A stretch of 36,896 nucleotides of DNA from contig JASHPN010000086.1 of assembly GCA_030038175.1 (NCBI GenBank), positions 1 to 36,896 of the forward strand. Direction: 5' to 3'. The position numbers were made by a program, and so were the translations under genes. The notes under the pieces are model-generated. The model did not search any database. It had not been told where the DNA came from and saw only the letters and a list, made by a program, of their open reading frames with translations. Position 1 is the stretch's first letter, and each line of letters begins with the position of its first letter. This document shows positions 1-36,896 of this stretch, one piece after another. Source of the stretch: Verrucomicrobiia bacterium. Lineage in GTDB: Bacteria > Verrucomicrobiota > Verrucomicrobiia > Limisphaerales > UBA11358.

Positions 1-60
1 GTCCCGTTCGGTCAGTTCACCTGGAAAATTCCGTTTTTCTTTCCTTTTTTGAATTTTCAT
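1..60 (-). CDS. Possible 5' end of an unidentified gene, cut by the window edge
   Basis: Reading leftwards from an ATG at 60-58, the frame stays open for 20 codons to the window edge. It begins MKIQKRKEKRN and is rich in lysine and arginine. This is too short to assign a function, and no clear ribosome binding site precedes it. It would diverge from the HAD hydrolase gene, with about 113 bp between them. It may be a chance frame. Confidence 0.3.
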   Translation of the reverse strand, partial: MKIQKRKEKRNFPGELTERD

Positions 61-173
61 GATGGCACAGGAATGGCTGCTATCGTGATGACGGCTTTGA
101 TTGTCCTAAAATGGGGCGTTGCATCCGATTCTGGAGCCGATAAAATGCGGCATTTGACATTGGAAAATAGATT

Positions 174-848
174 ATGGATCCAGTTGTAGTTTTTGATTTG
201 GGCAAAGTTCTCGTGGATTTTGATTATTCGATCGCTGCCCAAAAAGTTGCCGCACGCAGTTCGAGGCATGTCCAAAATTTGCACGAGTTTCTCGGCGGAT
301 CGCCGCTCCTGGCCCGTTTCGAAAGCGGGCTGCTCACGCGCGAACAATTCTTCTCTGAAATCCAGGCCGCCACCGGTTTTGCCGGCACGCAGGATGAATT
401 TGCCGGCTATTTTGCTGATATTTTTACTCCCATTTCGCCGATGGTCGCGCTTCATGCCGGTTTGCGAAAGGAGAAGATTCCCACGTACATTCTTTCCAAT
501 ACGAATGACATCGCGGTCGCCCATATCCGGAGGCGATTCCCATTTTTCAGCGAATTTGACGGTTATATCCTGTCCTATGAAGTGGGCGCGATGAAGCCGG
601 ACGCAAAAATTTACGAGACGCTCGAAAAAATGAGCGGACGGAAGGGTGGCGACATTTTTTACATTGATGACCGTTCGGAAAATGTGCAAGCCGGCGCGGC
701 CCGCGGCTGGAAGGTTGCCCTGCATGAAACCCCTGGAAAAACCAAATCCGCGTTGCGGAACTTCCTGTCCGCGCACGCGCGCTCAAAGCCGGGCGCCGCG
801 AACCATGCGACGCCGGTGCGCGCCATGGCCGGGGATGGCGCGTCGTGA
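174..848 (+). CDS. HAD-family hydrolase, YihX-like sugar phosphatase
   Basis: This 224-residue protein has all four HAD motifs. Motif I is FDLGKVLVD with nucleophile Asp8; the residue two positions on is Gly10, as in the YihX (alpha-D-glucose-1-phosphatase) group, rather than the second Asp of classical HADs. Motif II is ILSNTND (Ser108), motif III is the Lys in GAMKPDAKIY (Lys141), and motif IV is FYIDDRSEN (Asp165/Asp166). The helical cap lies at about residues 16-90. YihX-type enzymes remove phosphate from small sugar phosphates in the cytoplasm; the substrate here is inferred from resemblance only. The C-terminal 25 residues are Ala/Gly/Arg-rich and probably disordered. The ATG at 174 places motif I at the expected distance from the N-terminus; only a weak GGA lies upstream. 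The ispD gene follows 53 bp downstream. Confidence 0.85.
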   Translation: MDPVVVFDLGKVLVDFDYSIAAQKVAARSSRHVQNLHEFLGGSPLLARFESGLLTREQFFSEIQAATGFAGTQDEFAGYFADIFTPISPMVALHAGLRKEKIPTYILSNTNDIAVAHIRRRFPFFSEFDGYILSYEVGAMKPDAKIYETLEKMSGRKGGDIFYIDDRSENVQAGAARGWKVALHETPGKTKSALRNFLSAHARSKPGAANHATPVRAMAGDGAS

Positions 849-901
849 GCTGTTTTTATGAAAATTCGCGTTTATCTGCATCTGTTTAAATTTCTTTGAC
901 T

Positions 902-1585
902 ATGAACATTGCCATACTTGTTGCCGGCGGAAGAGGGGCCCGAATGGGCCGGGATAAATTGTTCCTTGAAGTGGCGGGCCGGCCCCTGGTCGTCCATACC
1001 TGGGGGCGGTTTGACGGAGCAAAAGCGATTGAAGAAATCGTGGTCGTGGTCCGCGCCGGAATGGAAAAGGAATTTCTGGCCCTGGCAAAAAAATTTCAGT
1101 TTCGGAAGAAATTTCAAATCGTCGTGGGCGGGGCCGTGCGGCAGGATTCCGTTTGGAACGGCCTGGAAGCGGCGCCGGCGACGGCAGAAATTGCGGTGAT
1201 TCACGACGCGGCCCGTCCCTGCGTGGGCGAAGAATTGATTGAAGCCACCGTTAGAAGCGCCGAAGAAACCGGCGCGGCCGTCGCCGCGCATCCCGTGACC
1301 GATACGATCAAGGAATCGGCCGACGGTCGTCTCATTCAAAAGACGCTTGACCGCACCCGGCTATGGGCGGTGGAAACGCCGCAAACGTTTCGATTGGACG
1401 TGATTCGCCGGGCGATCTCATTGGCTCGCGAAAGGAAGATGGTATTTACGGATGATACGGCCGCTTGCGAACTCATTGGCCAGCCCGTGCGGCTCGTCTC
1501 GAGCATCGCGCCCAACCCCAAAGTTACCGTCCCCGGCGATTTGCCTTTCGTGGAAGTTCTCTTGCGCAATCACGTTAAAGCGTAG
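902..1585 (+). CDS. ispD: 2-C-methyl-D-erythritol 4-phosphate cytidylyltransferase IspD
   Basis: IspD transfers CMP from CTP to 2-C-methyl-D-erythritol 4-phosphate, the third step of the non-mevalonate isoprenoid pathway, in the cytoplasm. The family signatures are present in order: the N-terminal nucleotide-binding loop VAGGRGARMGRDK, GGAVRQDSVWNGL, VIHDAARPCV, VAAHPVTDTIKES, WAVETPQTF and FTDDTAACE, with the NPKVTVPGDL segment near the C-terminus. The length of 227 residues is typical. I chose the ATG at 902, which puts the protein directly at MNIAILVAGG; an in-frame TTG at 896 would add only two residues. No strong Shine-Dalgarno is seen. The paralogous enzymes TarI and CDP-ribitol pyrophosphorylase are less likely because the motifs follow IspD throughout. 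Confidence 0.95.
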   Translation: MNIAILVAGGRGARMGRDKLFLEVAGRPLVVHTWGRFDGAKAIEEIVVVVRAGMEKEFLALAKKFQFRKKFQIVVGGAVRQDSVWNGLEAAPATAEIAVIHDAARPCVGEELIEATVRSAEETGAAVAAHPVTDTIKESADGRLIQKTLDRTRLWAVETPQTFRLDVIRRAISLARERKMVFTDDTAACELIGQPVRLVSSIAPNPKVTVPGDLPFVEVLLRNHVKA

Positions 1586-1635
1586 CGGCATTCAAATCCT
1601 TTGTCACAGTTTGCATTTGTGGTAAGCTGTGTCCA

Positions 1636-2949
1636 ATGAAAAGACGGCTTGTATATGGAGTGGTCACGGCGCTCCTGACTTTGAATTTAATCCTGGGAGC
1701 GCGCATTTACGTCTCAAGCACTGCCCATGCGGAAGAACGAAGTGACTCTGCCTATGCCAATGTGCATCTTTTCGAAGAAGTTCTCGAAAAAGTCCGCACC
1801 GAATACGTGGACGGCACCAACATGACTTATCACGACCTGGTCTATGCCGCGCTCAAAGGGATGGTTGGCTCGCTGGACCCTCACAGCGAATTTTTGGACC
1901 CTGATGATTACCAGGAACTGCAGGACGATACCGAGGGTCAATTTGGCGGGCTGGGCCTGGTGGTCTGGATGAAAGACGGTTATGTCACCGTCGTTTCGCC
2001 GATGGAAGATTCCCCGGGATCCCGGGCTGGCATCATGACCGGCGATCGCATCACAAAAATCAATGGCCAGGATGATTCCAAAATGCAACTCGACGACGCG
2101 GTCAAATTACTGCGCGGCGATCCCGGAACAAAAGTAACCCTGACCATCGAGCGGCCCTCCACCGGCATGGTCAAGGTTTTGACCCTCAAACGCGCCATCA
2201 TTGTCATGGACATGGTCAAGGACATAAACGGCAAAAAGGAATTTCCGGTGGATGCCAATAAAATCGGTTACGTCCGTATCTCCGAATTTGGCGATAACAC
2301 GGGTGACGAACTGGAAGCCGCGTTGCGCAAAATGAAAGCCCACGGCATGAAGGCATTGATCATTGATTTGCGGGGCAATCCGGGCGGTCTGTTGGACGAA
2401 GCAGTGGAAGTTTGCCAGAAATTTTTGCCGCGCGGCCAGTTGATTGTTTCCACCGAAGGCCGTGATCCGCGGGAAAATTCGGTCCTGCGCGCCGAGGGCC
2501 ACGGCGACGAATTAAGAGGCGAACCCATCGTGGTCCTGGTGAATCTCGGCAGCGCCAGCGCCGCCGAAATCGTGACCGGCTGTCTGCAGGATTTGCATCG
2601 CGCGGTCGTCCTGGGTGAAAAGACCTTCGGCAAAGGTTCCGTCCAAAGCATTTTTCCGTTGGAAGACGGTTCGGCGCTTAAGCTGACCACCGCCAAATAT
2701 TATACGCCCAGCCATCGCGTCATTCATGAACATGGCATCACCCCCGATATCGTCGTTCCATTGACGGATGAACAGGAAGCGGCGTTGATCCTGAAACGTT
2801 CCCCCGGCGGTATCGAGTCGCTCGACGAAACCAACCGCCTGCGGGTCGAAGAAACCGAAGATATCCAACTCGATCGTGCCGAAGATTTGCTCAAAGGAAT
2901 TTTGATTTATAGCGGAATGTCCGAGCCTGACAAATTGGCGCAGAAATGA
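1636..2949 (+). CDS. Carboxy-terminal processing protease, S41 family (CtpA-like)
   Basis: This 437-residue serine protease of the CtpA/Prc type cuts proteins near their C-termini in the periplasm. The N-terminus is an uncleaved anchor or signal peptide (about residues 7-32, ending AHA). An N-terminal helical segment follows, then a PDZ domain at about 95-190 and the S41 catalytic domain at about 205-375. The catalytic dyad is Ser308 in GSASAAEI and Lys333 in EKTFGKGSVQ; Asp319 lies at the position of the conserved Asp in E. coli Tsp. The C-terminal 60 residues after the HGITPDIVVP motif are charged. The gene lies 50 bp after ispD, and its stop overlaps the tsaD start (ATGA), so the two are probably translationally coupled. 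A weak promoter-like pair (TTGTCA at 1601, TAAGCT at 1623) would give an almost leaderless transcript; I do not rely on it. Confidence 0.93.
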   Translation: MKRRLVYGVVTALLTLNLILGARIYVSSTAHAEERSDSAYANVHLFEEVLEKVRTEYVDGTNMTYHDLVYAALKGMVGSLDPHSEFLDPDDYQELQDDTEGQFGGLGLVVWMKDGYVTVVSPMEDSPGSRAGIMTGDRITKINGQDDSKMQLDDAVKLLRGDPGTKVTLTIERPSTGMVKVLTLKRAIIVMDMVKDINGKKEFPVDANKIGYVRISEFGDNTGDELEAALRKMKAHGMKALIIDLRGNPGGLLDEAVEVCQKFLPRGQLIVSTEGRDPRENSVLRAEGHGDELRGEPIVVLVNLGSASAAEIVTGCLQDLHRAVVLGEKTFGKGSVQSIFPLEDGSALKLTTAKYYTPSHRVIHEHGITPDIVVPLTDEQEAALILKRSPGGIESLDETNRLRVEETEDIQLDRAEDLLKGILIYSGMSEPDKLAQK

Positions 2950-3950
2950 CTGTCCTGGCGATTGAGACTTCCTGTGACGAAACCAGCGCCGCGGTCGTCC
3001 GCAATGGAATGGTTTTGTCCAATGTAGTCTCTTCGCAAGTCGCGTTGCACGCCGAATATGGCGGGGTCGTGCCCGAATTGGCGGCGCGGGAACATTTGAA
3101 AAATTTTCCTTCGGTGGCGCGCACTGCGGCGGATGCGGCGAACATTGCCATGACTGACCTGGACGCCGTCGCCGCTACCCAGGGTCCCGGCCTGCCCACG
3201 GCGTTGCTCATCGGGTTTAGGGCCGGTCAGGCGGTTGCCTTTGCTCTTGAAAAACCGTTTATCGGCATCAACCATCACGAGGCGCATTTGTATTCGCCGT
3301 GGATCTCCGATTTCGCGGCCTTTCAGCCCAACGTCTCGCTCATTGTCAGTGGTGGACATACCATTTTGGCATGGGTGCAGTCCGAGCTGAAACATCGGGT
3401 GTTAGGCGCGACGATTGATGACGCCGCGGGCGAATGCTTCGACAAAACCGGCAAACTTATGGGCTTGCCGTATCCCGCCGGCCCGGAGATTGATACGTTG
3501 GCGGAGCAGGGGAATCCGAAAGCGTTCGATTTTCCGCGTCCTTTGCTCAATGATCCGGGCGACGATTTTAGCTTCAGCGGCCTGAAAACCTCTGTCCGTT
3601 ATTATCTGCGCGATAAGCCCCAGTTGCTCGAGGACGCCCAAAAAGTCCGTGATTTATGCGCGAGCGTTCAGGCGGCAATCGTAGAAGTGCTCGTGGAGAA
3701 GACAATGCGCGCTGCCGGAAGGACCGGCGTAGGTTGTGTCACGGCCTCCGGCGGCGTTACGTGCAACAGCGCTTTGCGAAAGCAGCTTGCGGACGCCTGC
3801 CAAAAAAAAGGGTTCACGCTTCGCATGGCAGATAAAAAATTTTGCACGGATAATGCCGCGATGATCGGCATTCTGGCGGAACGGAAGCTTGCGGCTGGCA
3901 TCACACCGACGGCTTTGGACGAAGAAATCAGGCCTGGGATGGAATTGTAG
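2946..3950 (+). CDS. tsaD: tRNA N6-adenosine threonylcarbamoyltransferase TsaD
   Basis: TsaD transfers the threonylcarbamoyl group from threonylcarbamoyl-AMP to A37 of ANN-decoding tRNAs, working with TsaB, TsaE and TsaC elsewhere. The 334-residue protein is a complete Kae1/TsaD ASKHA-fold protein: phosphate loop LAIETSCDETSAAV at the N-terminus, metal-binding NHHEAH (His110 and His114), VSGGHT, DDAAGECFDKTGK with the following YPAGP, the GGVTCNSALR loop, and the third metal ligand in FCTDNAAMIG (Asp302). The start overlaps the stop of the upstream protease gene by 4 bp. No tsaB or tsaE is in the window. The 3' end is followed directly by a short palindrome at 3954-3968. Confidence 0.96.
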   Translation: MTVLAIETSCDETSAAVVRNGMVLSNVVSSQVALHAEYGGVVPELAAREHLKNFPSVARTAADAANIAMTDLDAVAATQGPGLPTALLIGFRAGQAVAFALEKPFIGINHHEAHLYSPWISDFAAFQPNVSLIVSGGHTILAWVQSELKHRVLGATIDDAAGECFDKTGKLMGLPYPAGPEIDTLAEQGNPKAFDFPRPLLNDPGDDFSFSGLKTSVRYYLRDKPQLLEDAQKVRDLCASVQAAIVEVLVEKTMRAAGRTGVGCVTASGGVTCNSALRKQLADACQKKGFTLRMADKKFCTDNAAMIGILAERKLAAGITPTALDEEIRPGMEL

Positions 3951-3953
3951 CGT

Positions 3954-3968
3954 CAGGCGGGACGCCTG
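3954..3968. repeat. Short palindrome after tsaD
   Basis: CAGGCG, a GGA loop, then CGCCTG form a perfect 6-bp stem a few bases after the tsaD stop. There is no T-run after it, so it is not a convincing intrinsic terminator. The flanking sequence suggests a small dispersed palindromic repeat instead. Confidence 0.4.
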
Positions 3969-4018
3969 CCGCCACAAATTCCGTTTGCCCAAGCCTGCAT
4001 TTTGAACGAAATTAAAGC

Positions 4019-4342
4019 ATGGCTTCAGAAACGTTTAAGGCAAGTCGCTGGACGCGCGGCAATTTTCTCTTTCCCACCGTGATTGAAGTCACCGACAAGG
4101 CCATTATCCGGCATAAGCGCTCCTGGTTGCGAAAAGATGAAATCAGCATCAGTCTCGCCAAGGTTGCCTCGGTTCATATTCAAACCGGGCTCGTTTGGTC
4201 GGATATCCTGATCGAATCCAGCGGCGGGACCGACCCCCTCAAAAGCCACGGCCACTCGAAAGCCGACGCCCGGCGCATCCGCGAATTGATCGAAAACATT
4301 CAGGGCAGCCTCACTGATCAGGAAAGAATCAAATTAATGTAG
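4019..4342 (+). CDS. Small bacterial PH-like domain protein
   Basis: This is a 107-residue protein without a signal peptide or membrane segment. Its pattern of short beta strands (LFPTVIEVTDKAIIRHKR, then KDEISISLAKVASVHIQ, then WSDILIESSGG) followed by a C-terminal helix (SKADARRIRELIENIQG) matches the bacterial PH-like (bPH, YdbS/DUF304-type) fold. Such domains usually mediate protein or membrane contacts; no catalytic residues are apparent. It stands alone between tsaD (68 bp upstream) and hrpB (130 bp downstream), so context does not add a function. The fold call is by pattern and is tentative. Confidence 0.75.
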   Translation: MASETFKASRWTRGNFLFPTVIEVTDKAIIRHKRSWLRKDEISISLAKVASVHIQTGLVWSDILIESSGGTDPLKSHGHSKADARRIRELIENIQGSLTDQERIKLM

Positions 4343-4472
4343 TGCGCCATTCTGAACGCGCTCCAGCACCTTTCGGCGACTCGTTTGATTCATTGCCATA
4401 CTTGACGCAATCCGGAACACGCAACACGTTTTTATTTCTGCATTTTTAATTTTCAATTAAAATTGCCCCTTC

Positions 4473-7124
4473 ATGACTGACCGTTTGCCCATTTATGACA
4501 TCGAACCGGAAATCATTTCACGCCTGAAATCCGGCCGCCGATTGATTTTGTCCGCGCCGACCGGTTCGGGCAAATCCACGCAGGTGCCGCAGATGCTTTT
4601 GAAGCATGGATTCCTTGATGAGGGGCAAGTCGTTATTTTGCAACCCCGGCGTTTGGCGGCCCGCCTGCTGGCGGCCCGGGTCGCCCACGAATTGGGGGTC
4701 AAGTTGGGCGAGGAAGTCGGCTATCAAATCCGTTTTGAAAACTGCACGTCGGCAAAAACGAGAATTCGCTTCGTGACCGAAGGTGTGCTGCTTCGTCAAA
4801 TGATTGAAGACCCGAAATTGAACAACGTGTCAGCCCTCATCTTCGATGAATTTCACGAGCGCCATTTGTATGGCGATATCACCCTGGCCCGTTCGCTTGA
4901 TTTGCAGGAACAATTCCGCCCGCACCTGAACCTGATCGTCATGTCCGCGACGCTTAATGCCGGCGAATTGGAAGATTATCTTTTTCCGTGCTCGGTTCTT
5001 TCCTCCGAAGGCCGTCAATATTCCGTAGATATCGAATATGCCGCGCAACCCTCCTATAACGACAAACGACCGGTCTGGGAACAGGCCGCCGAGGCATTTT
5101 CAGATTACATCCAATCCGGCGGCGACGGCGATGTCCTGGTATTTATGCCGGGCGGATTTGAAATTTCCCAAACCATCGAAGCCATTCGCCAGACTTCGGA
5201 ATCCAGGGGATTTATCCTGCTGCCATTGCACGGCGAGCTTGACCCGCGCGCACAGGACGCCGCGGTGGCTCGCTATGATCAGCGCAAGGTCGTCGTCGCC
5301 ACGAATGTTGCCGAAACCTCGCTGACCATTGACGGTGTCCGGCTGGTCATTGACAGCGGGTTGGCGCGCATCGCCCGTTATGATCCGAATCGCGGCATCA
5401 ACACATTGCTCATCGAGCGCATTTCGCAATCGTCCGCCGGCCAGCGGGCCGGGCGGGCCGGCCGAACGGCGCCCGGCGTTTGCGTGCGGCTTTGGTCCCG
5501 GGAGGAACACGCGCATCGCGCGCCGCAGGAATTGCCGGAAATCAAACGGCTGGACCTGGCGGAAGTGGTGCTGACGCTCAAGGCCGCCGGCGTCGAAGAT
5601 TTGAGGAATTTTCGCTGGCTCGAAAAGCCCGATGAGATCGCGCTCGCCCATGCTGAAGAACTGCTGCACGACCTCGGCGCGCTGGGGGGCGTAGCTGCCT
5701 CGGCTGCGCCGGTCAGCGCCCCGCTGACCGCAATGGAAATCGGCGATCCCGCGAAAGTTTCCGGCGAGGCGCCGGACGCGGTACGCGAGGGCGCGCACGC
5801 TCCCCGGTTCCAAATCACCGCCATGGGCCGCAAAATGCTGGCCTTTCCCCTGCATCCACGCTATTCGCGCATGCTGCTGGCCGCGCGGGAATATGGCTGC
5901 GTGTATCAGGCGGCGCTCGTGGCCGCGCTCACGCAGGGCCGCGATCTCCTGTTGCGAAACGTGGATAAGGCGACGAATGAGCTGCGCGAAGATTTGCTCG
6001 GCGAAAAGGCGTCCTCGGATTTCTGGATCCTCATGCGCGCCTGGAACTACGCGGCAAAAAATCAATTTCGCATGGATGCCTGCCGCAAGCTCGGCATCCA
6101 CGCTGTCACCGCCCGCCAGGTCGGCCCGTTGCTGGAACAATTCCTTCGCATCGCCGGGCGCGAGGGCCTCGACGTTCAGCCGCGCGAAGTGAAAGACGAG
6201 GCCCTGCAAAAGTGCATCCTGATCGGTTTTAGTGATCGCGTGGCCCGGCGGCTGGATTCGGGAACGCTCCGTTGCGAACTGGTTCATAACCGCCGGGGTG
6301 TGCTGGCGCGCGAGAGCGTGGTCCAGCAGAAGGAATTGTTTGTGGCGGCGGAAATCCGGGAAGTGGAGAGCCGGGACAAGGAAGTGAACACGATCCTTTC
6401 GATCGCCACGGCCATTGAACCGGACTGGCTGCGCGAGCTGTTTCCCGAAGACATCACCTCCGATCTGCGGGTGCAATTTGACGCGACGCAAAAGCGCGTG
6501 GTTGCGGCGGAACTGATGCGTTTCCGCGAACTGGCGTTGTCGGCCCGGCGCGTCGAGCCGCCTCCCACCGATGCCGCCGCGCACATTCTGGCCGCCGAAA
6601 TCCTGGCCGGACGATTGCCCTTGCCCAACTGGGACCACGCGGTGGAGCAATGGCTGGCGCGATTGAATTTTCTTTGCACGAATTGTCCGGAGTTGCAATT
6701 GCCGCCGTTTAACGACGACGACAAACAGCACGTCATCGAACAGCTTTGCCACGGCGCGGTCGGTTACAAGGAAATCAAGGAGCGCGAAGTCATGCCCGTT
6801 GTCACGTCGTGGCTTTCCCACGCGCAACGTGAATTGCTGGACAAACACGCGCCCGAGCGATTGTCCCTGCCCAACGGCCGCACGCCCAAAGTGACGTATG
6901 AAAACGGCAAAAGCCCGTTCATTTCGCTGCGTATTCAGGAATTATACGATGTGAACCTAACGCCGAAGATCGCCATGGGCCGTGTGCCGGTGACCGTGCA
7001 TATTTTGACGCCGGGCATGAAACCCATTCAGGTCACGCAGGACATGGCAAGTTTTTGGCGGGAACATTATCCAAAGATCAAATCCGAGTTGGCGCGGCGG
7101 TATCCGAAGCATTTGTGGAGATAG
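4473..7124 (+). CDS. hrpB: ATP-dependent helicase HrpB (DEAH/RHA family)
   Basis: This is an 883-residue superfamily 2 helicase. Motif I (GSGKST) is at 31-36, motif II is DEFH at 125-128 followed by ER, and motif III is SAT at 158-160. Later come VLVFMPGG, the motif V segment VATNVAETSLTIDGV and motif VI QRAGRAGRTAPG. DEFH in place of DEAH is normal for HrpB. The C-terminal region contains the HrpB-specific tail (VTQDMASFWREHYPKIKSEL, then RYPKHLW), which separates it from HrpA. An Ala/Pro-rich stretch at about residues 410-445 looks like a lineage-specific insert before the helical domain. HrpB is a putative RNA helicase of unknown physiological role, generally non-essential. The upstream gap contains a short AACACGCAACACG repeat, also found reversed just after this gene. 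Confidence 0.94.
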   Translation: MTDRLPIYDIEPEIISRLKSGRRLILSAPTGSGKSTQVPQMLLKHGFLDEGQVVILQPRRLAARLLAARVAHELGVKLGEEVGYQIRFENCTSAKTRIRFVTEGVLLRQMIEDPKLNNVSALIFDEFHERHLYGDITLARSLDLQEQFRPHLNLIVMSATLNAGELEDYLFPCSVLSSEGRQYSVDIEYAAQPSYNDKRPVWEQAAEAFSDYIQSGGDGDVLVFMPGGFEISQTIEAIRQTSESRGFILLPLHGELDPRAQDAAVARYDQRKVVVATNVAETSLTIDGVRLVIDSGLARIARYDPNRGINTLLIERISQSSAGQRAGRAGRTAPGVCVRLWSREEHAHRAPQELPEIKRLDLAEVVLTLKAAGVEDLRNFRWLEKPDEIALAHAEELLHDLGALGGVAASAAPVSAPLTAMEIGDPAKVSGEAPDAVREGAHAPRFQITAMGRKMLAFPLHPRYSRMLLAAREYGCVYQAALVAALTQGRDLLLRNVDKATNELREDLLGEKASSDFWILMRAWNYAAKNQFRMDACRKLGIHAVTARQVGPLLEQFLRIAGREGLDVQPREVKDEALQKCILIGFSDRVARRLDSGTLRCELVHNRRGVLARESVVQQKELFVAAEIREVESRDKEVNTILSIATAIEPDWLRELFPEDITSDLRVQFDATQKRVVAAELMRFRELALSARRVEPPPTDAAAHILAAEILAGRLPLPNWDHAVEQWLARLNFLCTNCPELQLPPFNDDDKQHVIEQLCHGAVGYKEIKEREVMPVVTSWLSHAQRELLDKHAPERLSLPNGRTPKVTYENGKSPFISLRIQELYDVNLTPKIAMGRVPVTVHILTPGMKPIQVTQDMASFWREHYPKIKSELARRYPKHLWR

Positions 7125-7291
7125 GCTGGAAGCCGTGTTGCGTGTTCCGTGTTGCGTCACGTATTTGGGTTAAAACGCCGGGTTATTTCCAGATGTCCCT
7201 TACGGGACGAAGAGGTGATCGGAGGGCCTACAGGATGACGCGCAGAATTTTTGTGTAAAGGGTGGGCGGCTCCGTGTAAAACGCCAGTAGT
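7125..7291. other. Intergenic segment between convergent hrpB and PEP-CTERM genes
   Basis: No coding frame is credible here. The segment begins with repeated CGTGTTGCGTGTTCCG-type sequence, the reverse of a motif near 4415-4428. It also contains a small TCCC-TTAC-GGGA hairpin near 7198-7209. These look like dispersed intergenic repeats and not a clear terminator. Confidence 0.4.
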
Positions 7292-8191
7292 CTATTTGCG
7301 ACGGCGCCACAGCCACAGTGCGGCTGCGCCCAGGCCGGTCAGCACAGCGGCAGACGGCTCCGGCACCGGACCGATGGCGATGCCTTTGGGATCGCTCAAC
7401 CCGGAAATCAACGAGGCTTTAACGGTTGTTCCGGAAGTCGTGTATTCGCCGATGGTGTCTCCGTCAAAATTCGCCTCAAACAGGTCGTTCCCTGAAATGG
7501 CAATGCCGTAAGGAGAATCCAAATTGGAAATCAATGGGCTCGTGACCGTTGTCCCTGTGGTCGTGTATTCGCCGATGATGCCGGTCGTGGAGCCGTCGTC
7601 GCCAAAATTTCCGATAAACAGGTTGTTTCCCAGAACGGCAACCGCCTGGGGCCCTTCCAATCCGGCAGTCAGCGTGGCACTGAGCAATTGCCCGGAAGTG
7701 GTGTATTCACCGACGGTATTGTTGCCAAGATTCCCAACAAACAGGAGATTGCCTGAAATCGCGAGACCCTCAGGCGCATACAACCCGGAAACCAATGACG
7801 CGCTCACCGTCGTCCCCGAAGTTGTATATTCACCGATCGTGCCGTTTCCCGCGTTGGCGACAAACAAATCGTTCCCGGAGACCACGATGCCAGAAGGGCC
7901 GTCCAAACCCGTGATCAGCGCGGAATTTACGGTCGCCCCGGAAAGCGTGTATTCGCCAATGGTGTTGTTTCCCGGGTTCGAGACAAACAGGTCGTTTCCC
8001 GAAATCGCGATGCCGAAAGGAGCGGATAAACCCTTGATCAGCGATGCATTGATGGTTGAGCCATTCAACGCGTATTCGCCAATGGTGTTATTTCCGGAAT
8101 TTGCCACATATATGTCTTGCGCCTCGACGACAGCGGCCAAACCGCACGTTAGCGCCAGGGCTATTGCGCACACTTTCTTCGTAGTTTTCAT
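7292..8191 (-). CDS. PEP-CTERM protein with a six-repeat beta-propeller
   Basis: This is a 299-residue secreted protein. A signal peptide covers residues 1-24 (ends VEA). Six repeats of about 41 residues follow, each of the form LFVxNxGNxTIGEYTxSG, then a GLxxPxGIAISGN turn; the fifth has a 5-residue insertion. This is the pattern of an NHL/YVTN-like beta-propeller. The last 24 residues (276-299) are a PEP-CTERM sorting signal: VPEPSA, a hydrophobic stretch, then RRRK. In PEP-CTERM systems an exosortase removes this tail and the protein is delivered to the surface or extracellular matrix; no exosortase gene lies in the window. Ligand or partner is unknown. The gene diverges from the XylR-like regulator with 236 bp between them. 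Confidence 0.9.
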   Translation of the reverse strand: MKTTKKVCAIALALTCGLAAVVEAQDIYVANSGNNTIGEYALNGSTINASLIKGLSAPFGIAISGNDLFVSNPGNNTIGEYTLSGATVNSALITGLDGPSGIVVSGNDLFVANAGNGTIGEYTTSGTTVSASLVSGLYAPEGLAISGNLLFVGNLGNNTVGEYTTSGQLLSATLTAGLEGPQAVAVLGNNLFIGNFGDDGSTTGIIGEYTTTGTTVTSPLISNLDSPYGIAISGNDLFEANFDGDTIGEYTTSGTTVKASLISGLSDPKGIAIGPVPEPSAAVLTGLGAAALWLWRRRK

Positions 8192-8392
8192 ATTTGATTG
8201 GTTTTAATGTGTGAATCTCCGCTTTTTTAGACCAGCGTTTATGCCGTATCATGGCTATGTTGCGGTCGATTCTATCCTGGAAAATCGGAAACGGGAACTG
8301 TGCGTTTGAAGGCACACCTTGGGGGCATTTTCCCTCTCCTGGCGGGAGACGGAGGGGTAGGAGAATCATTCCATTTCTTCGCTGTGAAAAGA

Positions 8393-8420
8393 GACAATAT
8401 TATTGTAAATTGTGACAATA
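8393..8420. promoter_or_regulatory. Candidate operator: GACAATA direct repeat, 21-bp spacing
   Basis: GACAATA occurs at 8393-8399 and again at 8414-8420, exactly 21 bp apart (two helical turns), immediately before the regulator start at 8428. A perfect palindrome ACAATATTATTGT (8394-8406) overlaps the first copy. AraC-family regulators typically bind direct repeats spaced about two turns apart, so this is a plausible autoregulatory site. The assignment is inference. Confidence 0.45.
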
Positions 8421-8427
8421 GTCGAAA

Positions 8428-9651
8428 ATGAAAATTCCTGGGACCAAGACAATTGCCAACGACTTGAACCATAAGGCAAAGCCCTTCAAGGTTGCGCTGT
8501 TGATCGAGAGTTCCCGGACTTATGGCCGCGGTATTTTGCGGGGGATCGCAAAATATGCGCATTTGCGGGGACAATGGTCGTGTTTTGTTGAAGAGCGCGA
8601 ACTGCACAGCGGCATTCCGGCGTGGCTTGGCCAGTGGAAGGGCGATGGCATCATCTGCCGAATCGAGGACCGAAAAATGGCCGCGGCGCTGGTCAAAACG
8701 GGTCTTCCGGTCGTGGATGTGCTGGGAAACGCGCAGTATCCGGGAATATCCGCCTTCGACACAGACGCCGGAGCGGTGGCAAAGCTCGCCGCGGATTTTT
8801 TTCTGAAAGCGGGTTTTCGGCACTTTGGCTTTTGCGGCTACCGGAAGATTCCTTTTTCCGAACGCCGGGAGAAGGCATTTTGCGGGTATCTGGCTGAGAA
8901 GCAAAAAGATGTGCTGGTGTTCGCGCCGCCCTTGCCGCGAGGGGCTCATTCGCACATTCAGGCGATTGAGCGTCACGGCTTGAACATGGAGCATTCCATG
9001 GCGAAATGGCTGGCGAACTTGCCGCGGCCATTGGCGCTTTTCGCCTGCAATGACGTCTGCGCGCAACAGGTGCTAAACGCTTGCCGCGCAAGCGGAATTA
9101 AGATTCCGGAGGAAGTGGCGGTGATGGGGGTGGACAACGACGACGTGCTTTGCTCTCTTTGCGAGCCGCCATTGACGAGCATCGAGCCGGATACCGAGGA
9201 GCTTGGGTTTCGGGCGGCGGCATTACTGGACCAGGCGATGCAGGGCAGTCGGTTGCCGGGCGAAGCCACGCTCATCGCGCCGGTTCGGATTGTTGAGCGC
9301 GCTTCCACAGACATCGTCGCGATCGAAGACTCTGTCACCGTTCAGGCCGTGCGCTATATCCGCGATCATGTGGGCAACGGTATTGCCGTCAAGGACGTGT
9401 TGATGCATGTGGGCCGCTCGCGCACGGATGTCGAGCAACGCTTTCGGCGCTGGCTCGGGAGCAGCATTCATTCGGAAATTCTGCGGCTGCGCATGGACAG
9501 GGTGCAGGGACTTTTGTGTTTGACGAATTTAAATCTCGATCAAATTGCCCGCCACACCGGTTTTGCCACGGCGGCCCACATCTGCCGATTGTTCCAACGT
9601 TATTTTCACCAGACTCCCACGCAATATCGAAAAGGCAGGCAGGCGGAGTGA
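8428..9651 (+). CDS. XylR-like transcriptional regulator (LacI-type sensor + AraC HTH)
   Basis: The 407-residue protein joins a periplasmic-binding-protein-like sugar sensor domain (about residues 20-290) to an AraC-type double helix-turn-helix (about 300-402). The N-terminal signature VALLIESSRTYGRGILRGIA is characteristic of XylR-like regulators. In the sensor domain FACNDVCAQQVL and VAVMGVDNDDVLC follow the LacI/PurR pattern. The C-terminus ends with the AraC element LNLDQIARHTGFATAAHICR and FQRYFHQTPTQYRK. Such proteins usually sense a sugar and activate nearby carbohydrate-use genes. Here the next genes encode a GH59-like and a GH79-like enzyme, which makes them the likely targets. It is the only ATG upstream of the conserved region, so the start is fairly secure despite the weak ribosome binding site. 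Confidence 0.93.
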   Translation: MKIPGTKTIANDLNHKAKPFKVALLIESSRTYGRGILRGIAKYAHLRGQWSCFVEERELHSGIPAWLGQWKGDGIICRIEDRKMAAALVKTGLPVVDVLGNAQYPGISAFDTDAGAVAKLAADFFLKAGFRHFGFCGYRKIPFSERREKAFCGYLAEKQKDVLVFAPPLPRGAHSHIQAIERHGLNMEHSMAKWLANLPRPLALFACNDVCAQQVLNACRASGIKIPEEVAVMGVDNDDVLCSLCEPPLTSIEPDTEELGFRAAALLDQAMQGSRLPGEATLIAPVRIVERASTDIVAIEDSVTVQAVRYIRDHVGNGIAVKDVLMHVGRSRTDVEQRFRRWLGSSIHSEILRLRMDRVQGLLCLTNLNLDQIARHTGFATAAHICRLFQRYFHQTPTQYRKGRQAE

Positions 9652-9686
9652 GATTGTCCCGGTGTCAGTTCCAGGCGGGGGCATAT

Positions 9687-9738
9687 CCGCCGCCGTCCCG
9701 CTCGGAGCGGGACTATGGCGGGACGCGCACATTTTTTT
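9687..9738 (+). terminator. Strong hairpin followed by a T-run after the regulator gene
   Basis: GTCCCGCT (9695-9702), a CGG loop and AGCGGGAC (9706-9713) form a perfect 8-bp stem, with a weaker outer CCGCC/GGCGG pairing. A run of seven T follows at 9732-9738, further away than in a standard intrinsic terminator. It may terminate the regulator transcript or be a dispersed palindromic repeat. Confidence 0.4.
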
Positions 9739-9871
9739 CTGCTTAGGGAGCGCGGAGAGGAAACGAAATATAAGTGATTGATTGTTAGGAAGTTAACGCT
9801 GATTTAAATTTGCCGATTCGTTTCCCGCGGGGCGATTCAGGTTCATTGAGAGAGATTGGCGTGTTAAAACC

Positions 9872-9898
9872 GCCAATGCATTCGCCGACATTGACAAT
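9872..9898. promoter_or_regulatory. Candidate second regulator site before the GH59-like gene
   Basis: GCCAAT (9872-9877) and GACAAT (9893-9898) are exactly 21 bp apart, the same spacing and nearly the same half-site as the GACAATA repeat before the regulator gene. The site lies 34 bp before the GH59-like start. It may be a XylR-like binding site, though a short motif like this can occur by chance. Confidence 0.35.
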
Positions 9899-9931
9899 TG
9901 AGGTTGTGGGGCCAAGAGGGGATAATGGTGG

Positions 9932-12900
9932 ATGCAGTTGGTTGGTCCTATATTCAAAAATGCCGGTTTGTGGTTTCGACCTGCGCGGATGGCGGTCCTG
10001 GTCTTCGCACTTGGTTTGGTGACAGAAAGCAGTTGGTCACAGGTGACCATCATTCTTGATCCACATCTGACCGGCCGAACGTTTGAAGGCATCGGCGCCG
10101 TCAGCGCGGGAGCGTCGTCGCGATTGCTCATTGATTACCCGGAGCCGGAACAAAGCCAGATTCTTGATTTTTTATTCAAGCCCGACTACGGCGCTTCGTT
10201 GCAGCATTTGAAGGTCGAAATCGGCGGCGGTGTCAACTCGACCGATGGCACGGAACCGTCGTTTGAAATGGTTCCCGGAAGCATGAATTTCACGCGCGGT
10301 TATGAATGGTGGCTCATGCAGCAGGCCCAGGCGCGGAATCCGAACATCATCCTGGACTGCCTGGCGTGGGGCGCGCCGGGATGGATCGGCGGCGGCAATT
10401 ACTATTCCTCCGACATGTGCAATTACATCGTGAGTTTTATCGAGGGCGCCCAATCCAATTACGGATTGACCTTCAATTTCACCGGCACGCACAACGAAGC
10501 CGCGGTCAACTCGACGGAGACGGCATGGATAAAACAGCTTCGTTCCACATTGAATGTGAATGGACTGCAAAACGTTCAGTTGGTCGCCGCGGACGAAGGA
10601 GGCGGGACATGGAACATCGTGACCAATACGAATTGCGGTTTGCTGTTCGATACCACGCTGTCCAACGACGTGGCCCGCGTAGGCGCGCATTATCCCGGGC
10701 AAACGAGTCCGGCGGCGGCGCAGACTTGCGGCAAACTGCTTTGGTCCAGCGAAGATGGCATCGGCGGCAGCACCTGGGCGGCCGCCACGAACCTGGCCCG
10801 CATTTTCAATCGCAATTATATCAACGCAAAAATCACCGCCACGGAAATCTGGAGTCCCATCACCAGTTACTATGACATTTTGGCCGCGCCGGATTCGGGG
10901 TTGATGCGCGCGAATACACCGTGGTCGGGCAACTACGACGTCGCTCCCGCGATTTGGGCCACGGCGCATACCACTCAATTTGCCGCGCCGGGATGGACCT
11001 ATCTGGGAGGCAGCGCTTCCGAATTGTTGCCGAACGGCGGGAGCATCGTGACGCTCGTATCCACGAATCAATCTGATTACAGCATCGTGATTGAAACCTC
11101 CGATGCCACGGCGGCGCAAACGATCGCCTTTCGCCTGACCAACGGCCTTTCGACGGCATCGGTAAACGTTTGGGAAACCACTCAGACAAATCAATTCATC
11201 AATGTTGGCCAGGTGACTCCGGCAAACGGAACCTTCAGCTACACGTTTCAACCGGCGGCCATTTACTCGCTCACGACGACGACCGGCCAAACCAAAGGCG
11301 CCGCAACGCCGCCGCCGGCGGCTCCGTTTCCATCGCCATACAAGGACAATTTTGAAAGTTACGCGCCGGGCGCGACGCCGAAATATTTCTCCGACCAGGC
11401 CGGGACCTTTGAGGTGGCGACGCGCGCCGATGGCCAGGGGCAAAGCCTGCGGCAGGTTTCTCCACAAACCGGCATTCGTTGGACGTCGGAGTGGCAGCCA
11501 TACACGTTGATTGGCGACGCCAGTTGGGCGGATTACGACGTGAGCGCTGACGTGCTGGTTGAAACCAATGGCGGCCTGGTGTTTGTGATGGGCCGCGTCG
11601 AAAGCGTGCCGGGATTTACGGACCCGATGCCCCGCGGTTATTGGCTGGCGTTAAACAATGGCACGTCACAATGGCAGCTTTATGCTTCCACCAACCTGCT
11701 TGCTTCCGGCGCGGCGAATTTCGCGACGAACACCTGGCACAATCTCCGGCTGGCGATGCAGGGCGCGTCGCTTCGATGTTATGTTGACTCGATTTTAGTG
11801 GCCAATCTTACGGATTATTCCTACGCGAGCGGAATGTCCGGCCTGGGATGCGGCGGCTGGTACGGCGCGCAGTTCGACAATTTCACGTTACGGCAATTGC
11901 ACAGCGGCGACGTTGACCTGGCTTTGGGCGCGACGGCGAGCGCGTCTTCCGTGTGGGAGAATGAGGCAGAGTATGGACCGGCGATGGCCAATGACGGCAA
12001 TCCGGATACCCGCTGGAACACCGCTTATCCCACGTTATCCAATGAATGGCTGGAGCTGGATTGGCCCGTGCCAATGACGTTTAATCGCACGGCATATTTG
12101 CAATATTTAGGAGGTGGGAACCGCATCTTTGGCTATCAAATTCAACATTGGAACGGCGGCGGCTGGACCGTGGACGTTAACGGCGGCTCGATGGGCGGCT
12201 ATGCCACTGACATTTTCCCAAACGTCACTGCCTCCAAAGTAAGGCTGGTGTTGACCAATATGACGTCGGCCCCATCCATCTATGAGTTTTACGTGTGCAA
12301 TGACACACCGCCGCCCGCGTCCCTTCCCTCCATTTGGATCAATGAATGGATGTCGGACAATACCCACACGCTCGCTGACCCGGCCAACGGCCAATTTGAA
12401 CCGTGGTTTGAATTGTATAACGCCGGGGCCGCCAGTGTGAATCTCGCCGGTTATTACCTCACCAGTTCGCCGACCAATTTGTTTCAGTTTCAAATTCCAT
12501 CGGGTTATTCCCTGCCCGCGGGCGGTTTTTTGCTGGTCTGGGCAGATGGTTTGACGGCGCAAAATTCCGGTTCGGATTTGCACGTCAATTTTTCGCTCGT
12601 ACCCTCGCCCGAGATTGGATTGTTGAACAGCGTTTCACCGGCCGCCCCGCCGGCCGCCGGCAGCTACGTGGAACAATCGCCCATGATCGCTTTGGTCAAC
12701 AGCGCCGGCGAAATCGTGGATGCCGTGGACCTCCTGCCTCAATCCGCCGACGTCAGTAGCGGCAGCAATCCGGACGGCGATCCAGGCATTCTCAACCTGC
12801 TCGTTCCCACGCCCCGGCGGTCAGACGACCAGATTTGGGCGCTGGCAGCGGGATGTTATTCTACAAACGGCGCAATGGTCCTGAATTTCAGCGGGTTTCC

Positions 12901-13060
12901 CTATGCATCAAACCAGATTCAAACCACGGATAATCTGCAAAATCCGGATTGGACAAATCTGGCGATGACCTTTTCCGACGGCCTCGGCGCCTTCAGTTTT
13001 GCCGATACAAATGTGCCCGGCCATGCTCAACGGTTTTATCGCGGAGTGGCATTGCAATGA
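9932..13060 (+). CDS. Secreted GH59 galactocerebrosidase-like protein with discoidin-like and lamin-tail-like modules
   Basis: This is a 1042-residue secreted protein. A signal sequence ends near residue 36 (ESSWSQ), possibly from an internal Met20. Residues 37-655 follow animal galactocerebrosidase closely: FEGIGAVSAGASSRLL, LKVEIGG, TDGTEPS, GYEWWLMQQA, GAHYPG, NYINAKITATEIW, PWSGNY and AHTTQFAAPGW, ending in a lectin-like region (QFDNFTLRQL). Human GALC removes beta-galactose from galactosylceramide. The nucleophile Glu274 (LLWSSEDG) and proton donor Glu189 (GTHNEA) are present, but the Trp of the usual WNE is His187. An F5/8 type C (discoidin)-like domain follows at about 660-790 and a lamin-tail-like domain at about 800-960. 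The last 60 residues end in RFYRGVALQ. The chosen ATG is preceded by AGAGGGG. Substrate is unproven; a plant or microbial beta-galactoside is as likely as a glycolipid. Confidence 0.88.
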   Translation: MQLVGPIFKNAGLWFRPARMAVLVFALGLVTESSWSQVTIILDPHLTGRTFEGIGAVSAGASSRLLIDYPEPEQSQILDFLFKPDYGASLQHLKVEIGGGVNSTDGTEPSFEMVPGSMNFTRGYEWWLMQQAQARNPNIILDCLAWGAPGWIGGGNYYSSDMCNYIVSFIEGAQSNYGLTFNFTGTHNEAAVNSTETAWIKQLRSTLNVNGLQNVQLVAADEGGGTWNIVTNTNCGLLFDTTLSNDVARVGAHYPGQTSPAAAQTCGKLLWSSEDGIGGSTWAAATNLARIFNRNYINAKITATEIWSPITSYYDILAAPDSGLMRANTPWSGNYDVAPAIWATAHTTQFAAPGWTYLGGSASELLPNGGSIVTLVSTNQSDYSIVIETSDATAAQTIAFRLTNGLSTASVNVWETTQTNQFINVGQVTPANGTFSYTFQPAAIYSLTTTTGQTKGAATPPPAAPFPSPYKDNFESYAPGATPKYFSDQAGTFEVATRADGQGQSLRQVSPQTGIRWTSEWQPYTLIGDASWADYDVSADVLVETNGGLVFVMGRVESVPGFTDPMPRGYWLALNNGTSQWQLYASTNLLASGAANFATNTWHNLRLAMQGASLRCYVDSILVANLTDYSYASGMSGLGCGGWYGAQFDNFTLRQLHSGDVDLALGATASASSVWENEAEYGPAMANDGNPDTRWNTAYPTLSNEWLELDWPVPMTFNRTAYLQYLGGGNRIFGYQIQHWNGGGWTVDVNGGSMGGYATDIFPNVTASKVRLVLTNMTSAPSIYEFYVCNDTPPPASLPSIWINEWMSDNTHTLADPANGQFEPWFELYNAGAASVNLAGYYLTSSPTNLFQFQIPSGYSLPAGGFLLVWADGLTAQNSGSDLHVNFSLVPSPEIGLLNSVSPAAPPAAGSYVEQSPMIALVNSAGEIVDAVDLLPQSADVSSGSNPDGDPGILNLLVPTPRRSDDQIWALAAGCYSTNGAMVLNFSGFPYASNQIQTTDNLQNPDWTNLAMTFSDGLGAFSFADTNVPGHAQRFYRGVALQ

Positions 13061-13133
13061 TTCAACTCGGTTTTTTTAACTTGGCAACCGGCTGGGGCTG
13101 TGTTAGATAGGTATGTCGGTCTGAATTCCAACA

Positions 13134-16100
13134 ATGACGGTGTCTATGAAAAAGAGGGAAGCATCGTCCATTGATTTTCTCTCAAAAATCCACCTTTTTG
13201 CCGGTTTTGCGTTATGTCTGGCAAGCCGGCCGTTAATGGCGCAATCGGTAATTTGGAGCGGCGCGGGTGCCGTTGACGGTATCAATACCAATTGGTCGGA
13301 TGCGGCGAATTGGGCGGGGGGTACGCCCGGGCCGGCGACGAATATCTACTTTTTTGATCCCGGCGCGAACAGCGGACAGGGCGTCGTTGACAATATTGTG
13401 AGCAGTAATACTGCCATTTTGTCGCTGAACTATGGCAACACGAACGGGTTTCATACGACGCAAATCAACGCGGGAACGACGCTCAGTGTTTCCAACAACG
13501 CGGGGGACTCTCTTGTTTTTATTGGCACGGGAACGGATAATGGCTCCAACCAACAGTTATATGCCACGATGACGGGTGCGGGGACTTTTGCCGTCGTTGG
13601 AACAAACAGCGGTTCAGTTTTTTCAATCCAGCAATCCTCTGCCACGAACGGGACCCACATGGCCACGTTGGACCTTTCAGGTTTGGCTCAATTTAACCTT
13701 GTTGCAGGGCGGCTGCTGATAGGAGGCAATGGAGGATCGTCGGGCAATGTGAACCGGCCGGCCGGTACGATCTATCTGGCGGGCACGAATACGATTCGGG
13801 TCAACGGCGCGGCGCCGGCGATTGATGTGGGAGACGGGCCTATTGATGGGGCCACTGAGTACGTGTATTTGGGACAGACCAACGCGGTTTTCGCCGATTC
13901 AATCACGATTGCAGGGGAAAAATGCACTGCGAGCCTGGCATTCAATACTTCGCCGGGAGACAACCCGGTCCTTAATTTGAGCGGCAATAGCAATCCCCGC
14001 GTGAACACGCTGGCCGTTGGCGATTTTTCCGCGCAGTCCATAAGTGGTTCAACCGTTTTCGGCACGGTGAATTTAGTGGGCGGGACTGTCAACGCGCAGA
14101 TCAACACCTGCGACGTGGCCGATGGGCAGTCTGGAGATGGCAGCGGCACGACGACAGGCGCCCTGGACCTCGGGAGCGGCGTGTTTGACGTAAATACGCT
14201 GAATGTGGGTTATATCAATTCCAGCAGTGCCATCGGGAATGTGACCGGCACCGTGATGGTGACAAACGGGACCCTTGTGGTGAACGACAATTTGTTGCTG
14301 GCCTATACCCCCGGCGCCACGGCTCTGGTGTCAGGCACGCTGGACATCAGCAACGGCACGGTGCTGGCGAACAGCATCGCAGCCGGCGGCGGCACAAGCG
14401 CCGTGAACTTAAACGGCGGGTTGCTCGTGGTGAGCAATACAATGGGCGCACTGGGCGCGCCTTTGAGTTCCTTGACAGTTTTCGCCGGCGGGACGCTGCA
14501 ATTCGCCATCGCCAACAGTTTGACAAATGCGGTTGTCACCCGTGTCACCGGCGACAACAGCGGCGTGATCAACATCAGCACATTGCCCCTGGTCCTGGCC
14601 TATCCGTCGCAATATCCGCTGATTTATAGTCCGGGCGGCGGCGCCAGCAGGGTCGAGTTTTCCGCGGGCACATTGCCCAATTTGTATCAGGGTTACATTT
14701 CCAATGACAACTCGAGCACGGTATGGCTTGTGATTACCAATGGCCCGCCGGCGCCAAAGCTGGATGAATGGGGCGGGGGAGTGAATGATCATTGGGACAC
14801 GAATACGTTGAACTGGACGAACAGCGGCGTGACCGTGGCTTATCGCGAAGACGACATGACGCTTTTTGATGATGCGGCCGAAACCGGAACGGTGAACCTT
14901 ACGGGAACTACGCAACATACGCCTCTCGCCTGGATGGTTGCCAATAACGCGTTGGACTACGTGTTTGCGGGCAGCAATAGCATTGGCGGCATTGCCGGGC
15001 TGGTTAAATCCGGCGCGGGTTCGTTGACGCTTTTGGAAAGCAACGACGATTTCAGCGGCGGTATCGCGGTGAACGGCGGAACAGTGGTCCTTGATGAACC
15101 GGGCAGCTCGATTTCAGGTGGATTGAGCATCGCCAGTGGCGCAACGGCTCAAATTGGCGACGATGATGCAAATGGCAGCCTGCCTGCGGGTGCGATTACG
15201 AACAACGGAAATTTGGTTTTCAATCAAAACACCTCAGATTTCGTTTCAACGCCGATTACCGGGAGCGGGACTTTAACACAGAAAGGGACGGGCCTGCTCG
15301 AACTGGCCGGCAGCAACTCGTATGCGGGCGATACCGTGATTTTGGCTGGCGCGTTAGCGTTGACCAATAGCGGTTCCATTACGGCCAGCTCAAATATTGA
15401 TATCAACCATGGAACATTGGACGTTTCGGGCGCGACCGGAGGGACGTTGAACTATTTGAATATGACAAATGGCGCCGTTATGGTGGGAGCCACAACGATC
15501 GGCGTCGCGTCTCTGAACCTGGGCGGTTTGAGCAACACCATCAACGTCGCGGCTTTGCCGAATTTTTATTTCTATCCGACGAATGTCATACTGATTCAAT
15601 CAGCCGGTGGCATCAGCGGATACAACTTTGTCCTGGGAAACCTTCCGGCGGGCGCGCCTTTGTATGCCGGCAGGATTGTGCAAAACGAAAACGCGGTGGT
15701 TCTCACGCTTACCAACGGGCCGCTTGAGTTGGTTTCCGCAACGGTGAGTTTTTCCGCGACTGATGCCGGCCTGGCTCTGAACCCGGCATTTTGTGGTTTG
15801 AGTTATGAAAAGAGCGAATTGACGGGCAGCCTGTTTGTTTCAAACGATACTTCGCTGGTGAGCATGTTCAGCCAGATCGCGCCGGCGGTCCTGCGAGTCG
15901 GCGGCAATAGCGTTGACCGGACATGCTGGGGCGGTATTTCAAACGACACACCGATAACGGCCGCCGAGGTGGACGCGTTCGCCGGTTTCGTGAATGCGTT
16001 GCCGGCCAATTGGCGCGTCATTTACGGGATCAATATGTCGGTCAATTCCCCCACCAACTGCGCCGCGGAAGCGGCTTATGTGGCCAATGCGCTGGGGCCG

Positions 16101-17285
16101 CGCCTGCTCGGTTTCGAGATTGGCAACGAACCAAACCTATACAGTGGGAACGGCATTCGTTCGAGTGGTTACACGTATTCTGACTTCCGGTCGCAATGGC
16201 AGGCTCTGGCGGCAGCCATCACCAATACTGTCCCCGGCTGGGCCATCACCAACGGCGGGAATGGCTGGACGCTCACCGGGCCGGCTTCCTCGGGGGACGG
16301 GACAAGCTACACCGAGCTGTTCGCGGGAGACGAAGCAGACGTCATTTCACTGTTGACGCAACATTACTACCGGGCCGGCGGGGGATCGTCGTCGGCCACC
16401 ATGGCCAATCTTTTGCAACCCGATACCGGCTTGCCGGGCACTCTCAGCAAAGTCGTGGGGGCGGCGGCCGCGGCGGATTTGCCATTGGGTTTCCGGATGG
16501 CTGAATGCGGCTCCTTTTCCGACGGCGGCACGCCCAATGTGAGCGATGCCTATGGCTCGGCATTGTGGGCGCTGGATTTTATGTTCACTTGCGCGCTGAA
16601 CGGATGCCAGGGCATCAACTTCCAGGGAGGCGGGGAGGCGGAGATTTATACGCCGATTGTGGATAACGGCACGAATGTCGTCCAGGCCCGGCCGGAATTT
16701 TACGCGTTAAAAATATTTTCGTTAATGTCGCAGGGCAGCATTATTTCTGCCGACGTTGCGCTGGCATCCAATATTAATTTTACCGCGTATGGCGTTCGGC
16801 GCGGCAGCGGCGGCATCAGCGCCCTGTTGAACAACAAAGACACGAATTATGGCGTTCAGGTGAGCATCAATTTAGGGCCGAACGTGGCGGCGGCCCAGGC
16901 GATTGAGTTGACCGGGACCAATCTCAATAGCACCAATGGTTATACTCTCGGCGGTGCGGAGATTTATCCGGATGGATCATGGACCGGCGGCGTTCAGTCC
17001 GTGACTTTCGGGACAAATGGCCAGTTTACGTTCATGGTGCCGCCGATTAGCGCGGTCCTGTTGAACCCGGTTATCTACGGAACGAATATCGCAGTGAGCG
17101 TGGCCGGAAACCAATTGAATTTGAGCTGGCCGACGAATTACCTCGGCTGGCTGCTGCAATCCAATTCCGCGGGCCTGGCGAGCGGCGACTGGTTCACGGT
17201 ACCGGGGTCGGCGGGGACAAATTGCTTTCAAATTACGATTGATCCAGTACAAGGAAACGTGTTCTACCGGCTGGCGGCTCCGTAG
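13134..17285 (+). CDS. Secreted beta-helix protein with PATR repeats and a GH79-like glycosidase domain
   Basis: The 1383-residue protein starts with a signal peptide (ends PLMAQ); the ATG at 13146, which gives MKKREASS, may be the better start. Residues 38-865 are Gly/Asn/Thr-rich repeats of a right-handed beta-helix, including PATR elements (GLVKSGAGSLTLLESNDDFS and LTQKGTGLLELAGSNSYAGD). Residues about 868-1315 resemble GH79 beta-glucuronidase/heparanase: FCGLSYEKSEL, LRVGGNSVDRTCW, VIYGINM, FEIGNEPNLY with acid/base Glu999, and RMAECGSF with nucleophile Glu1124. A beta-sandwich (FYALKIF to AVLLNP) follows. There is no autotransporter barrel. The last 60 residues end in FYRLAAP, like those of the GH59-like and LRR proteins. 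GH79 enzymes release glucuronic acid from glycans such as arabinogalactan proteins or glycosaminoglycans; the actual substrate is unknown. Its gene follows the GH59-like gene by 73 bp. Confidence 0.85.
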   Translation: MTVSMKKREASSIDFLSKIHLFAGFALCLASRPLMAQSVIWSGAGAVDGINTNWSDAANWAGGTPGPATNIYFFDPGANSGQGVVDNIVSSNTAILSLNYGNTNGFHTTQINAGTTLSVSNNAGDSLVFIGTGTDNGSNQQLYATMTGAGTFAVVGTNSGSVFSIQQSSATNGTHMATLDLSGLAQFNLVAGRLLIGGNGGSSGNVNRPAGTIYLAGTNTIRVNGAAPAIDVGDGPIDGATEYVYLGQTNAVFADSITIAGEKCTASLAFNTSPGDNPVLNLSGNSNPRVNTLAVGDFSAQSISGSTVFGTVNLVGGTVNAQINTCDVADGQSGDGSGTTTGALDLGSGVFDVNTLNVGYINSSSAIGNVTGTVMVTNGTLVVNDNLLLAYTPGATALVSGTLDISNGTVLANSIAAGGGTSAVNLNGGLLVVSNTMGALGAPLSSLTVFAGGTLQFAIANSLTNAVVTRVTGDNSGVINISTLPLVLAYPSQYPLIYSPGGGASRVEFSAGTLPNLYQGYISNDNSSTVWLVITNGPPAPKLDEWGGGVNDHWDTNTLNWTNSGVTVAYREDDMTLFDDAAETGTVNLTGTTQHTPLAWMVANNALDYVFAGSNSIGGIAGLVKSGAGSLTLLESNDDFSGGIAVNGGTVVLDEPGSSISGGLSIASGATAQIGDDDANGSLPAGAITNNGNLVFNQNTSDFVSTPITGSGTLTQKGTGLLELAGSNSYAGDTVILAGALALTNSGSITASSNIDINHGTLDVSGATGGTLNYLNMTNGAVMVGATTIGVASLNLGGLSNTINVAALPNFYFYPTNVILIQSAGGISGYNFVLGNLPAGAPLYAGRIVQNENAVVLTLTNGPLELVSATVSFSATDAGLALNPAFCGLSYEKSELTGSLFVSNDTSLVSMFSQIAPAVLRVGGNSVDRTCWGGISNDTPITAAEVDAFAGFVNALPANWRVIYGINMSVNSPTNCAAEAAYVANALGPRLLGFEIGNEPNLYSGNGIRSSGYTYSDFRSQWQALAAAITNTVPGWAITNGGNGWTLTGPASSGDGTSYTELFAGDEADVISLLTQHYYRAGGGSSSATMANLLQPDTGLPGTLSKVVGAAAAADLPLGFRMAECGSFSDGGTPNVSDAYGSALWALDFMFTCALNGCQGINFQGGGEAEIYTPIVDNGTNVVQARPEFYALKIFSLMSQGSIISADVALASNINFTAYGVRRGSGGISALLNNKDTNYGVQVSINLGPNVAAAQAIELTGTNLNSTNGYTLGGAEIYPDGSWTGGVQSVTFGTNGQFTFMVPPISAVLLNPVIYGTNIAVSVAGNQLNLSWPTNYLGWLLQSNSAGLASGDWFTVPGSAGTNCFQITIDPVQGNVFYRLAAP

Positions 17286-17382
17286 TTTTACTCAATTCGC
17301 CATGGATTCTACGGCACTGGAAGCTAAAGAAGAGCGTAACTTGTTATACGGTATTGAATTAACGTTTTTAGATAAATACTTG

Positions 17383-17411
17383 TTGACAAACAATCAAAGT
17401 CATTGTATTCT
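17383..17411 (+). promoter_or_regulatory. Sigma70-type promoter for the DUF2975/XRE pair
   Basis: A consensus -35 box TTGACA (17383-17388), a 17-bp spacer and a -10 box TATTCT (17406-17411) lie 62 bp before the DUF2975 start. The 13-bp sequence around the -35, ACTTGTTGACAAA, is repeated exactly at the fibre-gene promoter near 31803. Confidence 0.7.
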
Positions 17412-17472
17412 GGCGGCGTTATGAGAGTTTCGCAAAACCGCTCGACGATAAATCCAATTCCCGAGACATATT

Positions 17473-17976
17473 ATGAATGCAAATGAAAAATCCCCGGCGT
17501 CCAGCCCTCGAATGAGGCGGATTCAAAATGTCAGCTCGTTCGTGCGCGTGCTTTTATTGGCACTCCTGGTCATTGAAGGGGCGGGCATGGCTGTCGGCCT
17601 GTTCGTGATTCCATCCACGCTTTTCCATATCTCGGGGATGAAATCACACGTTGTTTATACAATTTTCACGGCGTTTTTGCTGTTCCTGCCACTGATGTTC
17701 CTGGTGACGCTAAATTTTTTCAGGCTTTTTACGCGGCTAAAGAACGGCTGGTTGTTTGAATCGGAGACGATTGAATACCTGGAAAGGGCAGGTAAATGGT
17801 GGATTACGCTGAGCGTTGTCAGTGCGATTGTACAACTGGTGGAATCGTATGTTTTCAGGCCAGATCATATCATTGTTCCTGGGAATGGCATTTGGGGAGG
17901 ATTAATTGTATTTTTTATCGCGTGGGTTTTGCGGGAAGGGCAGCAAATGAAGGAAGAACAGGAGTTGACGGTGTAA
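17473..17976 (+). CDS. DUF2975 family membrane protein
   Basis: This is a 167-residue integral membrane protein with four predicted membrane segments at about 22-46, 60-84, 109-128 and 139-153. The segment FFRLFTRLKNGWLFESETIE after TM2 and the C-terminus REGQQMKEEQELTV are typical of DUF2975 (B. subtilis YoaS-like) proteins. Members are usually paired with a small Cro/CI-type regulator, as here: the HTH gene starts 1 bp after this stop. The function of the pair is not known; a membrane sensor or antagonist of the regulator has been a reasonable guess. It is preceded by a strong promoter. Confidence 0.88.
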   Translation: MNANEKSPASSPRMRRIQNVSSFVRVLLLALLVIEGAGMAVGLFVIPSTLFHISGMKSHVVYTIFTAFLLFLPLMFLVTLNFFRLFTRLKNGWLFESETIEYLERAGKWWITLSVVSAIVQLVESYVFRPDHIIVPGNGIWGGLIVFFIAWVLREGQQMKEEQELTV

Positions 17977-17977
17977 T

Positions 17978-18208
17978 ATGGCAATCATTGTCAACCTGGA
18001 CGTGGTCCTGGCGCAGCGGAAGATGCGGCTGAACGATTTGGCAGACGCGGTGGGCATTACGCCGCAGAATCTGTCTGTCCTCAAAACCGGCCGGGCCAGG
18101 GCGATTCGCTTTTCAACGCTGGACGCGATTTGCAAGACGCTTCAATGCCAGCCCGGGGAAATTTTGGAGTACCGGCCGGAGCAAGAAAACGGGAATCAGA
18201 GCCAATAG
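17978..18208 (+). CDS. Small XRE-family (YozG-like) helix-turn-helix regulator
   Basis: This is a 76-residue DNA-binding protein made almost entirely of one Cro/CI helix-turn-helix. It starts with a beta-strand-like IIVNLDVVLAQRKM; the HTH lies at about 16-37 (LNDLADAVGITPQNLSVLKT), followed by FSTLDAICKTLQCQPGEIL and a short charged tail. This is the usual partner of DUF2975 proteins. With 1 bp between stop and start it is almost certainly co-transcribed and coupled with the upstream gene. It probably regulates its own operon; the target is not visible. Confidence 0.92.
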   Translation: MAIIVNLDVVLAQRKMRLNDLADAVGITPQNLSVLKTGRARAIRFSTLDAICKTLQCQPGEILEYRPEQENGNQSQ

Positions 18209-18213
18209 TCTTT

Positions 18214-18543
18214 TTAATGGAGGACCGACATGGCTTTTAACATGAGGCCGATCCAAATCAAAGCAAGGAGCGAAACAACGTGAAAGGACAATAAACCGGT
18301 TGCAATAATTTTGCCAAGCCAGGTCCGCGCCGAACCAAGCGCGAAAGTTCCGAACACGAAGCCGATGTCCAGCGTCACAACCCAGCACCAGAGCAGGGAT
18401 TTTGAATCAGTTGCCGTATATGTGACGTAAAGGAAAACCTCCAGCATTGCGGCAATTGCGCAAATTGCGCAGCGCGCGCGGGTGGAAGAATCTGAGAGCG
18501 TCGCAAGCCTTAACCGTTTTATCAGCGCGGAATCGGGTTTCAT
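18214..18543 (-). CDS. Small hypothetical membrane protein
   Basis: I do not recognise this 109-residue protein. It has a basic N-terminus with three or four hydrophobic segments (about 24-43, 50-70, 77-104), four cysteines in the first two segments, and no known motif. It converges with the XRE gene, only 5 bp separating the two stops. The ATG lies at 18543; no obvious ribosome binding site. The membrane pattern and uninterrupted frame favour a real gene. Confidence 0.6.
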   Translation of the reverse strand: MKPDSALIKRLRLATLSDSSTRARCAICAIAAMLEVFLYVTYTATDSKSLLWCWVVTLDIGFVFGTFALGSARTWLGKIIATGLLSFHVVSLLALIWIGLMLKAMSVLH

Positions 18544-18891
18544 AACTTGTCAAACACCGGCGATGACGGGTAGTTGCGCTTTTGCTTGAACCGCAATTGG
18601 GAGCGCGGCATTTATGCCGCTTCATCGTACGACAATCGGGGGCGCCGATGTATTCCGTTACCGTGCAATGTTGTACGCCGAAGCGATCCCGCCCCATGCG
18701 GGATCGCGCTCCGATACGTCGTCTGATGCTTGGAATAGCGGATGACAACTTTGGTTTATTGTCCCAATGCATTCCTGAAAAGAAAGGGGGCTTTCCATGA
18801 AGCATGGCAGGGCCGACTGACCGGCCGGCTCGGCCGCGCGTTTCTGCCTAATAATTCGCGTCAATTCGCGAAATTCGCGGATCAATCAATT
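18544..18891. other. Non-coding gap with structured repeats
   Basis: No credible gene is seen in these 348 bases. The first part holds the four-way-junction element at 18600-18712. Further on, AATTCGCG occurs three times in a row at 18853-18860, 18863-18870 and 18872-18879, just beyond the 3' end of the DUF481 gene. Confidence 0.55.
18600..18712. repeat. Structured intergenic repeat, four-way junction, copy 1
   Basis: The 113-bp element folds into contiguous stems: outer GGAGC (18600-18604) with GCTCC (18708-18712); left hairpin GCGGCA-TTTA-TGCCGC (18605-18620); inner stem TTCATCGTAC (18621-18630) with GTACGCCGAA (18673-18682, two mismatches); right hairpin GCGATCCCGC-CCCAT-GCGGGATCGC (18683-18707). 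Each stem begins where the previous one ends. A second element of the same design is at 26132-26259. Confidence 0.65.
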
Positions 18892-19653
18892 CTAAAATTT
18901 AAACACAATCCCGCTCACGACCTTCACGTCGTTGTCCTTGAATCCGGGCGCGGGGACATTGGCGAAATTATCCTGCACGTAAGTTTCCAGGCTGAGTTTT
19001 TTGGTGAGGGGCGTATCCACGCCCACCTGGGCATTGACCAGGAAAGCGTCCGGAAAGGTGAGGGGCGGGATAAATTCCACGTTTTCCCACAGCTTGGCGT
19101 GGTCATCAATTTGTTGCACAAAATTCTGCGCAATGCGCGCGGTGGGATAGTCGTGGTATTCATCGTCCAGGTGTTCAGTCTCAAAGGCGGGCCCGGCCTC
19201 GGTGGACAACGTGGTCATCTTGTTTTTGATAAAGTAATAACCCGCGCCTGCGCTGGTAGTGAACCGATACTCCACGTCCGCAATGGCGTCATGCAAGCCA
19301 TCTCCGCGCCCGTAACCGTACCAGGTGTCGTCCACAAACGTATGATTTTCCTGGGCGCAACCATGCAGGCTTTCGGCGTTTTTGACCGAGCTGATTTCGC
19401 CGTAAGCGCCGTCACTTTCAAGAGTCAGATCATCTATTTTGGTCTTTCTTTCGGCGTTAATCTTTCCGTTGACCAGGACGCTGTTGACGTTACCCGACGT
19501 GGCGGTGAGGCCGAATGTGCCCGTGCCGCTCCAGATTTTGGGCGGGGCCTTGGCGACGGCCACGGTGTTGGTTGAAACCGTATGGCCCGGAGTTTCGGCA
19601 AAGCAATGGCCTGCGAAAAAACCGGCAACAATCAATGTTAAAAAATATTTCAT
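18892..19653 (-). CDS. DUF481 outer-membrane beta-barrel protein (YdiY-like)
   Basis: This 253-residue protein has a signal peptide at 1-19 (ends CFA). Residues about 38-253 show alternating strands typical of DUF481 barrels: WSGTGTFGLTATSGNVNS at the start, repeated short loops, and the C-terminus NDVKVVSGIVFKF with a terminal Phe as expected for BAM-inserted outer-membrane proteins. E. coli YdiY is described as salt-induced; a precise role is unknown. It stands alone between a repeat-filled gap and pyrD; the 222 bp upstream are AT-rich and may contain its promoter. Confidence 0.85.
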   Translation of the reverse strand: MKYFLTLIVAGFFAGHCFAETPGHTVSTNTVAVAKAPPKIWSGTGTFGLTATSGNVNSVLVNGKINAERKTKIDDLTLESDGAYGEISSVKNAESLHGCAQENHTFVDDTWYGYGRGDGLHDAIADVEYRFTTSAGAGYYFIKNKMTTLSTEAGPAFETEHLDDEYHDYPTARIAQNFVQQIDDHAKLWENVEFIPPLTFPDAFLVNAQVGVDTPLTKKLSLETYVQDNFANVPAPGFKDNDVKVVSGIVFKF

Positions 19654-19875
19654 TACAAATGACGCATTATTTTAAATTGCGAAAATTTCCAAGAAAACTC
19701 CGGTGAGGAAAAACGGAACTACTCGGAACCGATACTGCACTATAGGCCAGATTTTTTGGACCAAGGCAACAACTATTTTCAATTTTTTTTAAATTTTTTT
19801 CGGAAATCTTTGAACAGGGACCGTGGCGTGAACCGTTGGTACTCAACCCATTTAACCATTTTAACCTGCCTCCGA

Positions 19876-20973
19876 TTATGATTTTCCGACGATTTCACTT
19901 AAATTCCGCACGCCTGCCAATTGCATACGGCGAAGGAGGCCGGTGACAATGCATTTCGGCAGGCCTGGCCCTTCATAGACCAGACCTGTATAAATCTGGA
20001 CGAGCGTCGCGCCGGCGGCAATCTTTTCCCAGGCATCGTCCGCGTTAAAAATTCCGCCCACGCCAATGATGGGCAGCCGGTTTCCGGTTTGCCTGAATAT
20101 GTGGCGAATGATCCCGGTGCTCCGTTGGCGGAGGGGTTTGCCGCTCAGTCCGCCGGTTTCCGCATAAGTCCGTTTTTCCAGCGCATCCGCCGTTTCCGGA
20201 CGTTCAATTGTCGTGTTGGTGGCGACAATGCCGGAAATTTGCCGCGCCACCGCCAGTTCAAGAATTTCGTCCAATGCTTCGAGGGTCAAGTCCGGGGCGA
20301 CTTTGATAAGAATTGGGGTTTGCCTGCCGCCATCCTTCTGGACGTCGCCGATTGCCGCCAAAATCTCCTCCAGCGCCGCCTTGTCCTGCAATTGCCGCAG
20401 CCCGGGCGTATTGGGCGAACTGACGTTGATGACAAAAAAATCCGCAAGCTCGCGCAACCGCCGAAACGAGTCAGCATAATCCTCAGGCGCTTTTTCGAGG
20501 GGCGTTATTTTAGATTTGCCAAGGTTGATTCCGACGGGGTGGTTCGGCCAGCGACCACCTTTTTTCCAATCCGCCATGGTCTGGGCGAAGGCTTCCGCGC
20601 CCGGATTGTTAAAACCCATGCGATTGATAATGGCGCCCGCGCTCGGGGCGCGAAACATTCTCGGGGCCGGATTGCCCGGCTGCGCGTGCCGCGTGACTCC
20701 GCCCAATTCACAGAAACCGAAGCCCATCCGGGACCAGACCGGGAGCGCCGCCGCAAATTTATCCATGCCCGCCGCAAGGCCCACCGGATTCGGAAACCTC
20801 AGACCAAATGCATCCACGGGCAGGATCGGGGCGCCAAAGACGCCGCCAAAGGCCTGGCACGCAATAGAATTGCGGCTGACGCGCGCCAGCGCCTTCAACG
20901 CAAATTCATGGGCGCGCTCCGCGTCCTGTCGGAACAGGAGCGGCCGCGCGCAATGACGATAAAACCAGCCCAC
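19876..20973 (-). CDS. pyrD: Dihydroorotate dehydrogenase, class 2 (quinone-dependent) PyrD
   Basis: PyrD oxidises dihydroorotate to orotate in pyrimidine synthesis, passing electrons through FMN to the quinone pool at the membrane. The 365-residue length and the N-terminal helical extension (about 1-40, membrane-associating) indicate class 2. The motifs are in order: NPVGLAAGMDK, ELGGVTRHAQPGNP, NRMGFNNPG, GINLGKSKITP, VINVSSPNTPGLRQLQ with catalytic Ser186, LIKVAPDLT, VATNTT, GGLSGKPLR and IIGVGGI. The start codon is GTG at 20973-20971; no good ribosome binding site precedes it. There are no other pyrimidine genes nearby. Confidence 0.96.
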   Translation of the reverse strand: MGWFYRHCARPLLFRQDAERAHEFALKALARVSRNSIACQAFGGVFGAPILPVDAFGLRFPNPVGLAAGMDKFAAALPVWSRMGFGFCELGGVTRHAQPGNPAPRMFRAPSAGAIINRMGFNNPGAEAFAQTMADWKKGGRWPNHPVGINLGKSKITPLEKAPEDYADSFRRLRELADFFVINVSSPNTPGLRQLQDKAALEEILAAIGDVQKDGGRQTPILIKVAPDLTLEALDEILELAVARQISGIVATNTTIERPETADALEKRTYAETGGLSGKPLRQRSTGIIRHIFRQTGNRLPIIGVGGIFNADDAWEKIAAGATLVQIYTGLVYEGPGLPKCIVTGLLRRMQLAGVRNLSEIVGKS

Positions 20974-20981
20974 GCGGCGAA

Positions 20982-21015
20982 TTTAACCACAGATAGACAC
21001 CGATGGACACGGATT
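20982..21015. repeat. Dispersed ACCACAGAT-type repeat
   Basis: The sequence TTAACCACAGATAGACAC followed by CGATGGACACGG has the near-tandem period of a dispersed intergenic repeat. A related reverse-oriented stretch (AATTCGCGTTTATCTGCATC) lies before ispD at about 864-883. A small hairpin ATCCCG/CGGGAT follows at 21064-21083. Confidence 0.4.
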
Positions 21016-21111
21016 CTTTTTACGGAACAGACAAACCGGCGAAATGGAAGAAGTCTCGCATGAATCCCGTCCCTGTTCGGGATACCAGTTCGGGTGAAAG
21101 TAGCCGCTTGC

Positions 21112-23082
21112 TCACGCGCGCGGCTCTGCTTGCAACGCGGCCAGTTTGCCGGCCTCAGCTTCCCACTCGGGATTTAATTCGGCCAGCCGTTCCTGCGCGT
21201 GGAGCAATTCTCGGTTGACCTCCACGGCGCGGCCGGATTTTTCGTACGTGGCCGGATTTTCAAGTTCAGCCGTTAACTCCGCCAGTTTCGCTTCCAGTTG
21301 CTGGATTTCCTTTTCCAGCCGATCCACCAATTGCTGCTGTGCCTTGCGTTGGTTCGACCGTGCCTGCCGCTGTTCCGCTTCGAGCCGCCGCTGCTCTTTG
21401 CGGTCCACCGAGGGCCGGGGCGTGGCGCTCGCCGTTTTCTGCGCCGGCGCGCTCCCGTTGCTTCCTCCCGCCGTCAAGGCCGCGCGCGCGGACTGCGCCT
21501 TCGTTTTATCCAAATAATATTGGTAACCGCCGGGATATGGGGTCAGCCGCCCGGCGTTGACATGAACGACATGGTTCGCCAGGGCGCGAATGAAATAAAC
21601 GTCGTGGCTGATGAACACCAGCGTGCCTTGGAATTGGTCCAACGCGTAAACCAGCGCGTCAATGCTCGCCATGTCCAAATGCGTCGTAGGCTCATCCATC
21701 AAAAGCAGGTTGGGAGGATCCAGGAGCAGTTTTACCAGCGCGAGCCGGCTTTTCTCGCCGCCGCTTAAGACGCTGACCTTTTTGAAAACGTCATCTCCCT
21801 GAAAAAGAAAACAGCCGAGCAAGGTGCGGATAAATTGTTCGGTCACACGCTGCGGCGTATCGGCCGCTTCCTCAAAGACCGTGCGGTCGGCGTTCAGCAT
21901 CTCGATGCGGTTCTGCGAGTAATAGCCGGCCTTGGCGTTATGGCCCAGGGTTCGCGTCCCGCTTTGCGGAATCACAACCTCCGCCAGAATTTTCAACAGC
22001 GTGGATTTGCCGGCGCCGTTGGGACCCACCAGGACGATGCGCTGGTCGCGTTCGGCCTGAAAATCCATGCCGCGATAGACGACTTTTTCGCCGTAAGCCT
22101 GGTGAATATTTTCCAGCGTGATGACGCGGTGACCGCTCCGCTGGGGCTGGGGAAAGGAGAAACTGACTTTGCGGTCGGCGGCGGTGGGCGCCTCGATTTT
22201 TTCCATGCGCTCGACCTGCTTGAGCTTGCTTTGCGCCTGCGCCGCCTTGGTGGCCTTGGCGCGAAAGCGGTTCACAAATTCCATGAGCTGGCCGATTTCG
22301 CGCTGTTGATTTTTGTACGCGGCCAATTGCTGTTCTTCATACGCCGCCCGTTGTTCGAGGTAATCGTCATAGTTCCCGCGGTAGCGGAGCAGCTTGCTTT
22401 GGCGAATCTCGACGACGCTGCCGACCAGCCGGTTGAGAAACTCGCGATCGTGCGAAATCACCAGGATCGCGCCCGGGTAATTCTGGAGATAATCCTGGAA
22501 CCACAATAACGCCTCCAAATCCAGATGGTTGGTCGGTTCGTCCAGCATCAGCAAATCCGGTTCCTGCACCAGCAGGCGGGCCAAATGGGCGCGCATGACC
22601 CAGCCTCCGCTCAGTTCGCGGGCGGGACGTTCGAATTCCGCTTCGCGAAAACTGAGGCCGGCGAGAATCTGCTTGGCTTTGGCTTCGAGCCGGTAGCCGC
22701 CCAGTTCATTGAACCGGTCATGCGCATTGTCATGAATGTCTTCCGAATGCAACGCCTCGACGGGATGGTCGGCCTCCCATGCTTTAATGATGCGCCGCAA
22801 TTTCACAAAATCGGGCGTGATGGCCGTAGCCAGTTCGATCACCGTTTCATCCCCGGTCACGGCTGTTTCCTGCGGCAAATACCCAATCGTCACGCCGCGT
22901 TCGCGCGAAATCTTTCCATCATCCGGCGGGAGAGTCCCCAGAATGATGGAAAAGAGCGTGGATTTCCCGGCGCCGTTCGGCCCGACCAGGCCGATGCGGT
23001 CCGCGCGATTCAATTGCAAAGAAACGTCGGCAAACAAAATCCTGCCGCCGTATGCCTTGCCAATGCCCGAAAGCGTCAACAT
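21112..23082 (-). CDS. ABC-F family ATPase (Uup/YheS-like)
   Basis: This 656-residue protein has two fused ATP-binding cassettes and no membrane segment, so it is an ABC-F protein, not a transporter. Cassette 1 has Walker A GPNGAGKST (34-42), signature LSGGWVMRA and Walker B LLMLDEPTNHLD. The linker is charged and helical (about 240-300). Cassette 2 has GPNGAGKST, LSGGEKSRLAL and LLLMDEPTTHLD. A coiled-coil C-terminal domain rich in Glu, Arg and Gln (about 555-650) follows, as in Uup and YheS. ABC-F proteins act at the ribosome during translation or, for Uup, have been linked to DNA structures; the exact subgroup cannot be settled here. Confidence 0.92.
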   Translation of the reverse strand: MLTLSGIGKAYGGRILFADVSLQLNRADRIGLVGPNGAGKSTLFSIILGTLPPDDGKISRERGVTIGYLPQETAVTGDETVIELATAITPDFVKLRRIIKAWEADHPVEALHSEDIHDNAHDRFNELGGYRLEAKAKQILAGLSFREAEFERPARELSGGWVMRAHLARLLVQEPDLLMLDEPTNHLDLEALLWFQDYLQNYPGAILVISHDREFLNRLVGSVVEIRQSKLLRYRGNYDDYLEQRAAYEEQQLAAYKNQQREIGQLMEFVNRFRAKATKAAQAQSKLKQVERMEKIEAPTAADRKVSFSFPQPQRSGHRVITLENIHQAYGEKVVYRGMDFQAERDQRIVLVGPNGAGKSTLLKILAEVVIPQSGTRTLGHNAKAGYYSQNRIEMLNADRTVFEEAADTPQRVTEQFIRTLLGCFLFQGDDVFKKVSVLSGGEKSRLALVKLLLDPPNLLLMDEPTTHLDMASIDALVYALDQFQGTLVFISHDVYFIRALANHVVHVNAGRLTPYPGGYQYYLDKTKAQSARAALTAGGSNGSAPAQKTASATPRPSVDRKEQRRLEAEQRQARSNQRKAQQQLVDRLEKEIQQLEAKLAELTAELENPATYEKSGRAVEVNRELLHAQERLAELNPEWEAEAGKLAALQAEPRA

Positions 23083-23148
23083 GAAACGCTTATTTTACCC
23101 TGCGGAAGGGGAAATTCAAGATTTGGAGCGCCATGATTTGTTCCCAAT

Positions 23149-23234
23149 GCCTCACGCAAAGGTCGCCAAGGTCGCAAAGGATTGGAGACGACAACATCCA
23201 ACCCTTTGCGGACTTTGCGCCCCTTTGCGTGAGC
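23149..23234. repeat. 86-bp hairpin repeat, copy A (flanks GxxExxY gene)
   Basis: This 86-bp sequence differs from copy B at 23712-23797 by one base. It is itself a long imperfect inverted repeat: CTCACGCAAAGG (23151-23162) pairs with CCTTTGCGTGAG (23222-23233), with further GCAAAGG/CCTTTGC pairing inside. A diverged homology extends upstream (GAAATTCAAG and GCCATGATTTG, from about 23111). Confidence 0.8.
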
Positions 23235-23242
23235 CTGTAGAT

Positions 23243-23641
23243 TTATTCGGCCAATCCGTTGACGATTCGCTCGATGCCGTCCTTCAAATGGGCTTCGCCG
23301 AAGTTGATCAACAGGCCGAGCTTGCGCCCGCTCAATTTAAGCTGCGTGAGGACTTGCTTGCTGTGAACTTTCACAAGTTGCTCGACAGACTTCAATTCCA
23401 CGATGACCATGTTCTCGACCAGCAGATCAGCGCGGAAACCTTCGTCAAAGCTCAGTTCATCATAGCGAATCGGAATCGGCGCCTGTCGCTCCACCCGCAG
23501 ACCAACTTTGCGCAGTTCGTACGCGAGAATGATTTCATAAACGCTTTCGAGTAAACCCGGGCCGGTTCGCGTGTGCACCTTGAACGCGGCATCAAGGATG
23601 ATTTTAGACAGTTCGTTTTCCGTAATAGGAGGATTATTCAT
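23243..23641 (-). CDS. GxxExxY family protein
   Basis: This 132-residue protein belongs to the GxxExxY family (TIGR04256 type), with the defining motif GLLESVYE in the N-terminal third and the conserved downstream elements LGLRVERQ-like, FRADLLVENMVIVELKSVE and LLINFGE. The fold resembles PD-(D/E)XK nuclease-like proteins (D in ADLLV and E-x-K in VELKS), though no activity has been shown. I start at the ATG at 23641, giving MNNPPITENEL; an upstream extension to 23764 would run into repeat copy B and is probably an artefact. Both ends are bordered by the 86-bp direct repeats (copy A 8 bp past the stop, copy B 70 bp before the start), which suggests a cassette. Confidence 0.85.
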   Translation of the reverse strand: MNNPPITENELSKIILDAAFKVHTRTGPGLLESVYEIILAYELRKVGLRVERQAPIPIRYDELSFDEGFRADLLVENMVIVELKSVEQLVKVHSKQVLTQLKLSGRKLGLLINFGEAHLKDGIERIVNGLAE

Positions 23642-23711
23642 AGCAGTCCGTCCACGGTGCGGATTTGACGACGAAAATTCAAGCGGAACATGCCATGATT
23701 TGCCTCCACAA

Positions 23712-23797
23712 GCCTCACGCAATGGTCGCCAAGGTCGCAAAGGATTGGAGACGACAACATCCAACCCTTTGCGGACTTTGCGCCCCTTTGCGTGAGC
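23712..23797. repeat. 86-bp hairpin repeat, copy B
   Basis: This is the direct repeat of 23149-23234, shifted by 563 bp, with a single difference (T at 23723). It lies between the GxxExxY gene and the 3' end of the trehalose gene (stop at 23808). The diverged homology upstream begins with GAAAATTCAAG at 23673. Confidence 0.8.
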
Positions 23798-23807
23798 AAC
23801 CAGGCTT

Positions 23808-26030
23808 TTATTCTGAAGGCAACGTTGTGTGAATCAAAATCTCGCGCAGCAGCCGCCGCACGGCCGTGTGCGTCGTCAGATAATATCGGGCCGCGGTGTT
23901 GGCCAATCCCACGCGAACGGAATACGCCTCCGGCGGCAGCGCGCGAAACAGGTCCTCGTCCGTCCAGTCGTCGCCAATGCCCAGGACAAAATCAGGGTTG
24001 CCCCCGTTGAGCCATTCCAGGGCCGCCGTGCCCTTGTTGACGCCGGTGTTCCGGACTTCCACGACTTTATTCCCCTCCAATACCTGCACGTCTATGTTGC
24101 GCGTGAAGCCGGCCAAATCGTCGAGCAATTCCTTCGCCCGCAATGACCCCTGTTCGGGATCGGCGCGGCGATAATGCCACGCGAGCGAAAACTCTTTTTC
24201 CTCCAGAAACGCCCCGGGCAGGCGGTCAACGTAGAGCTGCAGGATTGGGCGCACGCGTTCTTTCCATTCGACGGTCATCGCCTTCAACATGCGCCACTCC
24301 GTCCCCTTGCGCCGCAGCCAGACGCCGTGTTCCGCCACCAGCGAAACCGGCAGGTTCCCAAACCAATTCTCCAGATCGGACCGCGGCCGGCCGCTGATGA
24401 TGATGACCTCGTTGGCTGGAGCGGTTCCCAGCGCCGAAAGCAATTCCATCACTTCGGCATCCGGCTGGGCGAGTTTGGGCTCAGTCGCCAGCGGCACCAG
24501 GGTGCCGTCGTAATCCAGCAGCAATGAGCGCCGCGCCGCCGATTTGTAAACTCGCAGCATGGCCGCCATCGCATTGCCGCTCAACAACCGCGCCTGACGC
24601 GCCGCTTCGGTTTTTTCCGTGGAAATCATGGCCTGGACAAAGTCGTCCGCCCAGCGGTTGATGTCGTAACGGCGCAAACGCTCGCGGAGAATTTGGTTGC
24701 GCCGGATTTGTTCGTCCTCCGGCATGGCCAAGGCCTGCTCCAGGGCGCGCGCAAAATCTTCGACATGCACCGGATTGATGATGATCGCTTCTCCCATTTC
24801 CTTGGCCGCGCCGGCCATTTCGCTCAAAATCAGCACGCCCTTGCCGTCCGGGCGCGACGCGACAAATTCCTTGGCCACCAGATTCATCCCGTCGCGCACC
24901 GGCGTGATCATCGCCGCGTCGCACAGCCGGTAAAGCGCGACAATCTCCTCGAACGAAATATTTCGGAACTGATAAATCAGCGGCGTCCAATGAACGGTGC
25001 CGAAGGCGCCGGTGATGCGGCCCACCATTTGCTCCAGTTCCAATTTCATCGCCTGATAACTTTCGACGCCAATTCTTGACGGAGCGACGGAAATAATAAA
25101 CACCACCTTGCCGTGCCACTGCGGGTTATTTTTCAAGAAAAGTTCATAGCCGCGCAGCCGGTTGACCAGCCCTTTTGTATAATCCAGGCGGTCCACCGAA
25201 AAAACCACCTTTTGGCCCGCGCACTGTTCCCGTAATTCCGCGGTTCGCCGCCCGGTGTCCGGGGATTCCGCGGCCTTCGCGAAGCGGTCAAAGTCCACGC
25301 CCATCGGAAACGTGTCCACCTTCACCACCCGGTCGCGCAACGCGAGCCGGCCCAGGTGATGTTCGCAGCCGGCGGTGCGCAGTACGGAGGTCAAAAAATC
25401 CCGCGTATAATCGTGCGTATGAAAACCGACCAGGCTCGCGCCAATCAGCCCTTCGATGATCTCCTCGCGCCACGCCCGCGGCAGCAGTCGGAACACTTCG
25501 TAGGACGGAAACGGAATATGCAGAAAAAAGCCAATCGGCATGGCTGGAAATTTTTCCCGGATCAATTTCGGCAGCAGCATCAGATGATAGTCATGCACCC
25601 AAACCATGTCGTCGGGACGCAAGGCGTTCACCACTTCCTCGCCGAAAATGCGGTTCACCTTCCGGTATTCCTGCCAATATTCCTCTTCATAACAGGCCAG
25701 CGAAGGAAAATAATGGAACAGCGGCCAGATGGTTTTATTGCAAAAGCCGTGATAAAAGCGTTCCATGCTTTCTTCCGGCAAAAAAATCGGGCAGCTCTTG
25801 AATTGTTCCCCGCCGTATTTTCGCACGATGGCCTGGTGTTCGGGCGCGACGGTGCAGCCGGGCCAGCCCAGCCAGAAATAATCCGGCCGGTTTAAAGCCT
25901 TTTCCGACGACTGGCGCAAATAACTGGCAAGTCCCGTGCTCAATCCGCCTGAGCTGGTATTAAATTGCGGCAACCCCTCAACAAACGAAACCGTGAACGG
26001 CAACCGGTTAGAAACCACAACCAACCTCAT
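23808..26030 (-). CDS. Bifunctional trehalose-6-phosphate synthase/phosphatase (OtsA-OtsB fusion)
   Basis: The 740-residue protein carries both steps of trehalose synthesis. Residues 1-470 are a GT20 synthase: N-terminal VVVSNRLPF, SSGGLSTGL, VHDYHL (145-150), FFLHIPFPS, VDRLDYTKGL, APSRIGVESY, and RDGMNLVAKEFVA for UDP-glucose binding. Residues about 500-735 are a HAD phosphatase: nucleophile in LLDYDGTL (DYDGT 506-510), IIISGRPRSDL, and GDDWTDEDLF (686-695). Together they convert UDP-glucose and glucose-6-phosphate to trehalose, often for osmotic or desiccation protection. It is a single cytoplasmic polypeptide with no break. No other trehalose genes are near. Fusions of this order are also known in eukaryotes and several bacterial groups. 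Confidence 0.95.
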   Translation of the reverse strand: MRLVVVSNRLPFTVSFVEGLPQFNTSSGGLSTGLASYLRQSSEKALNRPDYFWLGWPGCTVAPEHQAIVRKYGGEQFKSCPIFLPEESMERFYHGFCNKTIWPLFHYFPSLACYEEEYWQEYRKVNRIFGEEVVNALRPDDMVWVHDYHLMLLPKLIREKFPAMPIGFFLHIPFPSYEVFRLLPRAWREEIIEGLIGASLVGFHTHDYTRDFLTSVLRTAGCEHHLGRLALRDRVVKVDTFPMGVDFDRFAKAAESPDTGRRTAELREQCAGQKVVFSVDRLDYTKGLVNRLRGYELFLKNNPQWHGKVVFIISVAPSRIGVESYQAMKLELEQMVGRITGAFGTVHWTPLIYQFRNISFEEIVALYRLCDAAMITPVRDGMNLVAKEFVASRPDGKGVLILSEMAGAAKEMGEAIIINPVHVEDFARALEQALAMPEDEQIRRNQILRERLRRYDINRWADDFVQAMISTEKTEAARQARLLSGNAMAAMLRVYKSAARRSLLLDYDGTLVPLATEPKLAQPDAEVMELLSALGTAPANEVIIISGRPRSDLENWFGNLPVSLVAEHGVWLRRKGTEWRMLKAMTVEWKERVRPILQLYVDRLPGAFLEEKEFSLAWHYRRADPEQGSLRAKELLDDLAGFTRNIDVQVLEGNKVVEVRNTGVNKGTAALEWLNGGNPDFVLGIGDDWTDEDLFRALPPEAYSVRVGLANTAARYYLTTHTAVRRLLREILIHTTLPSE

Positions 26031-26131
26031 ATGCGGATAGTCTCGACTGTTTGAACTGATTGTTCAAGCGCCGGTTCATGGAAAGTCCTCTTTCTTTTGA
26101 GAACGCATCGGGACCATGAACTGGAATGCCT

Positions 26132-26259
26132 GGAGCGCGGCTGTGTGCGATAGCACCAGCACGTGGCCAGCCGGAGGTCCTGGGTATGGCGACGACTCTT
26201 CGCGTTGCGGACGTGCTGCGACTGATCTCCCGATAAATCGGGGGACACAGCCGCGCTCC
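26132..26259. repeat. Structured intergenic repeat, four-way junction, copy 2
   Basis: Outer arms GGAGCGCGGCTGTGT (26132-26146) and ACACAGCCGCGCTCC (26245-26259) are perfectly complementary. Inside lie a left hairpin GTGC-GATA-GCAC (26145-26156), an inner stem CAGCACGT (26157-26164) with ACGTGCTG (26211-26218), and a right hairpin around CCCGAT-AA-ATCGGG (26229-26242). It has the same architecture and outer GGAGCGCG ends as the element at 18600-18712, but different internal sequence. It lies upstream of the trehalose gene and downstream of the LRR gene. Confidence 0.7.
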
Positions 26260-26282
26260 GTCCGGTTCGTGGAAACGAAAAC

Positions 26283-29200
26283 TTAGGGACCAATCAACCG
26301 ATAAAACCGCCGTGAATTCGTGGCCGAAGAATCAATGAACGTCGCCGTTCCGGTTACATTGGTCACGGCCCCAAGAGTCGTCCAGGGGCCGGCGGTAAGA
26401 TTTGTCGCGAACTGCACTTGATAGACCAAATCCGTCGCGCCATTCAGCGAAAATTCAATCTGATGCGCGCTCAGCCGCAACGGCGAGAGCAACGTCGCCA
26501 GGCTCTGCGGCAGATACACCACCGTCGCCCCGCCCGCTTCAAGAGCTTCGATCTCCGCCAGGGCCGGCGAACCCGGAGACAGATTCAGCAAATTATAATT
26601 CAATTGCACGTCGTTCAAATTCGTCAGGCCCGTGATGGGCGCCAGGCTCGTGACCTGATTATTGTTGAAAAACAAGGTGGACAGTTTCGTCAAATGGGCC
26701 AGCGGCGCGAGGCTGGTGACCTCGTCGTTGCCGACGTCAAGAGACGTCAGGTTCGTCAAGCCGGCCAGTGGCGAGAGGTCGCTGATTTGAAGGTCTTTCG
26801 CATTCAACTGGGTCAATTGGATCAGGCCTGCCACCGGCGAAAGATTGGTAATCAGGTTGTCGTTGATCCAAAGGATATTCAGATTTGTCAGTCCCGCCAC
26901 CGGCGACAAGTCGGCGACATCGTTATTGTTGGCATACAGGATGGTCAAGTCGGTCAGTCTGGCCAGCGGAGAGAGATTGGTCGCATCATTGAAGCTGAGG
27001 TCCAGGAAGGTCAAATTGCTCACCGCGCCAAGGGCCGTCAGATTGGAAATGTGGTTATTGTCGAGATAGACTTCCGTAAGATTGGTCAAATTGGCGAAGG
27101 ACGGCAGATTTGTAATGTCATCAAAGCCGGCGTCGAAGGTGATCAACCCGGTGAGATTTGTGAGTGGCGAAAGGTTGAAAAGATTTGAATTTTCATCAAA
27201 CTGGAGGTGCGCCAGGTTCGCCATGTCATCCAGCGGCGAGAGATCGGTGATCTGGTTTTCGTCAAGGTAAAGGGTCGTCAGGTTGGTCAGAGTGGACAGC
27301 GGACTGATGTTGGTAATCGCGTTCCCTGAAAGGACCAGATACGTGAGGTTCGTCGCGTAGGCCAGTCCAGTGACGTTCTGAATGCCGTCGTAACCCGCCG
27401 TGAGATTGGTCAGCGTCAACATTTCCTGCACGGTAACCGGCCCGGACGAAAGACCCAGGGCGGACTCGACCGCGGCCTGCAAGTTGGCGTCCGGAAACGT
27501 CACTGGAGTGCCGGAAATAATGCTGAGATAGGCGTTGTCGCTGAAGATCGTTCCGTTATCGTCGGAAACCTCCACATAATAGGCGCCCGCCTGGCTCGGA
27601 TCGGTAACGGTGACGCTCAGCGTGTTGCTGGCGGACCCCGTGATGCCGCCGCCGTCACTCAGCGGAACGTAGTTATAAAACCATTGATAATAAATATCCG
27701 GCGGCGAACTCGAAGTGGCGCTGACGGTGAAGACCGCCGTCTGGCCCACGATCACCATTTGATTCGTTGGCGGCGAATTAATCGTGGGAGTCGTATTCTG
27801 CGGCTGATAGGTGACATTCGCGCCGAGGTTGAGATATGTATTGATGACGTTCATCGCGTCCAAGCCGGCGGTCAGGTTCACGCTATTGTAGCTCACATCC
27901 AGCGTTGTCAGGTTGTTGGTCAGGGGCAGCAACGGATCGAGGTTGCTCACGAAATTGTTTTCCATGGTCAGGGTGGTGAGGCTGGTGAGATTGGTGAGCG
28001 GATCCAGCCGATAGACTCCGTTGTTATCCAAAATCAGCGTCTGCAACTGAACCAGGCCCGCCAATGGCGTGAGATTCTCAATTTGATTGTCATTCAACGG
28101 CAGCCACGTCAGGTTCGTCAATCCGGCCAGGGGCGAGAGGTCGCTGATTTGGTTGTAGGACGCGTTCAACAGGCTCAATGGGGTCATGCCGGCCAGCGGC
28201 GAAAGGTTGGTGATTTGATCGTTGTTGAAGTAAAGATTCACCATATTGGTCAACCCGGTCAGCGGCGAAAGGTCGGTTGCGCTGGTGTAACTGATGTCCA
28301 AATAATTCAAGGCGCTCATTTCCGCCAATGGCGAGAGGTTATCAATCTGATTGTTTCCGAGAAAAAGTGTGCCCAGATTCGTCAACCCGGCCAGCTCCGA
28401 GACGTTGGTGATGCCGATGTTGGCCGCATTCAACAGGGTCAATTGCGTTAACCCGGCCAGCGGCGAAATATTGGGGATCGGATCATCATTGAGGTACAGG
28501 CTCCCCAGATTGGTCAATCCGGCCAGCGGCGAAATATTGGTGACGAGATTGTCGTTCACGGGCAGCCACACCAGGCTCACCAGATGAGTCAGCGGGGACA
28601 GGTCGGAGATTTGATTGTGGCTTGCGTTCAATTGGCTTAATTGAACCATGCCGGACACGCCCGCCAGGTTGGTGATTTCATTGTTGTTAATGTACAGGTT
28701 GGTCAGATTGGTCACTCCGGCCAGCCCCAAAAGATTGCTCAAACTATTGAAACTGAGGTCCAGATAATTCAGCGCGCTCAAATTCGCCAGTGCCGGGAGC
28801 CCGGTAAGTTGATTCTGGCTCACGACCAAATAGCTCAGGTTGGTCAATCCCGTCAACGGCGAGACGTTGGTAAGCTGGTTATTGTAGAGGAGAAGCTGGA
28901 TGAGTCCGGTCAACGTCGCCACCGGGGTGATATCAGTCAGTTGATTGTGTCCGGATTCGAGATAAGTCAAGTTGGTCAACCCGGTCAATCCGGCGAGGCT
29001 GATAATCTGGTTATTATCAATGGACGCCGAGGTTAGATTCGTCAAACCGCGCAACGGCGGCACATTGGTTACCTGGTCATAGCCGCCGTCGAAATCGGCC
29101 AGCGCCGTCAGGTTCGTCATCGGCGACCAATCCACAATCGGATTCTCGCCCATTCGCAAATGAGCCAATTGAACCATCCGCTCGATCGGCGATAGATTCG

Positions 29201-29558
29201 TGATTTGGTTGTTATCTATCTGGAGCGTGTTCAGGTTCGTTAACCCGGCCAGCGGCGTGATGTCGGTGAGCGAATTGCCCGAGAGAACCAAATAAGTGAG
29301 GTTCGTCGCATATTGCAGTCCCGTGGCATCCTGGATGTTATCGCCGCTGGCGGTCAGGTTCGTCAGCGTCAGCATCTCGGCGGCAGTGACCGGGCCCGAA
29401 GACAGCCCCAGAGCCGACTCCACGGCCGCCTGCAGGTTGGGATCAGGAAAAGTGACTGTCTGGGCGGAAGCCAGTCCGGCGATGCCGAGAAATTGGGCGA
29501 AGATAAGACTGGCCGCAAAGCGCAGGTGTTTTCGCGCGAAATAGTGCAAAATTTTCAT
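26283..29558 (-). CDS. Secreted internalin-like leucine-rich-repeat protein with Ig-like domain
   Basis: This is a 1091-residue protein. A signal peptide ends near residue 32 (GLASAQ). A cap motif (VTFPDPNLQAAVESALG) is followed by about 23 LRRs of 21-22 residues in the internalin SDS22-like form (NQITNLSPLAGLTNL; about 80-575). An Ig-like domain lies at about 590-680 (PTINSPPTNQMVIVG to GAYYVEVSD), then a second cap (VTFPDANLQAAVESALG, about 684) with a second, shorter LRR block to about 1010. Cap plus first repeats are therefore duplicated. Within the first block a seven-repeat unit (154 residues) is duplicated at exactly 462 bp. The last 65 residues end in RRFYRLIGP, like the two glycosidases. 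LRRs usually bind proteins or glycans; the ligand is unknown. Confidence 0.9.
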   Translation of the reverse strand: MKILHYFARKHLRFAASLIFAQFLGIAGLASAQTVTFPDPNLQAAVESALGLSSGPVTAAEMLTLTNLTASGDNIQDATGLQYATNLTYLVLSGNSLTDITPLAGLTNLNTLQIDNNQITNLSPIERMVQLAHLRMGENPIVDWSPMTNLTALADFDGGYDQVTNVPPLRGLTNLTSASIDNNQIISLAGLTGLTNLTYLESGHNQLTDITPVATLTGLIQLLLYNNQLTNVSPLTGLTNLSYLVVSQNQLTGLPALANLSALNYLDLSFNSLSNLLGLAGVTNLTNLYINNNEITNLAGVSGMVQLSQLNASHNQISDLSPLTHLVSLVWLPVNDNLVTNISPLAGLTNLGSLYLNDDPIPNISPLAGLTQLTLLNAANIGITNVSELAGLTNLGTLFLGNNQIDNLSPLAEMSALNYLDISYTSATDLSPLTGLTNMVNLYFNNDQITNLSPLAGMTPLSLLNASYNQISDLSPLAGLTNLTWLPLNDNQIENLTPLAGLVQLQTLILDNNGVYRLDPLTNLTSLTTLTMENNFVSNLDPLLPLTNNLTTLDVSYNSVNLTAGLDAMNVINTYLNLGANVTYQPQNTTPTINSPPTNQMVIVGQTAVFTVSATSSSPPDIYYQWFYNYVPLSDGGGITGSASNTLSVTVTDPSQAGAYYVEVSDDNGTIFSDNAYLSIISGTPVTFPDANLQAAVESALGLSSGPVTVQEMLTLTNLTAGYDGIQNVTGLAYATNLTYLVLSGNAITNISPLSTLTNLTTLYLDENQITDLSPLDDMANLAHLQFDENSNLFNLSPLTNLTGLITFDAGFDDITNLPSFANLTNLTEVYLDNNHISNLTALGAVSNLTFLDLSFNDATNLSPLARLTDLTILYANNNDVADLSPVAGLTNLNILWINDNLITNLSPVAGLIQLTQLNAKDLQISDLSPLAGLTNLTSLDVGNDEVTSLAPLAHLTKLSTLFFNNNQVTSLAPITGLTNLNDVQLNYNLLNLSPGSPALAEIEALEAGGATVVYLPQSLATLLSPLRLSAHQIEFSLNGATDLVYQVQFATNLTAGPWTTLGAVTNVTGTATFIDSSATNSRRFYRLIGP

Positions 29559-29798
29559 GGCGTTCTGATTGGGTTCAGGTGCTTCAAAGGCACGGCATGG
29601 CCTTCAGGTCTAACCGTGCCTCACCGGCACTGTTTTTAATCGCTAATCCCCTGGATTGTCAAGCATAATCACTGATCTTGGGTTAACCATCCTCATCCTC
29701 GCCTGCCGTGCCGAGGCGTAGCGAAGGCGGATGCAATCGTTTACTGGTTCAGCCATCAGCCGAAGCTATCGGAGATCCCGACCGTTAGATTTGGATTT
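29559..29798. other. Non-coding gap with short inverted repeats
   Basis: No gene is seen. GGCACGG (29589-29595) and CCGTGCC (29614-29620) form a 7-bp stem in the probable leader of the LRR gene. Another repeat-like stretch, GCCTGCCGTGCC and GAGGCGTAGCG, lies at 29701-29724. Confidence 0.35.
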
Positions 29799-31622
29799 TT
29801 ACTTGGAAGCCCCGCTCCGCCATAGCGTCAGCGCGCAAGCGGGCACACTCGCAATCAGAAGCGATGCCCAATTCTGAAAACTCAGACCCAGGCCGATCAT
29901 GGCCAATAATCCCCCCACATTGCTTAAGCGCCAAATGAAGCGATACGGAACCGCACCTTGATCTCCGTGCCCTTTGATCGAGCCCGTGGCATTTGCCTTT
30001 GCCAAAACTGCGATTTGAATGCGCGCATACCATTGCAGCGCCAGTCCCAGTACTACCAGGACGATGGCCATTGTGATGATGCCGGGCCACGATGTGCCGG
30101 TCGCAGGCAGCCAAAACGCGGCAAAAACTCCCAGCCCGACAGCGACCAGATAACTGCGAGTGGTGGTTACTCCCCGGGGATCATGTCCTGCGGCGCTGGC
30201 ATCGAACCGCTTCGCCACGTTCCTGCCAATGCCGGAGACAATCCAGAGAAACAACAGGATCGCCGCAGGATTGCGGCTTAGGATCAGCGGAATGGCGGCG
30301 ATGGTCGAGTATTGCGGAACCGGCGGAAGTTTCCCCGGGTCCAACGCCTCTTGAGGCTCCGGCAACGGGGAATGGGTCGCCCAATAATGTTTCACCGAAA
30401 GCACGGCCGCTTCCACGGCGAGGTTATTCCAATACTCATGGCTGGTGAGAACCGTGCTCGCCGCCATCTCGTAAAGCTCATGATCGAGCATGGACATTTC
30501 GATCCACTCGAAATTCAGGAACTGTCTTTCATGATGCCAGTGGCTCATGCCGTTGACTTCACCGGCGATTCCGTTTGTGCCCAGATACATCACGAAACGC
30601 GCCGTGTTGATCAGCCGTTGCATTTGCAGGGGAGTCGGGCCCAGGTTCGCCTGCCAGGCGCGGAAGATAAACATGTCGTAATCCGATTCGATCGTGGACT
30701 CCGGCTCGGCGGCGGTGGGACGCGTCACCACGTAAGCCCAGTCGTAGCAAACCCGATCGTGTGCGCTCACCGGCATCGCGGTCGCAAAGAACCAGTTCGC
30801 CGCGTTCGCCGTGATTTTTTCATAATACGCGATGTTGGTGCTGTCGTCGTTGAGCAGGCGATGGCATTGCGCCAGCCGAAGTAATCCACCGACAATTTCC
30901 TGTTGCTGGTTCCACGGTATGGGGCCTCTCTCGTGCCAATCGCTGGCTTTGAAAAAGGCCGCTGAATTCGGATAGTAAAGCCGATAGCCCTCCTTTGTGT
31001 TTCGGACAAACCATGGAACAATGGTGGTATCGGCGCTGCGCTGACATTCGCGCACATACGTTTTGGCGCGGTCAAGATAAGTCGTGCCGAAATCGAAACG
31101 GTCTCGCGGAGCGGCCAGATTCCAGACTGCCGGGTTTTCCAGGATCAATCGGGCCGTGTTAACGATGTGTTCGATGACATCACCATTTTCCGAGCTGCTA
31201 TGCAAAGCGAGGACGCCTTCATTGGTGGCCTTATTTGGCCAGCAAAGATCGCGGGTGCCGGTCCAGATGGCGCGTCCGTTGGTTGGATCATTGCGCGCAT
31301 GCAGAAAGGCGTCCGACCAGATAATCGCCATATTCAAATCGCGCCGGTCATGCGTGAACTCATAAAACGTCTGCATCCCATGGAGTCGCGCGCCGTCGCG
31401 TTCATCCACCATGAGATTGCCGATGTCGTTCGTCGGTGGCGGCGGCAGGTAATGGAGTTTGTTGATGAAAGCTTTGATTTCATTGGTAGTGACGTCGCCA
31501 TCAATCCCGTCCAGTACCATGTCCCGGTCCTCGGCCAGGGCAGCCATTCCCAACAGGAAGAACAGCTTAAAGACACTTAGTGCCCTTAGAGTCGAGGTGA
31601 AAATGGATGCGCTCGTTTTCAT
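29799..31622 (-). CDS. Secreted helical protein fused to a degenerate ICMT-like membrane domain
   Basis: I do not recognise the N-terminal half. With the start at 31622 the protein has 607 residues and begins MKTSASIFTS with a signal sequence at about 13-30 (ends AALA). An upstream ATG at 31757 is open but its extension crosses a hairpin repeat and lacks a secretory start, so I reject it. Residues 45-420 are mostly helical with aromatic motifs (RLHGMQTFYEFTHDRRDLN, WNQQQEIVGGLLRLAQCH, SHWHHERQF), suggesting an (alpha/alpha) toroid of the glycosidase/lyase type; no catalytic set is evident. Membrane segments lie at about 440-465, 488-505, 512-534 and 568-600. The last part (LALQWYAR to YRFIWRLSNVGGLLAMIGLG) resembles isoprenylcysteine methyltransferase-like membrane domains, but the usual RHPSYTG reads WRLSNVG, so activity is doubtful. 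Confidence 0.75.
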   Translation of the reverse strand: MKTSASIFTSTLRALSVFKLFFLLGMAALAEDRDMVLDGIDGDVTTNEIKAFINKLHYLPPPPTNDIGNLMVDERDGARLHGMQTFYEFTHDRRDLNMAIIWSDAFLHARNDPTNGRAIWTGTRDLCWPNKATNEGVLALHSSSENGDVIEHIVNTARLILENPAVWNLAAPRDRFDFGTTYLDRAKTYVRECQRSADTTIVPWFVRNTKEGYRLYYPNSAAFFKASDWHERGPIPWNQQQEIVGGLLRLAQCHRLLNDDSTNIAYYEKITANAANWFFATAMPVSAHDRVCYDWAYVVTRPTAAEPESTIESDYDMFIFRAWQANLGPTPLQMQRLINTARFVMYLGTNGIAGEVNGMSHWHHERQFLNFEWIEMSMLDHELYEMAASTVLTSHEYWNNLAVEAAVLSVKHYWATHSPLPEPQEALDPGKLPPVPQYSTIAAIPLILSRNPAAILLFLWIVSGIGRNVAKRFDASAAGHDPRGVTTTRSYLVAVGLGVFAAFWLPATGTSWPGIITMAIVLVVLGLALQWYARIQIAVLAKANATGSIKGHGDQGAVPYRFIWRLSNVGGLLAMIGLGLSFQNWASLLIASVPACALTLWRSGASK

Positions 31623-31682
31623 GTCACCGACGTCGTTGAACCATGAACCGTTCGATTTGCGCTTGCGTTCCCAATTGCGCAG

Positions 31683-31711
31683 GAGCCGATCCCGCGATGC
31701 GGGAGAGGCTC
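31683..31711. repeat. Hairpin repeat upstream of the minus-strand gene
   Basis: GAGCC (31683-31687) with GGCTC (31707-31711), and inside TCCCGC (31690-31695), loop GAT, GCGGGA (31699-31704), form a stem with one symmetric internal loop. The core resembles the right hairpin of the 18600-18712 element. Confidence 0.45.
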
Positions 31712-31807
31712 TGACCAAGCTGGTACAAGCAAGATTTGTAGCGCGTATATATCTCAACCCGGCCCTTCACTCAAGACCAACCTATTAAAACCAATTAGTT
31801 AAACTTG

Positions 31808-31836
31808 TTGACAAAATTCAAAGATCAATTTAAAAT
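31808..31836 (+). promoter_or_regulatory. Near-consensus sigma70 promoter for the fibre genes
   Basis: TTGACA (31808-31813), a 17-bp spacer and TAAAAT (31831-31836) lie 48 bp before the first fibre gene start. AAGGAAG (31872-31878) is a good ribosome binding site before the ATG at 31885. The -35 context ACTTGTTGACAAA matches the promoter near 17383 exactly. Confidence 0.75.
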
Positions 31837-31884
31837 GCGGCGCATCCGTCGGTAGAAACAGGTCATTACGAAAGGAAGAACACT

Positions 31885-34623
31885 ATGAAATCCGTACTGC
31901 GTCTGAATCTCATCTGCGCGCTGGCAATCCTGGCGCTTTTATCAACCATCAACGATCAACTGTCAACCGCCTGCGCCCAGGGCACCGCCTTCACCTACCA
32001 GGGGCAGTTGCAAAACAACGGCGTTCCGGCCTACGGAACCTACAACCTCCAATTCACCCTCTATACCAATAGCGCCGGAGGTGTCGCCGTCGCCGGGCCA
32101 GTGACCAACAACGCTGTGGCCGTCACCAATGGCCTGTTCACCGTGACAATGGATTTCGGCTCGGCGCCCTGGAACGGGCAGAGCAACTGGCTGCAAATCG
32201 CCGTGGAAACCAACGGCGCAGCCACGTTCATCGCGCTGGCGCCTCTCCAGCCGGTGACGCCCGTGCCGTATGCGATTTATGCTGAAAATGCGACAATGCT
32301 GGCCGGTGGCACGGCCCTGGGTATGGGTTCGGGGGACAGCATCGCCAGTGCCGCGAGCGATGCCTTCATCGGCGGCGGGTATCACAATATGATTGAAATT
32401 AACGGGAGTGACGCCTCCATCGGCGGCGGCTATGAGAACCAGGCTGATGCCCAGAGTTCGACCGTTGGCGGGGGCGCGTTCAACATCGCCAGTGGCAATA
32501 CTGCGACCGTGAGCGGCGGCGATGCCAATATCGCCAGCGGTGTTTATTCGGCGGTGGTTGGCGGCTATCACAACCAGGCCGGCGCCAGTGGCTCTTTCAT
32601 TGGCGGCGGCGGTTACGATGGAACCACCTCTGATGGCAATAATAATCAGGCCAATGCCGCCGCCATTGTCGGCGGGTTGGGCAACGTCATTGGAAGCAGT
32701 GCCGTTTACGCTTTCATTGGCGGCGGTGCGTACAACAACGCCGGTGGCGGATATGCGGCAATCGGCGGTGGCGGGGGAAACGTCGCCGGCGGTCAATGGG
32801 CAATCATCGGCGGCGGCGCAAACAACTTTGCGAGCGGCCAGGATGCTGTTATCGGCGGCGGTGACGGAAACACCGCCAGCAACGAATTGGCGACAGTGGT
32901 CGGCGGCTATGAAAACTTGGCCGGCGGTACTGGCTCCTTCATTGGTGGCGGGGGTTACGATGGAAGCACCAGTGACGCAAACACGAATCAAGGCAACGCC
33001 GCCGCCATTGTCGGCGGGTTGGGCAATAACATCTTAAGCGGAGCGCCTTACGCTTTTATCGGCGGCGGATGGGGCAACACCGTCGGCGCAGTCAGTTCGA
33101 CGGTCGGCGGCGGCTTTGAGAACACCGTCGGCGGCGAAGACGCAGTCGTCGGCGGCGGCCAGAATAACTCCGCCGGCGGCAATTCCGGGACGGTGGCCGG
33201 CGGCACTTACGACACCGCCGGCGCTGCCTTTGCCACGGTGGGCGGCGGTCTTGACAACAACGCCGGCGGCATTGGCTCCTTCATTGGCGGCGGGGGCGAT
33301 GATGGAAACAAATTTAACGGAAACACCAATCAAGGCAACGCCGCCTCCATTGTCGGCGGAGAGGGCAATACCATCGCCAGCGGCGCGACGTATGCCGTTA
33401 TCGGCGGCGGCTATCACAGCACTGTCAACGGTTCTGGCTCCTTTGTTGGCGGCGGTGGTTATGATGGAAGCAATCTTGATGGAAACAGTATTCAAACCTC
33501 TGCCTCCGCCATCGTCGGCGGGTTGGGCAACGTCATCCAGGGCGCGGGGGAGTATGCCTTCATCGGTGGTGGCCAGGGCAATGTCGCCAGCGGCAATAGC
33601 GCGACGATGAGTGGCGGCGCGGACAACTCCGCCAGCGGCAGCGGCTCTTTCGTCGGCGGCGGCGGTTATGACGGGAGCAGCTACGCCGGAAACAATAATC
33701 AAGGCGCCGCCTCGGCCATCGTCGGCGGATGGGGCAACGTCATCAACGCGGCGGCCACTTACGCCTTCATCGGCGGTGGCCAGCAAAACACCAACAGCAA
33801 TCTCGGGGCGACCCTGGGCGGTGGTATATTTAATGTGGCCAGTGGACAGGCGGCGACCATCGGCGGCGGCGCGTTCAATGCCGCCGGCGGCACGGCTGCG
33901 ACGGTGACCGGTGGCCAGGACAACACCGCCAGCGGCACTTACTCGACCGCATGCGGCGGTTCGACCAACCTCGCCAGCGGCGCCGATTCGTTTGCCGCCG
34001 GAGACGAGGCCCGGGCGACCAATAACGGCGCCTTCGTTTGGGCCGATTCCACCGGCGCCGCTTTCGGCTCCGCCAGCAACAATACCTTCAGCGCCCGCGC
34101 CAGCGGCGGCTACCGTCTTTACAGCAGCACCACCACAGGCGAGTGGCTGCCTGCCGGCAGCGGCACCTGGAATTCGCTCAGCGACCGCAACGCCAAAAAC
34201 AATTTCGCGCCGGTGGACCCGCAAACGGTGCTGGCCTCGGTGGCGTCGTTGCCGCTGAGCACCTGGAGTTACAAGACTGAGCCGGGTGTGCGGCATTTGG
34301 GGCCGATGGCGCAGGATTTCCACGCGGCCTTTAAGGTGGGTGAAGACAACCGGCATATCGCCGATTTGGACGAAGGCGGCGTCGCCCTGGCCGCGATCCA
34401 GGGCCTGAATCAAAAAGTGGAGGATGGAAACCAGAGACAAGAGCACTGCATCCAGAAGTCAGAAGCCAGAATCCGGAATTTGGAAACGGAGAACTCGAAG
34501 CTCCAGGCGCAGGTAGCCGGCTTGCAAGCCCAGCTGGCCGGCCTGCAAAAGGCCGTCGCCGCTCTGGCCGGCAAATCCGTCCGCAATCTGGCCCTGAACA
34601 CTCAAGCCCAGGAAGACAAATGA
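31885..34623 (+). CDS. Surface fibre protein 1: YadA-head-like GGG repeats with C-terminal S74 chaperone
   Basis: The 912-residue protein has a signal peptide ending at about residue 31 (LSTACAQ). A beta-rich N-terminal domain follows (TAFTYQGQLQNNG to PVPYAIYAENA, about 32-135), then about 560 residues of 14-16-residue repeats of the form AxIGGGxxNxAxGxxA with recurring longer units (SFIGGGGYDG to NAAAIVGGLGN). These resemble YadA head beta-roll repeats. The S74 intramolecular chaperone begins near SDRNAKNNF; Ser766 and Lys771 match the S74 catalytic Ser-x4-Lys dyad. GPMAQDFHAAF follows. The tail (about 840-910) is coiled coil. S74 domains trimerise and self-cleave in phage tail fibres. A trimeric surface fibre is inferred. 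A second paralogue starts 24 bp downstream. Confidence 0.85.
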   Translation: MKSVLRLNLICALAILALLSTINDQLSTACAQGTAFTYQGQLQNNGVPAYGTYNLQFTLYTNSAGGVAVAGPVTNNAVAVTNGLFTVTMDFGSAPWNGQSNWLQIAVETNGAATFIALAPLQPVTPVPYAIYAENATMLAGGTALGMGSGDSIASAASDAFIGGGYHNMIEINGSDASIGGGYENQADAQSSTVGGGAFNIASGNTATVSGGDANIASGVYSAVVGGYHNQAGASGSFIGGGGYDGTTSDGNNNQANAAAIVGGLGNVIGSSAVYAFIGGGAYNNAGGGYAAIGGGGGNVAGGQWAIIGGGANNFASGQDAVIGGGDGNTASNELATVVGGYENLAGGTGSFIGGGGYDGSTSDANTNQGNAAAIVGGLGNNILSGAPYAFIGGGWGNTVGAVSSTVGGGFENTVGGEDAVVGGGQNNSAGGNSGTVAGGTYDTAGAAFATVGGGLDNNAGGIGSFIGGGGDDGNKFNGNTNQGNAASIVGGEGNTIASGATYAVIGGGYHSTVNGSGSFVGGGGYDGSNLDGNSIQTSASAIVGGLGNVIQGAGEYAFIGGGQGNVASGNSATMSGGADNSASGSGSFVGGGGYDGSSYAGNNNQGAASAIVGGWGNVINAAATYAFIGGGQQNTNSNLGATLGGGIFNVASGQAATIGGGAFNAAGGTAATVTGGQDNTASGTYSTACGGSTNLASGADSFAAGDEARATNNGAFVWADSTGAAFGSASNNTFSARASGGYRLYSSTTTGEWLPAGSGTWNSLSDRNAKNNFAPVDPQTVLASVASLPLSTWSYKTEPGVRHLGPMAQDFHAAFKVGEDNRHIADLDEGGVALAAIQGLNQKVEDGNQRQEHCIQKSEARIRNLETENSKLQAQVAGLQAQLAGLQKAVAALAGKSVRNLALNTQAQEDK
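32131..32497. repeat. 367-bp near-identical block shared by the two fibre genes (copy 1)
   Basis: This block matches 34894-35260 at a constant offset of 2763 bp with only three mismatches. Sequence before and after it in the two genes is visibly more diverged, so the block stands out as a recent gene-conversion or duplication tract. Confidence 0.7.
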
Positions 34624-34647
34624 AATTCTGAAGAAAGGAAGAAAACT

Positions 34648-36896
34648 ATGAAAACCATGTTGCGTTTGAATCTTATATTCGCGCTGGCCGTGTTGGCGCT
34701 TTTATCAACTGCCAACGATCAACTATCAACCGCCCACGCCCAGGGCACCGCCTTCACCTACCAGGGCCAGCTCCAAAACAACGGCGTTCCGGCCAACGGG
34801 ACCTACAACCTCCAATTCACCCTCTATACCAACAGCGCCGGAGGTGTCGCCATCGCCGGCCCTGTCACCAATAACGCCGTGGCCGTGTCCAACGGCCTGT
34901 TCACCGTGACAATGGATTTCGGCTCGGCACCCTGGAACGGGCAGAGCAATTGGCTGCAAATCGCCGTGGAAACCAACGGCGCAGCCACGTTCATCGCGCT
35001 GGCGCCTCTCCAGCCGGTGACGCCCGTGCCGTATGCGATTTATGCTGAAAATGCGACAATGCTGGCCGGTGGCACGGCCCTGGGTATGAGTTCGGGGGAC
35101 AGCATCGCCAGTGCCGCGAGCGATGCCTTCATCGGCGGCGGGTATCACAATATGATTGAAATTAACGGGAGTGACGCCTCCATCGGCGGCGGCTATGAGA
35201 ACCAGGCTGATGCCCAGAGTTCGACCGTTGGCGGGGGCGCGTTCAACATCGCCAGTGGCAGTACTGCCACGATAAGCGGTGGCTATGCCAATATCGCCAG
35301 CGGTGTTTATTCGGCGGTGGCTGGCGGCTATCACAATCAGGCCGGCGCCTATGGCTCATTCGTTGGCGGCGGCGGCTACGACGGAAACAACTTTGATGGC
35401 AATAATAATCAGGCCAACGCCGCCGCCATTGTCGGGGGGCTCGGCAACAGTATCTCGAACACTGCGAATTATGCCTTCATCGGCGGCGGCCAGACCAACA
35501 CCGCCAGCGGAACCAATGCAACCATAGGCGGCGGCTGTGACAACAACGTCAGCGGCAGTGGCTCCTTTATCGGCGGCGGTGGTTTCGATGGAACGACCAT
35601 TGATGGAAATACCAATCAAGGCAATGCCGCTACTATTGCCGGCGGACTGGGTAATTTCATTCAAAGCGGCGCGAATGACACGTCCATTGGCGGCGGTTAT
35701 CATAATATGATCGAACTCAACGGAAGCGATGCCACGGTCGGCGGTGGCTATGAAAACCAGGCGGATGCCCAGAGCTCGACCGTTGGCGGCGGCGCGTTCA
35801 ACATCGCCAGTGGCAATACTGCAACGATAAGCGGTGGCTATGCCAATGTCGCTGGCGGCGTTTATTCGGCGGCGGTTGGCGGCTATCACAATCAGGCCGG
35901 CGCCTATGGCTCCTTCATTGGCGGCGGCGGCTATGACGGAAACAACTTTGATGGCAATAATAATCAAGCCAACGCCGCAGCCATTGTCGGCGGACTGGGC
36001 AACTCTATTTCAAACACCGCAATTTATGCCTTCATCGGCGGCGGCCAAACCAATATCGCCACCGGTACCAATGCAACGATCGCCGGCGGTTGGGATAACA
36101 TCGTCGTCGGTAGCGGTTCCTTCATCGGCGGGGGTGGCTATGATGGAACGACGGTTGAGGGAAATACCAATCAAGCCAATGCCGCCGCCATCGTCGGCGG
36201 ACTGGGTAATCTCATCCAAAGCGGCGCAAATGACACCTTCATCGGCGGCGGGTATCGTAATATGGTTAATCCCAACGGGAGCGATGCCGTCATCGGCGGC
36301 GGCCAGTTCAACCTCGCTGGCGGCGAGTACGCGACGGTGAGTGGCGGCTATCAAAATCAGGCTGTCGCCCAGGATTCGACCGTCGTCGGCGGCGCATTCA
36401 ACGTTGCCAGTGGCGGCTTTTCTTTTGCCGCCGGAGACGAGGCCCAGGCGACCAACAATGGCGCCTTCGTATGGGCGGATTCCATCGGCGACGATTTTGG
36501 GTCGGCCAGTAACAATACCTTCAGCGTCCGCGCCAGCGGCGGCATCCGGCTTTATAGCAGCACCAGTTCCGGTGAGTGGTTGCCCGCCGGCAGCGGCATG
36601 TGGACAAGCTTGAGCGATCGCAACGCCAAAAATAATTTCGCGCCGGTGGACCCGCAAACGGTGCTGGCTTCGGTGGCGTCCTTGCCCGTGAGCACCTGGA
36701 GTTACCAGACTGAGCCGGGCGTGCGGCATTTGGGACCGATGGCGCAGGATTTCCACGCGGCCTTTAATGTGGGCGAAGACAACCGGCATATCGGCGACTT
36801 GGACGAGGGCGGCGTCGCCCTGGCTGCCATCCAGGGGCTGAATCAAAAAGTGGAAACCGGAAAGCAAAAAACCGAAAACCAGATTGAAGAACTCAA
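34648..36896 (+). CDS. Surface fibre protein 2, paralogue, truncated by window end
   Basis: This frame starts with ATG at 34648 after the same AAGGAAG ribosome binding site, 24 bp past the first fibre gene. It is open for 749 codons to the window edge. It has the same plan as fibre 1: signal peptide (LSTAHAQ), N-terminal domain beginning TAFTYQGQLQ, GGG repeats, S74 domain with SDRNAKNNF (Ser656, Lys661), GPMAQDFHAAF, and the start of a coiled coil at the edge. In its head region two 555-bp units (185 residues each) repeat in register. The tandem arrangement, same spacing and no promoter between them suggest one operon with fibre 1. I followed the frame codon by codon from about 35041 to the end and found no stop. 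Confidence 0.85.
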   Translation, partial: MKTMLRLNLIFALAVLALLSTANDQLSTAHAQGTAFTYQGQLQNNGVPANGTYNLQFTLYTNSAGGVAIAGPVTNNAVAVSNGLFTVTMDFGSAPWNGQSNWLQIAVETNGAATFIALAPLQPVTPVPYAIYAENATMLAGGTALGMSSGDSIASAASDAFIGGGYHNMIEINGSDASIGGGYENQADAQSSTVGGGAFNIASGSTATISGGYANIASGVYSAVAGGYHNQAGAYGSFVGGGGYDGNNFDGNNNQANAAAIVGGLGNSISNTANYAFIGGGQTNTASGTNATIGGGCDNNVSGSGSFIGGGGFDGTTIDGNTNQGNAATIAGGLGNFIQSGANDTSIGGGYHNMIELNGSDATVGGGYENQADAQSSTVGGGAFNIASGNTATISGGYANVAGGVYSAAVGGYHNQAGAYGSFIGGGGYDGNNFDGNNNQANAAAIVGGLGNSISNTAIYAFIGGGQTNIATGTNATIAGGWDNIVVGSGSFIGGGGYDGTTVEGNTNQANAAAIVGGLGNLIQSGANDTFIGGGYRNMVNPNGSDAVIGGGQFNLAGGEYATVSGGYQNQAVAQDSTVVGGAFNVASGGFSFAAGDEAQATNNGAFVWADSIGDDFGSASNNTFSVRASGGIRLYSSTSSGEWLPAGSGMWTSLSDRNAKNNFAPVDPQTVLASVASLPVSTWSYQTEPGVRHLGPMAQDFHAAFNVGEDNRHIGDLDEGGVALAAIQGLNQKVETGKQKTENQIEEL
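34894..35260. repeat. 367-bp near-identical block, copy 2
   Basis: This is the counterpart of 32131-32497 with three mismatches. It spans part of the N-terminal domain and the first GGG repeats of fibre 2. Confidence 0.7.
35143..36252. repeat. Two in-register 555-bp repeats inside fibre gene 2
   Basis: Unit 1 (35143-35697) and unit 2 (35698-36252) align without insertions or deletions and begin with TATCACAATATG and TATCATAATATG. Landmarks such as TATGCCTTCATCGGC recur exactly 555 bp apart (35470 and 36025). A third unit begins at 36253 and is cut short by the C-terminal S74 region. Confidence 0.75.

Follow-up and report, generated by a model that had tools for sequence, protein, structure and literature searches.

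REPINs of Pseudomonas fluorescens SBW25 (Bertels and Rainey 2011, PMC3116915) are inverted doublets of high copy number, with a variable spacer, linkage to a RAYT gene and a predicted single-strand fold. Similarly built are the REP dimers of the GTAG superfamily (Di Nocera et al. 2013, PMC3733652; among the carriers is O. terrae, of the Verrucomicrobia), which are head-to-head and often heterodimeric, with conserved or structured spacers and several families per genome, some of them within palindromes. In Pseudomonas and Xanthomonas (Nunvar et al. 2010, PMC2817692), inverted REPs surround RAYT genes and coevolve with them, and GGAGC stands directly 5′ of a GC-rich hairpin; in E. coli, inverted REPs are arranged in mosaics (BIMEs) and TnpA-REP (structure 4er8) is an HUH Y1 transposase with HxH and Tyr motifs. 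The REP heads described are GT(A/G)G, and the Pseudomonas and Xanthomonas units read GT(A/G)GGAGC plus hairpin, with GGAGC just inside GT(A/G) (PMC2817692; PMC6006769).

These traits recur in the system to which an intergenic element at 18600-18712 of the window (the whole stretch of 36,896 nt analysed, from a Verrucomicrobiia genome) belongs. However, the head here is GGAG, not the GT(A/G)G of SBW25, and, unlike in SBW25, a perfect hairpin belongs to each REP, which allows a doublet to form a four-way junction. In the GTAG superfamily the tags are GTAG or CGTC, and the word GGAG is absent from the text of that paper, while the GT(A/G) that precedes GGAGC in Pseudomonas and Xanthomonas is missing here. 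Compared with E. coli TnpA-REP, the RAYT here has a longer N-terminal part and the head is GGAG; the hairpins, in contrast to those of BIMEs, are perfect except for a bulge in type B.

Since GGAGC doublets are accompanied by hairpin families that track RAYT clades, the window element is best explained as a REPIN with a GGAG rather than a GT(A/G)G head, that is, a non-autonomous mobile doublet of inverted REPs that is linked to a cognate RAYT and whose four-way fold is automatic (probability roughly 0.88). Copy number, doublet design, covarying hairpins, RAYTs flanked by the same hairpin family and the agreement between clade and family support this directly. The system behaves as a REPIN and is best named a GGAG variant, the GGAG head being its distinguishing feature. 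By analogy with E. coli and other REPtrons (PMC8266576), such a non-autonomous doublet, its two REPs inverted and each running from a GGAGC head through a perfect hairpin into a short tail, would be recognised as single-stranded DNA by its cognate RAYT (a REP-associated HUH tyrosine transposase), which would bind the GGAG head and the hairpin, cut nearby and copy or move the doublet to new sites, most of them outside genes. The junction would form automatically, with the heads as outer stem, the hairpins closing on themselves and the tails as inner stem. RAYT/REPIN biology would thereby come to include a form headed by GGAG, in which hairpin family and transposase clade correspond almost one to one and one genus has several families; as the head is constant and the stem variable, a natural data set would be at hand for what RAYTs read in their targets.

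The window elements, their fold and their copies

Two elements of the window, one of type A and one of type B, were resolved into the following parts (basis in parentheses).

18600..18712, + strand: probable type-A REPIN, in which a partly conserved spacer is flanked by two REP units in inverted orientation, each with GGAGC head, hairpin and tail (fold z −4.3; genome matches)
18600..18604, + strand: left head GGAGC, outer-stem partner of 18708-18712 (fold; 5-mer scan near RAYT genes)
18605..18620, + strand: left REP hairpin GCGGCATTTATGCCGC, reading GCGGC-ATTTAT-GCCGC (fold; arms covary in 32 distinct type-A ends)
18621..18633, + strand: left REP tail, the inner-stem arm TTCATCGTACGAC, complementary to 18670-18682 (fold; partners without covariation)
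18670..18682, − strand: right REP tail, the inner-stem arm GTTGTACGCCGAA (fold; partners without covariation)
18683..18707, − strand: right REP hairpin GCGATCCCGCCCCATGCGGGATCGC, its stem longer than the common GCGACCTGAAGGTCGC (sequence, family comparison)
18708..18712, − strand: right head GCTCC, which is GGAGC on the − strand (sequence, fold)
26132..26259, + strand: probable type-B REPIN, decayed, with the left hairpin lacking CCGCAG after 26159 and the right hairpin GCGGCTGTGTCCCCCGATTTATCGGGAGATCAGTCGC imperfect (fold, family comparison)

The four-way junction that a sequence-only reading had proposed for 18600-18712 was borne out on both strands: RNA folding returned it for the plus (−60 kcal mol−1, z −4.26) and the minus strand (−57 kcal mol−1, z −3.82), and the same topology was obtained under DNA parameters (z about −3.5), with 0 of 200 shuffles equal in each case. 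Of the four stems then listed, the fold is real but the outer one had to be shortened: it is properly 5 bp (GGAGC/GCTCC), and the next GCG, for which either pairing is possible, was assigned to the hairpins. The arms 18621-18633 and 18670-18682 are complementary because the two REPs are inverted copies. The second element of the same design, claimed at 26132, is also there, though partly decayed: it folds better than the one at 18600 (z −6.0, plus strand), and, compared with other members of its family, 6 nt (CCGCAG) are missing from its left hairpin, with the result that its two ends pair together over about 15 bp.

Copies were collected by sequence-pattern and region retrieval from the genome assembly (5.39 Mb, 431 contigs, 91.8% complete), which is fragmented, with contigs sometimes ending in such repeats; the total of pairs is a lower bound. 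A search for paired ends, as the same reading had advised, did reveal further copies, with at least 70 pairs GGAGCGCG N87-115 CGCGCTCC in the genome versus none for the reversed-pattern control. Strict REP units numbered 63 for type A and 209 for type B, and 18600-18712 itself had 42 genome matches, several of them 80–84% identical across the full length. The elements are inverted (head-to-head) doublets, in each half of which the GGAGC head is followed by a perfect hairpin and then by a short tail, and they fall into several families with common termini and differing hairpins.

Family A (window 18600): hairpins GCGGCATTTATGCCGC / GCGACC..GGTCGC, tail TTC
Family B (window 26132): GCGRCTG-T-inner hairpin-CAGYCGC, tail AGC
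Family D: hairpin GCGGAC..GTCCGC
Group C: B ends, different middle

No insertion or excision was seen: relatives share with the surroundings of the window element short conserved stretches at only 65–81% identity, and no clean copy of an empty site was found within the genome. In another genome of the same order (G050), GGAGC elements number more than 100, some of which form tandem-like arrays with a spacing of about 149 bp, and an L106-like RAYT is present as well.

RAYT genes and the GGAG head

Scanning the genome for the IS200-like transposase domain gave nine matches. A RAYT-type transposase gene, which had been suggested as something to look for elsewhere in the genome, is present on contig C65 (L055:1411-2082, minus strand) and is flanked on both sides by elements of the same kind, here of type D (1292-1404 and 2171-2281). 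The RAYT exceeds the cut-off of PF01797 (transposase of HUH Y1 type) and that of NCBIfam NF047646 (REP-associated tyrosine transposase), with two other RAYTs just under the latter. For the profile of its clade the best solved structure was E. coli TnpA-REP (4er8; E=2e-12), and the H, H and Tyr columns of the RAYT alignment are invariant. When GTDB genomes were scanned for relatives of this RAYT, the best 30 loci were mostly from Verrucomicrobiota, several being labelled Limisphaerales, Pedosphaera or subdivision 3.

Type-A hairpins adjoin the RAYT genes L110, L121, L122 and L123, type-B hairpins adjoin L108, L116 and L127, and type-D hairpins adjoin L100-L102. In a tree of 58 RAYTs, the A-, B- and D-flanked RAYTs form one clade each with 100% bootstrap (support 100/98 or better), and the hairpin labels require the fewest possible changes, a number as low being reached by 0 of 200 shuffles of the labels. 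The rule also holds for most of the RAYTs retrieved afterwards, which came from 59 related genomes: L247 (which is the L110 protein), L248 and L257 are A-like and have A hairpins, L245 is B with B hairpins, and L250 is L111-like with the hairpin of L111, while the exception, L259, is 65% like the A clade and lacks A hairpins. Congeneric genomes obeying the rule are G001, G005 and G032 for A and G028 for B. Within the 91.8%-complete assembly of the present genome, the type-D RAYT alone was found and none of type A or B, so that the window's A and B copies are probably orphans; the corresponding RAYT has probably been lost here, leaving relics or copies that no longer spread, unless such RAYTs lie in the unassembled part. 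REPs outliving their RAYT have been described in Pseudomonas and Stenotrophomonas (PMC3686654).

The head was examined by an unbiased scan, in which all 5-mers abutting perfect 6-bp hairpins on the 5′ side were counted both close to 62 RAYT genes (within 300 nt) and farther than 1 kb from them. GGAGC was the top 5-mer, with 133 occurrences versus 4.3 expected, and was found in 43 of the 62 RAYT loci, including those whose titles name Chloroflexi, Acidobacteria, Planctomycetota and Pseudomonadota genera. Immediately upstream of GGAGC there is no conservation, positions −1 to −3 not being kept as GTA, and the head is GGAG(C) rather than the GT(A/G)G by which the described REPs are defined. To say that the element starts with GGAG as many REPs do is thus apt in so far as the element is REP-like but loose in its wording, as the heads described are GT(A/G)G and, in the REPs of Pseudomonas and Xanthomonas, GGAGC occurs only just inside GT(A/G). 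Since the Pseudomonas and Xanthomonas units read GT(A/G)GGAGC, the present GGAGC is either a changed head or that motif minus GT(A/G). In the literature on RAYTs with GGAG, of which part was covered, nothing turned up beyond coincidental word matches and REPs of the GTAGGAGC type, and an earlier description is possible. It is conceivable, if somewhat short of probable, that this RAYT clade (in Verrucomicrobiota, also Planctomycetota, Acidobacteriota, Chloroflexota and Pseudomonadota) uses a fixed GGAG head as guide and the hairpin stem as an exchangeable address for each RAYT; if so, a head-plus-stem recognition rule could be read straight from sequence.

Flanking sequence and gene context

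Beside both window elements lies a linker, in the following positions.

18713..18801, + strand: 3′ neighbour conserved with type-A elements, tail GATACGTCG... plus linker TTTATTGTCCCAATGCAT...CTTTCCATGAA (same order in contigs C120, C290, C14 and C19)
18586..18599, + strand: left remnant of the same linker (TTGAACCGCAATTG; compare CCATGAACCGCAATTG, which precedes elements in C120 and C204) (sequence comparison)
26075..26120, − strand: linker module TTCATGG...CCATGAA adjoining the type-B element (linker copies)

Next to type-A and C-group elements stand two conserved sequences, a GATACGTCGGCCGATGGCTTGGAA tail and an imperfect palindrome of 48 bp, TTCATGGTCCC...GGGGGCTTTCCATGAA. Because type-A copies have such a conserved neighbour, the spreading unit may exceed the REPIN, and the mobile unit could be a larger composite of REPIN, tail and TTCATGG...CCATGAA linker, driven by a non-RAYT mover with the REPIN as passenger. 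Consistent with this, type-A and type-C copies have flanking linker sequence in common on one or both sides, and the palindrome joins elements into strings in C19, C120, C204 and C411. Such a composite is nevertheless unlikely, as the flanks of most type-B and type-D copies are unrelated, linker copies also occur without an element (L212), and RAYTs are flanked directly by GGAGC units. The linker could be a module placed between REPs, as is known from BIMEs, or a repeat of older date.

The 48-bp imperfect-palindrome repeat (TTCATGGTCCCAATGCATNCGAAAAATCGAAAGGGGGCTTTCCATGAA) occurs in the window at 26075-26120 and 18755-18801 and also at L209-L223, with about a dozen copies having intact ends; it is usually joined to GGAGC elements and sometimes stands alone. 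One type-D element is located inside a CTCACGC...GCAAAG palindrome. A CCTCACGCAAAGG...CCTTTGCGTGAGC palindrome is present in two window copies (23142-23234 and 23705-23797; 96% identical and 563 bp apart), and a repeat similar to it contains a type-D element in L069 (C114). That elements are as a rule centred in larger palindromes was rejected, since only 10 of 73 exceeded the 95% null and 1 of 73 the 99% null, and a search for empty palindrome targets CATGAAC...GTTCATG gave one match, of the wrong kind. Further repeats of the window are those internal to large ORFs at 32347-36675 (spacing of about 45 nt and 207 nt, GGCGG-rich units) and a duplication at 31870 and 34633, spaced 2763 bp.

Both window copies lie between genes with recognisable domains. 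The region 17473-18208 encodes a DUF2975 protein and then a small HTH_26 regulator, the HTH part of which is about 75–81% identical at the DNA level in many genomes of the genus. The element at 26132 sits between two genes of the same strand: 26283-29558 (minus), encoding a leucine-rich-repeat protein of 1091 aa that carries an Ig domain, and 23808-26030 (minus), a fused trehalose-phosphate synthase/phosphatase gene. The latter position would suit a regulatory RNA, either an intrinsic terminator or an mRNA-stabilising structure, retained for host function, and known REPs have been proposed to serve in transcription termination and mRNA stabilisation (PMC3733652). We regard this as quite improbable here: a terminator-like site is absent at the 18600 element, the families track the transposase clade, and a copy with a broken hairpin exists at 26132.

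Hairpins and inner stem

The two arms of each hairpin covary. Among 32 distinct type-A ends the paired fraction was 0.963, versus a maximum of 0.895 after exchange of the 3′ arms; the corresponding values for 84 type-B ends were 0.978 and 0.915. For example, position 9 is G-C in 20, A-T in 11 and mismatched in 1 of the type-A ends and G-C in 51 and A-T in 29 of the type-B ends, and an inner position of the type-B hairpin is C-G in 39, G-C in 35 and T-A in 8. Selection is thus visible on each hairpin, but not on the inner stem, where true partners were no more complementary than swapped ones in type A (18 elements; 8.78 versus 8.77 of 13; P=0.52), type B (31 elements; P=0.90) or type D (P=0.76); the partner swaps suggest that the inner stem would pair because both tails come from one sequence, inverted. 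Compensatory differences, which the sequence-only reading had named as what would mean selection for structure, exist within each hairpin but do not extend to the junction as a whole.

Under DNA energies, the four-way and rod forms are nearly equal, the junction being better in 6 of 13 type-A, 18 of 34 type-B and 0 of 7 type-D elements. At position 9 each of the 13 type-A elements is a G/A heterodimer, so that each hairpin stays perfect while that pair breaks in the rod. As the inner stem lacks covariation and the two forms are near-isoenergetic, the junction is best read as a by-product of the inverted hairpin doublet rather than as a conserved unit. That selection acts on the entire four-way junction, whether as RNA or as a DNA cruciform, for example because a junction-specific protein binds it or because it serves as a structured RNA, is very improbable: the fold is possible in many family copies and both strands fold well, but these partner-swap results and near-equal energies (with the rod favoured in 7 of 7 type-D elements) stand against it, as do the absence of wobble bias toward one RNA strand (G-T versus A-C, a test of DNA versus RNA; 16 versus 21, no signal) and the 0 matches of Rfam covariance models to the window at the gathering threshold. 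Two inverted hairpins can thus give rise to a striking four-way fold as a side effect, and the comparison of true with swapped partners separates the two cases.

At type-B ends (L001-L099), the inner part of the hairpin is swapped as a block, with its own pairing nearly always kept; the blocks exchanged include GTGC-GATA-GCAC, GTCCCGTCTGCGGGAC, GTCTCCCGATNNATCGGGAGAC and GCTGAAAGC.

Follow-up and report, generated by a model that had tools for sequence, protein, structure and literature searches.

Mosaic adhesive trimer (MAT) fibres are known from Bdellovibrio bacteriovorus (Caulton et al. 2024, PMC10769870). As described there, these proteins have a signal peptide and a constant N-terminal domain (N-domain), are displayed at the surface and carry exchangeable tips, such as the C-type lectin tip of Bd2740. 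In the same study, Bd3182 cleaves at an SDxxxK motif, the change S782A blocks this cleavage, and the surface partner of the N-domain is named as unidentified. By title, all the open-licence literature on mosaic adhesive trimers concerned Bdellovibrio. In that literature, we found nothing in print on a family of the type described below outside Bdellovibrio and no paper on UspA1-type head domains in Verrucomicrobia, and no title among the matches listed dealt with S74 fibres in Verrucomicrobiota.

Here we describe two fibre genes on a stretch of 36,896 bases (the window), which is one entire contig (C219) of a genome (G000) of 5.39 Mb in 431 contigs that is 91.8% complete. The features of the gene pair are as follows.

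31808..31836, + strand: putative sigma-70-like promoter TTGACA-17-TAAAAT upstream of ORF1 and ORF2, 11/12 consensus positions
31885..34623, + strand: ORF1, fibre protein of 912 aa (open frame, Pfam S74, UspA1 head match)
31885..31977, + strand: ORF1 putative Sec-type signal peptide, likely cut after Ala31 (A-C-A), judged by eye
31981..32298, + strand: ORF1 N-domain, aa 33-138, MAT-like beta domain (NF053851 Bdello_MAT_N, E 2.3e-4; AlphaFold2 model)
32365..34032, + strand: ORF1 UspA1/YadA-type head repeats, about aa 161-716 (repeat table, 3pr7 match)
34180..34332, + strand: ORF1 Peptidase_S74 core, aa 766-816, Ser766/Lys771 (Pfam E 9.7e-11; SDRNAK)
34372..34617, + strand: ORF1 C-terminal coiled coil, aa 830-911 (a single long helix at residues 205-286 of the model)
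34648..36896, + strand: ORF2, paralogous fibre protein of at least 749 aa, open at its 3′ end (open frame; N-domain 97% identical to that of ORF1)
34744..35061, + strand: ORF2 N-domain, aa 33-138 (weak Bdello_MAT_N match; alignment A1)
35128..36447, + strand: ORF2 UspA1-type head repeats, about aa 161-600 (repeat table, 3pr7 match)
35130..36303, + strand: ORF2 internal tandem duplication, nt 483-1101 of ORF2 again at 1038-1656 (BLASTN 85.5% over 619 nt)
36613..36765, + strand: ORF2 Peptidase_S74 core, aa 656-706, Ser656/Lys661 (Pfam E 3.2e-10; SDRNAK)

The two frames lie head to tail with a gap of 24 nt, and the 3′ end of ORF2 is missing because the window is a whole contig. A preliminary description of this DNA had reported a tandem pair of fibre genes. 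Both frames were present where it had placed them, and the pair is real, but it is not isolated: it makes up 2 of the 15 N-domain places in the genome. That description had mentioned neither these further copies nor the N-domain common to both proteins, nor the internal duplication of ORF2. Over their initial ~930 nt, the two genes share 88.9% identity, while the shafts vary in the order of their repeat blocks. The putative promoter was the sole such site in 31650-34720, where shuffled sequence had 1.3 promoter-like sites on average. Its exact form occurred once in the window against 0.01 expected, for a pattern that was picked after being seen. Elsewhere, the window encodes an NHL/Vgb-lyase-type propeller with a terminal PEP-CTERM signal (7292-8191, − strand), a GH59 galactocerebrosidase-type enzyme that also has F5/8C and lamin-tail domains (9932-13060), adjoined by a protein with PATR repeats and a GH79-C-like part (13134-17285), a protein of 1091 aa with an Ig domain and numerous internalin-like leucine-rich repeats (26283-29558, − strand), and, divergent from the fibre pair, a 652-aa frame without a Pfam match (29799-31757, − strand).

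Read from the N-terminus, ORF1 and ORF2 begin with a hydrophobic leader and an N-domain of ~105 aa; the repeats come next, followed by a short beta stretch (FVWADS...RASGG...) and then by Peptidase_S74 and a long coiled coil. Judged by eye, both leaders consist of a hydrophobic core followed by A-x-A. The repeats are mainly 15-aa units, xVGGGxxNxASGxxA, interspersed with 22+17-aa units, FIGGGGYDG...NQANAA and AIVGGLGN...YA, which were also found in several paralogues in the same genome. Very long frames of UspA1-type repeats, of at least 1677 and 825 aa, run off the contig ends at two other loci (L035 on C174 and L045 on C355).

The repeats matched the UspA1 head structure 3pr7 with E 9.3e-18 (ORF1) and 9.5e-13 (ORF2), and reversed ORF1 150-730, used as a control, gave no match at E≤10. 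The YadA-like head repeats of the preliminary description were thus recovered in both proteins. An AlphaFold2 monomer model of ORF1 aa 626-912 (pLDDT 81.4, pTM 0.46) matched in fold the heads of UspA1, BoaA, BpaC, AtaA, EibD and YadA as well as phi29 gp12. For example, Z was 15.4 for UspA1 3ntn (159 residues, rmsd 6.8), 14.7 for phi29 gp12 3suc (113 residues, rmsd 2.2), 13.5 for BoaA and 11.6 for YadA. A rye-grass ice-binding protein matched the model too (Z 13.1), so the beta-roll alone is uninformative on function. We rejected an identity as an ice-binding protein, for which the match to the Pfam plant ice-binding beta-roll was only sub-threshold.

The Peptidase_S74 domains scored 42.2 bits in ORF1 and 40.6 bits in ORF2, against a Pfam gathering score of 22. 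The dyad motif, SDRNAK, begins at Ser766 and Ser656, respectively, so the Ser/Lys pair is intact in both, as had been claimed. SDxxxK was kept in all 12 Pfam-selected S74 domains of the genome, which are spread over 10 contigs. This count is the independent check on the dyad; the invariant S, D and K of alignment A4 are no evidence because its rows were chosen for having SDxxxK. The S74 part of ORF1 matched the intramolecular chaperone of MyRF (7dc3) with a Foldseek probability of 0.97-0.99 but E 0.11-0.25, and weakly matched the intramolecular chaperone 3gud.

The N-domain relates these proteins to the MAT fibres. Bdello_MAT_N is the only NCBIfam family that matched the N-domain widely: it was matched by 59 of 72 N-domains at E≤1 (best 2.1e-8), each with a score under the family's cut-off, and the next family by 6 members. 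When the genome was searched with Bdello_MAT_N, all eight matches at E≤1 fell inside N-domains of the ORF1/ORF2 family, and at the same threshold 1 of 14 control genomes matched. Among 288 genomes, a Bdello_MAT_N match at E≤0.001 was found in 29, and a match to our own N-domain profile at E≤1e-5 in 29 (this genome included). In these genomes, 13 of the 44 Bdello_MAT_N matches overlapped one of the 62 N-domain profile matches outside this genome, where ~0.001 would be expected. Remote homology of the N-domain to Bdello_MAT_N, and with it common descent, appears well supported from these sequence comparisons. The ORF1 N-domain scored 21 bits against a curated cut-off of 60 bits, which was reached by no sequence in any of the 288 genomes. 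We therefore call the family MAT-like and do not file it as a MAT member.

An AlphaFold2 monomer model of the ORF1 N-domain was all-beta, with moderate confidence (pLDDT 77.5, pTM 0.67). Foldseek gave no match for this fold at E≤0.001, and the best match by sequence in the PDB had E 0.3. The best VIA-align match, to a DUF3823 fold, had Z 7.8, which is within the usual noise; therefore we make no claim about the fold. Two N-domains (L039 and L040, on C81 and C73) carry a ~100-aa insertion rich in Gly, Ser and Thr, and that of C355 is a divergent form that also matches Bdello_MAT_N. Alignment A1 omits C81 and C73, on account of the insertion, as well as C355 and C303. Alignment A3 covers 70 of 78 loci, with L130, L136, L140, L142, L145, L148, L150 and L151 omitted for brevity alone.

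With N-domains at 15 places and 12 copies of the S74 domain, this genome was the richest in both among 40 neighbourhood genomes, 33 of which had the N-domain and 19 S74. Ten of the 15 N-domain places are in S74 frames, three are cut at contig ends, and two have other complete tips, namely a Gly-rich domain (PF21722, on C351) and one without an assigned family (C414). Outside this genome, an N-domain lay in the same frame, as judged by contig and frame length, at 22 of 36 S74 places; of 101 frames with an N-domain, 22 contained S74.

For a wider view of tips, leaders and neighbours, relatives were collected with patterns from this genome's own sequences, and the best 80 of 497 were kept, so the sample is biased to near kin. 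By N-domain, these best 80 of 497 were metagenome bins of Verrucomicrobia subdivision 3, Limisphaerales and Pedosphaera: 73 of 78 relatives were Verrucomicrobiota-type and the remaining five were named only as "bacterium". Of the 78 leaders, a crude script assigned a hydrophobic core to 75 and an A-x-A-like end to 51, and it found no lipobox. At least two N-domain genes were present at 16 of the 78 loci. Tips were counted in the 71 complete relatives among these best 80 of 497; seven loci cut at the 3′ end were omitted, and some ends counted as "other" (e.g., L078, L140, L151) may be frameshifts. S74 was found in 20, Sortilin-Vps10 in eight (BNR models in three), and FGE-sulfatase, FG-GAP and DUF7452 in three each, with single matches to Kelch, GDSL and a phage-depolymerase C-domain. 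FGE-sulfatase domains have a C-type-lectin-like fold. Kelch, BNR and GDSL tips, which resemble propellers or enzymes, are not obviously trimeric, so the N-domain alone is no proof of a trimer.

On the N-domain tree (115 columns), S74 and other tips required 20 changes; the mean over shuffles was 23.4, and 52 of 500 shuffles were as low. Only three tip changes were forced by well-supported branches. The fit of tip type to the N-domain tree is barely closer than expected by chance. The MAT-like fibres of Verrucomicrobiota-type bacteria, with their shaft of autotransporter type, are a real family that has been little described.

The preliminary description had proposed a search for associated outer-membrane genes beyond the window. 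The 15 largest clusters of neighbours at the 78 loci (from the best 80 of 497) included none that we recognised, judging by eye from sequence starts, as outer-membrane or secretion proteins. The largest cluster, at 26 of these loci, had the look of an NHL-type propeller, and single linkage may have inflated its size.

We consider it likely that ORF1 and ORF2 belong to a genome-wide family of S74-matured, trimeric MAT-like surface fibres that have an autotransporter-type shaft and serve in adhesion. Within this, the best-supported reading is of exported trimeric fibres, not part of a phage, that would mature through autocleavage by S74. Each chain would be exported by Sec and would trimerise by way of its UspA1-type beta-roll shaft, the C-terminal S74 and coiled coil serving as the trimerising chaperone. 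After trimer formation, S74 would cut itself directly before Ser766 (ORF1) or Ser656 (ORF2), which would free the chaperone and leave the mature fibre end exposed. The N-domain, near-constant while shafts and tips vary, may be a presentation module that docks on a partner at the cell surface. The most likely role would be adhesion, with many fibres and different tips for many glycans or surfaces. The analysis shows the gene structure, the domain homologies, the catalytic motif, the copy number, the range of tips borne by one N-domain and the lack of a YadA anchor; cleavage, trimer formation, surface location, outer-membrane crossing and adhesion are what we infer for these fibres.

A phage origin must be weighed, since S74 is best known from phage fibres and the S74 part of ORF1 matched 19 phage records by tblastn (all at <60% identity and <80% coverage). 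We regard prophage or eCIS tail fibres lodged in the chromosome as highly improbable, however. ORF1 and ORF2 have putative Sec-type leaders, and the 12 S74 copies are scattered over 10 contigs. Phage_sheath_1 had no match in the genome. The nine window proteins scanned against PHROGs had the look of housekeeping genes or enzymes and included no virion module, bar a weak 64-aa match in a glycosidase. The earlier statement that nothing phage-like lies nearby agrees with these scans, and as neither the window nor the genome-wide sheath search revealed a virion or eCIS gene cluster, we did not assign the proteins to that class. The N-domain had no match in 50,697 phage records and one in IMG/VR (L154 3435-6281), where it is fused to Kelch-like repeats. 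On that contig, an alaS-like frame adjoins the N-domain gene, and the stretch looks like host DNA beside a provirus.

The UspA1-type heads could instead point to true trimeric autotransporter adhesins (type Vc) with a YadA anchor that was lost or is encoded apart. This is very unlikely in view of the C-terminus, which is S74 followed by a coiled coil, and of the N-domain, which is of another family. Moreover, YadA_anchor had no match in ORF1, which unlike ORF2 is complete, or in the whole genome, and never one above the cut-off in 31 genus genomes, this one included; the preliminary description was right that no barrel is attached. With heads but no YadA_anchor barrel, we did not file the pair as trimeric autotransporters. 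The YadA likeness noted earlier stands for the heads, while the best comparator is the Bdellovibrio MAT fibres and not YadA. Somewhat less improbable, but still unlikely, are soluble periplasmic or secreted fibres that bind, for example, matrix or particles without cell attachment, the N-domain being a trimer cap and not an anchor. No anchor or exporter was identified in the genus genomes or the neighbour clusters, and the weak Pfam matches to the plant ice-binding beta roll also fit soluble fibres. Against them, the N-domain is conserved across different shafts and tips, and it is related to that of MATs, which are surface-displayed according to the Bdellovibrio paper.

Among 72,556 plasmid records, the N-domain was found in one, pHAU01 of Herpetosiphon aurantiacus (CP000876.1). 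Herpetosiphon is a facultative predator of bacteria. The protein, Haur_5099 (L155 4887-6959), is annotated only as a hypothetical protein. It resembles ORF1 and ORF2 in its leader, N-domain (34% identity), UspA1-type repeats (3.4e-17), S74 (5.4e-8) with SDKHRK and a heptad-like region. It ends in a C-terminal hydrophobic helix and an Arg-rich tail, which were not seen among those S74 proteins of Verrucomicrobiota type that were checked. A helix in this position, behind S74, is reminiscent of MyRF/MrfA, which are tethered to the membrane and released by autoproteolysis (PMC3828593). It is possible that Haur_5099 is a tethered, self-releasing fibre.

The N-domain is kin to that of the prey-binding Bdellovibrio fibres, and therefore exchangeable-tip surface fibres are probably not confined to predators. 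More tentatively, MAT-type display could be a widespread bacterial system and not an invention of predators: a constant N-terminal presentation domain in Verrucomicrobiota, Chloroflexota (Herpetosiphon) and Bdellovibrionota would present shafts and tips that are freely exchanged, among them trimeric-autotransporter heads with a self-removing S74 in place of the barrel. If so, an outer-membrane export and docking partner would have to stand in for the type V barrel, and cleavage in the Herpetosiphon protein would, as in MyRF, release the fibre from a chaperone tethered to the membrane. A second many-copy lineage gives a comparative handle on the surface partner of the N-domain, because any exporter or receptor should be common to MAT-bearing lineages. 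It also suggests that adhesin heads of the type found in human pathogens can function with no barrel, and that fibres with exchangeable tips serve bacteria in general and are not a mark of predation.

Compared with known systems, the ORF1/ORF2 family shares with the MAT fibres a constant beta-rich N-domain, a long repetitive shaft and many copies per genome, and its putative leader would correspond to their signal peptide. S74 with SDxxxK is present in part of each family (13 of 21 Bdellovibrio MATs and 10 of the 15 N-domain places here), with other tips elsewhere. The N-domain is ~105 aa long here and ~130 aa in the MATs, the homology being remote and below the curated cut-off. The present family also differs in its UspA1-type head shaft, in tips that include FGE-sulfatase, BNR, Kelch and Gly-rich domains, and in its Verrucomicrobiota-type host, with no known predatory life. 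UspA1/YadA trimeric autotransporters have the same beta-roll head repeats and end in a YadA anchor, whereas in ORF1 and ORF2 the S74 chaperone replaces the anchor. Phage endosialidase, phi29 gp12, T5 fibres and MyRF likewise carry S74 (ICA) with a Ser-Lys dyad at the C-terminal end of the fibre. In contrast to these phage and MyRF proteins, ORF1 and ORF2 have a putative Sec-type leader and a MAT-like N-domain and are encoded on a bacterial chromosome with no adjoining phage genes in the window.
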